Source: Cephalotus follicularis (Eukaryota; Streptophyta; Magnoliopsida; Oxalidales; Cephalotaceae). Taken from it: a stretch of DNA of 64,000 nt. A model generated the notes under the pieces. It was not told where the DNA came from. It made no database searches and saw only the letters and a program-made list of their open reading frames with translations. The stretch lies in the NCBI GenBank assembly GCA_001972305.1, contig BDDD01000028.1, positions 830,334 through 894,333 on the forward strand, written 5' to 3'. Position numbers and translations under genes: made by a program. Of the stretch, positions 1 to 64,000 are shown piece after piece; the stretch's first letter is position 1; each line of letters opens with the position of its first letter.

Positions 1-879
1 CCTCGCGGTTGACTCAACTGCGAGGGCTCGGCGAGGGGATATGCCAGCCTCCTTCGATCTGCTCCCGTGTTGCCACCGTTGCTCCAAACACTACGGGATG
101 GGGATATGCCATCGTTGTTGACCCTTTTTTTTTGTAGTGCAACCCTACATTGATGATCACCATCATAAGTGGGTAAACTCAAATGACCTTGGTTGGTATG
201 TGACATAAATATGGAAGTGTGAAAGTGAAACTCTACTCTTATCACATATGAAGTGTTTGTCGTGAGAGAATGAGGGATAGTCATTGAGAGATGATTAGTC
301 TGGTCATATGACAGGATTTCCTTACATTTTGAAAAAAAAAAAAAATCTAACAATGCCTATTGTTTAAAGTGAAAGTGGATAGGAAAGAAATGTTATCCTA
401 AATATGAAGTCAAAATTATAGTTTTCCTTTTTTTAGTCAAATTAGGTGAGCTATTTTTTGTTTCCTTTGTCAATTACAATTGTCTAGGTCGGTGGTCATC
501 CTTATATATATGGTTTGCTCTTGTGAGCAATTGTGAGGGTCATTAGGTGTGTGAGCAGAAAAAAGAAAGCAAGAAAAAATAGCCACTAATACAAATGTGG
601 GGGAGAGAAAAAATAGAGAAGAAAGAAAACATGAGGTTTTTTCTTTATTTTTACAAGAATGATTCTTGTTAGAGATCTTTTGACAAGATTATTTGTATTT
701 CTCTTCCTCAAATTTTCAAGTGGATTCGTAGAGTGCCTTTACGCGGGGACGTAGCCTAAAGTTTGGGTGAATCTCATTAACAATTTTTTTATGTGTTTGC
801 TTTTTCGTTGCATATTTTTATTATCTCTATCTGTGTTTGTTTGCCAATTATCGATCAGATCGGTGATCGGTTCCTAACA
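1..879 (+). mobile_element. Ty1/copia element A, 5' LTR (left edge unresolved)
   Basis: The right edge is firm: the LTR ends CCTAACA at 879 and a tRNA-Met primer site follows two bases later. A TATATATA run at about 503-511 would serve as promoter, and a purine-rich leader with many GA/AAAG runs follows to about 690, as is common in copia R-U5. I could not find a matching TG start; one candidate is TGTAGTGC just after the poly-T near 130. Bases 1-125 are GC-rich and unassigned. A fossil or partial element, because no partner 3' LTR is seen. Confidence 0.65.
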
Positions 880-881
880 AG

Positions 882-893
882 TGGTATCAGAGC
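882..893 (+). other. Copia primer-binding site (initiator Met tRNA)
   Basis: TGGTATCAGAGC is the standard copia primer site, complementary to the 3' end of plant initiator tRNA-Met. It lies two bases after the LTR end and 28 bases before the gag start. Confidence 0.9.
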
Positions 894-984
894 TAGGCTT
901 TGAATTAATTAAGCTAACAAGATGGCAGATGATAAAATCAAAATTGAGAAATTTGATGGACAAGATTAGGGCTGCAAACGAACC

Positions 985-1215
985 AAGCCATTTATGAACA
1001 GCTTGCGACTCGACTCGATAATGGCTCGTTCGCGTTCTTTCGATAAGCTTAACGAATGAACACAAACACGATTTTAAGGCTCATTAGCTTAACGAACCGA
1101 GCTTGAACAGGGGTAGACTCGACTCGTTAATGTTCATAAACAACTCGTTAAGAGATCGTTAAAAACTCGATTGTATGTTCATTAAAAGCTCGATTATAAA
1201 CTCAATAATAACTTG
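985..1215 (+). repeat. hAT left subterminal repeats
   Basis: The segment is a cluster of short motifs in both orientations (CTCGTTAA, TTAACGA, ACTCGACTCG, AGCTTAACGAA). In hAT elements such clusters are the transposase-binding subterminal regions. The right end carries the mirror cluster. Confidence 0.7.
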
Positions 1216-2327
1216 ATTAGAAGCTCGAATTTATATATTTTATTTTATTTTATTAAATATTTTAAATTTTTATTATACAATATATAATATATATTTTAAT
1301 TTTTAATATAACTTATTAGATTGTTCTATTTTATTGGTGGGAGTATTGTGATATCAAAAAAATTTAATAAAATAGATCTAATGTATAATACTCTTACTAT
1401 TACAGTAACTAATAGTCTAATATACTAATACTCTCTAAGAAACTTGAAGAAACGTGATTGTGAAAAGTGAAAACAAAACCTAATGTCTATACATTACTCC
1501 CTCACTTCACATAACACAGAACACGCCGACATACCACACCCAATTCAAACCTAAAATCATCTCTCTCTCACAAGTAAGGCAGCCACCACATTTGCTCATC
1601 AGATCTGATCTCCACAGCTAATCTCCTCACCGAAAACATCTTCTCAATATCTCTCCACCGCTGATCTGCTCACAAGGAGCGGACTCCATCACCGGCGCAC
1701 TCCCTTACCAGTAAGTGTTCTCTCCACTTTAGTGCATCATGTAGCGATTATGAATTGCTAAATGAAAAAGGCAACACAGGTGGTTCACCACTTAAGATTT
1801 CATGTATCACGATATTACACTCAATAACAGTTGTGAGATATGATACCAATGTTAACTTTCTAATAACAGTTGTGGTATCATTTATTTTAAATGATATCAT
1901 TGTGATTTATAACAGTTGTGAGAAATGTCTATTGTCTGCTAACTCAATAACAGTTGTAAGAAATGTCTAATATTTGAAATGGTAACTTTCTGGTGTATAT
2001 AGCATACAAGTGCATTTGTAAGATATGATACCAATGTTAAACAAATTTCCTTACACCAACACAGAGACTTAACTCTTAGCTCTATTGTTTGGTGTATTAT
2101 TGTGCACTTTCAATTTTGAGTATTTCATTTTTGTCAAAAAGCTTTCAGACTCACTCCAGTAATAATTTTTTGAAAAAGATTAGTCCAGTTTAAAAATCTA
2201 TTCAATGATCTTACCTGTTAAATTTTTTAGTAGCCTATATCCAATTCTTAAGGTCTTTGTTAATTGTTATCTTTTTTTTTTCAGAATTTCAAGTAGCCTA
2301 TATTCATATTCTCTTCAAGGATCATCA
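1216..2327 (+). promoter_or_regulatory. hAT 5' leader and promoter region, no coding sequence
   Basis: The first part is A/T-rich. From about 1490 it becomes a C/T-rich leader (runs such as ATCTCTCTCTC), with a GTAAGTG splice-donor-like site near 1711 and a poly-T/CAG acceptor-like site near 2284, 44 bp before the transposase ATG. This suggests a 5' UTR intron. The motif ATAACAGTTGTGA(G) recurs several times between 1825 and 1960. No protein is supported here. Confidence 0.45.
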
Positions 2328-5300
2328 ATGGAACCAGATCCGGATGATGTAAATCAAACTATTGTTGAATTATTCAACGCAGATGAGCATGAGCAACCTG
2401 ACCAGAATGAAGATCAAGAAGAAGAAAATGGGAACCCATTTGAGAAAAAGAAAAGAAAGAAGAGATCATCAGTTTGGCAAGAGTTTAAGGAAATTGAAGT
2501 GAAATGAGAGAAAAAGCTTCAGTGCATTCATTGTAGAACGAACTTTGGGTTGCCTAAAACTGGTATTACAACTCAGTTCACAAGGCACTTGAAGACTTGT
2601 CCAAGAAAGAAGGTTTGTGCGAAGGGGCAGTTGAATATTCACGTTAATCAAGCAATGTCAGCAAGTGCGTCTGCAATTGAAAATTTTAAGTATGATCATG
2701 TAAAGATAAGAGAGATTGTTGCTCACATGATAATGGTTCATGAATTGCCATTTAATTTCATGGAGTACGAGTTGTTTAATGTGTTGATGAGGGCTGCCAC
2801 TCCTTATTATCAAAACTCGCGAACAACTTCAAAAAATGATTGTGTGTCGGCTTACGAGATCGAGAAGAAAAGGTTGAATACACTGCTAAAATGTGTTAAT
2901 AGAGTTAGTATTACAATAGATTTGTGGACATTGGATCAGAAAATTCAGTACATGGTTTTGACATGTCACTTTGTGGACGTTGATTGGAAGTTACAGAAGC
3001 GTAATCTAATTTTTTGTGATGTTCTACCTCCTCATACTAGGACTGCAATATATTATGCTATTTTTAAGTGTCTTGTTGAGTGGGGAATAGAGCATAAGGT
3101 ATGCTCTATAACAGTTGACAACGCTGCTTGTAACGACCCGTCCCATTTTTAATTACCCTTTTTCAGACGAGCCGAGTCTTAATTTAGACCAACTATGCTC
3201 AACACAACAAAATCTTGCCAATTTATTTCATATTTAACCTCCATAATTCTATTATTACTATTTTCTTTTTAAAACTGTCATATTAAACTCTTAGTCAAGT
3301 TATTTATCTTAATTAATTAATCATTAAATATGATGAAAATTTTGTAGAAAAAATTTGCAAGACTTCCTGTACGATTTAAGTCTTGATATGTAACCAATAA
3401 CATTCAAAAGTAGACACCTAAACCTTTAATATGAGCTTTGGTTGACTCAATTCCGATAAGAGACGAAAAAGTTATGGCATTTACGAGATTCCCCGAAAAC
3501 TATTCGCAAAACATGCATTACTAAACAATTTTTTCTTAACAACCTTACTTAAGCTTCAGTATACAAATTGGCTATTAACATATCACATATGTGACAATAT
3601 TAAACCTTCAATATCTAATCTATCACTTACAATGTGCTCATAAAGGTCTTTGCGAAAAATACAATAAAGACGGACAATTATTAAACATATCACCAATAAT
3701 CACATTAAAATTTCTCAACTCATCACTACTTTACTTATATAGAACCCAAAAATTTGATTAAGAACAATTAACAAATCTTTACCATGATTATCTCTTCAAT
3801 AATAACTATATTAGATCTTTTGTTCCCTAAAAACTTAAAAAGAACGTAGAAGAATAATACCTGTCTTCACAATCCATATCCCGAAATTAAAGGAGAATAA
3901 ATAATAGATTAGGCCATGGTAACAACTTCCATTCCCACTCAATTTCATTCATACATTATGAGGAAACCATTTTTTCTTTGTCACACATAGAACCTGATGG
4001 TTTTAGAAATAAATCTAAAAATCTGAATACATTAGTCTAGTATCCGTAATATGAAAAAAATCTCTTAGTTTCCACAATCTATAGCAATCAAAAAATTTAG
4101 TGGAGTTATAAACTCATTATTATGTCTCTACTCACTAATACCATCACAGTAACATGAATTTTAATTTATCAATCAACATAATACACCATTAATTCTATGA
4201 AAACTTCATAAAAATTTAGAGATTAAAAGCAATAAATCATTCATGCAAATTTCAACTCACTAACAGTTTATAGTAAACATCTATGAAATCTTCCGGTTTA
4301 TAATATCACAGATACATCACCAACCATACTTACAGGACAAACTAGCTATACCAACTACAGAATACCAGACTAGAGTTCATATAGTGAGGCCATTAGAGCA
4401 TGTCGCACTAGTAGCAACAACAAAATGGTTACACGGCCATAAATAGTAGAGAAGAGTGCAACTATAATATCAAACTAACGACTGCTGCATAATGTCAAAA
4501 TACAACACATACCAAAGAAGAATATCATAGAAAAATACCATGAATGAATGCCAGTCCTCAACCCAAACTGTCTACACAAGCTGTACAAGACCCGATCATT
4601 TGCACAAAGCCTTATATGGAAACGGAGACCTTGTCCACCAAAGACTTTAAGTACTCTAACCCATGCTCGGAAAATATATCTCAACATAAAACAGTTAAGT
4701 CAATAAAATAATATAATTAAATCTCAAGAATTTAAACACTTACTTGGGTTTTCATACAACTATTCGGCATAGACATACACAGCACACATACGCATCAAGA
4801 ATCTGATCAGTGAGCATGATGTATCAAGAAACTGCTCGGGCAGGACATTCATAAACGGCTACTCAAGCAATGGAGGAGAAATAATAATACAACTCATCAC
4901 ATGAAAACGGAGGCCTTAAAGAACCTTGATATATTTGAACTAAACATCTCAACATATTAGAATACTAAACAAATCAAATTTCACTAGGAAACCTGATGGT
5001 TATACCAACAATCCGAAATTTATGGGGCAATAATAAAAAATCAATTTATAATAATACATTACTCATTCACAACTCTTATAAACCCATCCACAAATGCATT
5101 CCTCCCTTAACAACCACCAAACCCGAAATTTATGGAGGAAATAATGCAAGAAAGTGAGGATGCTTACTTGACTTAATTAGGAGGTTAAAGAATGCATCCC
5201 TTACACTAGTTTTTCCTTAAGAAATCTTGAGGCACATTTGAGAGAGATGGAGAATTGAGCAGGAGCTTCGGCCAAAAGAGTCAAGGAAGGAGATGACATT

Positions 5301-7234
5301 TCCTTCTATGTGGGATTCCCAAAATGCCAGGCAATCTTCTGCTACCCAAAAAGAAATAAAAGCCCTCCTCTTTGAACCATGTATGTATATATATAGTAGT
5401 GGATGGATATCTCTAGAGGCTTAGAGGAAATCGGCACCAAGAGGAGAGGAATAATACTGATTTTTCTTGCAAGTTCGCGTATGTAGGAGAGAGATATAAA
5501 ACCTTCCACAATGTTCCAGAATTATGCAACAAGGGGGCCGGATTATAAGAAGAAATAGAATGTTTTTGGGCTTAGCATAGCCGACTTTAAATAAATAAAG
5601 ATGGGCTAATAGATCCTTATGCATGCAACATAATTAATTTGGGCCTTAAAATGAGCTTAATTCAGTTCACAACCCAAAGGCAAGGAAAAATAATTAATTC
5701 CTTCTAACATGAGCACTTGTATGCTATGTATAAAACATTTATAAAAGTCTAGTTTCCATAGGCCATAATTGTGCATGCAGCATGATCAATTTGGGCCATG
5801 ATCCAAAATTAAACACATAAAATTTTAGGCCATAATTCATGAAAAATTTACCCATGCATTAGAAATGACTTTGGGCCTTAATTTTTATATGGCTAACCCA
5901 TAAACCAAATTAACAATTGGTCCAAGCATCTTGGTTTAAAACAAATTATTGAACACCCTAAAAATTCACCAAAGTCACGTGTAAAGACATAAATGGCATG
6001 CACACAAGTAAAAGAAATGTAATCTTAAATAATTATCCTCCAAATACAACACGGGGTGTTACACTGCTAACAATGACGTGGCTGTTAGATCTTTAAAAAG
6101 AAATCCAGCTTTTCAGAAATGACTTCCTTTGGGTGGTGTGCTCTTTCATGTGCGTTGTTGTGCACACATACTTAATATCCTGGTGCAAGAAGGACTTTCT
6201 CATGTTGGCGGTATCATTGTGAATGTTCGTGAGAGTGTGAAGCATTGCAAAGCAATTTCAGTTGCCAAAGAAATAGCTGATTTTGGATTGTTGCACTCGA
6301 TGGAATGCTACATATAGCATGCTAGAAGCAGCATTGGAGTTCAGAGAGGTGTTTCCTCAGTATCAACAATGAGACTTGACTTATGTCCACTTTCCAAGTG
6401 ATGAAGATTGGGACAAAGTAGTTGAAGTTTGTTCTTTTTTGGCATTTTTCGATGAAGTAACACACATCACATCAGGTACTGAATATCCTACTTCCAATTT
6501 ATTTCTTCTTGAGCTATGGAGAGTGAAAGAATTATTGGATGAAAAAAGCATATCTGATAATGAAAATATCAAGAATATGGCTTGTGCAATAAAATTAAAA
6601 TTTGATAAGTATTGGGGTGATTCCAACTTGTTGATTAGTATTGCTGCCATTTTAGATCCAAGAAACAAGATGAAATTGATTGAATTCTGTTTTTCATATA
6701 TTTATCATCCACTAGATGTAGCTAATGAACATATTGTTGCTGTTCGGAAGAGTTTATATGATCTTTATGATGAATATGTTTCTGCACACTTTGTCTACTA
6801 TTGAGAAAACCACTCAAGGTGATGAGAGAGACAGTGGTAACCATCATGGTGTTGAAAAATGTAGAGTTAGTGGTAGATCAAAGTTTGATATATTGAATAG
6901 AAGTGTTGATTCTATTGATTATATTAAATCAGAACTTGATGTTTATTTGGGGGAGAGTGTTTATATTTGTGATGAAGATGCTCACACTGAAATTGATGTT
7001 TTGGATTGGTCGAGAGTAAATAATTTGAAGTTTCGTATCTTGTCAATGATGGCTTGTGATATATTATCTATTCCTATGAGCACTATTGCCTCAGAATCTG
7101 CATTTAGTGTCGGAGGCAGGGTCATTGATGCATTTCGTTCATCATTGTCAATGGAAACCGTCCAAGTTTTACTTTGTGGAGAAGATTGGTATCGCGGTTA
7201 TTATGGCATAAAAAGAAAATCAAAAGTAAGTTAA
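2328..7234 (+). pseudogene. hAT transposase (BED finger + hAT C-terminal dimerisation), interrupted
   Basis: The first part (2328-3128) has an acidic start, a lysine-rich patch, then a BED zinc finger: SSVWQEFKEI, CIHC and HLKTC. The catalytic RNase-H-like core follows (ITIDLWT; ITVDNAACND near 3112-3142). The reading is split at 3129 by a solo LTR and resumes at 6069 with VAVRSLK, then CCAHILNILVQ. The C-terminal hAT dimerisation motif is clear at about 6995-7150 (ILSIPMSTIASESAFSVGGR). The protein would be about 650-700 residues, normal for the family. Damage includes an in-frame TGA at 2505-2507, inside the BED finger, frame changes between the blocks near 6317-6376 and 6725-6804, and the 2.9-kb insertion. 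Not functional. The start ATG at 2328 follows an acceptor-like site. Confidence 0.88.
3129..6063 (-). mobile_element. Solo LTR inside the hAT transposase
   Basis: The insertion starts TGTAACGACCCG at 3129 and ends CGGGGTGTTACA at 6063, flanked by a perfect 5-bp duplication CTGCT (3124-3128, 6064-6068). The 2935 bp contain no gag or pol, so it is a solo LTR, probably gypsy by its large size and TGTAACACCCCG-type start. I read it on the minus strand: a TATATATA run lies near 5385-5396 and a leader with a splice-donor-like AAGTAAGC follows leftwards. Nothing in it encodes a recognisable protein. Confidence 0.88.
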
Positions 7235-7682
7235 TTGGATTTTTATTTTATTAGCATATGAATGATTTCGTATTCATCACATGTTCTAATGTTTGTTTTT
7301 TTAAATAGATGAAAGATGTGAATGAGATTCTTCTACCTTAGATGTTTTATCGACACATTTCTTTCTCTACTGTTTATTTTACCAATATGACTTGTTGTCA
7401 ATGCAATAACTTGTTTTGACAAACATTGTGGATTTTGGTTTTGTTGGTAATCTGGTTGTTACTGTTGAATGTTGATTGATTGGAGTTTTGTTTTGTTGCC
7501 ACTTGCCAGTGTTTGTTGATTGCAGGATATGTTGTGGTGATTATGATGTATTGTTTATGATTTTGTTAGTTGTAAAAATTTGGATGTTTGTTGATTATGT
7601 TATGATGACTTTTAAAGTTTTTTCCTATTTATTAAATTTTTAATTGATTATTATTGAAAAACGAGAAAACTGAAGGAAAAAA

Positions 7683-7910
7683 AACGAGCTCGAGTTCGAG
7701 CTTTTAACGAGCTCAAACTTCTTAACGAGCTCGAGCTCGACTCGTAAATCATAACGAGCCTAACTTGAGTCGAGCTCGAGCTCCAGAATTCCTTATCGAG
7801 TGGAGCTCGAACAACAATTGTAAGCTCGCTAAAAGCTCGGCTCGAACTCGAACTCTTTAACTTCTTAACGAGCCGAGCCCAAACAACCTAAAGCTCAGCT
7901 CGACTTTGCA
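7683..7910 (+). repeat. hAT right subterminal repeats
   Basis: Mirror of the left cluster: repeated AACGAGCTCGAG and GAGCTCGA motifs up to the terminal inverted repeat. Presumed transposase-binding region. Confidence 0.7.
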
Positions 7911-7916
7911 GCCCTA

Positions 7917-8188
7917 GACAAGATTTTGGTTGGTGGAAACTCCAGATCGAAGAGTATCTTTATCAAAAATATTTGCTTGAACCTCTTTTGGGTCAGAAAC
8001 CCACCGGGGTAGAAATATATCTAACAGCAGATTCAATTTAGAAAATTCAATGGACAAGATTTCGGTTGGTGGAAACTCTAGATCGAAGAGTATCTTTATC
8101 AAAAATATTTGCTTGAACCTCTTTTGGGTCAGAAAGCCACAAGGGCAGAAATAGATCTGACAAGAGATTCAACATAGAAAATTCTTGA
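7917..8188 (+). repeat. 136-bp direct tandem repeat of a copia gag segment
   Basis: Two copies with a period of 136 bp, starting at 7917 and 8053. Both begin GACAAGATTT, which is also the hAT target site, and run through the same gag codons (GGTTGGTGGAAACTC, then TCTTTATCAAAAATAT). They differ at scattered positions by roughly 10%. The second copy therefore contains a paralogous site that the hAT did not occupy. Confidence 0.9.
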
Positions 8189-8570
8189 TCAAAACGTGCT
8201 TGGTGCGATTTGTCTAGGATTGACGAAAAAATAAGGTACCACATCGCGAAAGCAAAGACTGCAAAAGAAGCCATGGATATTTTGGCAAATATGTATGAGA
8301 AGCCTTCCACATCTAATTAGATTTTCTTGTTGAAAAAATTGGTTACCATGAAGTTATTCGATAGGAGTTTTGTTGTAGAGCATATTAACAGTTTCACCCA
8401 AGTTACCAATCAATTGCAATATGCAGACATTAAATGGGACAAGAAGCTCCAAACACTATTTTTACTATGTTCCCTACAAAACAGCTACAACACCACAAAA
8501 CAAGGAAGGATGCCTTGACTCTTGAAGATGCTATGAGTAGCGTGCGCACGAAGGTCTCAAGTGGAGATGG

Positions 8571-9190
8571 TGTTAGAAATATATAAATGCTCTACATACA
8601 ATCGATGTGGTTTAAACATCATTTCTTACATGAGCATGTTAGAGATGGTGACCCGTCGAGCCATTGAGTGGCTGGATGTAGCGGTTATTATTTCTGGGTT
8701 AAAATAGTCTTATTCCATTTATGTGACATATGTGCATACTTTTATTTATACTGGTAGGCCGTATGTGTTTTATCACATCGTCGAAGCATTTTATCTGCTT
8801 ACACATATGGTGTCCAGTCACATTAAGGGTTGGATGACGTGTCGGGGGCTATGAGAATGACTCCCTTATTCCCTGTGACTAAACAGTTCTAAGTTGTAGG
8901 TTCATTTATATAGGGAATAAGTGAACCAGTTAGACTTGTCACGTTATGCTCGCTCCCGAGGGTTAGAGGGTGGAGTATCTCATTTTCACTCAGGGGGGAC
9001 CCTAGAGCTAATGCGGGGTGCATGCCAGGAGCATCTACACTGAACTTGACCCATCGTAGGAATGCTATTTAGATGGTCGATGATCCCATGTCAGTAGGAA
9101 TTCCTATCTGTGGTGGTAGTGTATAGGCACATAATGCCTAACAGGACCTGAGAGGACCTGTCTGATCCTTAGATCTGAGCTACTGCTCTA
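8571..9190. other. Unclassified repeat-like sequence
   Basis: No coding sequence or known domain. It joins the copia gag fragment on the left and is split from the 11553-13419 stretch by the 9191-11547 solo LTR; without that LTR the two would be continuous. Likely part of an older LTR or other repeat. Confidence 0.4.
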
Positions 9191-11547
9191 TGTAAGCCCC
9201 GAGTTATAGATGTACGGAATTGTTTGTATTTATATAGTATTGTATGTACGGATGATATGGATTGTGTATATATTATAGTATTTTTCACTTTTATGTCTGT
9301 TTATGGGTTATGGGGGTTCATTCTAACCTAAGGTATATTCTCCCAGTTTTCGCCTAAATGAGCTTGTATATAGGCGAACTCCTTTTCTTCTCATTTTTCA
9401 TTTCTCATCTCCATTTCTAGAGAGAGGAAGTGAGAGAGAAAGTTAGAGATATAGAGCTCATAATCGAGCAAGGAATGGGTCTTTGGGTTCGTGGCAGAGT
9501 GTAGAATTTAAAGGGAGAAGCAGAAAAAGGATTCAAGCAGCCAATCAGCTTGTTTTTTGTTCTCAACAATTTTGAGGTAGGTTCTACATATATACTTTGA
9601 ATCCATACATTTTGACTGAATTGAATGCTTATATGGTTATAGATGGATAGATATAGGTTAGATGGATGACTTAGTGTGATTGTTATGACTGATTACGGCT
9701 TTAAATGGAAATCAGAGAGAGAATTGAGAGTTATAGGTTTATAGGCCTATTCTATTCTCTTTATTGACTATGGGTTATGGGCATGGATATTAGTGTTTTA
9801 AAGGTATTTAAAGTTGTAATGATCATATGGAGCTTCTAGCTTCCTTTAGATCGGGTTTTAAATGGATTTAAAGCGGATTTAAATCGATTTTCAGACTGTT
9901 TGATGAACCCACTATCACTGTCAAACCGTCGACACTCTACGAGTAATTTTTCGATGCTTTCGAGCAATCTATCGACGCTTTTGGATGCCATCCAAGACTG
10001 TCGACGCTTTGCTCAAATCGACAATATTTCGCCTAATGCGTAGATTGTCGACGCTTAAGGTAAACATTCGACGCTTTAAGGCATTTAAATTGTCACCGCT
10101 TTAGTTAAGCTATCGAGGCTTTAACGTGCAAACCGTAGACACTTTTCTCCCAACCGTCGATGCTTTGTAATGCTAACAGTTGGCGCTTTGGATGAACAGT
10201 CAGCGCTTTATGACCTGTTTTCAATCAAAATACAATGTTTTCAACCCTTTTCGTTTTTAGCTTCAGATAAGTCCCATAGGAAGCCTCCCTAAGGCCCTGT
10301 AACCTATGTGAACCTTTCTTTAAACCAAATGATCTTCAAAATCAATCTTCAAATGGATTTTTAAAGAGGTTTTCAATAAATTTCTAGGTTAGTTTAATTG
10401 GGATATTTGGACACGAATATCCTAGTTAGACTTCCTCTCCATTGTTTGAATAACTCTGATAGGGACCAAGAAATGGTTATGAAAAATGGTTTTGGAAATG
10501 GTTTGGATGGATGGATCATACGTGATCCTTTATGGTAAGGTCTCTATCCTTTAAATGGATATATGGTTATGGGTTACGGGTATTACATGGTTATGGTTTG
10601 TTATTGTTTGAGACCTAACCAGATAACCCATTCACAATCTTCATTTCCGTCATGAGGATTATGGGTGTTAGACCACATTACTAGAGGGTATGAGACATCA
10701 CTTTATGGGTGGACCTACGAGGGACATCGCATTATGGATGGACCAATGAAAATACGGTTACGGGCTATGACCATTGAGGACTAGCATTATGGGCTACGAT
10801 CATTTGAGGACTAGCATTGATGTGGTTAATGTTATCTCGACCCCACTCGGTTACGACCCCGAAAAGGTAGGTAGTCAGTGGCAGTACTATCTCGAGCCGG
10901 AGGGGCAGAGTGCTACTCGGACCTGATGGATTGTTTGTCCCCATGGATGGTTATGGATTGACTTATGGAGTGTCTGCATACCTATGGTCTTTTCTATGAT
11001 TAGGACTCGCTAAGTATGCTACCGCTTAGGGACGGTTGGTATACTAACGATGTCCACAATTGGCATTCATACATTTCACATGCCATGCATATATCTGTAT
11101 ATACCTATTCATTTCATTGAATATAATACAACCTACATAGACGTGGTTGGCTGACCTATTCTTGAAATGGGCACAACATTTTAGGGACGAGTCCCAAGGA
11201 CACCTCGATGTGAGACGAGATGATTACAGAGCATGATGTCTAGTTACAGTGCAGTTTCCTCTATTTATCTTGTCGTATAATAGACTTGTTGTATAAGAGA
11301 TATATTGTATTTCAGTTATTTTGACATGTCGGCTTGTGACAGTGCTTCAGTTATGTATGATGTATTATGAATATCATTGGGTTCATCTAACTGAGTATTT
11401 GAATGGTTGCTTCTACATGCATAATTGTATATTAAAGTTTTAATTTATAGCTAAATTCAGGTATTATGCTGTGTATAAAGATGGAGTATACGGTCGGTAT
11501 GTCACCTGTCGGGTCGTGGGGTCCTCCTAGTGGTTCGGGGTGTGACA
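9191..11547 (+). mobile_element. Solo LTR, TGTAAGCCCC type (copy 1)
   Basis: It starts TGTAAGCCCCGAG at 9191 and ends TTCGGGGTGTGACA at 11547, flanked by a perfect 5-bp duplication CTCTA (9186-9190, 11548-11552). The 2357 bp have no internal domain, hence a solo LTR. A TATA-like TGTATATAGG near 9365-9373 precedes a C/T-rich leader and a splice-donor-like GAGGTAGG near 9571. A second, truncated copy of the same family starts at 60067. A block of GTCGAC-type micro-repeats lies at about 9905-10215. Confidence 0.9.
9905..10215 (+). repeat. GTCGAC-rich degenerate micro-repeats in LTR copy 1
   Basis: The phrase CCGTCGACGCTTTG recurs in diverged form about every 25-35 bp (for example near 9927, 9992, 10048, 10152). 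Spacer bases vary while the TCGACGCTTT core is kept. The same block is present in the related LTR at about 60790-61030. Confidence 0.8.
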
Positions 11548-11552
11548 CTCTA

Positions 11553-13419
11553 TGTTATGTAGAGGAAGTTTGGCTTTGATCTCTGCCCTACCTAGTCCAC
11601 TCGCGGGATTGGCAAACAGGCGGTCTTTGGGCCTTACCAAATTTACATGAATGTAGGCAAGCACGCAAGATAGAATCGTCACGCCTGTAGCGAGGGTGAT
11701 AGGATTTATGCTATTTGTATTCATTACGGACTTGAAAATACCTGTATAGGTTATGGGGACTAGAAACGGGGTTTCCGAAAAAGTCCGCCGATAGTCGTAA
11801 TGAGTTTACGGATGTATAAACATCGGGCAAAACTAGAGTTGACACGTATCCTTACCCTGGGCCGCGGGTGGAGCCGAGATGACGAGGGATTATAGTGCAC
11901 GGTAACAGTCGACAAGAAAAAGTACTGAGTCAATCGAAAATGGACGTATGATGTGGGAAATTAATCTTGGATTAATTTTCACACATGAAATATGTTGAAC
12001 ATGATTTTAGGGTTGTTAAAAATAGTAGATGACTATTTACGGTAATTTTACCTGTACGTTGGAGCGCTATGGTGATTTACCAACGTTATTGATTTTGATT
12101 CGGACTTTCGGGTCCTGCCTGATTAGTGTAGAGTGACGTGTGTTGGACACATGTCAATTGGTGGTAAATCTAGTTATTTAACTAGTATATATTAATTGGA
12201 CATTAGTGGGACACTTGGCACCACATGGATGTGGTCACTTGTATCTTTACCACTAGATATCTTATTGATATATAAAGGGAAGTTGGTTAATAAAGAAAAT
12301 GGAAAACAAGCACAGGGCGCATAAGGAAAAGAGAGAGACACATTGTTGTCAATGACGCGTCCGATTTCAATACAAAATGAGAAGGGAGATGCGTGTTGTA
12401 TAGACAACATTCGTTAAAAACAAAATGAAAAAGAGAGAGGCAGCTGAGCATTCGACAAAGAGAGAGAGAGAGAGAAGGAGATCGGTACATCACTGCCGCC
12501 TTTCGCCTTCGTCGTCATTCACTTAGAGTGAATGTGAGTTTCCCAGCCCTCTTCTCCCTTACTGTCTCTTTCCTTCTTCTCTATGGAAGCCGAAGCTTGG
12601 AGCTTCGTTTTTGGTTTTCGGCGACTTCCCTTTTACACCACTTGTAGCCTTTATAGGTGGAACTGATCATTAGCTCTATCTATATTGATATTAGTTTAGG
12701 AGATTTCGATTGATTTGGCATTGTTTTTGGCGAGTCTCGAGTACCAATGGCTAGATAGGGTGTTTGAAGGCCTGTGATGGCGTGGCCAGAGCTCAGGCGA
12801 TGAGGCCAGAGCTTCAGCGAGATGACCCAGTTGCGAGTCTTAGCGAGCCTCACCCAAAGACGACTAGATCCGAGGTATATGGCTCTGTGATGTCTTGACC
12901 GAAGTCGTCGTTGCTTGGTGAGTCAACTCAGTGAGTTAGACTCATCACCGTTTGTGACTGTGCATTCCACGGCGAGTCACAACGAGTTTTCGGCAGCTAC
13001 ATGTAAATCAGGCTATTTGTGGGCCAACAGCGAGGTGGCCGGAGAGCCAGTGAGTTGGCCGGAATTCCGGACGGAGCTCCAGCGATGAACAATTTCTGCC
13101 ATCATTGGAGGGCTGCTTCGAGCTTGTAGCGGCAAAGATGATGGAGCCTCCAAACGATGGTATGATTCTAATCACTATGTTTATGCCGAATTGTATTCGG
13201 TTTTGTTTATGCGTGCTTGACTAGTTAAATTGATTCGATTGAATATTAAACAGAGATCCTAGGACATTGATTTTGCATATAGGATGCCAGTTAAACCTTG
13301 ACTTGGAGTCTTGGTAGTTTTGAGATTTTAAAATTATTCCGCATAGCATCCTATGCCCATAATCAACCGGAACCTAGTGGGTTTCCCAACAGAGCAATCT
13401 TATTTATTTTTTCAGTAAT
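11553..13419 (+). other. Unclassified repeat with promoter-like and leader-like features
   Basis: There is no convincing coding sequence. A TATA-type GATATATAAAGGG lies near 12268-12280, followed by a purine-rich leader with a (GA)n run near 12460-12475 and a GC-richer stretch to about 13160 that ends in a splice-donor-like GGTATGATT. This layout resembles the U3-R-U5 part of a large LTR. I found no target duplication or termini, so the family stays open. Confidence 0.4.
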
Positions 13420-15141
13420 AATAGATGGCATTATCTTTATAATAATTTGAGTAATTTCCAAATACCTTCATCCTGTTCCAATTCCAGTATATCTAGTGCT
13501 TATGGTAGTAGTCGTGTCTCAGTTGATTTGCGGCATCATTATCTTCGTCACCCTTGTAGTGCTCTTCAAGCATCTATTTTATCAAATATTAATGTTTCTA
13601 ATAAAATAAAGCAGCATGTTTGCTCTTCATGTCAGTTAGGGAAAAGCAAAAAAAATTGACATTCTCTTTGTCTATACTATTTCTAATCAACCTTTAGACT
13701 TAGTGCATTGTGATATTTGAGGCTCTGCTCCGATTGTTTCCAATCCTAACATTTCTTATTATGTACTTTCTGTTGATGATTATTCAGATTACTCTTGGTT
13801 GTTTCCTATGAAATATAAGTATGATGTGTTTGATTTATTTACTTCTTTTGAAGCACAAGTAGAAAACCTCTTCAAAACTAAAATTGTCAGTTTCCATTCT
13901 GATGTAGGTGGTGAATTTACTAGTAACTGATTTAAAGATTTTCTAGGTGTCAATGGTATCAATCATTAGAGTAGATGTCCACGTACACCTAAACAAAACG
14001 ACATTGTTGAACGCAACCATAGACATGTTGTAGAAACCGAACTCCCACCATTCTAGCTCATGCTACTATGACATCAAAATTTTGTTTAGAAGCATTCCAA
14101 ACTATTGTTTACTTAATAAATAGGATGTAACTGAATTGTCAAAATAAATCACCCTTTGAATTGTTATTTCAATCTCAACCAAATTATACTCATCTTAGAG
14201 CATTTGGTTGTTTATGTTTTCCTTGGATTCAGCCTTATTGACAGAACAAACTTGAGTTTCGTTTATCAAAATGTCCCTTCTTAGGTTACAATACAATTCA
14301 TAAGGGATATAAATTTCTAGACTTAACCAATGGTAAACACTATATTTCTAGACATGTTGTGTTTGATAAAACTCAGTTTCCTTTTGTCTTCAAGTTAGAA
14401 TCCAACTCCACCTCAACTCAAACTTCTTTAAATCGTGAATCTTGGTTACCACATAGGTCTGTTTCCTCCATGCATGATTTTATTTGGAATTCTAACTCTT
14501 CTACCATTCCAATTCTTCCACAGGTGTCTCTAATGTTACCAGGTCCACATCAACCGTAATTGGATGGCTCCATTGAAGAAGCAGTATTACCACACTCATC
14601 ACCCATGACAACCAATAACCAAGACACAATTTCTCGACCTTCTCTCACTCACAAATCATCTCTAAATTACCCACTAGCCATGCCACTCACTACACATCCC
14701 ATGCAAACCCAATCAAAGTAAGGGATTTTTAAACCCAAATTATACTCCCACACAAGGCACCATCTTCTCATTTCCCTTACCTCTCAATACCAAACTGAAC
14801 CTACATGCTACACTCAAGCTTCCAAAAGTATTGAATGGTGGTAAACTATGGACCAAGAATTCAATAGTCTTCAACAACAACACACATGGTCCTTTGTTCC
14901 CTTCAATCCTTCAATGAATGCTATTGGTTCTAAATGGGTCTTTCGAATAAAACGGAATCCTGATGGTTCAATCAATTGGAACAAGACTAGACTTGTGGCC
15001 AAGGGTTTTCATCAACAACCATGGATCGATTTTATTGAGACTTCTAGTCTAGTGGTGAAACTTATTACAATACTCATTATCTTGTCCAGTGCCGTCTCAC
15101 ATAATTGGTCTCTACAAAAATTGGATGATGAATATGCCTTT

Positions 15142-15767
15142 TGACGATGGTAGATTTTCTTGGACCAATTAAAGAAGAACAGGTGGAAACTACAGTTAGG
15201 AGGAAGGGGTTGATCTCGGCACCGAGGTAGGATTCTCAGTAAATCCTTGGATCTCGGATGTCGAGCAAGAGTAGAAGTTCTTCTCGGGAAGCCAACTTGA
15301 CATCACTTATGATTTCCTCCTACAAACCAACGTATTTTCTAGGGAAGTTGAGAAGTAACCATCCATGTTACAATTACTATCTAGACCTTCAGAGAAGACA
15401 CATAAGAAAAACGCTGGGAACCTCAGGAAGGTGCTCAAGTAATTCGGACAAGGAGAACAGGCTATAAATAGCGCATTTTTGTCCTATTCAAGGATTCCAC
15501 TCTATCTCATACTAAACGATACTTCTCTCTAAAAAACTGTTTTATCTCGATTCATACCTTGGATACCATTTTCTTTTGGCAAGTTTACCCCAATGACTTG
15601 TACTAACTTGACCATCGGAGAGTAACCCCGGGGACCATCTCAGACTACTTTCTCACCCATTGTTTTTGTATCCCAGATCCTAGATTCATCCAATTCGGAA
15701 CACAAAGGGTATCTTGACAAGGAGAAGACATATAAATTTATTGTATACCCAAATTCACGCATCAATA
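15142..15767 (+). mobile_element. Solo LTR, Tat-like, in copia B
   Basis: A 626-bp insertion flanked by a perfect 5-bp duplication CCTTT (15137-15141, 15768-15772); the copia reading is continuous across it. It starts TGACGATGG and ends CGCATCAATA. A TATA box (GGCTATAAATAGCGC) sits near 15462. The stretch around 15600-15640 (ACTAACTTGACCATCGGAG) matches the R-U5 of the Tat LTRs at 43210 and 56065 (ACTAACTTGAGCGTCGGAG), so it is a relative of that family. Confidence 0.85.
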
Positions 15768-16068
15768 CCTTTCTACATGGTGAACTAGAGGAGGATGTCT
15801 ACATGCTACAATCGCAGGGACACATTGATCCATCTTACTTGAATCATGTCTGCAATATGCAAAAATCCATCTATGGTTTACCCCAAGCTCCACGGGCATG
15901 GTATGAATAAATTTGGTTCACAGCATTTTGAGTTTATAATCTCACAGTCAGATTCTTCATTATTTATCTATTGTCATGGTGATACTATACTTTACCTGTT
16001 ACTTTATGATGATGATATTATCTTGACTGGTAATATCTCTACTCATATTGACTCTTTTATTCAATCAT

Positions 16069-16541
16069 GGTAGAAGCATCAATTTGGGTTCTGAACTTAT
16101 ACTAAAATTACTTATTGTGGCCTAACTAAATAATGGATCAATCTAGGGACCGGAAGATATAAATTGGATCAATTGAGGATCAAAATTTACGACAACTCAA
16201 TTTACCGTTTGCAAGTATTAATGACGTTGACGTGACTGATGCCGCCAATGACACGTTAGCATAGTTAATGCTTGCATACTGATGTGGTCGATGACATAAG
16301 CACCACATCAACGACACATAAACACCATTAATAATAGAAAGCTTACGCGGCGACATGGCCGATGATGTCATCGTCACGTCATCATCTTTGATGCTTGCAA
16401 ATGGTAAATTGAGATGCCGTCAATTTTGGTCCTCAATTGATCCAATTTATATAGTCCGGTCCTTAAATTGATCCATCTTGTAGTCTAGGCCCCAATAAGT
16501 GCTTTAAGTAAATGTCCATGACGCAAATTGATACTTTCGCC
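16069..16541. mobile_element. Mutator-type MITE with long terminal inverted repeats (copy 1)
   Basis: A 473-bp element flanked by a perfect 9-bp duplication TTCAATCAT (16060-16068, 16542-16550). The two ends are inverted complements over roughly 100 bp, starting GGTAGAAGCATCAATTTG on the left and GGCGAAAGTATCAATTTG on the right (read inwards). No coding capacity. The long TIRs, 9-bp duplication and starting GG fit a non-autonomous MULE. The middle has a second imperfect inverted repeat (GATGTGGTCGATGAC-type phrases). Confidence 0.88.
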
Positions 16542-16865
16542 TTCAATCATTAATAACTCTGCACATATTGACTCTCTTATTTAATCATTAAGTCAGTGCT
16601 TTAAAATGAAAAATATGGGCTCTTTAACTAATTTTTAGGGAATTGAGTTGCATCGTACTGTCATGGTCTTGTTTCTCAATCAATCGATATATTGGACCTT
16701 CTTCACAAAATAAATATGGTTGGTTGCAAGCCGGTCTCTTGACCAACGTCAACTACAAAACTTGGTATTCGACACTTTATAGAAGCATCGTTGAAGCTCT
16801 TCAACATGTCACACTTACTTGCCCTGATATTGCATTTTCGGTGAATCAAGTTTGTCAGTTTCTCA

Positions 16866-17100
16866 CACTACTAGAAATAGGAGATTTAGCGACCGCTTTT
16901 TTGGGCGACCGCTTTATCGACCGCTTTGGCGGTCGCTATAAGTCCTTTGCAAAAACCATGGTGTCTTACCCTTCGCCGACCGCAATACCATAATTACCGA
17001 CCGTCAAAAGCGGTCGGTAATTAAATGATTACGAATATTATTAATTGTTGATTTAGCAACCGCTTTTTTTTAATTAGGGACCGCTAAAGCGGTTGCTCAT
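16866..17100. repeat. Outer CACTA left subterminal hairpin repeats
   Basis: Repeated ACCGC/GCGGTCG words in both orientations form perfect small palindromes such as CGACCGCTTTGGCGGTCG. In CACTA elements these are the TNPA-type binding repeats. Confidence 0.85.
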
Positions 17101-17456
17101 TCTTATTATTTCGAATTTATTGGGATTGTAATTTGTACCCTTATTTCCTATCGCAGACTCCTCCTTTATTTCCTATCGACGCATTAGTATTTCCAGATGA
17201 ACTGGCATTGAAGCAAATGTAACCGCATCAGACCAGCCTCATCCTCTCTGATTCGAAGAAGACGCACCAAAATCGAGCTGCCAAAACCCAAACCGAAATC
17301 CCATGACCTCGATCCACATATACCTAAATACCCAAATGCCCACATCGATCATCCTCTAGGCTTCGATTATCCTCTGGCATTCAATTTTATGGTTGCTGTC
17401 ATCGTCATCCTTCAACAAACCCAACCCCCCTTCTCTCTCCTATAACCCCTGTCGTT
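17101..17456 (+). other. Leader-like internal sequence of the outer CACTA
   Basis: C-rich, A-rich text with many CCAAAACCC and CATC words that looks like a plant 5' UTR. It is continuous with 26506 onward once the inner CACTA and its GTT duplication are removed. No ORF or known exon is recognised. It may be a captured first-exon/UTR piece. Confidence 0.35.
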
Positions 17457-17715
17457 CACTACTAGAAAAGGAACATTTCCCGACCGCTTTTTTTACCGAC
17501 CGCTATGCCGACCGCCCTAGCGGTCGGTAAATGCCCTCAACCGAAATCCTGTTGGTTTCCCATCGACAACCGCATTTTTTGGAATTACCGACCGCCAAAG
17601 CGGTCGGTAATTCCAAATTTACCTATATTATTATTTATTTCATCTTAGCAACCGCGTTTTGTTTTACCGACCACTATGGCGGTCGGGAATTGTCTTATTT
17701 CGAATTTATGCAAAT
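17457..17715. repeat. Inner CACTA left subterminal repeats
   Basis: Hairpin words such as CCGACCGCTTTTTTTACCGA and GCGGTCGGTAA in opposite orientations, the same family as the outer element but with different spacing. Confidence 0.85.
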
Positions 17716-17729
17716 TTTACACGGTTCTT

Positions 17730-18095
17730 TTTTTTTTAAATAAAACTGTAAAACTTTAAAAAAACCCAAAACAGAACAAAAATTAAAACTCTCAGTTTCT
17801 CTCTCTCGCTTCCACCTCGATCCACACCTCTCTCGCAATCTCTCTCTCTCTCTCGCTTCCACCTGACCGAGCCCCCAATCTCTCTCTCTCTCACGTCGAT
17901 CCACACCTCTCTCGCAGCACATCAGGTTGCTACATCTCTCTCCGTTGTCTGCCTCTCTTGTTCTCTCTGTCATCACCGGCACCGAAAAAGCCAACATCCC
18001 ACCTGCTACCTCAACATCTCCAAGTAGGTCTCTCTCTCCCTCGCAGCCACCAACCACCAACAACCGGCGTCGGTGGCAGGGACAGCAGGTAAGTT
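17730..18095 (+). promoter_or_regulatory. CT-rich leader and first exon-like segment in the inner CACTA
   Basis: After an A-rich stretch there is a CT-rich leader (about 17790-17960) and then a GC-richer segment ending in a consensus donor, ACAGCAG followed by GTAAGTTTTT at 18090. It looks like a plant 5' UTR exon, but has no long reading frame and I do not recognise its source gene. It may be the captured promoter/first exon of the kinesin-4 gene or another gene. Confidence 0.4.
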
Positions 18096-18552
18096 TTTAT
18101 AATTTTCAGTTTTTTTTTAGATTTATTAGGGTTTTTTTGTTTTATTTGGGGTTTAAAGTGTTAGGGTTATTTTCAATTTGTTATTGATTTTGATCTATTA
18201 GCATAATTTTACTGGCGTAGAAATTTGACTGTTGTATATATATACTAAAAATCATTTTACTGGCAGCAGGTCAAAATTTAGGACTTAAAATATGTACTAA
18301 AAATCATTTTAGGAAAGTGATGAACAAAGAAACAAAAATAAGTTATCAACTTCAGCTAATTTAACTTATATGTAAAACCAGTTAGAGATTTGGAACTTAT
18401 TCTTTATGTAAGACTTTCACAGAAATGCAAGTGTTCTTTGCAATAATTAAATTCCAGCAAGTTAGATTGATTTTATATATAATGATAGATCATGTGTTTT
18501 GTCTGTACCATACATGCAACGCAGCTAGCGTACGTAGGATAGATTAGAACCG

Positions 18553-18600
<48 letters not shown>

Positions 18601-19401
18601 AAACCATATACTATAATTTATAGTATATGTTGTCAAAGACGTTGTCGAAGAAGTCCCTAAGTTGCAGTTGACAACATGCACCTAACGAAAGCCAAAACGT
18701 TTATGGCGATTAAAATGTGTTAGCAGTTGACTGTAAATGCATGGTTACTACGTGAACCTGCGAAAAACAAAAGGTATGCGTATGCTCTGTTATGTACATT
18801 GTTTTGCAGCATGGATATGTGACTTGTTTGCCTGCAAAGCTGTAACAATAGTAGTAGAATCGATTGTTATTATTATTGGAGAAAGGAAATAAACACTCGC
18901 TTACCCATTTTTCATCTCTCTCTCTAGAGGGCGAGGTTTTTTCTGTTATCAAGTGTTTGCTCTTGTCCTAGTCAGGCTACTTGTTAAATTTATTTTCTAT
19001 TGATTGATTATTAAACGTATATGCCAATTAGGAAAGGATGATATTAATGAACGACAATACTATCAAGATAGTAATAGTAATAAACTCATGAAATATAACC
19101 TTAATAAGTGCCTAAACCCTCAAACTTAAAATGAATATTTAAGATCATCTAAGATTGAGTTTTTAAAAAAATATGTATAATTGAAATGTTGATGTGGGGA
19201 TCATTAGAAACCTTTAGTGGGGCAAGTTCGCACTAAAACAGGGGAAAACTTCGCTTAACGTGTCAGCTATAATAAGCTCATTGACTGGTTTTCAATTTCC
19301 TTACAAAACTATCACAAATGATTAGGTACTAATCGTGGTCATGTAATTATACTATTGTTAGTGTTTGGCAAGATATATACAAGGTTTTACTGGACTAATA
19401 G
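18096..19401. other. Intron-like A/T-rich sequence, no gene seen
   Basis: Contains a (GA)n microsatellite of about 41 bp (18556-18596). Nothing coding is supported. The stretch lies between the leader exon and the start of an LTR at 19402. Confidence 0.5.
18556..18596 (+). repeat. (GA)n microsatellite
   Basis: About twenty uninterrupted GA units. Confidence 0.95.
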
Positions 19402-22137
19402 TGTAAGAGCCCTAAATATTATAGAATATATTTATTGGGCCTTGTAATTATTTTCCCACTTTCTGGGCTGGATCCGAATTTATTATGGGCCTTAATGGAG
19501 TATAATTTATGAAAGTGGGCTAAAGGAATCATGCTAATTTTATTGGGCTGAATCTAATGGTGTAATTAGATTCTTGGGCTTTATTGTGGAAAGTGTAAAA
19601 CGGCCCAAGTGAGGCCCAATTGTTGTAGCTAGTCCAAGGCCCAAAGAATAGCCAATTTCTTCATATCTCGTGAAATCTCTAGAGGCTTCCATTTGTTAGT
19701 ATATAAGGACAATGTGTGGCTGTGATTGGGGCTTTGGGCATTCCTACATACTTTAGTTCCAGAAATATCGAGAGGAGAGAGAGGAAGAATAAGGGGGGGG
19801 GGACCTGCTGATGGTAAAGAAGGAGAAAGAAATAATGAGAAAGGAGCTCCCTGGAGCCAAAGAAGAAGAAGCAATGACAAAGAGCAATGGAGGAGGAAGC
19901 AGAGAAGGGAAGAGCTCTCCAATTCCAGGTAGGATCTACTCCTACTCAGTGCTCTACTTTATGTGTATTAGTTATAATTGCTATAGTGTGGTTGCTCTTG
20001 TTGTAAATGTATAAAGGTAGAGGATTGAGAGGGATTTAAGGACCTTCCATGATTGATGGGTATTAGGCTTAGTGAATACTGTGTACTGATACAAGGAGTA
20101 TTGGACACTAAAAGCGTGTGTGACGAGTGGTGCTTCCATGTACGCCACGCTTACGCCCAACTCTATATTGTGGGTATTGTGAGACTGATACAATGCAGAG
20201 GACGCATCCTTATTATGAGTATAACACAGTGCCGAGGACGCCCAATGTTGTGCATCTTGCAAGTGGCCGAGGTGTCATACACCACAAGTTATGCACTGAG
20301 GTTGTGCCAATATGATGAACCTCTATGGTCCACCACCTACGTCTCACGTCTACAAAGTCCTGAGCTCCAACTGCTGTGCATGCGTCCTCAACAGGGGGAA
20401 TTAGATGCACATCCTCTGCCATCGTCATGTACATGGAGCGCCTCTGCCTTGCGCTTAAGGAAGACACCATGGCCTTCCTCTGGCAGGGGTCCGAGGTGTG
20501 CCACACCTGGGTGGTGCGCCAAAGAGCCAAGATGCCCGAGCATCCTCCTGCCGAGGTACCCTTATGCCGAGGTGCCAAGTCCAGAGCTCCCACGCCCGAG
20601 GAGCCACGGCGCCGAGCTTCCATGGTTGCCGAGATGCCACACGCAGTGGTGCCTAGCTTCCTCCCTGTTAAGGCGCCCGAGGTGGCAGGTTGTCGAGTAG
20701 CCATGGTAGAGGTGGCAAGCATCCATGGCTGCAATGCTTGAGCTCACCAAGCATGAACTTCGGGCATGCTACAATTGAATGACGAGCTCCTCTGCCATTA
20801 ACATCTTGTGTGCCAAGTTCTCCAATCCGAGCTCCATGGCATGCACCTAAGGGTGCCAGCTCCAAGCTTTCCCACAGGAACGTGGCCCGAGCTTCCCGTC
20901 ATGCATGCATGCGTCCTCAAGCATGCAGCGTTATAGTTGAGCTCTCCATGATACCCACGGCGCATCGCACCTTGTCCACATGCAAGCTCCAGAGCTCATT
21001 ACCACGGGCGTCCAATGCATGCACGTCCAAAATGAAACACCCGAGGAGCAATGGCCGTGGAGTAACGCCGAGGAGCAATGGCCGTGGAGTAACGCCGAGG
21101 AGCCAACCGCGGTGATGACCAGAGCTGAGGTGTCACGCTGAGCCCTCCATGAGTCTGAGTCACCATGGCCGAGCTCTGAAGGTGCCGAGGACCCTGCAAC
21201 TATGTCTTGGACATATTCAAGGTGCTGAGAATGACATTTCCGAGCACCCTTTATGCATGGTCGAGCTCTCTCCATCGTGAGCAAGCGGTGCCGAGATTCC
21301 GAGAGCATGTGACGCCACGTTGCTTGCGCTCTTCCCTGTCATGGTACCCAAGCTCGCCAGGTGACGTCCAAGCACTGTAAGCGTCCGAGGACACCCATCC
21401 AAGGATGCGCCAGCGTGTAGTGTGCATACAAGGCCACATCACGCACGCAAGCAGCATCGGGCTCCTCCTCGGCAAAGTCTCGAACCCATCTCATGCAGGC
21501 ATCCCAAGCATGCTTTAAAAAGGATTTGGCGCCAAGTGAGTAATGAATAATCACTAAAGGAAAGAATAAAAGAAAAAGAAATGGTGAGTGTGAGTGATGG
21601 AGGTGACGGCTGGTAAAAGAATTTAGTAATAAAATAATAGGAAGTAGTGTAATAGATGTGGTGATAAGTGCATGCTCTTTGACGTTACATGTCTTCTCGG
21701 GCAGATATTTTAAAGTAACGCATGCATGCATGGAGAGTGATATTGCCTGCATGCTCTTGTTGATAAATAAATATTTATATGCATATGTGGTCGGCAGTGC
21801 AAGGATTAAGCAAAGGATATGACTATGCATGCGTCAGACACGATTGAGGCGAACCTTGTGCAAGGGGAGTGCCCTGCATAATGGTGAGCTCTGATCTGAC
21901 CTAAGAAATGGCTTAAGGAAGCCAAAGAATAAAAAAGGAAAATAAGCTAAGAAGGAAATAGAATTAGAAAATAAAAGACTTAGATAAATGATTCCGAGCT
22001 GGTGAGCCCAACAGGGGAGAATTCCGCCGAGCAGGTGAACCTACGGGGTGAACTCCGCGAGGCAGGTGATCCTCGGGCGAACCGCCAATGGTGAACCTAA
22101 GGGTGAATTCCGCCAAGGCTGGTGATCCAAGGGGTGA
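19402..22137 (+). mobile_element. LTR-type repeat, forward arm of an inverted pair
   Basis: It starts TGTAAGAGCCC at 19402. The segment 19860-19960 (GGAGGAAGCAGAGAAG, then CTCCAATTCCAGGTAGGATC) is nearly identical to 31130-31190 in the LTR block at 30703, so both belong to one family with a leader exon ending in a splice donor AG/GTAGG. From about 20050 to 21500 the sequence is dominated by degenerate CCGAGG/CATGG words. The arm is cut by the N gap. No gag or pol is seen; the long frames on both strands here come from biased composition. Confidence 0.65.
21997..22137 (+). repeat. Inverted repeat, left arm
   Basis: About 141 bp that match the reverse complement of 23147-23288 at roughly 95%. 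Within it a 30-40-bp phrase (GGTGAACC..., GGTGATCC...GGGTGAA) recurs four times, so it is itself a small tandem repeat. It stops exactly at the N gap. Confidence 0.9.
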
Positions 22138-22162
22138 NNNNNNNNNNNNNNNNNNNNNNNNN
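22138..22162. other. Assembly gap (25 N)
   Basis: A fixed-length run of N lies between two inverted copies of the same LTR-type repeat. The true distance and content are unknown; the inverted arrangement may itself be an assembly effect. Confidence 0.98.
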
Positions 22163-22510
22163 TGTACGAGTCAGTGATGATTAGATCGTCTCATTCTCAT
22201 GTACAATTACGAACAAAACGAAATAATAACAAGAATAAGTGATAGTATACGTTTAGATATGTATTCTGGTAACTCTACCCATCGGAGACGGGGGGGTTCG
22301 GAATATACGTATAACAAATTTTAGACTAACAGAATTTAATTTCACCTGTACTAACGATACCAAACACGTTCTTAGTATTTTACTGTAATATTATTTCTTT
22401 ATATTATGTATTAACTCTAAAGTAGTTCAAATTATTTGGTTGTAGAGACCTTACGTCGTCGAGCCTGTGTGCGCCAGGGTCTTGGCTAGTCTGTCTTCAC
22501 ATTGTTAGTT
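22163..22510. other. Unclassified A/T-rich sequence after the gap
   Basis: No coding sequence or termini recognised. Confidence 0.4.
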
Positions 22511-24890
22511 ACACGCCCCAAATCGTGGGATGGGCCCCACGGTTCGACACGTGGCAATCCGTACAATCATCATAAAAATAAACATAAAATTTAAAACTTA
22601 ATAAAATAAATAATTCAATATCCTTTATTTAATGTGTGGATTACAGACCCAATTCGAATCATATAAATTACATACTACTGTGAACCAGAATAAAATAAAT
22701 ACATAATTATTTTCTGCAATTTATCCACGGAAGCGTACTGTCGAGGAGGAGAACTTACTGTACTCTTTATCCTTGCCGCTGCTGCGATGTGCCTCCGCTA
22801 CCTGTACCTGTACCTGGCCCATTCAAAAGAATGGGTCAGTAACCCTGAGGGTTGTGTAGGTCACCCCATACACGGGCACATACCAGAGGAACAAGCAAAC
22901 ACAAGCAGAGAAGAAAAATAATATAAATGTGCATGTATATAAATCATAGTCCATAGCATAATCATCATCATTTATCCTCGGACTGCTCTACTCGAAACAT
23001 ACATGACAATCATATCAGAGGAGTCTAGTCCGGTCATCCTATGGTCATGGTCAATATACATGGTTCACCTTTGGGATCACCAGCCCGTGGAATTCTCCTC
23101 CGGTTCACCTGCTGAGAGGTTCGCCCTTCGCTCACCTGCTCGCGGTTCACCCCTTGGATCACCAGCCTTGGCGGAATTCACCCTTAGGTTCACCATTGGC
23201 GGATTCGCCCGAGGATCACCTGCCTCGCGGTATTCACCCCTTGGGTTCACCTGCTCGGCGGAATTCTCCCTAGTCGGGCTCACCAGCCTGGTATTATCCT
23301 TAACCTCCCTTTACTAATTCCATTCATTTCCTTTAACATTTATAATCCTTTACTAATTCTATTTATTCTCTTTAACCTTTATAAGCATGCTTTTAAATTC
23401 CATCTTCTGCAAACACATCAAAACGCCACGAGCTACGAATGAAACGCATGCATGGACTTAGGTGCTAAACGCACCGTACGACCTTGATCTTTAAATTTCT
23501 TCTTCTTCGTTGGTTTCATGCAGACTTAACATTTGAGCTTTTGGCGCCAACTCACCTTGATCTTCCTTCATCCAAGAACCATGGTGCTTGATGCCGCGCA
23601 CCTGAGACAGTGGCAGTGGACAAAGATACCCTTATACTCGGTCCTCGGACATTGGCGCTGTTAGCAATGGACAAGCTCCATGAATGCTGGTCGACAATGG
23701 CGCTCTGTAATGGCGCGTTCTCGGGTAGAGCAGGGGAGAATGCAAGGCGCCTTCGGGGAGAGCTCAGACGCTGTTCCATGCTTGGGATGCATGGACCTGC
23801 TTCCTCGGACGCCTGAGCCTAACGCGTCCTCGGCAGCGTCTTCGGAAACGTACTGGCTCATCTCTGGCGTCATGGCAGAGAGTGCTACACATGGCAGAGG
23901 ACAAGGACGTCCACTGCGCATGGTGTTCTCAGCATCTCGAGTCCTCTGCTCCTGGGCTCAGCCGGTGACACTTTGGCAGGTCATCTCGGCGCGTTGGCTC
24001 CTCAGGCATAACTCACAGACTTGCAGAGGACGGAACGCATGCACTTCAGGAAGTTTGACGCCATGGCAGAGGAAGCCATGGTCGTTTCCTCAAGTGCAGA
24101 GCAGTTCAGGCGTGGATGCTCGGCCGACCAGAAGCACTGTGCTTATCCTCGGCCATTCACACTTTGGCGCTTGACAACACTGATGAGCCATGGTTGTTTC
24201 CTCATCAGCACATGGCAGTGGAAGCCCAGGTGCTTTGCATGGCAGAGGAGAGGCCCAAAATTCAGCGCTAATGGCACCTCGGCGTCTTGGCTCTACAAGC
24301 ATTGATCCACAAACTTTGCAGAGGATGCGTCCACTGCTCTATCCTCAGTCATGGAGCATAGCGCACAACACTGCATGCCTTCTCGGACCATCACGTTAGT
24401 ACATTCAGGGGTGCCCAGCACCGTGGCATCTCGGGTGCATAGCGATGGCACCTCGGACGCATGTTATTGGTTCCTCGAATGTTGCCAATGGTTCATTGCA
24501 CAAGGACAGTGGCACGACATCTCTATCTTTGGCAGTGAGGTTCGGGAGTGGTAGAGGAGATGGTGCTGGTCGGCTAGGAGCTCAACCCATAGTCATGCTA
24601 GATTGCAAGGCTAAGCAAGCTCATCACCCCTTTCCCCACACCTCTGCCAATGGCGTCCTTTGCATGCACACTATACATGCATGCCGAGATGCACTAAATG
24701 GAGGAGGAGGCCAATCACGTGTAATGCAACTCATGCCTTGGTCCTTATTCATGTATATGGTAACAAAGAATAAAACGCATACAATTTCACAGACAACGAC
24801 CAAGTAGCAAGCGTACTTGTGAACTTTCCTCGTTTTTTTAGGTGTATAATAAAGTGGAGAAAAAATATTAGATACTTCTTGACAGGTGAT
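22511..24890 (-). mobile_element. LTR-type repeat, reverse arm of the inverted pair
   Basis: On the minus strand it ends ATTTGGGGCGTGTAA (plus-strand TTACACGCCCCAAAT near 22511), a typical LTR 3' end. The segments 23147-23288 and about 23500-23560 are inverted matches to the forward arm (for example TTGGCGCCAA near 23540 and 21528). From 23600 to 24600 the same word appears as CCTCGG, which confirms the orientation. No gag or pol is seen. Confidence 0.6.
23147..23288 (-). repeat. Inverted repeat, right arm
   Basis: Reverse-complement partner of 21997-22137, with the same four-fold internal phrase. Confidence 0.9.
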
Positions 24891-24899
24891 TAGCATGAT

Positions 24900-25035
24900 A
24901 TGATTTAGATTTAGGTGTGGTCTGCTAAGGGCTGAGCCCAAATATACCAACTGTGTTTTTCTTTACAGGGGGCATAGTCCGATAAACGAATACATCATGC
25001 CCGATTTTTGATAGAATTTAAGAGTTAGAATTTAT
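24900..25035 (+). repeat. Conserved LTR 3' segment (GGGCTGAGCCC box), copy 1
   Basis: Contains GGGCTGAGCCCAAATATA, then TTTACAGGGGGCATAGTCCG and ATGCCCGATTTTTGATAGAA. The same order is found at 35120-35255 on the plus strand and at 61830-61930 on the minus strand. Here it runs straight into the kinesin intron, so the last 200 bp of the LTR are missing. Confidence 0.85.
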
Positions 25036-25097
25036 TTGATTTGATATTTCTGCATGCTTGACTTTGTTTTACCATACCGTTAATTATTTTATTGTAG

Positions 25098-25311
25098 CTT
25101 GTGTTAGAGCAATTGCAAGCTGAGCTTCTTTTTTATCGTGGTAACGCTGGAGCACCATTTTATAATCTACTTGTATATATGCATGTTTAATTTTTTCAGT
25201 TTATGTGCAGATGATATTGAAGATGAGAAAAGGGAGCTAGAACATTCTTCTCTTCAAGAAACATTGGATATGGAGCTCAAAGAGCTGGATAAGAGACTTG
25301 AACAAAAGGAG
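25098..25311 (+). pseudogene. Kinesin-4 (KIN-4) coiled-coil exons, captured fragment
   Basis: Two exon pieces are seen. The first follows an acceptor (TATTGTAG at 25097) and reads LVLEQLQAELLFYRGNAGAP, then loses similarity near 25160. The second, 25211-25311, sits between TTTATGTGCAG and a donor (GAG/GTTAATT) and reads DIEDEKRELEHSSLQETLDM followed by ELKELDKRLEQKE. Both match the stalk of plant kinesin-4 proteins (FRA1/KIN-4A type), which walk on cortical microtubules and affect cell-wall deposition. There is no motor domain. The pieces should be separated by several more exons, so sequence between them has been lost, but introns are kept: this is a genomic, not cDNA, copy. It lies inside the inner CACTA, beside its right subterminal repeats. 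Assignment rests on remembered family sequences. Confidence 0.82.
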
Positions 25312-25639
25312 GTTAATTACTGTCTAAATTGCAATTGCTAGTGTCACGTATATATTACTACCTAATTGTACACAAATTGCTATAAGCCTGTTGATCATAT
25401 TTTTTCTAATGAATTGGCAATTTTTCTTTTATACTGTTGCTCACGTAGTAATATTTGGATCAGCACATCGGAATCAAAGAAAATGCTAATTGTAAATCAT
25501 CGTAGTGGTTGCTTGTCCACCAAACAATCTAATTTATAATAGACCAAAAGTGATTGGTCACAACATCCACGGTAACAAAATTTATATAATTCTCACAAAC
25601 CGTAATCTTATAAATTTAATTTAATTTAAAAAATTAAAA

Positions 25640-26502
25640 TTATTGTTAATTGACGGCGGTCGGGAAATTTATAAAAAAACAATTTATTTTATTTAAAATT
25701 TTAAGTTAGCCGACCGCTCTAAGATTTTCCAACCGTGAAGGGCGGTCGGAAAACCGTTATAAATGAATCTAATGTAAAAAATTCTTGTTAATTCCCGACC
25801 GCTTTTTGATTTACCGACCGCTAAAAGCGGTCCGCAAAAGCTCATCAATTTAATTTAAATTCAAATATCTTGCTAATCACCGACCGCCTTACGATTTACC
25901 GACCGCTAAATGCGGTCCACGAACATTCATCAATTTAATTTAAATTCAATTTTTTGGCTAATCACCGAACGCTTTTTTTATTTACCAACCGTTAAAAACG
26001 GTCAGCGAATACTCATCAATTTAATTTAATTTCAAATTTTTTGATAATCGTCGACCGCTTTTTCATTTACCGACCGCTAAGAGCGGTCCGCGAATACCCA
26101 TCAATTTAATTTAATTTTAAATCTTTTGCTAATTGTCGACCGCTTTTATATTTGCCGACCGTCAAAGGGGTCGAGCAAACCATTATAAATTTAATTTAAT
26201 TTCGAAATTTCCTTCCATTCCCCGACCGCTCTTGGTATTCGTGGACCGCCTTTGCGGTCGGCAAAACCCTCCCAAAAAATTATTCTAGCCAACGTCAACA
26301 GCAACCGCTTTTCCATGCCGACCGCTTACGCGGTCGGGAATTGATGGGGGCGGTCGGTGAAATGGTCGGCGTATAATCAGCGACCCATTCATAGGCGGCC
26401 GTCATGGCGGTCGGGGAGGCGGTCGGGGAATACTTTCGCCGACCGTTTTTTACTTTTCCCCGACCGCTTTGGCGGTCGGGAATTCCCCTTTTTCTAGTAG
26501 TG
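25640..26502. repeat. Inner CACTA right subterminal repeats
   Basis: About 860 bp in which a 90-100-bp unit recurs roughly seven times: a hairpin of CCGACCGC(T)n and GCGGTC(C/G)G followed by an A/T-rich spacer with CATCAATTTAATTTAAATTC. The repeats become denser towards the terminus. This is one of the longest CACTA subterminal arrays in the window. Confidence 0.9.
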
Positions 26503-26505
26503 GTT

Positions 26506-27733
26506 GCCCTTTGTCGGTGGAGATCCGACCGCCAGCCTTTATTTTGACTCTGAACTCAAGTGACTTTCTCTCTTTCTTTTTTCTTTTTTCCATCTCAGGA
26601 CTACATTTCTTTACAGTTGCGTTTGGATTTTACAGTTTGTGGATTTGACGCCGTTAAGCGTTCGACAGTGATTTATGTGATGATGGGGCTATCAATTGGT
26701 GCTTGTTCAGTTCATGGGTGCGTTTGAATATGCTTACTGGTTTGGGTTAATTGAGGTATGTGTATTCTGTTTTTTTTTTCTTCTGATTTGGTGTGTTCCA
26801 TCTCAGGCCTACATTTCTCTATGCTTTCTATTTTTTGTCTTATTATACTGTTGTGTTGATGATGGGGCTATCAATTTGGTGGTTGTTGATGCTTCAGTTG
26901 CTATGGGTTTCCATGGGTATTTGGTGGTTCAATTTGGATTTTGGTTGGCTTGTGGTGTATTGAATTTTGACAGCGGCTTCGATTAGTGGTATTAGGGTTC
27001 AGGGTTTCCATGGGTATTCTGTTTTTTTTTTTGTCTGATTTGGTGTGTTTTGTGTTGTGTTGAGACTGGGTTTAATTGACTTTTGGGGTTTTGAAGAACT
27101 CGTGGTGAAGTAATTTTAATTGACTAATTTTGTGTTTGGTAAAGTATTAGGTAAGTTTGAGTAATTAAATCAGTAGAATATATTCAAGACTTTTTTTTTC
27201 CTTTGGTTGTAGCGTTGAATTTTTTACTGTTAAATTTTAATTTTGTAATAATAAATTTAACTTTTTCTTTGGTTTATAAGAAAATTAAGTGAATAGAAAT
27301 TAATTAAGATATGGATTTGTAGGCTGTGCAAATTGAAAATTGCTAAAAGGGTATGTTGGGGTTGGCTTTTTCTTGTGGTATGTGTTTAACTTTTATGGGA
27401 AGTTAAAAATATTCAAATTCAAAACTCAAAGTTTCTATCTTTTTGTATTTTATTAAGTAAAACTATGGAAATCATTATTTTGAATGTGCTTTTGTGTTAG
27501 GTAAAGTAGTAATTGGTGTTCCTTCTTTTTGAAGTTTTTGTTATGTTTCCCCGCTTAGGTATTGTTTTTCACATGAGTATCTTTCTCTTTCTTCAAGTAA
27601 AAGTTTGCTTCTACATATGCATGGAGAATTAATCTTTTTACAGTCATTTTTTGATTTCTTGATAATATTTTTTCTTTTTTTATTGCTGCATCATTTTGCC
27701 TGGATTGAAGATTTACTTTTTATACCTTTTGAG
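26506..27733 (+). other. Outer CACTA internal sequence: leader and intron-like, partly duplicated
   Basis: T-rich intron-like sequence. Two diverged copies of a segment lie at about 26580-26705 and 26770-26885; both contain CCATCTCAGG(A/C)CTACATTTCT and GATGGGGCTATCAATT. No protein is supported; the apparent 96-residue frame is a product of T-rich sequence. Confidence 0.45.
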
Positions 27734-27863
27734 TGCAACAATTCTATGAGAACTTGTCAAGTAAGGCACGACCAAAGCCTAGAAGCCCCTCACACTCTTC
27801 CTCTAACAAGGAAGACCTTGGTCAGTGACTTGAAGTAAAGGTCCAAGCTGCTGAGCAGAAAAG
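27734..27863 (+). pseudogene. T-complex protein 11 (TCP11)-like exon, captured fragment
   Basis: A single exon bounded by TTTTGAG (acceptor, 27733) and AAAAG/GTTAAC (donor after 27863). It reads QQFYENLSSKARPKPRSPSH, then SSSNKEDLGQ and, after an in-frame TGA at 27826-27828, LEVKVQAAEQKR. This matches the N-terminal conserved block of plant TCP11-domain proteins (typically QQFYE.LSSKARPKPRSPS, EDLGQRLEAKLQAAEQKR), where the TGA replaces an arginine codon. Plant TCP11 proteins are about 1000 residues and of poorly known function, so this is a small fragment. It lies in the outer CACTA, 370 bp upstream of dihydropyrimidinase exons, and keeps its splice sites. Confidence 0.83.
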
Positions 27864-28233
27864 GTTAACATCTTTGTTGTTTGTGTGATTTTGTGTGTGT
27901 CATGTTGACATTATATGAATTACTTAGGCTACAAACCAAATTTTACTCCTTCCCACTTATGCAGATATGACATCGCAGCAGTTTTTTTTTATAGGGTTTA
28001 CATTTATCATGGCTTAACTTTCGGATTTTTTTAAGTCTTACAGCTCTTTCGGGTCGGAATAGTTTCATTTGATGACTAACTGTACCCCCAAAGTTCTCCT
28101 TCAAGTTTAAACCTTATTATGTTTAGCTGCCTACATTTGTTAGGGCGTAAAGATATTAATAGTCAGCTTTTAAAATTTTGTTTTATGTGTATACTTTTTG
28201 TTTTATGTGTAGTCACCTTCTTACTAATGGCAG

Positions 28234-28348
28234 GTTTTCAAGCCTACCAAAACAAAGCTAAGGTTTCTTGCATGGATTATGGTTTCCATATGGTTATTAC
28301 CAAATGGGATGACGTTGTTTCAAGGGATATGGAAATTATGGTTAAGGA
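28234..28348 (+). pseudogene. PYD2: Dihydropyrimidinase fragment, internal exon 1
   Basis: Bounded by an acceptor (AATGGCAG at 28233) and a donor (AAGGA/GTAACC). It reads GFQAYQNKAKVSCMDYGFHM and VITKWDDVVSRDMEIMVKE, matching plant dihydropyrimidinase just after the metal-binding part. That enzyme opens the ring of dihydrouracil in pyrimidine breakdown. The N-terminal exons, with the HxH zinc ligands, are not seen in the window. Confidence 0.9.
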
Positions 28349-28437
28349 GTAACCACTGCTGTTTCATCTTACCCTATTGGATGATATTTCTTGATTATTG
28401 AACTAAACAAAGTCATTTTTTGTTTCCCAACTTGCAG

Positions 28438-28649
28438 GTATCAACTCTTTCGAATTTTTCATGGCATACAAGGGGGCACTAATGGTCAGTGACGACCTCC
28501 TACTAGAAGGACTCAAAAGGTGCAAATCTCTTGGTGCTTTGGCCATGGTCCATGCATAAAATGGTGATGCTGAAGTCGAAGGGTAGAAAAAAATGATTGA
28601 ACTTGGTATTACTGGGCCTGAAGGACATGCTCTTTCAAGGCCCCTAGTG
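28438..28649 (+). pseudogene. PYD2: Dihydropyrimidinase fragment, internal exon 2
   Basis: Bounded by AACTTGCAG and a donor (CTAGTG/GTAATTC). It reads INSFEFFMAYKGALMVSDDL, LLEGLKRCKSLGALAMVHA and, after damage, ELGITGPEGHALSRPLV. The lysine of FFMAYKG corresponds to the carboxylated metal-bridging lysine of the family and is kept; the histidine in MVHA is also kept. Two in-frame stops replace conserved glutamate/glutamine codons: TAA at 28557-28559 and TAG at 28584-28586. The exons that should follow are absent until the last exon at 35498. Confidence 0.92.
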
Positions 28650-29802
28650 GTAATTCACATATTATGTCATCATTTAGATGAACTTCTAGTGCCTGCTTTT
28701 TGAGTCTTCTCACTCATCTGTTTTCTTTGGTTACATAATCAGTTGTTTTTTTTTCTTCTTTCTCTTACACTTTTTCATGCCTTATACCATTTTCTTTTCT
28801 TTTTTTTCGTAAAGGGCCATGGTGTTGGTGTTTATTTCTTGCATTTATGCAGTTTTGTGATCGTATTTATTGAATTTGTTACTTTGTCTAAACTTTCTTT
28901 TGTTTTCAGCAAAAGAATGCAAGCTAGTATATCATTTCCTGCACCAGTAGTTTATCTATCTATGTTTCTTACTCTAGCCTTGTATGTATTGCTTAGATAT
29001 ATAGAGAATAAATGAGAGACCAGTTAAATGAATGTGCTATTCAGAAGTCCTTGTTATACCTAGTGTCTTCTAAGGTCAGCAGAGCAGATGTCCAGTTAAG
29101 AGGTTTGGACTTTGCGTTCTACCGATTTTACTTTCTTCCCATATTGGTACGTAATATTTGCTGACCAATAACCAAATTGATCGTTCCAGATATTGTGAGA
29201 ATACATGCACATAATTATCTTTTGAAGCATATGATATGCATAACTTATTTTGTTGGCCTTTCAAAGAAAAAAAAACAATCTTTCAACAATAATAACTGGG
29301 CTGCTATGTCTAAGATTGACAGAGACGGGTGAGTTTGATCTTTTTCTCTTGTATATAGAGTCAATATTAGCCTTTATAATCTATGTGGTTCTAATTGCTA
29401 ATGGAAAAACTTATATAACTATATTTGTGTCCACTTGAATGATAGTTGCTGTTGACTGGATCTTTAATTCTTAGGGTTAATTAAAGAAATTGTTTTTTTT
29501 ACTTTTATGTATTAGATTTGTGCATGATATTGAAGTTCTTTGTCTTTGTTTTTTAAATTCTAAAAAGATATTTAACTAAATACTCTGGTTTTTTTTTTCT
29601 ATATTTTTTTGGATAGATAGGATCGATGGTTGGGTTGGGTTGGGTTGGGTTACACATCCAAGGACAGCGCTCCGAAATCCCCTATACCCCTTCCCCCAAA
29701 TCCGTCATGAAAGTGGGATTTGCAGGTCTTTGGTACATCCACCAAGGACTTTACTAGATAGATTATCAATGACATAATCTTTTGTTGGTATTTATGTTTA
29801 TC
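28650..29802 (+). other. Dihydropyrimidinase intron-like sequence, no gene seen
   Basis: T-rich with no recognisable exon. It includes a short (GGTTG)n run near 29628-29648, too short and of the wrong unit to be telomeric. Confidence 0.5.
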
Positions 29803-30616
29803 CAGGGTTGGATGTAGATAAGGCCCAGGGCACCTGACCCCCCTGGCCTTTAAAAAAATAGTTTAGATATAATATCAAATTTTAAGAGAAACTAAAACCT
29901 TAATGAAAGCGTACTGAGGACTAGAATAAAAATGAAAGTATATCATGTTTTGGGGCAAATATAATCAAAGTTTTTATGTGATTCTTGAAGGTTTCAAGAA
30001 AATCAACAAGGAGTTGTTTCTCTCTTAAATCAAGATCTTAAATGAAGCAAATTTTTATCCATCAGATGTCTCCTTGATTGAGCTATTATATTGTTACTTG
30101 ATAACCAACTTCAGAAATATATTATTGACATGCACACTACTAACTAACTTAGTGAGTTGAATGAGGGGACTGGAGATCTTGCAAAGAAATTAGTCAGGTT
30201 AAAAAAAGATGTCATTTATCCATTCATATATTAGCTTGTAAAACTTGCATTTACTTTACCTATTGTTGCTGTCCTTGTTGAAAGAGTTTCATCAACAATG
30301 AAAATAGTGAAAAGTCGGTTCCAGAATCGAATGAGAGATGATTAGTTAAATGATTGTTTTGTCATATACATACACATATTTAATACTATTGACAGTGAGG
30401 GGATTATGCTGCGATTCCAAAATTATATGAAGAATCGTCAGAAACAATTGTAGAAAAATTTAATAGGTAATATGTGATAGTTTTTATAAACACAAGTTTT
30501 CTATTTTTTTTTATTTGCTTTCTTTGAATTAGTAATCCGAATGATGAGTATGGTTTTAAATTACGTCCTGTAAGTATTTTTCACTCCTCCTGATTGAAAT
30601 CCTGGATCCGTCACTG
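29803..30616 (+). mobile_element. Short hAT element with a transposase tail
   Basis: Flanked by a perfect 8-bp duplication TGTTTATC (29795-29802, 30617-30624). The left end is CAGGGTTGGATGTAGA and the right end, read inwards, is CAGTGACGGATCCAGG, a common plant hAT terminus. The 814 bp include a remnant of the hAT C-terminal dimerisation domain at about 30160-30450: VERVSSTMKIVKSRFQNRMR, close to the TTF/ZMYM1-type hAT transposases (usual form VERAFSAMKIIKNRLRNRMG). Internally deleted, with in-frame stops; it needs a transposase in trans. Confidence 0.9.
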
Positions 30617-33335
30617 TGTTTATCCTTTTAGATGAGAACAATAACTTTTATTTTGATTCTGTATGTAAACTACATGACATAAAGTTATTGGAGAGCCAGT
30701 AGTGTAATACCCGGAATTTTTTTTAAATAATTAAAGGAGGAAAATTGGGCCCAAAATGTATTGGGATATAAATTGAGTTAATAAAGAATTAGGCTTGAAA
30801 TATTCTATGGTCTTGGGCTGATTGATAAATGGATAATGAAGGAATTTGGGCCTAAAACATGTTACTAGTGAGCTATGTTATTATAGAAGGAAGCAAATGA
30901 GACTTGGGCCATATTGGATTGAAGGAAGAGTGGGCCGACTAGCAAGTCCACTAGCCCAATTCAGGAAAATAAATTGTAAGAAATATGGAGAGAATTCTAG
31001 AGTATTCGTCTGTGCCTATAAAAGGAAGGTGAAAACATGGAGAGGGCTGCTGAGCTTTTGTTGAGTGAAAAAGATAAAGAGATGCCATGGTGAAGTGAAG
31101 TAGCTAAGAAGAAGAAGCAATGGCAAGGAGCAAAGGAGGAGGAAGCAGAGAAGTAGAGAGCTCTCCAATTCCAGGTAGGATCTACTTCCTACTCAGTGTT
31201 CTTCCTCTATAAGTGTATTATTTCTAGAGCTATAGAAATGTGTACTCTAGCTCCTCGGAATTAATGATGTACTAGGATTTATGAAATGTTGTATGTATAT
31301 AATATACTGATTTTAGTGAGTAACGCAAGGCGCCGAACATACAGTATTGTGCACTATACTTTTCCCAGGGTAACGTTAGGAACCAATAGTGCAACATAAG
31401 CCCTCAATGCCTTGTACTCAGGCATGCTTCATTGTGCGCATTATGCTCTCTCCATGGTATGCGCATCGAGTAGTGAGATGCCAACCATGGCTCTCCTCTT
31501 TATGTGTAATGCTCACTGCCATGGCATCCACGACGCCAACCTTGGCCTCCACTGGCGCACGATCGGGGTGTGCCTTGTATACGCTAGAGGCGTCGGGGTC
31601 CCTATAGTACCGAAGATTCATGTGCCCGGGGATCCAACCATGGCGTTTCACTGTTCCAGGCGTCGAGCATGCATCCTACCATGCATGCGCCGAGATCACG
31701 CCAGTGTGATAAGCTTCCCATTGCCTTATGTCCGTGCATGCAAAGCCATGGTATCTAACTCCCACGCATGCGTCCTCTGCATGCGACGTAGGCCCCATCT
31801 ATGACCCCTTTACCATAAGCCGAGATGCCGGGAGCCAAACAGGCCCTTCCTCTGTCATGAGTCCGAGGATGAGTGTTCGAGGATGCGCCAGTAACCAAGC
31901 ACAAGTGCCGAGCGTCCATGGCAGAGGAGCTCAGGTCTCCTCTTCAATGGCACAACCGTGGCCTTTCACTGGTATATGCCGAGGTGCCATGTGTCGGGGA
32001 AGCATATGCCGAGGAGGCGAGGTGTCTGAGGAGCCCACCTGCCGAGAAGCCATGGCGCTGAGGTGCCCCTTCCATGGTGCCGAGGTGCTGAAATACAGAG
32101 CATCACCCCCACGGTGACGAGCTCCATCTCTGCGGTGCTCTTATACCCGAACACCATCCCTGCGAAGCCAAAAGTATGCATCAGAGGTGCTGTGAATAGC
32201 CAATCCCTGGCATGCGCCGAGGTGTTGCATGGCTGTCCCTAGGCCACATCGGGTAACATCCGAGCATGAAACACAGCTGAGCTCTCCTCTGCTGCGTGTT
32301 CTGTGCATGCTTTCCCTTGCACCAAGCTCGCTATAGTCTGTTCCTTGGCAGGCTATGCGCTAAACCAACCACCTTGCATGCGTCGTCCTCTGCACAGCGC
32401 CCTTACATGCACACATCAGAGATCCCCTTGGTAAATGACTGAGGCGCCGGCACGAGAACGCCAGAGGACACCAGAGCAGAGAGCTCCAATGTCCTCTGCA
32501 CGCGTCCTCTCCAACGCAACCACCCGATGACACATGACGAGGACACACCAGTACCATGCGCCGAGGAGCCGCGTGCCAGGTGCCATTGTCAGGCTTCCAA
32601 GACGTCATTGTTAACATGTGTCCATAGCCTGCAAAGAAGGCGCTATGGACTGTGTTTGGTTGTTGATATATATTGCACGCGGGTCCCTCGGATGAGGTTG
32701 AGTGTGCGTGCGGGTTTTCTCGACGAGGGCTAGGGTCCGTGCGGTATATGCCGGCCCCTCGTGCGAGGTTTGGATGTTATGCTTACCATAGGCACTCTGC
32801 ACCGGTGTATGAAGGATGATGTACACATCCTGTAGCCTATTGGCCTATATTATTGCTGCAGCGGTTACGTGATGACGCAATGTGATTTGGCGGGGATATG
32901 AGACAGTGACAGGATTGGTACCAACATCCCCTTATATTTTTGTTGTGTATGATTATTTGGGCACATATTACATTCTTGATGTTTGATATTTGATTTATGA
33001 TCGTATCTTTGAGTTTGATATTCAGATACTTGGATTTGTTGTTGACTCTCATGTATTTGATTTCTGTCTTGACTTTGATATTCGTTCAGTGGACTTTGTT
33101 GTTAAGTTCGAGGGTTTCTTTTATGGAGCCCATTTGCTAAGTATTGAGTTTCCTTTCATATATTCATCTTCATTTGTGAATTTCGTTAAGGGATCTTGAT
33201 ATCGCTTGTGGATCTTGTTTTCATTCCTGACTTATATTTATATTGTGGAGCTATTCGTTGAGTATCGAGATTCCTTTCTCGGATTTTTGTTTACACTTGT
33301 GTATCTTGTTTACATTCGTGGATTTCGTTTGTATT

Positions 33336-34600
33336 TGTTGAGTCACAATCATGGAGAGATTGTTGAATCTCAATCATATGTTTTAATGATTACAAATTTG
33401 CATTTAACTTGTTTGCTTAATGTGCAAAACATTAGAAAGCTTGCTGTCAAGACAAAAATCTTCTGCAGGACAAAAGACATTGATCTTCCAGAGAAGAAGT
33501 CGACGTCCGTACAGAAGAAGTCGACTCCTATAAGAAAGACATCGACGTCTTTCTTGCCCAAAGTTACAGGACAAACTCTGGTGAAGACATCGATCCATAC
33601 AGACAAAGAAGTCGACGTCCGTACAAAAGAAGTCGATCCCTTTCCTAAGACATCGACGTCTTTCAAGTTCAACCTGCCAAAACCAGAAAAGACATCGACC
33701 AAGAAAGAAAAAGTCGACGTGATGATCATACAGTCAATACCTGGAGATTTCCCAGAAATGACATCGACGCCTTTTAAAAAGACATCGACGTCTTTTTAAA
33801 TGGACAAACCCGGGAAACATGGAACGGCTAATTGGCGCACTTTCAACGGCTATCAGCTACAAAGACATCGACGCCTTCTGGAAAGAAGTCGACGTCTTTA
33901 TGCCAGCAGAGACTAAAACAAGGCTGCATTAACAAAATGTCATATCCAATATGCCCAAGACTTTTGCAACGGCTCTAATGTGAATGAGGCTATAAATAGA
34001 GGTCAAGAAACAAAAACAAAAAGACTTGAACATACTTTTGATCATTTAACATCCAAGCTCAACTTGCACATCTACAAAGAGAAAAATCATCAAGCTAGAG
34101 TATACACTTTCACATTCAAAGCTTGCAATTTGTTTACACTTTCATATCCAACCTTTGAGAGGTTACTTATAAACACAAACCTTCTTTACAAATCCATCAT
34201 TGTAAAAAGGGTGTTAAAACCCTTTGTGAGAATTTAGAGGGGAGTGAACCCTTGTAAGGTGTTTTGATTGATTTTCACCCGGAACCCAAAATCAAGTGTA
34301 AGGTGTTTGTTTGATTTGCACCCGGAACCCAAAATCAAAGTGTAAGGTGGTTTGTTTGATTTGCACCCGTAAGCCAAAAATCAAAGGTTGCTAGTGGTGG
34401 CTAGTGGAATCTCAAGGAGTTCTTGAGAAAGTGGACGTAGGCACGGATTTGCCGAACCACTATAAATCTGTTTGCATACTCTCTATCCCTTATCTCTTTA
34501 ATTGTTATTATTTGATTGTGTGATTGTTTATATTCATTGCTTAATTTGTTAATTCCGCGAACAAATTGCATTAGTTAAAGGTTGCCATACTTTTCTTTCA
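33336..34600 (+). mobile_element. Solo LTR with GTCGAC micro-repeats, nested
   Basis: It starts TGTTGAGTCACAATC and ends ACTTTTCTTTCA, with a perfect 5-bp duplication GTATT (33331-33335, 34601-34605). TATA box CTATAAATAGAGG near 33991. U3 (33485-33900) has thirteen TCGAC/TCGAT boxes in an alternating pattern (AAGTCGACGTCC, ACATCGACGTCTTT). Another tandem lies at about 34255-34385: three copies of a 45-bp unit with AAGGTG(T)TTTG(A)TTGATTT and CACCCGGAACCCAAAATCAA. No coding domain; the 197- and 119-residue frames here are repeat artefacts. Confidence 0.87.
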
Positions 34601-35119
34601 GTATTTATGAGCCTCGATATCCCTTTGTGGTCTCGATATCCTTCGTGGATCATGATTTGTTATGGATCTTGATATCTTCTGTTAATTTTGACTATCTTTT
34701 TGGATCTTGATTTCATCTTGCTGTAGATTTACATTGTTTTCTACTTTGAGCTTATATTATTTCTCCGTTTATTCAGTATATAGTTATGGGAGATGTGTTT
34801 ATTGTTTCTACTCACTTAGTCATTTGGACTAACCCCCTCTCTTTTCTTTCCCTTCCAGATAAAGACAAGATGGTAAGCAATTGCTGAGTTTTTTTTTTGT
34901 AGATGATGGACCACGAGGGCAGGGCATGCTACCAGGGTTTCAACACATGCATAGCATAACTATATCAACATTTAATTTAGCATTTACTTATGTTTCTATA
35001 TAATGGTTTTTCTTTTATGGTTTTGCTTTTAAATGGCTGAGCCATTCATATTTGCTTTGCATATTTGGATAAAATGGTTGAGGCTGAGCCCAACCTATGT
35101 TTACTGCTTTAAATTGTGG

Positions 35120-35290
35120 TTTGCTGAGGGCTGAGCCCGATTATAAACTGTTGATTCCTCCTTCGGGAGTGTGAATATAAACTGTGTTTTTATTTACAGG
35201 GGGCATAGTCCGATAAACGGATACTAAATGCCCGATTTTCGTAAAAATTTAAGAGTTAGAAAATTTTTCAAAGTTTTGGAAAAGTCAAAT
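35120..35290 (+). repeat. Conserved LTR 3' segment (GGGCTGAGCCC box), copy 2
   Basis: GGGCTGAGCCCGATTATAAA, then TTTACAGGGGGCATAGTCCG, ATAAACGGATACTAAATGCC and AGAGTTAGAA. It lies 150-310 bp before the LTR end at 35435, the same distance as in the minus-strand copy at 61830-61930. Confidence 0.85.
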
Positions 35291-35497
35291 TTTATGAATG
35301 GTTTTGGAAAGTCTTGAAGTAGTTTTTTTTTTAAAGTTATATAGACATATGGCGACTTCCGAACAGAAGTTGTCATATGGAACGTCATATCCGTTCTTGG
35401 TAGGATATCGGTTGTCGTAGGGAACGGGTGTGACACATAACATCCTCAGTCTTCTCATGCTTTGTTTTGTTTCATAGTCTTTGCTATGTTTTCTCAG

Positions 35498-35683
35498 GGA
35501 AAAGTTGAAGTGACAATTGCTGGTGGAAGAGTTGTTTGGGAAAATGATGAACTGAAGGTTGTTCCTGGTTCTGGAAAGTACAAAGAGATGCCTCCCTTCA
35601 GTTATCTTTTTAATGGGATTGAGAAGGCAGATGCTCGGTATCTATCCTCGCTCAGAGCTCCAGTGAAGCGTTCCAATTCTTGA
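35498..35683 (+). pseudogene. PYD2: Dihydropyrimidinase last exon, captured fragment
   Basis: After an acceptor (TTTTCTCAG at 35497) it reads GKVEVTIAGGRVVWENDELK, VVPGSGKYKEMPPFSYLFNG and IEKADARYLSSLRAPVKRSN before a TGA at 35681-35683. This is a complete, uninterrupted match to the C-terminus of plant dihydropyrimidinase. A likely polyadenylation signal AATAAA follows near 35706. The exons between 28649 and here (roughly residues 230-450 of the enzyme, with the other metal ligands) are missing or displaced by LTR sequence. It ends about 380 bp before the right subterminal repeats of the outer CACTA. Confidence 0.92.
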
Positions 35684-36079
35684 TAGTACAAGTAACACTT
35701 GTCTAAATAAAGTTGGAAGGAAAATTATATACAATGCTTGTGAAGTTTGTTTGATTTGTCTTGGTATTTAATAAACACGGATGAGTAAGATCTTAATCAC
35801 TGTAAAAAAAAAAATGTAAATGCTCATTAAGTAGAATGAATATGTTTTCCATTTAAGCGAAGTTATGATTTATTTTGCTTGCTATTCCGATCTTAAAAGA
35901 ATAAACGCAATTCATGAGTCAACATAGTAAAAAATGATTCTCATATTTGTTGAAGAATACAAGAACTGCTTAGTTCTCTAGTGATAAACATGTCTCATCT
36001 ACGGGTAAAAGCCAGAAATCAATAATTATGTCTGATTACATAATGATGATAAGAGATTTAGTGAGTGGTCAGTACAACA

Positions 36080-36625
36080 ATTCCCGACCGCTACAATAAT
36101 CCCCAACCGCTATAGCGGTCGGCAAACAACTCATAAAAATTAATCAAATTTCAAAAATTTATTTTATTTCCCGACCGCTTTTCAAACATTCCCGACCGCC
36201 GGAGCGGTCGGGAAACCTTTATAAATTTTATCAAATTTCAAAATTTTATTTTATTTCCCAACCGCTTTTCAAACATTCCAGACCGCCTGAGCGGTCGGGA
36301 AACCCTTATAAAATTAATTTAATTTCAAAAATTTCTTTTATTTCCCGACCGCTTTCAACATTCCCCGACCGCCAGGGCAGTCTGTAAAACCCTTATAAAA
36401 TTAATTTTCTGACACTGATCAATAACAACCGCATCCCCTACCGACCGTTTTAACGATCAGTAAATGATAAAGGCGGTCGGGGAAACGGTCGGGCTATAAT
36501 CGACGACCCAATTATAAGCGACCGTCATTGCGGTCGGCGCGACGATCGGGGAAACCTTTCGCCGATCGCTTTTAAGGTTTTCCCGACCGCTTTGACGGTC
36601 GAAAAATAGTCTTTTTCTAGTAATG
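36080..36625. repeat. Outer CACTA right subterminal repeats
   Basis: Four to five units of a hairpin (CCCGACCGC.../GCGGTCGGGAA) with an A/T spacer (TTATAAAATTAATTTAATTTC), then a denser GCGGTCGG cluster up to the terminus at 36625. Confidence 0.88.
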
Positions 36626-36628
36626 TTA

Positions 36629-37254
36629 AGCAACCCACTAAAGATCATCCAGTAGTTGTAAAAAGAATACTTCGTTTCTCAAAGGTATAATAACCCACAG
36701 TCGAGTTCTTTTTCTTTAATTGGATATTGTGATGCTGATTGGACAGGTTGTCCATTGGCTCTAAATGAATGGTTATTGTATTTGTCTTGGGTCTAACCCG
36801 ATATCTTGGAGTTCTAAGAAGCAGGCTATAGTAGCTGGTTCCTTAACTGGCAGAATATCGTTGTCTTGCAACCACTACAGCTGAAATGTCTTGGATATGT
36901 TCTTTATTACTTGAAATTGGCTGCCCTATCCAATCTACTTCTACATTGTGGTGTGTGACACCATTTCCGCTCTTACTTTTCATCCGATTTTTCCTACCTT
37001 TACAAAACATATTGAAGTCGACAATCACTGTTTGTGAATTGGTTGGTCACAAACTTCTTAATGTAACCTACATATCAACAATTGATCAAGTTACTGACAT
37101 ATTTATCAAAGGTCTCAGTTCACTATGGGTTCGATTTCTTCAAACCGAATTGAACGTCTTGCAGTCTTCGTTCATCTTGTGGAAGGCTAATAACCAATCC
37201 ACGTTATCTCTCACAGATTCAAACATGTCAAAGATGTAGTTTAATTTAAATTGG
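36629..37254 (+). mobile_element. Ty1/copia element B, RNase H region (second part)
   Basis: Resumes the copia reading after the CACTA: KQPTKDHPVVVKRILRFLKG, then the RNase H region (WSSKKQ, TTAEMSWICSLLLEIG) and the C-terminal region (ISTIDQVTDIFIKGLSS). A fossil with several breaks. Confidence 0.85.
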
Positions 37255-37472
37255 TGTTATTAGTTGAGTTTAAATCTATTGTACTTTAGCCTTAAGTTTA
37301 AATATCAAAAAGTAGATAACAACCACATCTTGAATCTGTATATAACACATGCAGTGAAGGCAAAATAGATTAGCTTGGCGTTACTTTTCTTTTTACACAA
37401 CTTTACAAAATTTATCTCTTTCTTCCTCAACTAAGATTCTCCTTCCCCATAACATGCAAACATCACATAACA
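37255..37472 (+). mobile_element. Copia element B, putative 3' LTR
   Basis: About 218 bp starting TGTTAT and ending ATAACA, a perfect 6-bp inverted end, directly after the end of the RNase H region. It holds a TATA-like TGTATATAACAC near 37338. There is no 5' partner in the window to confirm it, and another ATAACA at 37448-37453 gives a slightly shorter alternative end. Confidence 0.5.
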
Positions 37473-37529
37473 TTGCAAAAGAATTGCGTTAAATCTAATT
37501 AAACTGGTGATCAAGTATCTTGAAAATCT

Positions 37530-40500
37530 TTAGTAAGGCAAACTCTTAGAACTCGTGCTAATGACAAGTGCCTTTAAGTTGGAAGAGTCCCTAGCAGCAT
37601 TAGCTCGCCTTGTTATCATTTCCAAGTTCTTATATAAACTTTGCTTAACCAAATTCTTCATCAATTTTTTGCCTTCTTGAGCCTGACTTGGATTTATAGG
37701 TGACCCCATTACAATCCTTCCTGCCTGAGGTCCAGAATGGGGACCTACCTTTGATTGTCCTTCATCTTTGAACCATTGTAACAATTTCAATGCTCTCTTT
37801 TGAGCTAGAGGACTCCCTAGTAAGGCCACTCCTAGAAGTACATGAACAATACCTAACTTTGTCATTTTTTCGCGTTGCGCTGAGCTTTGATGAGCTAAGA
37901 CCATTAAAATATAAGCACATAATTCTTGGCATTTTGGTTTATCTTCCCATGTCAAAATTTCGACTAAGCTTTCCGGCACCAGTGGGCTATCTTCCATTGC
38001 TTTCTTCCCCGTTAAGGTCACTACTAAGCGACCTAGTGTAGCAAGGGATTTCTCCGAAAATTGCTTCATTGAGGACAGCTTCAGGAGAGTGTGCACTAAC
38101 CCATTAGAGACCAAAGGCACAACATTGTCTAACACAGCTGATAGGTTGTACAAAGTGCCCAAACATGATTCTTTGGTTTCAATACTTGAGCCTGATGACT
38201 CAAGTATGGTAACAACAAATGGGAGGATATTTAATATTGAGGGGAGAGGGAATTGGGTATTTGCAAGAGTAGATAATGATAACAGCAGTTCTACACATTC
38301 ATGCCTTGATGATTCATCTAAAGCATCTATGTTCTTTGGTAATTTTGAGAAAATTCCTGCCTCCACCATGAGTGCCTTGTTCCTGAAGAAAGAAATACCA
38401 AATGGGAACAAAAATTAGGAGGAGAAGCACATACAAAACAAGAATGACACATTTCAAGCCAACATTGACTTTTGAAATCTCAATTTATTATAAACTATAT
38501 CTACTGTGTAATATTATTCTAAGGATTGCTCAAGTGCTCCATTATTCTTATACATAATTGAGAAGGTATACATATGATAAAAAAATCTCATCTGCTACCC
38601 ATTATAAACAAGTTGCAGACCAAACTAGCCAACCAACCAAGAAAACAGAAGAATTTCTAGCAAATTGACAGTCAACAAGATTCCATTCTATTGGATTGTG
38701 GAGGTGTTTTTTCTTTGTTCTTTTTATATTGTCCAAAGATCAAGTGGACTTTTATCATCAACTTGTTTTAGAATGGATCACCACTGATATCGATTTGACA
38801 ACGTTGTTATACCCATCCTACTCTGCCCACCATTGTGACAGACTGAGAATGAGCGCATATTAGCTCACGTCATCGCTTTAACGCTTGCAAATTCCATCAC
38901 TACAATAATTTTTGATATCTTCAAAAGGAAAACAGAATATAGAATAGTGAGTGAAAATGTGATAAACTCTGTCTTGTGATACTAAAAATTACATAGCGTC
39001 GTGTCATATTAATTTATTTAAACATTCATGGATTAAAACTATATCTTATAATCAATCATTTAAAAACCTAAAACTATGTTGTTTTATTACATTATGTATT
39101 TGTTTTGCGTTTTATTATATTATGTATTCGTTTTACTAAAACACAATGGATTTATCATCTTAAATTATCAACAACAAAATTACGTTGTTTTACCGTATTA
39201 TCTATCCTAAAAAATTGAAACTATGCCGTTTGATTACATTTTTCACTTTTTTATAACTATATATTAGTCTGATATTACATGAAAAAACAAAAAAAAAAAA
39301 CACTTAAATAAATTTGATGAAAAATTGTAAACTTATTATATTTTCAACTTTTTCATAAATATATATTAATCTGATATATTATATGCAAAATCAACAAAAC
39401 ACTTAAATTTGTTTGTTAGTTATTTATACATACTTATTCAATAAGATTTTAATTACTTACTCTTTTATGCAAAACATATCTTATCTATTAATAATTAATT
39501 ATTTTATTTGAATAATTTTTGGGATACTTTAATTTATTTTATAATGATAAAAAATGAATTACTGTATTATTTTCCATATAACTGATCAACAGAAATGGTT
39601 CCTCTCCATTTTGTAGAGAAATAAAAAAGACCTATGTATATTAATAAATGTCAACATAATTCATATTAAAATGTGTAACGTTCTCTATTCTTTCAACAAA
39701 AAAAAAATAATAATATTTTGGATCTGTTTGATACTGTTACTGTGTGTTAAACAAAAATATTATATAAAAATACCGTAAATAAAAATACTACTAAACTATG
39801 TACATGACCTTGTTGGACAAAATAGAGGAGAATCTGTTTACAAACTACAAGCTGCCAAACTCCGATCTACAGTCAAATAATGCAGATGCACTCAGGACCT
39901 GGCAGACTGAAAAATGATTTTTTCAATGAAACAAAAATAAACAAAAAATTATTATTATTATTTTGATAAAGTGAATCAACCTACTTTAGTATTATTGGTT
40001 TCAAGATTTTTTTTTTTTGTTTTTTCAACGAATAAGTCTATCAAACATTTCAAATGTATAATAGATAATTTTATCAAAAAAAATATCCATGATTTCTGAT
40101 CAACCAGATGGGTCTCTTTTTGTTTTTGTTGCTCATAATTAACAACAAATGTGATAATGGACTTTATTACTCTCCATAACCAAATGAGAGTATATGTATG
40201 TAACTTACTTACCATAAATGCGAACGAGATTGGGAGAAAAATGAAACTCCAACTCGTCGACAAAGTTCAATCCCAATAATCACAAATATTCTTACATGGA
40301 GACCCGTGTGCATCAGATGCGAGATAAAAAAGTGAAAAAAAAAAAAAGGGATGGATACAACTTTGTAGACACAATTAGATAACAGTTTATTATTTTTTAT
40401 TTAATATAGACTTGATCATTTAAAAATCTCTAAGAAAAAAAAAAGAAAAAGAAAACTTTGACGTAAGCACACAAATTTTTTTTCCAATAAACAACTCTCT

Positions 40501-41634
40501 CTCACTTCAAGGTATCAAAACTAATTTGGCTTGTCAACTCCCACTTTTAGTGGAGTCCTTTCCATCCACTTTACCTACCTATATTTGAGAGACTTTTAGA
40601 TAAGAATAATCCAAATCATAAAATAATATATTATAAATTTAATTAATTATTACACTAAAAATCAAAATTAATAATATGTATTTATATTACTAAATGTAAC
40701 TATACGTTACATAATGAATTGTACGTACCTCAACAAAATTTAATCACAAAAAGTTGTAAGACTTTTTCAATACTCAATAATTTACCCTATCTTATTTTTC
40801 ATTTGGGATTTTCAACGACATTCTATGCTGTATTATCTGTAGCACTGAATGTTCAACGCTTAGATTATAAATTTTCTTTTCTTCTTTTAAAAATATACAT
40901 ATTTTTTCAGATTCAATGATACAGCAAGCGGTATTACAGAGAATGCATAAACGTTTGCTACAGAAGATCCTTATTGTTTATTTTCATACAACCAATGAAT
41001 TTACATGTAACAAAAATATATAATCAATGAACATTTTCTAAGAACACGAGAGCTTCGACTATCAATAAAATAAACAACATGCACTAAACAATATTGCAAT
41101 TAACCATCAAACTAAAGAAAAAAAATTGCAACACTAGCAAATTATGGAAGTGGACATCATGCATGGATGAAGCAAACATAAACAAAAAAAAAAAAAACAA
41201 TGAGCAGTCAAAACTAACCTATAAGTTCCATTAGCAAGCTCGATCAAAGCCCTAGCGGCGGCTCGCCGGCGACCAACAACCTCGGACACTACCATAGATA
41301 CTAGCACATGTACGACTCCGAGCTCTGCCATCAACATCCTTGTCTTGACATCTTTTTTAGCAAGTCTCTCAATCTCTTCAGCTGCCATCTCTTTCTCTTC
41401 CCAGCTACCGAAGTGAAGCCTTTTCACAGATTTTTGTAACACCAATGGATCATCATCTCTCTCCATAACTTTATCTCCATCATTAATACCCTTAGAACTA
41501 TCGATATCATTAGATTGTGAGTAACTTTTACGGGCAGTTTTTTGTTGGATTAAGAACCTACGCATACGTGTAAAGAAGTGTAGTTTTTGAAGAGTAAGTA
41601 ACCAAATAGGAGAAGAAGAAGAAGAACTGGACAT
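37530..41634 (-). CDS. ARM-repeat protein (plant U-box-like, without U-box), two exons
   Basis: The only intact-looking host gene. Exon 1 is 41634-41222 and exon 2 is 38382-37530; the donor AG/GTTAGT and acceptor TTTCTTCAG/GA give a phase-2 junction reading [13 protein letters not shown]. Total 1266 nt, 421 residues. Residues 1-60: serine run, then a basic segment (MRRFLIQQK) and an acidic, polar linker. From about residue 75 armadillo-type helices follow: [93 protein letters not shown]. The conserved tail reads [20 protein letters not shown] and ends TSSKSLPY. This matches the family of plant ARM-repeat proteins related to PUB ligases but lacking the U-box; such proteins act as protein-binding scaffolds, and the precise role is not known to me. 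A TATA box and CT-rich leader precede the ATG. The stop lies 57 bp from a copia LTR. Confidence 0.92.
38383..41221 (-). other. Intron of the ARM-repeat gene (2839 bp)
   Basis: A/T-rich throughout, with no ORF above background and no transposon ends that I can recognise. Consensus GT-AG borders. Long for a two-exon plant gene, but free of the nested elements that fill the rest of the window. Confidence 0.85.
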
Positions 41635-41729
41635 TTTTTATGATGTGAGAGAGAGAAGGGGGGAGAGGGAAATTTTGACGAACTGTTGATGGGTTTTATT
41701 TTGTTTATTTTGCAATCTGAAAGTCTTGA

Positions 41730-41737
41730 CTTTATAA
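41730..41737 (-). promoter_or_regulatory. TATA box of the ARM-repeat gene
   Basis: TTATAAAG on the minus strand, about 100 bp before the ATG at 41634. The segment between holds a CT-rich leader (41645-41675), as in many plant promoters. Confidence 0.55.
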
Positions 41738-41762
41738 CGAGATCTCTCTTCGATATGTGCAA

Positions 41763-42160
41763 GACTTACAGGGAGCAAAAACGAAGATCACATGCAATGG
41801 AGCAATGATGTCCCGTTTTAATTCACAGATCTTGAAAGATATTTGAGACACCAAGATCCCTCCCCAATTTAATAACTTTTATATGCTCATAAATTCATAA
41901 TAATGTTCCATCATAAGGAGGTATTAGTGGGATTTACAGACTTTTACTTGGTATATTTGAAGAAGTTTCTTGGACCTTGGACTGTTCGTTGACTGCTCCT
42001 CTACATAAGTGTTAGTACCTTTTGACTTGGAAGTCTATATATAAATCTTCTTAAGCAACATAAATAAACCGATTGGGTTTTGATGCCATAGACGTTACAC
42101 AATTGGGTAATCCATAAATATAACACAATTGTTTATTGAATTTCATGGTTCTAGTGGTCA
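41763..42160. other. Upstream region of the ARM-repeat gene, no gene seen
   Basis: A/T-rich sequence; presumed promoter and spacer. No other feature recognised. Confidence 0.5.
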
Positions 42161-42497
42161 CACATGGCAAAATTTACCCAAATCTATGGGTACCTGTAAG
42201 TATCTGTAATTTTTACAGGTAATGTGTATAACTTTTAGTACCCATTAAAAATCGGGTATATACTACCCGTTATCCAACTGGTAGACCCGTTGTCATCCGT
42301 ACCCACGGGTATCGCGGGTACCCATTTACCATTGTATAGGGAGATATTAAGCATTCTCACAAGAACAATTTAGTTTAGTTTTTTTATATGTGTATGGAAC
42401 AAGGTTGCCCTTTTATTTTTGGTAAACTAATTGAAGTCATATATTATGTATAACTTAAATATAACATTTGTTTAGGTTTATGGTATGTATTTACTAT

Positions 42498-43397
42498 TGA
42501 TGGAGGAAAAATATGTTTATAAAAACGAGGACACGTGTCCACAGCAGACTTGACCAGTTGTCCATCAGGGGTTACAAGCTTGGCAAACAGGCCGTGCCGA
42601 GGAACGCACACATGACAAAGAATGTCCTTCTCGGACCAAGAGCCGAGGATCATTATTTGTTGAGGACAACACACTGAGACCACAAGTCCGAGGACACTCC
42701 TCGGACTCAAAGGCAGAAGACCACATTCACAGTGTAAGGGCCAAGGACTCCCTCGGCCCAAAGTATCTATCAGGCGGAGAACAGGAGGAACGCCCTCCCA
42801 ATATAGAAACTGAGAAGCTCCTTCTCGGACATATTCAAGTTAGTTTGGTTCTCGGACCGAAGAGGACCGTGACCTCTGCAGCAGTATCACAACCAACTTA
42901 CTCTATCATCCTATAATGGAGGACCTCAACCTTATCTACGGGATAAGGCTATCATCTTCACCAGATTTAGTGGGATCCGTACTTATCCAAATGAAGAAGT
43001 AGTGATATATCCAACTACTTAAGGAAACAGCGAGATTATAGGCGGAGATCAAGGGAATGACCGAGATCCTCGGCATTTCCCTAGGGGATAAAGGTCACAT
43101 CCGATTCACACGCTCAATCAGTTACAAAAACTCCACTATAAATACAAGTTCAACATACTGAACAAAGGTCAGCAATTTTTACATTCAAGAGAGTATTATA
43201 TTCATCTGCACTTGACTAACTTGAGCGTCGGAGTGTCACCGGGAGAACAACCTCCTGGGCTTTCCACCATTGTGGTTACCTTGTGCAGGTGTCCGAGATC
43301 AACCTTCTTCCTCAAGGCATCAGTGACAAGCGTTTCTCTTAACAAATCAAAGTCCTCCACGTAGGATACTGTTGAGAGAAGGATTTGTGTATCAACA
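42498..43397 (+). repeat. Tat element 5' LTR
   Basis: Starts TGATGGAGG, ends GTATCAACA. TATA box CTATAAATAC near 43136-43145. Several CTCGGAC/CCGAGGA words occur in U3. Confidence 0.96.
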
Positions 43398-43398
43398 G

Positions 43399-43416
43399 TT
43401 GGCGCCGTCTGTGGGA
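43399..43416 (+). other. Tat element primer-binding site
   Basis: TTGGCGCCGTCTGTGGGA directly follows the LTR end. The TGGCGCC core fits the CCA-ended acceptor stem of a tRNA such as tRNA-Asp; I cannot fix the tRNA from memory. Confidence 0.75.
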
Positions 43417-43442
43417 AACGCTACAAAAAGTCAACCACAATC

Positions 43443-46400
43443 ATGCCTCCGAGGAAGAATACCATAGTTGGAGCCACTGGCAGCCAACAACACCAGGAGG
43501 TCATAGCCCCTCCCGAAGAAGTCGTCCAAGTGGTGGCCCAAGAACCGGCTCCCGTCACGGGGGAGCAGCTCAACCAATTCCTCCAGGGATTGGAGCGTGT
43601 TACTGATCGGTTGGTCACAACTCTGGCCAACCAACAACAGCAAGCAGGGCCCACTCAGCAAGTGGCCCGAGGAGTATCTGGCCCCCATAGGCCAGAGGTG
43701 GAGACAAGGCACCCACGCGGTGCCAGGAGAAACCCGTCGGGGAGAAACGAACCTGTAGCGACCCCGACCCGAGTCCACCTTAAGCTCAAAGCGAACTCTG
43801 AAGATCGGTTGCGCTACGTTGGGTGTGAAACGTTATATCTTTTGGTACTCTTTTCTAAAATTACATAACATCATAAATTCACGTCTTGCAAAAATCGTAC
43901 ATAACCTTAAATTTCAAACTTTATACATAATCATTCTACATGAAGGTGTCTTAACCATATCGTTGGTTACATTACACAGGATCACTATTACATAAATACG
44001 TATTACAGCGGAAAACATTATTCTTATTACAAAACATAATGCGAATATCATCGCATAGCTTTTATTTCTCAAAAACTCCTTAAAAGCTCCATCAAGCTTG
44101 CAATCTCCATTCATTCCTTTCCTGAAAACATTTTATTTGAAAACAACATTGAAAGGAATGAGCTTAAAACAGCTCAGTAAGGTTTTTAAACACATTTTAT
44201 CATAACAATTTTCTAGTCAACATATATGACCAAAACATTTCATAAAACATATCACTTTTCTAGTTAATATCATAACTAGATCATTTCGTAAACATGAAAA
44301 TCATAAAAACCTTAATGAACCCCTTTACACCGCTTCACCGGGGTATTGTGCACTCCCCGATTACTATCCTTACATCACATGCATGTCCGTGAGCACGCTC
44401 GACTCCATTAACATTGAGCACTTCCGCTCCATTCCCCTTGGATTACAAACCAAGGGCGGTTTATTCATCATTTTACTTTGAGTGATCAGCTCAAAGTAAC
44501 CATAAAAATCATTTCATAACATTTCTTTCACAATCCATAAACTTTTCTTTCATTTGAGTATTGACTCAACTGGTTCAAAAAAATCAGTTTTTGCATCACT
44601 TTGCGAAAGCTAGTAATTCATATGGAATTAGGCATTTTCAGTAAAAACTTAAAATATGAACATTAAAGTAGACACATTACGAGTTCAGAAAGCTCAAAAT
44701 CACAACAATTGGTTGAGAATTGAATCCTCTACGAATTTTTGAAAGTGGCTGATTTCTTAAGGAAACTGGGCCTGAACAGTAAAATGTATCCTTGATTCTC
44801 ATCAAGAATTCGACATAATTTCGAGATGCATAAAACATGAAAGTTAAAGAGGACATCTTAAAGTTTTCAAAACATCCAGACATTTAATTTTTCATCAAGA
44901 AACGAGTGAGATATGATTTAAACAAGCTACTGCATAATCCTGGAATAAACAGTGCCTGAACAGCAATTTTAAACTTGGAATTCCATCAAGAAAACGATAG
45001 AATCTTGAAACACTCAAAGAATAACAGTTAAAGAGAACATTCTAAAGTTTCCAGAACATCCAACCATTAGAAAATACATTGAGAATTGAAGAAGTTATCA
45101 ATAAAAGAATCTACTGTCAATTTTAGAACAAAACAGGGGATGTTTGTAAAGAATGGGTAAAGAATTTCCTTACCTTAGCTTTAGAATTCCTTTCTCTATT
45201 GCTTTCCACAACTTCTAAACTTCACACTCTGCAGGATTACTTTCTTTCTCAGCTCAAATTGACTGAGTTGAAGGTTCCTTGCCATTAAATAGAGAGATGG
45301 CTTCTTGGGTAAGTTTCTCCCCCCACCTCTCACACACTAAACTATCAATTTTGGCAGCCCATGTGACTAAGTTTTAACCAATCCAAGTGTTGCACTTGTT
45401 GGATCCCCAGATAATACCTTTTAACATTCTCCCCTGGCCTGCCACGTGTCCCCAATTAAAGAATTTTACTCCCAAAATGCCAAAAAGTAAGATTTATCTT
45501 TTGTCTGTAGCGAAGACGTCGACTCCTTCCTCAAAGACGTCGACTCCTTTGAGTCTTCGCCCAGGTCAACTGACGCATATAACTTCATCGCGTCGACATT
45601 TAGAATTAAGACGTCGACTGCTACCAAAGGCGTCGACTCCTTCAATAAAAATGTCGACTCTCATTAGACAGTTTGTCACCGACGCATATAACTTCAACGC
45701 GTCGACTGCTACCAAAGGCGGTCAGGGGACAACAATCCCCTGGGAAGGAGAGCTGAGATCAATGCATCTCATAGAACAGAGTCCTCGACGGCCAGGGATC
45801 ACCCCAACGATCCCAGAAGAGTGCATCATCAGCGCCAGCCTATGGACGTGGATCCTCGGCAGGACTCTAGGGGGGCAGAAGAGGCACAAGTGCGCTCCAA
45901 CGCTTCACGCAGAGCTGGCACGGCCCGAGGCAGCAGGGTCAATCCCCCAGCTTCATTGGCTGGTGGGTCACATGTTTCTAGCAGAGTTAGGAACATAGAA
46001 GAGGTGGAGCAAGCAGTGGGTAGAAGGCTTGCTGACCTGGAAAGGAGGTTCCAAGGAGTGGAACAACACAGGGGGCACCTATCCGAGGTGCAAAATATCA
46101 ATGCACACCCCTTCACAGCTGAGATCATGGCAGAGCCAGTCCCCAGTGGGTTCCGCAACCCAAACCTTGAAAAGTACGATGGGTCTACGGATCCCATTCA
46201 ACACGTACGCTCATACATCCAAGCTATGTGGATGTATCAAGCCTCGGACGCCATGCTCTGTCGAGGATTCCCAATGACTTTGATTGGAGCTACCCAGGAC
46301 TGGTACTTTACCTTGGCAAAGAATTCAGTGAAGAGCTTTGATCAGTTCACGGAACTGTTTGTCACAAAGTTCCTCAATAGCACCACGCAGAGGAGAAACT

Positions 46401-47290
46401 CCACCCACCTCATCAACGTGGTGCAAGGCAAAGATGAGACATTAAGAGATTACCTCACTAGGTTCAACAAAGAATCTCTTACAGTGAAGGACCTGGAGCC
46501 GTCCTTTGCTCTTGCAGCCTTGAATAATGGGCTAAGGAGCAACTCAAAGTTCACTTTCTCCCTACTGAAGAAACCGACAAAGGATATGGCAGAGTTGCTG
46601 AAAAGGGCAGAAAGATATGTCAACGCCGAGGAAGAGATGTTGGCCAGGAAACAAAAGACACCTTGGACTGGCCAACAGGAGGAGAGAAGGGAGCATTCAC
46701 GAAATGCTCACGAGAGAAGAGAGAAGAGGAAGGAGAGGTCAGACCTATCCAAGGGAGACATCAGACACAAGCTCTCCAGACGAGAAGAAACATCCAGAGG
46801 TGGGGCAACAATACCATCTTACAATACTTTCGCCCCTCTCCTGGACACACGTACAAAAATACTTGCAGTGGAGCAAGATAAGGTCCCTTTCCAATGGCCT
46901 GAGAAGATGAGGGCCCCGGCAGAGAACAGAAGTATGGAGAAGTACTGCCGTTATCATCGTGACCACGGCCATGATACAGAGGAGTGCAGGCGATTGAAAA
47001 ATCAGATTGAGGATCTGATTAGAAAGGGACACCTGCGCAAATATGTTGACAGAGATGCTCTCCAAGGAAGAAGGGAGCAGAGAAGAGAAGAGGCTCCTCG
47101 ACAGCAGGAGGAGCAACAACAACAACAACAACAACCCAGAGGTGTTATCCACACCATCTCTGGGGGGATTGCGTCTGGGGGCGACGATTCTAATGCAAGA
47201 AAGGCCTATGGGAGACAGTCCATTGCTGTGCAACAAGTCCCTCACAGCAAAAGGCTCAGAACTGGAGGAGATGAGGAGGTGATATCCTTC
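43443..47290 (+). CDS. Tat element gag, split by a nested solo LTR
   Basis: The N-terminus starts at the ATG 43443 (MPPRKNTIVGATGSQQHQEV), 46 bp after the LTR. It is split at 43754 by an insertion and resumes near 45735. The retrotransposon gag domain lies at about 46180-46560 (GATQDWYFTLAKNSVKSFDQ, LRDYLTRFNKESL). A Tat-type CxxHxxxGHxTxxC zinc element follows at about 46945-46985 (YCRYHRDHGHDTEEC), then a glutamine run near 47110-47135. It forms the virus-like particle in active relatives. Confidence 0.88.
43754..45734 (-). mobile_element. Solo LTR nested in the Tat gag
   Basis: About 1981 bp between TGTAGCGACCCC (43754) and GGGGACAACA (45734), interrupting the gag text. I read it on the minus strand (start TGTTGTCCCC, end GGTCGCTACA): a TATA-type CTATTTAATGG lies near 45285 and a donor-like AAG/GTAAGG near 45172. 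Its U3 holds seven TCGAC boxes (45515-45720). No clear 5-bp duplication is found (GAACC versus ATCCC), so the edges may be off by a few bases. It is younger than its host element. Confidence 0.7.
45515..45720. repeat. GTCGAC micro-repeats in the nested LTR
   Basis: Seven TCGAC boxes in the phrases GACGTCGACTCCTT and GCGTCGACTGCTACCAAAGG, at irregular 20-50-bp spacing. Confidence 0.8.
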
Positions 47291-47299
47291 TCGGAGGCG

Positions 47300-47700
47300 G
47301 ACTATGAGGGAGTACGTCTTCCTCACGACGATCCAGTGGTGGTGACTCTTCTGGTGGAACTCTTTACCATGAAGAGGATCCTCCTTGATAGTGGCAGCTC
47401 GACCGATATCTTGTACAAACACGCTTTTGATCAGCTCAGGATACCGGCCGACCAACTAAAGCCTGTTAAAACCCCACTGGTTGGCTTCACAGGAGAAATG
47501 ATCCATCCTCTGGGATCTATCAACTTGTCCGTGGTTGCAGGCACAGCCCCACGTCAAACTCAGGTCGAGATGACATTCCTGGTGGTGGACACCCCTAGCC
47601 CATACAATGCTATAATAGGGCGACCAGGTCTGAACTTGTTGGAGGCCATAGTGTCTACGAGGCACTTACTAATGAAGTTCCCCACAAGGTTTGGCATGGG
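47300..47700 (+). CDS. Tat element aspartic protease
   Basis: Catalytic DSGSS motif (RILLDSGSSTDILYKHAFDQ) at about 47373-47430, preceded by a beta-rich segment and followed by AIIGRPGLNLLEA at about 47608-47650, the flap/ILG-type end of retropepsins. It matures the polyprotein in active relatives. Confidence 0.9.
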
Positions 47701-48049
47701 GGAAGTCAGAGGAGATCAAGAGGTGGCGAGGAGATGCTATAAAACTGCCATCTCGGATAAGGGGAAGGGCAAGGTCCTTTCTATAGCAAATGTGGAGCTC
47801 AGAGGAGACATGGAACCTGAGCGTCCACAACCGGTAGAGGATGTCCTCCAGGTGCCCGTAGAAAAGGGCAATGATGAGAGAGTACTTCAAGTTGGCTCAC
47901 AACTTGGAGAGGCAGAGAAGGAGGAGTTAATGATATTCCTCCGAGATAATAAGGATGTGTTTGCATGGTCGGCAGAGGAGGTCCCTGGCATCAGTCCAGA
48001 TGTGATGGTTCACAAGGTAAGTGTGGATCCATCCAGGCCACCGATTAGA

Positions 48050-48800
48050 TAGAAGAAGAGGAACTTTGCCCCTGAGAGGCAGCAGGCAATAGCCAAGGAG
48101 GTTAGCAAGTTGTTGCAGGCAGGTTTTATCCGAGAAGTACACTACTCGGACTGGCTAGCAAATCCTGTGTTAGTCAAAAAAGCCAATGGGAAATAGAGGA
48201 TGTGCATAGACTTCACAGACCTCAACAAAGCCTGCCCTAAAGATAACTTCCCTCTCCCGAAGATAGATCAGCTGGTGGATGCAACCTCGGGCTATAGGTT
48301 ACTAAGCTTCTTGGATGCTTATTCGGGGTACAATCAAATCTCCATGCATAGACCGGATGAGGAGAAGACAGCATTCATAACTGACCGAGGAATGTATTGC
48401 TACAAAGTTATGCCCTTTGGCTTGAAAAATGCAGGGGCCACCTACCAGCGTCTGGTGAATAAGATTTTTGAGCCTCAGATTGGGAAGAACATGGAGGTAT
48501 ACATAGACGACATGCTCGTCAAGACCCTAGCCAGGAACCCTCATGTAAAAGACTTGGAGGAGACCTTTGAAGTATTGAGGAGGTACAACATGAAGCTTAA
48601 TCCGTCCAAGTGTACATTTGGGGTCACCTCGGGTAAGTTCCTCGGATTCATGGTATCTAGCAGAGGAATAGAAGCCAGTCCCGAGAAGATCTCGGCTATT
48701 CAAAGTATGAGGCCACCTCAAACCATCAGGGATGTCCAGAGGCTAAATGGGAAGATTGCGGCCCTTAGCAGGTTTGTGTCCAAGTCGGCAGAAAAGTGCC
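48050..48800 (+). CDS. Tat element reverse transcriptase
   Basis: Ordered RT blocks: MCIDFTDLNKACPKDNFPLP, LSFLDAYSGYNQI, YCYKVMPFGLKNAGATYQRL, and the catalytic YIDD at 48500-48511. The length is normal for Ty3/gypsy RT. It is part of one polyprotein with the neighbouring domains. Confidence 0.93.
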
Positions 48801-48839
48801 TTCCTTTCTTCAAGATACTTAGAGATCCCAAGGGATTCT

Positions 48840-49290
48840 CATGGTCCGACGACTGTCAAGCAGCCTTCGACAAGTTGAAGGAGTATTTGGCTTCTCCTCC
48901 TTTGATCTCAAAACCTAGGGATGGAGAAGACCTGTATTTGTACCTTGCGGCCACCTCGGGCGCAGTAAGTGTAGTGCTAGTCCGAGAAGAGGACAAGGTT
49001 CAAAAGCCGGTGTATTATGTGAGCAAGGCCTTGAACGAGGCCGAGGGAAGATACCCAAAGGTGGAGAAGTTTGCTTATGCTTTGATCATCTCGGCCAGAA
49101 AGTTGAGGCCATATTTTCAAGCCCATACAATCAAGGTTTTGACTGACAAACCACTCAAACAGGTTCTTGCCAAGCCTGACACCTCGGGCAGGTTAGTTAA
49201 GTGGTCAGTCGAACTAGGCAAGTATGATGTGAAGTTCGAAGCCAGACCAGTAATCAAATCTCAGGTACTGGCCGACTTTGTTGGAGATAA
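48840..49290 (+). CDS. Tat element first RNase H domain
   Basis: Follows RT as in all gypsy elements: SWSDDCQAAFDKLKEYL, YYVSKALNEAEGRYPKVEKF, ARKLRPYFQAHTIKVLTDKP. In the Tat lineage this domain is thought to be a degenerate connection-like domain. Confidence 0.85.
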
Positions 49291-49339
49291 TACACCTACG
49301 GAGTGTATGGAGGAGAACCCTTCCGAGAGCGAGAAGGAA

Positions 49340-49740
49340 ATATTGAAGTTATCAGTGGATGGATCCTCATGCCTCACTGGTAGTGGAGCAGGGTTAGTGT
49401 TGACGAGTCCAGATGGTTGGACATTGGAGTATGCTTTGAGGTTTAAATTCAAGGCTACAAATAATGAAGCTGAGTGGGAAGCTCTCACAGCTGGGCTGAC
49501 AATTGCTAAACACTTGGAGGTGTAGAGGATTGAAGTTTCAAGTGATTCTTAGCTGGTGGTTGGTTTGGCAAATGGGGAGTACGAGGCCAGAGAAGAGCCC
49601 ATGACAAAATACTTAGCCCATTTTCAGGGCATGAAGTCAGTCTTTGAAGTTTTGAGAATTATTAAAGTGCCAAGAGCAGAGAATGTCAAAGCAGACCAAC
49701 TATCAAAGCTAGCTACGGCAGAGGAGTTGGAGAAAAACCA
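49340..49740 (+). CDS. Tat element second RNase H (plant/archaeal type)
   Basis: LKLSVDGSSCLTGSGAGLVL, KFKATNNEAEWEALTAGLTI and, downstream, VPRAENVKADQLSKLA: the Asp, Glu and Asp positions of an RNase H fold of the RVT_3 type. A second RNase H is diagnostic for Tat elements. Confidence 0.88.
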
Positions 49741-49979
49741 AACAGTGCTGGTTGACTATCTGGAGCGTCCAACAATCTCCCAAGCAGAGGTAATGGACAT
49801 TGATGATCTACAGGAGCCAAATTGGATGACTCCCTTTATTATTTGGCTAAGGGACGGGATCCTACCCGAGGATCCCGTGGAGGCAAGGAAGCTGGTGTAC
49901 AGGGCCAATAGGTTCCAATTCCGAGATGGGATCCTCTACAAAAGGTCTTTCTCATTCCCTTGGCTGAGATGTTTGAATC

Positions 49980-51058
49980 CCATAGAGGCCGACTATGCTC
50001 TAAGGGAAGTTCATGAAGGGATTTGTGGCAACCACACTGGGGGCAGAACTTTGTCTCACAAACTGCTAAGGCAAGGTTACTACTGGCCGACTATGCATCA
50101 AGATGCAATAAACTTAGTGAGAAAATGTGACAAGTGTCAGAGGAATGTCAATATAAGCAGAAGGCCTTCTCAACCTATGACCTCAATTACGGCCTCGTGG
50201 CCCTTCGCACAATGGGGAATGGACTTCGTCGGACCACTACCGATGGCTACGGGCCAGAGGAAGTTTCTCATTGTGGCAGTTGATTACTTTACTAAGTGGG
50301 TGGAGGCAGAGCCTTTGGCCACAATAACAGAAAAGAACACAGAGAGTTTTGTGTGGAAGTCAATAATTTGCAGATTCGGAGTTCCGAGGACCATTATCAC
50401 AGATAATGGTAAGCAGTTTGATTGCCAAGCCTTCCAGGACTTTTGCAGAGAATGGAGAATAGAGCATAGGCTTGCTTCGGTAGCCTACCCTCAAAGTAAT
50501 GGTCAAGCCGAGGTGATTAACAGAGAGATCATCTCGGGCTTGAAAAAACGGCTAGAAGACAGCAAAGGAAGGTGGACCAAGGAGCTACCAAGTGTGCTAT
50601 GGGCATATAGAACCACTCCTCGGACTACAACAGGAGAATCCCCATACAGTCTATGTTTTGGGACATAGGCCGTGAAACCAGTGGAGGTAGGAGTACAATC
50701 ACCAAGAGTTGTGCACTTCACTGAAGACAACAATAAAGAAGGGCTGAGAAGCATCCTCGACCTAGTGGAAGAACTCAGAGATAAGGCCGTGATCAGAGTT
50801 GCAGCCTACCAACAGAGGGTAAGTCGTTACTACAACAAGAGAGTAAGCCCAAGACCACTAAGGCAAGGAGATCTAGTCCTACGCAACTCAGCAGTTGCAG
50901 ATCCAACTGGTACCAGAGGAAAGTTAGCCCCTGCCTGGGAAGGCCCATACAAGATCAAAAGAGTCCTCCGCCCAGGAACATTCAAACTTGAAACTTTGGG
51001 GGGTAGGGAGATTGCCAGAGTTTGGAATGCCAAGCATCTGAGGAAGTACTATCAATAA
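49980..51058 (+). CDS. Tat element integrase
   Basis: HHCC finger (HEGICGNHTGGRTLSHKLLR to CDKCQRN) at about 50010-50140. The DDE core has GMDFVGPLP, TIITDNGKQF and PQSNGQAEVINREI. The C-terminus has a GPY/F-like module (WEGPYKIKRVLRPGTFKLE) and no chromodomain. It joins element ends to host DNA in active relatives. Confidence 0.92.
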
Positions 51059-51367
51059 CTGTAAAGAATTTTTCAATGAAAGTTTGAAATTTTTCAAGAT
51101 TTGTCCAAGATACGTGTTCAACATTATAGTTCCAAGTTTGCAAGGGACCGGAGGTCCAATGTTCATGTCCTCAAACCTCTGAACAGCCGCCGAACAACTC
51201 CCTCAGTCTTAAGCTTAGCATCTCGGACCATGCCCCCAAGGGGGCACCTAGATCTAAAGCCTCCTGAGCCTTACGAAGGCTAATTCTTAAAAAGAAAATT
51301 AACACGAGCCGAGGTCTCACGCAAACCAGCCAAGCAGGAGTTTAAGAGCATCCAAGGATGCACACAT

Positions 51368-51472
51368 CAAAAGCCTCCTTCCGAGGAGCATACAAAAGCC
51401 TCCTTCCGAGGAGCATACAAAAGTCTCCTTCCGAGGAGCACGCAAAAGACTCCTTCCGAGGAGCATGTCCAA
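51368..51472 (+). repeat. 25-bp tandem repeat, four copies
   Basis: Unit AAAAGCCTCCTTCCGAGGAG plus CATAC, four copies with few differences; each holds the palindrome CTCCTTCCGAGGAG. The minus-strand frames read through the array repeat a SSEG-type peptide and are artefacts. Confidence 0.93.
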
Positions 51473-51844
51473 AGACTCCCAAGGGAGCAAGAACTGGTTG
51501 ACAACACCATGGGAACTTGTCCAACCAGACTTAAAATCGTGACTTGAAAGGAGAATCCATGGGAACTCGCAACGATCAAGCTCGTCGGACTGAGCACTTT
51601 AATACAAGTGTCTCCAAGTGGACTGAAAGCTCAGCCGACCTGTCCTAAAACTCTTAGGTCAGACGATACTCTCCTCGGCAAACCCATGAGAACTTGTCCG
51701 AACAGACCAAGAGCTCAAAATATGAGCATGAAGATTTTGTGAAGACTGAGTTACTGTCAAACTAAAGTATTCTAAAAAGAAAAGGGTCCTACGGGGACTA
51801 TCAAGCTTGAGTGAGCTCGCCCACCAAAGGTTAGTAATTTGAGC

Positions 51845-52200
51845 TAAGTCAAAAATTCCTAAGGGAATTATCAGCGTGTATATATTCTCAAAGTTCAAGT
51901 ATACCAGAAATTAATTGAAGACGAAGTCCGAGATGACATGAAACCTTTTACTTATATTTTGATTAAGTTGTTTAAGCCTTCTTGGAGTTAAGGGTTCACT
52001 TGTTTGAGAAATCCGAGGTCACAGCAAGTATAAAATTCCTAAGGGAATTGTCAATTGAAGATGAAATCCGAGAAGGCAAAGCCTCTCTTACTTAAACTTT
52101 TGATAAGTTACTTAAGTTCTTTTGAAGATTAAATACTCACTTATGAGAGAAGTCCGAGGTTATTATGAAGACAAAATTCCTAAGGGAATCATTAACAAGT
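51845..52200 (+). repeat. Diverged tandem repeat of 140-180 bp
   Basis: Three occurrences of AAAATTCCTAAGGGAAT (near 51852, 52033 and 52174), each followed by related text (GAAGA.GA.(A)GTCCGAGA, TTTTGA.TAAGTT). A typical feature of the 3' region of Tat elements. Confidence 0.8.
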
Positions 52201-52357
52201 TCAAGCATGCAGAGATCAACCACAACACTTAGCAGAAAAATTTAAATGCAAGATCAGAGAATAGAAAAAGGGTTTCCTTTATTGGTATTCAAAAAGCATT
52301 ACAAGGGAGGAGATTGAAAACTACTACAAGGCAAAAAAATAAAAAATAAAATAAAAA

Positions 52358-54728
52358 CTAAGCCTGAGGAGCATCGTCGTGCTCTGAAGGAGGATCTTCA
52401 ACAGGAGCAGGAGGAAAGAAGGCTTCAGCAGAGGGCATAGGAGGAATTTCAACGCCTGCAAAAATGTCTTCTAGAGAAGGAGGAAGAGCTGAGGAGTCTA
52501 CTGCAGGGTCCGAGGAAGCAGCAGTGGGATCCTCAGCAAGAATCACCACCTCGGGAGAAGTGGAGGTAGCCGGAACATCCACGGGAGCAGCCGAGGCCTC
52601 TTGCGCCAACCTCTGACGGACCTGGTCCTCCACCTCATCGATCCCCTCAGGGTAGAAGTCAAATGCATCGCCAGAGTGACAATACACCACTTCATCCAAG
52701 GGAAAATCAGGCTTCAGAGAAGCGACCCAGTTCCGACAGGCATAGAAGCCTCGGCGAAAGTACTCAGATGATTCCTGGAAGACTGCTTCATCGAACTCCT
52801 CTGAGCCCTTAAACTCCTCCACCGAGGACCTCAGCAACTCCTTGAACTCCTCCGAGTTTTTGAAGTCGGCCACTGCTTGATGTTGCTCTCTCCTCAGCTG
52901 CTCCTTCTCTTTCCTTTGCTGCTGCTCAAGTCTGGCCACCAGCTCATAATTTTTCTCCTCGGCCAGTTTTAGCTTGGCCTCGAGCCTCCTATTCTCGGAC
53001 CTCTCCTCCTTCAGGTCCTCGACCGCCTACCTCTTCTCCTCAGCTCTCGGTCCCTAGCCACAACTGCACAGAAGTTGTCCACAAGCAGCTGGGTGTTGTT
53101 CAGAGACTGTCAGAGAAGTGAAAAAGTGTTAGATACTGTAAAGGACTAGAGTGCAAGAGAAACCAAGGTGACAAAGGAAGAGATCATTTACCCTCAGGTG
53201 GCTCTTCAGACAAACGGTCCCCAAATCTTCATTGGTCCATTTCTGCCTCGCCTCCATCTCCCGGGGCAGGAAGACCAGCCGGCTGAGTCTTTGAGGGCTC
53301 CAGGACCGTTCAAGTTCAAGTGGTCACACTCCATGCCATCAAACCCATCCAGCAGCTCGTCCATCGTCAGAGATGGGGGAATAATTATTGGATCCTGGGA
53401 ACTGGATCCGAGGGCAGCAACATCCTCGACTTCCCGCACCTTCTCGGAGCCGTCCATGGCCTTGCCCTTTCTTCTCCTCTTTGTTAGAGATGCTCGTTCA
53501 GAGGAGGGGGCGTTGTCAGCCGGCCTCTTGTGGGTCTCTTTCCTCTTCTCAGTTACAGTCACCGGTACCCTAGCAGATGGAGGAGGAGGAGGTGTCTTGG
53601 TCGGCGGCCTCGTCTTCTCGGCCGCGGGAGTTTTGTCCTTGGACTGCGACCCAGCAGCAGTAGAGGCCCTCCTCTGATCAGTGGACCTAATGATTGAAGA
53701 TAGATCTCGGCGAGGACCCATTGCTAAAAGAAGACAGAAGAGTCGGAGTTAGAGATCAAAAATGCAAGTGTTAGTAAAAACAGTATTAATAGCACAGACA
53801 GAGAAGACAAAGGATGTATACGAGTTCGTTCAGGCATCGGGGGTGGAGGACTATCCTGCTCTCCCTCACCCTCTGATTCTTCCTCCTCGGACCCGGCCGA
53901 GGAGGATCCCCGTCCGAGGACCACACTTAGTCCTGCCTGGACCAGACGATCCTCGGTGATGGTGGAGTTCACATCCTCTGGCTCAAGGGCCAGGAGCTTG
54001 CTAAGTCCTATTCTTTCAGCCGAGGACAGACGAGATTTTTGGTTCAGAGATTTAACGCCCAAGGACGTGCACCAGGGAGAGGGAATAAACCCCTCAAAGT
54101 CTTTTATTAAAAAGTATTTCCTCCTCCAGTTTTTTATAGATTGGGTGGGGTTAAGAAGAAGTTTTTTCACCCCAGAACGGGACTTGAAAAAATACCCGTT
54201 TGTTTTGGAGGTGGCCGAGATGACATGAAACTCCTTGAAGAGATTCACAGTGGCTTCAACCTCGGACTCTATGCACTTAACTAGAAAACCTATCATGAAG
54301 CCCCAAGACTGAGGCTGGAGAAGAGAAGGATGAAGACTAAAGCTAAGGACGACCGAGATGGAAAAGGAGGGGACAGGGACCCTCAGACCATGGGAAAGAG
54401 CAGCTTCGAGGACCACAAAGAGGCCTTCTCGGCTCTCAGTAACTACCCGAGGATCCTTAGGAATATTGAAGGTCAATCCACGAGGGAAATTATACTTTCT
54501 GGTAAGCCTTTTGACCTCGGCTTGACTAAGTTTACTTAAACCAAAGGCACAACCCTTAGGAAGAGGATTAGCCTCTGCAGTGGGTGCAACAGGGTCACCC
54601 ACCACAGCCCCTAGGCTACCTTCCACATCACTTGGCCTCTCAGCGGGGGGAACCACCATAGCCAAAGGCGCAACGGACAGGGGAGAAGAAGAAGAAGACC
54701 CAATAGAAAGTTCTTGACTAGCCATCAT
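52358..54728 (-). CDS. Antisense spliced gene of the Tat element (Transposase_28-like + coiled coil)
   Basis: On the minus strand, between pol and the 3' LTR. First exon: ATG at 54728 to about 53819, with a conserved globular part (residues about 50-260): LTRKYNFPRGLTFNIPKDPR, LQPQSWGFMIGFLVKCIE, LFKEFHVISATSKTNGYFF, WRRKYFLIKDFEGFIPSPW. This fits the Pfam family named putative gypsy-type transposon (Transposase_28). It ends in an acidic run before a donor CTC/GTATAC; the next exon begins after TTCTTTTAG at about 53722 and is basic and proline-rich (PPTKTPPPPPSARVPVTVTE, TKRRRKGK). The last exon (53090-52358) is a long coiled coil (EQQQRKEKEQLRREQHQ) with an acidic, proline-rich tail. Antisense ORFs of this kind are known in Tat elements; their role is unknown. 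As part of a fossil element I do not judge integrity beyond saying it is largely open. Exact splice sites are tentative. Confidence 0.8.
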
Positions 54729-54927
54729 TTAAAAGTTGAAGAAGAAAAAATCACAGAAAGAAGAAAACAATCTGGGAAAACAAAGAAGTTGGCAGGAACT
54801 TACCAAGGATTTTGAGTTGAAAATTTGAGAACGGGGATTGAAGACACTGCAAACTTGACAAGCTCTCAAAAGCACTGAAAATTCTTAAGGTTGAAGAAGC
54901 GAAAGTTTTGTTATGAGAAAAGCTAAA

Positions 54928-54937
54928 GCTTTTATAG
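54928..54937 (-). promoter_or_regulatory. TATA box of the antisense gene
   Basis: CTATAAAAGC on the minus strand, 200 bp upstream of the antisense ATG, followed by a T/C-rich leader and a GTAAGTT donor-like site (54797-54803). It suggests the antisense gene has its own pol II promoter, separate from the LTRs. Confidence 0.65.
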
Positions 54938-55330
54938 GCCCTTTCCTCGGATCCTGGCCATCCACCTCGCATAAGATCCAACGGTGGGAAGACAAATTGT
55001 CAAATCAGGCGCGGGAAACGAAAAGCCAGAGGCAGGAATTGCTCTGTGCATGCCACGTGTCAAGCGTACTCAATACGCAACTTCAATGATAATCATGACG
55101 GTTCATTACTCGAGACCTGTTGATAAGATTGATGGCAGACCAAAGGGTAGGCTCTAGTCCTCGGTTCAAGAAGACTAGGGTGCATGGCAGAGGAACGACA
55201 AAGGTAATACTCTCAGCCTCAAACCGTTTTGTGCAAGGAGGAACTACCAAGAAATACAGCAGAGGAGTCTTGCCTGAGCCACGGCTCTCAACTCTGATCC
55301 TCATCCTTTGACCATTGTCAGAGAACAAAG

Positions 55331-55344
55331 ACCAGGGGGGCATA
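55331..55344 (+). other. Tat element polypurine tract
   Basis: ACCAGGGGGGCATA abuts the 3' LTR start at 55345; the G run is the likely plus-strand primer. Confidence 0.85.
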
Positions 55345-56244
55345 TGATGGAGGAAAAATATGTTTATAAAAATGAGGACACGTGTCCACAGCAGACTTGA
55401 CCAGTTGTCCATCAGGGGTTACAAGCTTGGCAAACAGGTCGTGCCGAGGAACGCACACATGACAAAGAATGTCCTTCTCGGACCAAGAGCTGAGGATCAT
55501 TATTTGTTGAGGACAACACACTGAGACCACAAGTCCGAGGACACTCCTCGGACTCAAAGGCAGAAGACCACATTCACAGTGTAAGGGCCAAGGACTCCCT
55601 CGGCCCAAAGTATCTATCAGGCGGAGAACAGGAGGAACGCCCTTTCAATATAGAAACTGAGAAGCTCCTTCTCGGACATATTCAAGTTAGTTTGGTTCTC
55701 GGACCGAAGAGGACCGTGACCTCTGCAGCAGTATCACAACCAACTTACTCTATCATCCTATAATGGAGGACCTCAACCTTATCTACGGGATAAGGCTATC
55801 ATCTTCACCAGATTTAGTGGGATCCGTACTTATCCAAATGAAGAAGTAGTGATATATCCAACTACTTAAGGAAACAGCGAGATTATAGGCGGAGATCAAG
55901 GGAATGACCGAGATCCTCGGCATTTCCCTTGGGGATAAAGGTCACATCCGATTCACACGCTCAATCAGTTACAAAAACTCCACTATAAATACAAGTTCAA
56001 CATATTGAACAAAGGTCAGCAATTTTTACATTCAAGAGAGTATTATATTCATCTGCACTTGACTAACTTGAGCGTCGGAGTGTCTCCGGGAGAACAACCT
56101 CCTGGGCTTTCCACCATTGTGGTTACCTTGTGCAGGTGTCCGAGATCAACCTTCTTCCTCAAGGCATCAGTGACAAGCGTTTCTCTTAACAAATCAAAGT
56201 CCTCCACGTAGGATACTGTTGAGAGAAGGATTTCTGTATCAACA
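55345..56244 (+). repeat. Tat element 3' LTR
   Basis: Same length and ends as the 5' LTR, about 1% different. Followed by the ACTAT duplication. Confidence 0.96.
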
Positions 56245-56435
56245 ACTATGTTTAAGTTATTTTATCAATTTTATAAGTTAATTTTTTTTTTAATAGAAAA
56301 ATCATACGGGCACCCGCAGGTATCCATACCCGTTTCGAGCGGGTAATTGGTATAGTTTTTAGTACCCATTAAAAAACGGCCTGTTACCCAACAGGTAGAC
56401 CCGTTGTCACCCGTACCAACAGGTACCCGTTTGTC

Positions 56436-57037
56436 AGGTCTGCACAATTGTCTAACAATAATTATGATACCATCATACTTAAAGCAATAAAATATTATTT
56501 GTAATATTTTAAAATATCTTCAATAATGTTTGAATTTTAATATTAATACATTGATATTTTTAATACCTCAATTGTGATCATTGGTGATATCACCTCAACT
56601 ACTTTTAGGACGTTTATGATTGATAGACATTATTTTTCTAAAAGTTTTTGATATTGGACAGAGTTGATAACACCAATGATAAAATGTCAATATATATGCC
56701 TAGTAATGCTATTAACAACATTTTTTTTTTGCAGCATATCAATAACAGTTCAAGTGTCAATACATTATTGGTGATTTTAAAATATTATAAATGATATTTT
56801 AATGCATTGACAATTTATTGTTATCTATTTATTGTCCAAAAAAACTGTTGTTAATATATTTATTTGAATATGCTTTATCCAATAATTCTTGAACAGTTTT
56901 TAACATTATTTGAAATGATTTCTTATTATTAATTGTGTGTAAAGAATAATTTTTCTATTTTCTTAAAAAAATCTCTTGTGGGGAGTAGCTTCTGTCCTCT
57001 TCATAGATAATGACACTTTTCTTTTCCCTTAATTGTA
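56436..57037. other. A/T-rich spacer, no gene seen
   Basis: No coding sequence or recognisable termini. Several phrases with ATATTGACATTTT/AATGTCAATA character suggest an old, unclassified repeat. Confidence 0.4.
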
Positions 57038-57800
57038 GAGATACATTGATCCATCTTACCTGAATCATGTGTGCAAAATGCAAAAATCCATATATGGTTT
57101 ATGCCAAGCTCCATGAACAAGGTATAAAAAAATTTGGTTCATAACAACTTGAGTAGGGTTTTATAATCTCATAGTCAGATTATTCATTGTTTATCTATCG
57201 TCATGGTCTGTACTTTACCTACTACTTTATCTTGATGATATTATCTTGATTGGTGATAACTCTACTCATATTGACTCTCATATTCAATCGTGGTAGGAGT
57301 GTCAATTTGGGCTATGAACTTTTATTTAAAGTATTTATTGGGGTCTAGACTAAAAAATGGATTAATTTAGAGATCGGACTATATAAATTGGGGACCAAAA
57401 TTGACGACCGCTCAATTTACCATTTACAAACATTAACTGTGCTAACGTGGCCGATGACGCCAATGCCACATCAGCACAGTTAATCCTTGCAAGCTGACGT
57501 GGTTGACGGTAAATTAAGGTATCGTCAAATTTGGTCCTCAATTGATCCAATTTATGTAGTTAAGTCCTAAATTAATCATTTTTTAGTACAAGCTCTAATA
57601 AGTACTTTGAGTAAAAGTTCGATACTTTTGCATTCAATCATTAATAACTCTGCTTATGTTGATTCTCTTTTTCAATCATTAAGTCAATAAATGAGTTGCA
57701 TTGTACCTCTCATGTCTTTTTTCTCTATCAATCGATATATTGGACCTTCTACACACAAAAAAATATGGAAAAAATGGTAAAACATTTCAGTAGTATGGTT
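57038..57800 (+). mobile_element. Copia fragment related to element B, with the same MITE
   Basis: The stretch GAGATACATTGATCCATCTT onward is 85-90% identical to 15825-16068, an RT segment (HVCKMQKSIYGL), and after the MITE it matches 16551-16710 (TCTATCAATCGATATATTGG). A degraded RT fragment without LTRs. Confidence 0.82.
57292..57632. mobile_element. Mutator-type MITE (copy 2) at the same copia site
   Basis: 341 bp with the same ends as copy 1 (GGTAGGAGTGTCAATTTGGG on the left). Flanks TTCAATCGT and TTCAATCAT are the same 9-bp site with one change. The ends pair as inverted repeats over about 100 bp. It is shorter than copy 1 because part of the centre is missing. Confidence 0.87.
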
Positions 57801-58019
57801 GCAAGGCATTCACTGTATGTGTTATATATAGATTCAAGATGTGGTTGTTATAGATGGACTGCAGAAAATAATAACAATATGTGAAGAATAAATGTGCCAG
57901 GATTCTTGTATTCTCATTACTTATTGAAATATATAGATTACAAGTATAACAATTGATCCTACAATGTAGGAGTTTGAAAAATAAAAGAGATAATAAATAC
58001 ATTTGAATTATACAGTGTG
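57801..58019. other. A/T-rich sequence, possibly the 3' LTR side of copia C
   Basis: No feature proven. It is where the 3' LTR of the minus-strand copia element would be expected, but I see no clear TG/CA pair. Confidence 0.3.
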
Positions 58020-60066
58020 CTATCCTTTGGTTATCTTTTGGCTGACTGAATTAGAGAGATTTTTGTTATTATCCTCCCTCAAGCTAAGCGGATTTGGAAG
58101 AAGATTCAACTTGTTTTGAAGAAATCGAATTCTTGATGAACTGAGCCCTTTGGTAAAAATATCTGTCACTTGATCAGTACTAGAAATATACTTGACAGTA
58201 AGAATTTTTCGACTAACCAATTCATCAACGTAATGATAACTGATTTCAATGTGTTTGGTTCATGCATGGAATACTAGATTAGACATAAGTGCAATTGCAG
58301 GGATATTGTCACACTAGAGTAAAGGGATAGAGGAGAGGACGCATCCAATTTCATGCAATAAAGAATATATCCAAACCATTTCAGCTGCTGTGTGAGATAA
58401 ACAATATTCAACCTAAGTGGAGGACCGAGCAACTGTTGGTTGCCTTTCAGCACACCAAGAGACAAGATTTGAACCGAGATAAATGCAGAAGCCATTTGTA
58501 GAATGACTATCCATTAGATAATTGACCCAATCAACATCACAAAAACCAGTTAATAGTGGAGAGCTGGGCTTTAAATGTAAACCATGTGATGGTGCCTTTT
58601 AGAAAATGGAGGATCCTTTTGGCTGCCATGAGATGGTCCTTAATTGGTTGTTTGAGAAACTGACACGCCTGATTAACTGAGAAAGCAATATCAGAACGTG
58701 TGAGGGTGACATATTGAAAGGCACCAACAAGACTTTTATAGAAAGTTGGATCATCAAGGATAGGACTGTCAGAATAACCAAGCTTTGTAGATGAGCATGG
58801 TGTGGAGACTGGTTTGCATCCTATCATATTTGTTCTGGATAGGAGGTCCAAAATATATTTGGACTGATTGAGGGTTAAACCACTTTCATTTTTATCCAAC
58901 TCAATACCCAAAAAATAGGACGGAGAGCTGAGATTTTTTATCTTAAAGCAATTGTTCAAATAATCAATGAGAGAGTTGATGAGAGTGAGATTATTACTAG
59001 TCAAAATAATGTCATCAACGTAGAGAAGTAGATAAATAATATTTGGGCCATGCCGATAGATGAACAGTGAGGAGTCTGAGTGTGAAATTGTAAAACCGTA
59101 ATCAACAAACTTGGACGCAAATTTTTCATAACAGGAACGTGGAGCTTGGCGGAGTCCATCGATTGACTTCTGCATTTTACAAACATGATTCAGCTGGGAA
59201 GGATCAACATACCCTTGTGGCTGAGCCATATACACATCTTCCGTAATATCACCATGCAAAAATGTGCATTCAACATCAAGTTGTAGTAAGGTTCAGTGAA
59301 AGTAGATTGCAAGAGACAATATTATCTGAATTGTATTATGCTTAGCAATAGGACTGAAAGTCTCTATAAAATCAACCCCAGGCTGTTGATGGAAGCCCTT
59401 AGTAACGAGTCTAGCTTTGTAACATTGATTGTGCCATCCTGGTTTTGTTTGATTCAGAAAATTCATTTAGTACCAACCATATTCATTGTTGGATGATATG
59501 GGACCAAAGATCACGTGTGTTGCTCGAAAAGAGAATTGAAATCTCGGTCCATTGTTTGACGCCATGCAGGGAGTTTGGAGGCTTGACTATAACATGTTGG
59601 CTCAGATTGGTATTGTGTGGTTAGGGCAAGAGGAAGAGGGTGTTTGGTGTGGGAGTATAGTTTAGGTTTAAAGATGCCATCTTTTGAGCGTGTTTGTATG
59701 GGGTGTTGAACAGGTTAGGAGGTTGTTTGAGAGGCTAGAGTGGTGTGATCATTGTTTAATTATGGTAAGGATAAGGACATGTTTAATTGTTGTGAGGGTA
59801 AGTGAGTGTTTAATTGTGTTGAGGGTAAGATAGAAGGAGAAGATGTTGGAGATTTTTGGATAGAGTTGAAAGTTGGTAGGGTTGCTTCATCTTCACTTGA
59901 TTGAGCAAGTTGTTGCGTGGAAGTAGAAGAGGTGTATTACACCTATGGATTAGTGAGACTTGGAGAATTGTTAGGAAATACAAGTCAGAAAAAGAGGATA
60001 TGGATAACGAGTTTGGAGACCATAGAGAGAGATTTTCACGTGTTGTTGAAGTAGGATTAGGTTGAG
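58020..60066 (-). mobile_element. Ty1/copia element C, RT and RNase H, minus strand
   Basis: On the minus strand: RT with DVYMAQPQGYVDPSQLNHVC, KMQKSIDGLRQAPRSCYEKF and catalytic YVDD (59011-59022), then YFLGIELDKNESGLTLNQSK, ACQFLKQPIKDHLMAAKRIL, and RNase H/C-terminal text (YISSTDQVTDIFTKGLSSSR). It is close to element B and keeps the QFLKQP junction that the CACTA split in B. Upstream (towards 60066) it fades into degraded linker/integrase sequence and is cut by an LTR. A fossil with several breaks; the RT part is the best preserved copia piece in the window. Confidence 0.88.
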
Positions 60067-61631
60067 TGTAAGCCCTGAGTATAGATGTTCGTACTTGTTT
60101 GTATTTATATGGTATTGTACAGTATTATATTTACGAATGACATGGATTGTGTGTGTGTATATTTTCTACTTTTATGGTTGTTTATAGGTTGTAGAGATTC
60201 ATTGGAGGATAGAGTATGTTTTCCAAGTTTTCGCCTAAAGAAGTCTATATATAGACGAGTTAACTCTTCCTACTCTCATTTTCATTTCTCGTCTCCTGTT
60301 ATAGAGAGAGTGTGAGTTAGAGAGAGAGTGGACAGAATTGAGCAAGGAAGGAGTTGTTTGATTCGTGGTAGAGTTTGGAGCTTGAAGGAAGGATCAGATC
60401 AAGGTTTCAGCAGCAAATCCCTCCAGATCTTCAGCTCAACAGTTTTGAGGTAGGTTCTACATATATGCTTTGAACTTTCATATTTTGATGATTTGCATGA
60501 TGGTGATGCTATGAATGGATGTATATGTATTAGATGGATGAGTTAGGGTAATTACTATGATTGATTACTGCTTAAAATGGAAATTAGAGAGAGATTAGAG
60601 AGTTTTAGGTTTATAGGCATATTCTCTTCTCTCTCTTGATTCATGAGTTATGGGTATAGATCTAAGGGTTTAAAGTTGTTTTCAAGTTATAATTGACTAT
60701 TAGGGCTTATAGTTTCCATTGGATAGAGTTTTAAATGATTTAAATGGATTTGAATTGATTTTAGACTGATTTTTGGAACTGTTGTACACTTTAACCGTCG
60801 ACCCTTTGGGTCAAACCGTCGACGGTTTGAGATGAACTCTCCAAACTGTAAACGCTTTGCTTTAAAACTGTCGACGCTTGAGATGCAACACTTAACCGTT
60901 GACGCTTTAAGGCCTTTGAATTGTCGACACTTCAGTTAAGCCGTTGACGTTTAAGGAAGGACTGGTAAACCGTCGACGCTTTGTAACCGTAGCTATCGAC
61001 GCTTTGCACTAAGGGTCAGCGCTTTGGCGCCCTGTTTTATACAAAATATTATGTTTTAATCCCTTTTCAACCCCAAACTCGTTTACCTTCAAATGGGTTA
61101 CATAGGAAACCTCCCTAAGGTCCTGTAACCTATATGAACCATTCTTTAAAACAATTGATCTTCAAATCAATCTTCAAAATGGATTTTTAAAGAGGTTTTA
61201 AATAAATGGTTAGATTAGTTAATTAGGATGTTTGGACGCGAATATCCTAATTGGACCTCCTCTCCATTGTTTTCTTAACTCCGATAAGGACCAATAAATG
61301 GTTACGAAAAAATGGTTTTGGAAAATGGTTTTGGAAATAGATTTGACGGATGGATCCCTCGTGATCCTTTATGGTTAGGTCTCTATCTTTTAAATGGTTA
61401 TAGGTTTATGGATTATGAGTATTATATGGTTATGATTATGGTTGGTTATGGTTATGGTTTGTTATTGTTTGAGACTTAACGAAATAACTCATTCATAATA
61501 TTCATTTCCGTCTTGAAGGTTATGGGTGTTAGACCACATTATATGGAGGGTAATGGGACACCACTTTAAGGGTGGACCTACGGGGGATACCACATTGTGG
61601 ATGGACTAATGGAAATATGATATGTGCTAGG
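60067..61631 (+). mobile_element. LTR, TGTAAGCCCC type (copy 2), truncated
   Basis: It starts TGTAAGCCCTGAG at 60067 inside copia C and follows copy 1 (9191) almost line by line: TATA-like CTATATATAGACG near 60244, leader with GAGGTAGGTTCTACATATAT near 60447, GTCGAC block, then CTCCCTAAGGTCCTGTAACC near 61110. Similarity stops near 61620-61631, where a minus-strand LTR begins. About 1.56 of 2.36 kb is present. Confidence 0.88.
60790..61030 (+). repeat. GTCGAC-rich micro-repeats in LTR copy 2
   Basis: Diverged ACCGTCGACGCTTTG units, matching the block at 9905-10215 but with different spacers and unit number. Confidence 0.8.
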
Positions 61632-64000
61632 TGACACACTCGGACCCAGCCCGCTGGTATCCATCGCGCCTACTACAAGGTCAAACCTCTCATTTGAGAC
61701 TCACCTCGTAGATTCAGTAAAACGGGATTTTAGAAATACATTTTTAAACATAATGAATATAAAAAGTTTAGCTAAAAATCATTTAATAAACTGAAGAATT
61801 TCTATGAAAAGTTAAAAATAATTCTAACTCTTAAATTTTTTATGAAAATCGGGCATGTAGTATCCATTTATCGGACTATGGCCCTTGTAAAGAAAACACA
61901 ATTTATAAAATGGGCTCAGCCCTTAGCAGACCACAAGAAAAAAAGAAAAGAAAATATGCATGAGTTGAGCTACTCCTCAACCATATTATCAAAACATGAA
62001 TCATAAATAGGGCTCAGCCCTTCAAAACACAACTATAAAAATATTATCTAAAAACATAAATAAATACATAATTTAAATGTTAATGTCGTGAATGATATAC
62101 GTGTGTTGAAAACTCTGGTAAGCATGCCATTGTGGTCTTACCTCAACAGACTGACTAACTTCAGCTGACAGAGCTTAGCAGATTAACCTGTCTAAAAAAA
62201 AGGGGGAGGGGGTTAGTCCACAGGACTAGTGAGATGGAACAAAAGACTCGGACAGAGTTTTGCTCGCATAAAATGGTATTTTTGCTGAATAGTTATAAAC
62301 CAAAGTATAAAACAACTTAAACAAAATATCAGAAGCAGAATAAAAATCCAAAATCCGATTTATAAAACCGATTATAAATTAAAAATTAACAGAGTCAGCA
62401 GAGAGTCAGAATAATATCTTAAACAGATTAAACATCAGAAACTCATATATATTTGATAGTTAACAAAGTTTAAAAAGAATAAATATATAAAGATGCAATG
62501 AGTCTACAAGGTAAAGTTGGCGCTTGGGCCCCGCTGGGTTGAACATCCAGTAAATAATAGTGGCAATGATACCGTCGTATCAAAGTATCAACAGATGGTC
62601 ATACAGTGTAGATAGTCATGGGTAACAAATAGGTAACTAATACAATACCGAGATCACCAGCGCATCGAAACATATTTAAACAGATTTAACAGGTACATAA
62701 ATCACCAATGTATCAAAACAAACTTAAAACAGATTCAAACAGATACACAAAACATTTTCTTATCGAGTACAGATATAACTGAATATAACGGCATACTATG
62801 ACTATCATCATGCGAGCATTTGTAAACTATTAAAAGAATGTATTTGACATTGTAACTTAAACGTATTTCAGAAATAAAGTAAATCCAAGTTTATTCAGAT
62901 GAGAAAATAAATAAGTGAACACGTTTAAACATTTAACTCATTTAAAAGAATTTTAGAATGAAAAAGGTTAAAGAAATGCGTTCTACTCACAGAACAGACG
63001 AGCAAGTCCTATGACTGGTCGCTTCCATAGCCGACCTCAAAGGCAGGATCCTCTACTAACAGACAGACAAATAGATGGACAACAGACAATCAGAACTCAA
63101 ACACAACATGAAACCTAAACTCAAACATGACTCCAACATATACTCATTGTCATTAATGCGTTATGCTAAAAACAAATAAAATTCCGTTTAAATCTCAATT
63201 AAACACAATTTAAAAATCACTAAAACAAGTTCAAGTGGTTGTCCAGGTTATCCAATTTCGAATTTATTAAACAAGTCAAGTTCTTAAAACCACAAAAACA
63301 TGTACGAAAATACAGAATTTAACAGAAAGTAAAACTAACAGAGAAAGCTCAAAGTTTACCGAAAACAGACGGAATGGAGTACGGGGCCAAAGACTCGGAG
63401 TGGTACTGGAACAGAACACACCTACGGGGAAAATAGAGTTAGAGTGTTGGGTGCGGGTCTGAAACGCGCTGCCGGAGCTGCCTGCGCATGGGCTTACCTG
63501 CCGCCACTGACCGGAGTGTGGCAGTGACGCGCGATGGTTGAACAATAGCTGGGAGGGTCGGATATGGTGTGCCGGAGGTCGGGGATCATGGATCGGAGGC
63601 GCGTTGGTCACGACGCTGCCACATCTAGCTGGAACGAGCCCATTTGACCGGGGTTGTCATCGCCGTTGACTTGTGCTTCCAGTGTTGCCATGGGTCGGGG
63701 CTAGTCGCATTCGACTCGCCTTGACTCGAGGATGTCAGATCTAGGCTTGCCTTACGGTGACCATTGCGGGAGAAGGAGATTTGGCGCATGATAGTGGCGG
63801 GGAGAGAAGCAGTTCGCGCGCAAAAGGGCGGTTCGCCGATGCTGGGGTGGGGTTTGGTGGGCAAGAGAGGCCACGGTGGTCTCGTCGGTGCCTCCCCGGT
63901 GTCACTTTGACAGTGACTCAATCGACAGAGGGAGGAGAGAGAAGGGAGAGCGAGAGAGAGAGAGAGATAAAAGAGAGAGAAACTCATTTGGCATTTCATT
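61632..64000 (-). mobile_element. LTR-type repeat on the minus strand, runs off the window
   Basis: Minus-strand 3' end GGGTCCGAGTGTGTCA at 61632. It has the conserved box found in the 24900 and 35120 copies, here at 61830-61930 (GGGCTCAGCCC and CGGACTATGGCCC on the plus strand), about 200-300 bp inside the end. Further right the sequence is A-rich and then GC-rich from 63360. A CT-rich leader-like run sits at 63930-63990 on the minus strand. Minus-strand frames of 111 and 124 residues (63276-63611, 63625-63999) have biased composition and no domain I recognise. Confidence 0.7.

What the first reader, a model, noticed from the sequence alone, without database searches (positions are those of the whole stretch)
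16866..36625. Nested Pack-CACTA carrying exons of three unrelated host genes
Between clean CACTA termini lie a kinesin-4 stalk fragment (25098-25311), a TCP11-like N-terminal exon (27734-27863) and three dihydropyrimidinase exons (28234-28348, 28438-28649, 35498-35683). All keep splice sites and introns, so they were taken as genomic DNA. The kinesin piece belongs to the inner element and the other two to the outer, so at least two capture-competent CACTA elements were stacked. No transposase is seen. Transduplication by CACTA elements is known in plants; this particular multi-gene composite may not be described.
Basis: partly seen in the sequence, partly recalled or inferred. Interest (0 to 1): 0.85.

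Follow-up and report, generated by a model that had tools for sequence, protein, structure and literature searches.

The report
Hybrid jumping gene with borrowed exons
A plant jumping gene has been assembled from pieces of two unrelated host genes, with a second jumping gene carrying a piece of a third inserted inside it; likely source genes and intermediate elements are still in the same genome, so the order of assembly can be read, although gene-stealing transposons of this kind are already known.

Summary
A CACTA element (16866-36625) contains a second one (17457-26502, target duplication GTT; empty site kept in sister copies). The fragments are host-gene DNA; putative parents lie on three other contigs: TCP11 (C186), dihydropyrimidinase, DHP (C239), kinesin-4 (C503).

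(1) TCP11 and DHP were captured separately. Five other loci have the TCP11 piece without DHP; nine of nine examined non-composite, non-parent DHP loci have CACTA 3' repeats beside DHP. Both classes reach further along their parents than the composite, so one fusion (28203/28224, 20-nt partly templated filler) came later. The hybrid is at five loci, two with perfect target duplications besides the window's imperfect one. (2) The kinesin piece is shared by a large family (hundreds of candidate loci) that includes transposase-coding members; it shrank from a capture of about 2 kb and drifts neutrally.

Transduplicating CACTA elements, one with five genes (soybean Tgm-Express1), are published: a new member of a known kind. 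Its value is that precursors, product and scar survive together and fit the published neighbour-fusion model.

The parts
16866..36625 (+). outer CACTA element (TCP11+DHP hybrid); target duplication TCA (16863-16865) / TTA (36626-36628)
   Evidence: termini; sister copies C321 (AAC/AAC) and C2163 (TAA/TAA)
16866..17456 (+). outer 5' end and subterminal backbone, part 1 (continues at 26506)
   Evidence: sister copies join 17456 to about 26503
17457..26502 (+). inner CACTA element, target duplication GTT (17454-17456 / 26503-26505)
   Evidence: empty site in L033 (C1820)
19404..24812 (.). probable later insert inside the inner element (GC-rich, with a 25-N assembly gap and inverted arms)
   Evidence: 17913-24812 has no match in the inner-family copies L055 and L058; the start at 19404 is by eye, and how much of 17913-19403 is CACTA is not resolved
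25065..25400 (+). kinesin-4 derived DNA: three non-contiguous parental pieces (25065-25107, 25107-25178, 25175-25400) joined with 1- and 4-bp overlaps; exon parts about 25107-25172 and 25213-25313
25607..26502 (+). inner 3' subterminal array of about 85-bp repeats and 3' terminus
26506..27079 (+). outer 5' backbone, part 2 (first ~500 bp shared with many other loci)
   Evidence: 80 candidates, 40 scored, 40 matched
27080..28203 (+). TCP11 capture (exon 27734-27863), 96.6% to C186:634592-635710
28204..28223 (+). 20-nt filler at the TCP11/DHP fusion; GTTTTATGTGTA across its start repeats sequence at about 28180
28224..30703 (+). DHP capture, 5' part (exons 28234-28348, 28438-28649), 92-95% to C239
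30704..35427 (.). insert of an abundant unrelated repeat in the DHP cargo
   Evidence: first 1.6 kb: 2298 candidates, 40 scored; no match in L033, L034
35428..36068 (+). DHP capture, 3' part with last exon 35498-35683
36069..36625 (+). outer 3' subterminal repeats (87-bp units) and 3' terminus CATTA

Best explanation
Two nested CACTA transposons without transposase carry neutral host cargo. SHOWN by comparison of copies: a 1.35-kb piece of a TCP11 gene and a piece spanning 6.4 kb of a dihydropyrimidinase gene entered different CACTA elements. The 5' part of a TCP11 element and the 3' part of a DHP element were then fused once, at 28203/28224. The hybrid is now at five loci. An inner element, itself a deletion derivative within a kinesin-cargo family that has transposase-coding members, later inserted into the window's copy. 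INFERRED: the fusion arose when two compatible elements sat next to each other, lost their facing ends by excision or break repair (the partly templated filler fits end-joining), and the outer ends were then mobilised as one element by transposase supplied in trans.
For: Of 24 places matching the TCP11/DHP stretch, 5 cover the whole fusion, 6 only the TCP11 side (one is the parent) and 13 only the DHP side (one is the parent). Polarity: TCP11-only elements follow the TCP11 parent 235 bp past the fusion point, and the DHP element at C2969 follows the DHP parent 331 bp further upstream; DHP-only loci C2969, C3585, C6753 and C1521 reach profile position 48-51 of the DHP exon against 87-88 in the composites listed there. 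A composite-first history cannot supply that DNA. Parents: C186, C239, C503. Unit mobility: composites C321 and C2163 have perfect 3-bp duplications. Nesting: single GTT at the empty site, 17456-to-26503 joins at seven distinct places. Transposase source: PF02992 lies 4.7-9.7 kb upstream of the kinesin piece on the same strand at C940, C741, C392 and C3171 (capped lists compared by eye); C940 has both ends and CGA/CGA with Transposase_21 plus Transpos_assoc.
Against: The neighbour step was not observed: no locus with the two precursors side by side was found or sought. Another template-switching route could give the same joint. The outer duplication is imperfect (TCA/TTA). One composite copy (C1820) has degenerate ends and one (C204) lacks the 5' end. 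A CACTA 5' terminus was seen at one of the five TCP11-only loci (C2855); at three others only the adjoining 5' subterminal backbone was seen, and at C1856 only backbone from 26868 on. No whole DHP-only element with both ends was read. The C940 element lacks the DUF4218/DUF4216 parts of its relatives, so no autonomous copy is proven.
Confidence: 0.85

Rival explanations
1. Fusion by template switching: the hybrid arose in one step when gap repair after excision of a TCP11-CACTA copied from a DHP-CACTA elsewhere, with no side-by-side insertion needed. (This differs from the best explanation only in its inferred last step.)
For: Partly templated filler at the joint; 1-4 bp overlaps at the kinesin joins.
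Against: None decisive; the neighbour model has published support in Arabidopsis, rice and maize (PMC8903248 section 9 read).
Confidence: 0.35
2. The composite came first; single-cargo elements are its deletion products.
For: The five composites share one junction.
Against: Both single-cargo classes retain parental DNA that the composite lacks (235 bp and 331 bp).
Confidence: 0.02
3. The fragments are decayed resident genes into which CACTA elements jumped.
For: Frames are broken by stops.
Against: Putative parents on three different contigs; the same cargo with the same edges at many loci beside CACTA DNA.
Confidence: 0.01
4. The kinesin exon is kept by selection as a working part of the CACTA element.
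For: The majority exon sequence of 26 copies equals the parent (0 of 101 sites differ) while the adjacent intron differs at 12 of 125 (p 0.0007). In a first sample of 14 copies exon differences from the parent were far rarer than intron ones (biased by the query).
Against: Among the 26 copies 33 of 38 distinct exon changes are non-synonymous or stop (77.5% expected, p 0.24); six copies have a stop or frameshift, five of them sharing one stop; exon and intron vary alike within the family (38 changes in 101 sites, 36 in 125). Over the whole capture, differences shared by all covering copies are 3 of 485 exon sites and 13 of 799 intron sites (p 0.13), as expected if only the parent gene is constrained.
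Confidence: 0.04

Closest known systems
Tgm-Express1 (soybean wp allele, CACTA; abstract and Background of PMC1947982 read)
   Same: CACTA element carrying exons and introns of several unrelated host genes
   Different: Five genes in one 5.7-kb element in the F3H gene; here two genes in a hybrid found at five loci plus a third in a nested element, with precursor classes retained
Pack-CACTA / Pack-TYPE elements (PMC8903248 abstract and section 9 read; review PMC13317346 section 7 and passages read)
   Same: CACTA without transposase, with captured gene pieces; fusion of two elements (groups A, B, AB) is described for rice Pack-Mariner
   Different: Here the fused parts each carry cargo from a different gene, polarity is given by parental DNA past the joint, and the kinesin cargo also rides in transposase-coding members
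CACTA-like elements of Chenopodium (PMC8978399, abstract passage and other passages seen)
   Same: Elements with transposase domains that also hold captured gene fragments
   Different: There the gene fragments were in the 5' region upstream of ORF 1; here kinesin and DHP lie near the 3' subterminal repeats

Membership tests
CACTA (En/Spm) superfamily | 5'-CACTA...TAGTG-3' termini | tested here: met
   outer 3' end has one C-to-T change
CACTA (En/Spm) superfamily | 3-bp target site duplication | tested here: met
   inner GTT/GTT; relatives AAC, TAA, TTT, CGA; outer TCA/TTA imperfect
CACTA (En/Spm) superfamily | short subterminal repeats in both orientations | tested here: met
CACTA (En/Spm) superfamily | Tnp2 transposase in a relative with the same kind of ends | tested here: met
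   C940 element, Transposase_21 E 1.3e-82; completeness of the gene not shown
Pack-CACTA | no transposase in the element | tested here: met
   window, tblastn of five CACTA protein pieces: no hit at E 1e-3
Pack-CACTA | internal DNA derived from a host gene elsewhere in the genome | tested here: met
   putative parents C186, C239, C503
Pack-CACTA | cargo mobilised as a unit | tested here: met
   five composite loci; perfect duplications at two besides the window; two composites have damaged ends
Neighbour-fusion capture model | adjacent precursor elements at one locus | not tested
   no search for adjacent pairs was made
Chimeric transcripts from cargo (as Tgm-Express1) | spliced RNA containing cargo exons | not testable with these tools
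   no RNA data

The most novel reading that the evidence does not exclude
One transposase-coding CACTA lineage takes up host genes repeatedly at one spot, between its last gene and its 3' subterminal repeats (kinesin-4 and DHP independently), amplifies them, and trades half-elements by end-joining, so that multi-gene cargo is built by recombining modules rather than by serial capture.
Probability: 0.3. Interest if true: 0.6.

Novelty: new member of a known kind. Interest (0 to 1): 0.4.

Why it matters
How cut-and-paste transposons take up unlinked gene pieces is not settled (PMC13317346 section 7 allows for an undiscovered mechanism). Here single-cargo precursors, putative donor genes, the fusion product with its scar, and transposase-coding relatives coexist in one genome, so the order of events can be read and the fusion model tested. 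It also shows captured exons amplified, probably to hundreds of copies, by a CACTA family with coding members and without selection on the exon, a warning for gene annotation in such genomes.

Tried and rejected
Selection on the kinesin exon: suggested by copies chosen with an exon-containing query (biased sample), then tested on 30 copies chosen by the neighbouring intron. 25 of these 30 kept the full exon and with the window 26 rows were counted; dropped were L063, L068, L070, L076, L078. Rejected; the result in its favour (exon equal to the parent) is told in the rivals. In one search one motor exon (397674-397799) was wrongly counted as intron; one search repeats the count with it as exon, and only one search's totals are used. 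A different kinesin donor was considered: C2609, C4617, C6048, C143 and C3343 turned out to be further copies of the same capture, continuing into CACTA DNA, and C2375 does not match. Composite-first order rejected by polarity. Flank identity: Pfam gave no family over its cut-off for the flanking ORFs (one weak DUF4026_C match, E 0.037); that they look like Ty1-copia pol is recall and eye only. The KIN-4 assignment rests on a 27-residue peptide with KIF4 as best PDB match and on recall of plant KIN-4 stalks. The 5' end of the C741 element was not found in 3.2 kb more of upstream DNA. Where the insert in the inner element starts was not settled. Species not identified.

Full report
What is there. 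The window lies at C28:830334-894333 of an unnamed 1.58-Gb genome, a plant by its gene content (inference). Outer CACTA: 16866-36625. Inner CACTA: 17457-26502, flanked by GTT on both sides. In sister copies the outer element runs straight from 17456 to about 26503 (loci L010, L011, L012, L014, L016, L017, L019, L033, L035, which are seven distinct places since L011/L033 and L014/L035 are the same), and L033 shows a single GTT at that point, so the inner element is a true later insertion. Two more inserts probably sit inside: about 19404-24812 in the inner element (its start set by eye; 17913-24812 finds no match in L055 or L058) and 30704-35427 in the DHP cargo. The second belongs to an abundant repeat (2298 first-look candidates, 40 scored).

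Putative parents. TCP11: window 27080-28203 is 96.6% identical to C186:634592-635710; Tcp11-domain exons follow at C186:639148-641333, and the exon homologous to 27734-27863 has an open frame there. DHP: window 28224-28941, 29184-29506, 29507-30703 and 35428-36068 match C239 at 92-95%. C239 carries dihydropyrimidinase-type exons covering profile positions 48-442 with gaps; no single exon reaches the family's whole-protein cut-off. The DHP 3' end there has no CACTA repeats (L031, L036). Kinesin: C503 has motor exons at 396235-397799 and the stalk exons downstream; the motor-end peptide matches KIF4 best in the PDB. The three parents are on three different contigs, none of them the window's.

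Order of events in the outer element. One search found 24 places (24 of 24 candidates scored): 5 with both cargos (C28, C321, C1820, C2163, C204), 6 with the TCP11 side only (C2855, C1856, C1951, C815, C728 and the parent C186) and 13 with the DHP side only (among them the parent C239). The five TCP11-only contigs have no DHP match. The TCP11 copies compared with the parent (L009, L014-L017, L019, L033, L035) start at the same parental base (L018:933). The TCP11-only ones go on to L018:2286, the composites stop at L018:2051. DHP copies share the 3' edge at L036:749 (L024 at 744), next to CACTA 3' subterminal repeats in 9 of 9 examined loci other than the composites and the parent (L023-L030, L032, on eight contigs); an exact 3' terminus was seen by pattern in 6 of these 9. 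The DHP loci C1372, C2893, C126, C1521, C5095 and C8787 were not fetched. The C2969 copy reaches L036:7195 while the composites start at L036:6864. In one search the same DHP exon starts at profile position 48-51 in C2969, C3585, C6753 and C1521 but at 87-88 in the window, C321 and C2163. So each cargo was captured separately and the fusion is later. The fusion scar is 20 nt; GTTTTATGTGTA across its start repeats sequence about 20 nt upstream. The stretch with the scar is matched end to end in the five composites, so one fusion spread. The C321 composite (AAC/AAC) and the C2163 composite (TAA/TAA) have perfect duplications; C1820 has degenerate ends and C204 has lost its 5' end.

The kinesin family. 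The 214-bp piece matched 40 of 40 scored places, from 415 candidates; the peptide matched 150 of 150 scored, from 488 candidates. By eye, 4 of the 150 listed transposase places (of 2659 candidates) lie 4.7-9.7 kb upstream of a kinesin piece on the same strand: C940, C741, C392, C3171; a fifth, C235, is about 16 kb away. The C940 element is C940:203743-213754, with CGA on both sides, a 574-aa ORF with Transpos_assoc and Transposase_21 and the kinesin pieces near its 3' end. It gives no match to the DUF4218/DUF4216 parts seen in C741 and C1096, so it is coding but not shown to be autonomous. The C1096 element is 6.85 kb with TTT on both sides. Larger versions of the capture, with a motor exon and the intervening introns, are at C2609 (397295-399041 contiguous) and C4617 (397498-399041); C3343 reaches back to 397049; others have different internal deletions. 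Of the five, four end at C503:399041 and C6048 at 399044. The window's version lacks two internal parental stretches. Among 26 copies that keep the exon, changes are as expected without selection: 33 of 38 distinct changes non-synonymous or stop (77.5% expected, p 0.24), and six copies are broken by a stop or frameshift, five sharing one stop. Against this: the majority exon equals the parent at 101 of 101 sites while the adjoining intron differs at 12 of 125. Over the whole capture the contrast is weak (differences shared by all covering copies: exons 3 of 485, introns 13 of 799, p 0.13), and constraint on the parent gene alone can explain it.

Where cargo sits. DHP at C2969 lies downstream of DNA 93% identical to the C940 element's second coding region, and DHP ends beside 3' subterminal repeats; kinesin likewise lies between coding DNA and 3' repeats at C940. 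That two genes entered at a like position is the basis of the bolder reading.

Mechanism. Shown by comparison: capture, separate origins, fusion, several loci with target duplications, nesting. Inferred: two compatible elements inserted near each other, lost facing ends, and moved as one with transposase in trans. This model is described for Pack-CACTA in Arabidopsis and supported in rice and maize (PMC8903248 section 9; PMC13317346 section 7; the 2019 original was not held). Gap-repair template switching is the main rival.

Known or new. CACTA elements with several host-gene fragments are known: Tgm-Express1 has five (PMC1947982). Transposase-bearing CACTA-like elements with gene fragments are known (PMC8978399). 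Searches for this particular combination gave no paper that describes it among the rows listed: 15 of 60 papers listed; 15 of 25; 10 of 12. The library is partial and only titles, abstract starts and counts were seen for most rows. I call it a new member of a known kind.

Noticed in passing
window 21988-23297: A 25-N assembly gap (22139-22163) beside one arm of an inverted repeat, 88-100% (21988-22137 / 23147-23297); the GC-rich stretches on both sides look like opposite orientations of one repeat, so misassembly or two opposed insertions is possible.
   Followed up: no
window 30704-35427: High-copy GC-rich repeat; begins TGTAATACCC and ends near GTGTGACA like an LTR, but no target duplication seen by eye, and 1.8 kb of parental DHP DNA is missing at the site.
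   Followed up: partly
window 33494-33897 and 34263-34383: Imperfect short repeats (AAGAAGTCGACGTC units; CACCCGGAACCCAAAATCAA and variants three times) inside that insert, function unknown.
   Followed up: no
window 24944-25037 and 35175-35268: A 94-nt stretch shared (85%) between the inner CACTA family and the repeat inserted in the outer element: the CACTA family may also have taken up other repeat DNA.
   Followed up: no
L020 and L023 / C2969:20366-24948: A copy carrying most of the DHP gene (exons for profile positions 48-256 and 371-424 without stops, plus the last exon) downstream of CACTA coding DNA.
   Followed up: partly
L071, L075, L077, L079, L080: A kinesin-cargo subfamily sharing a stop codon and two further changes (at exon positions 59 and 61), evidently amplified after the exon was broken.
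   Followed up: yes
window 16125-16484: Inverted repeat, arms 112 nt, 85% complementary, just left of the outer element.
   Followed up: no
L018:2286 / C186:635945: The TCP11 capture ends at the start of a (CT)n microsatellite in the parent gene.
   Followed up: no
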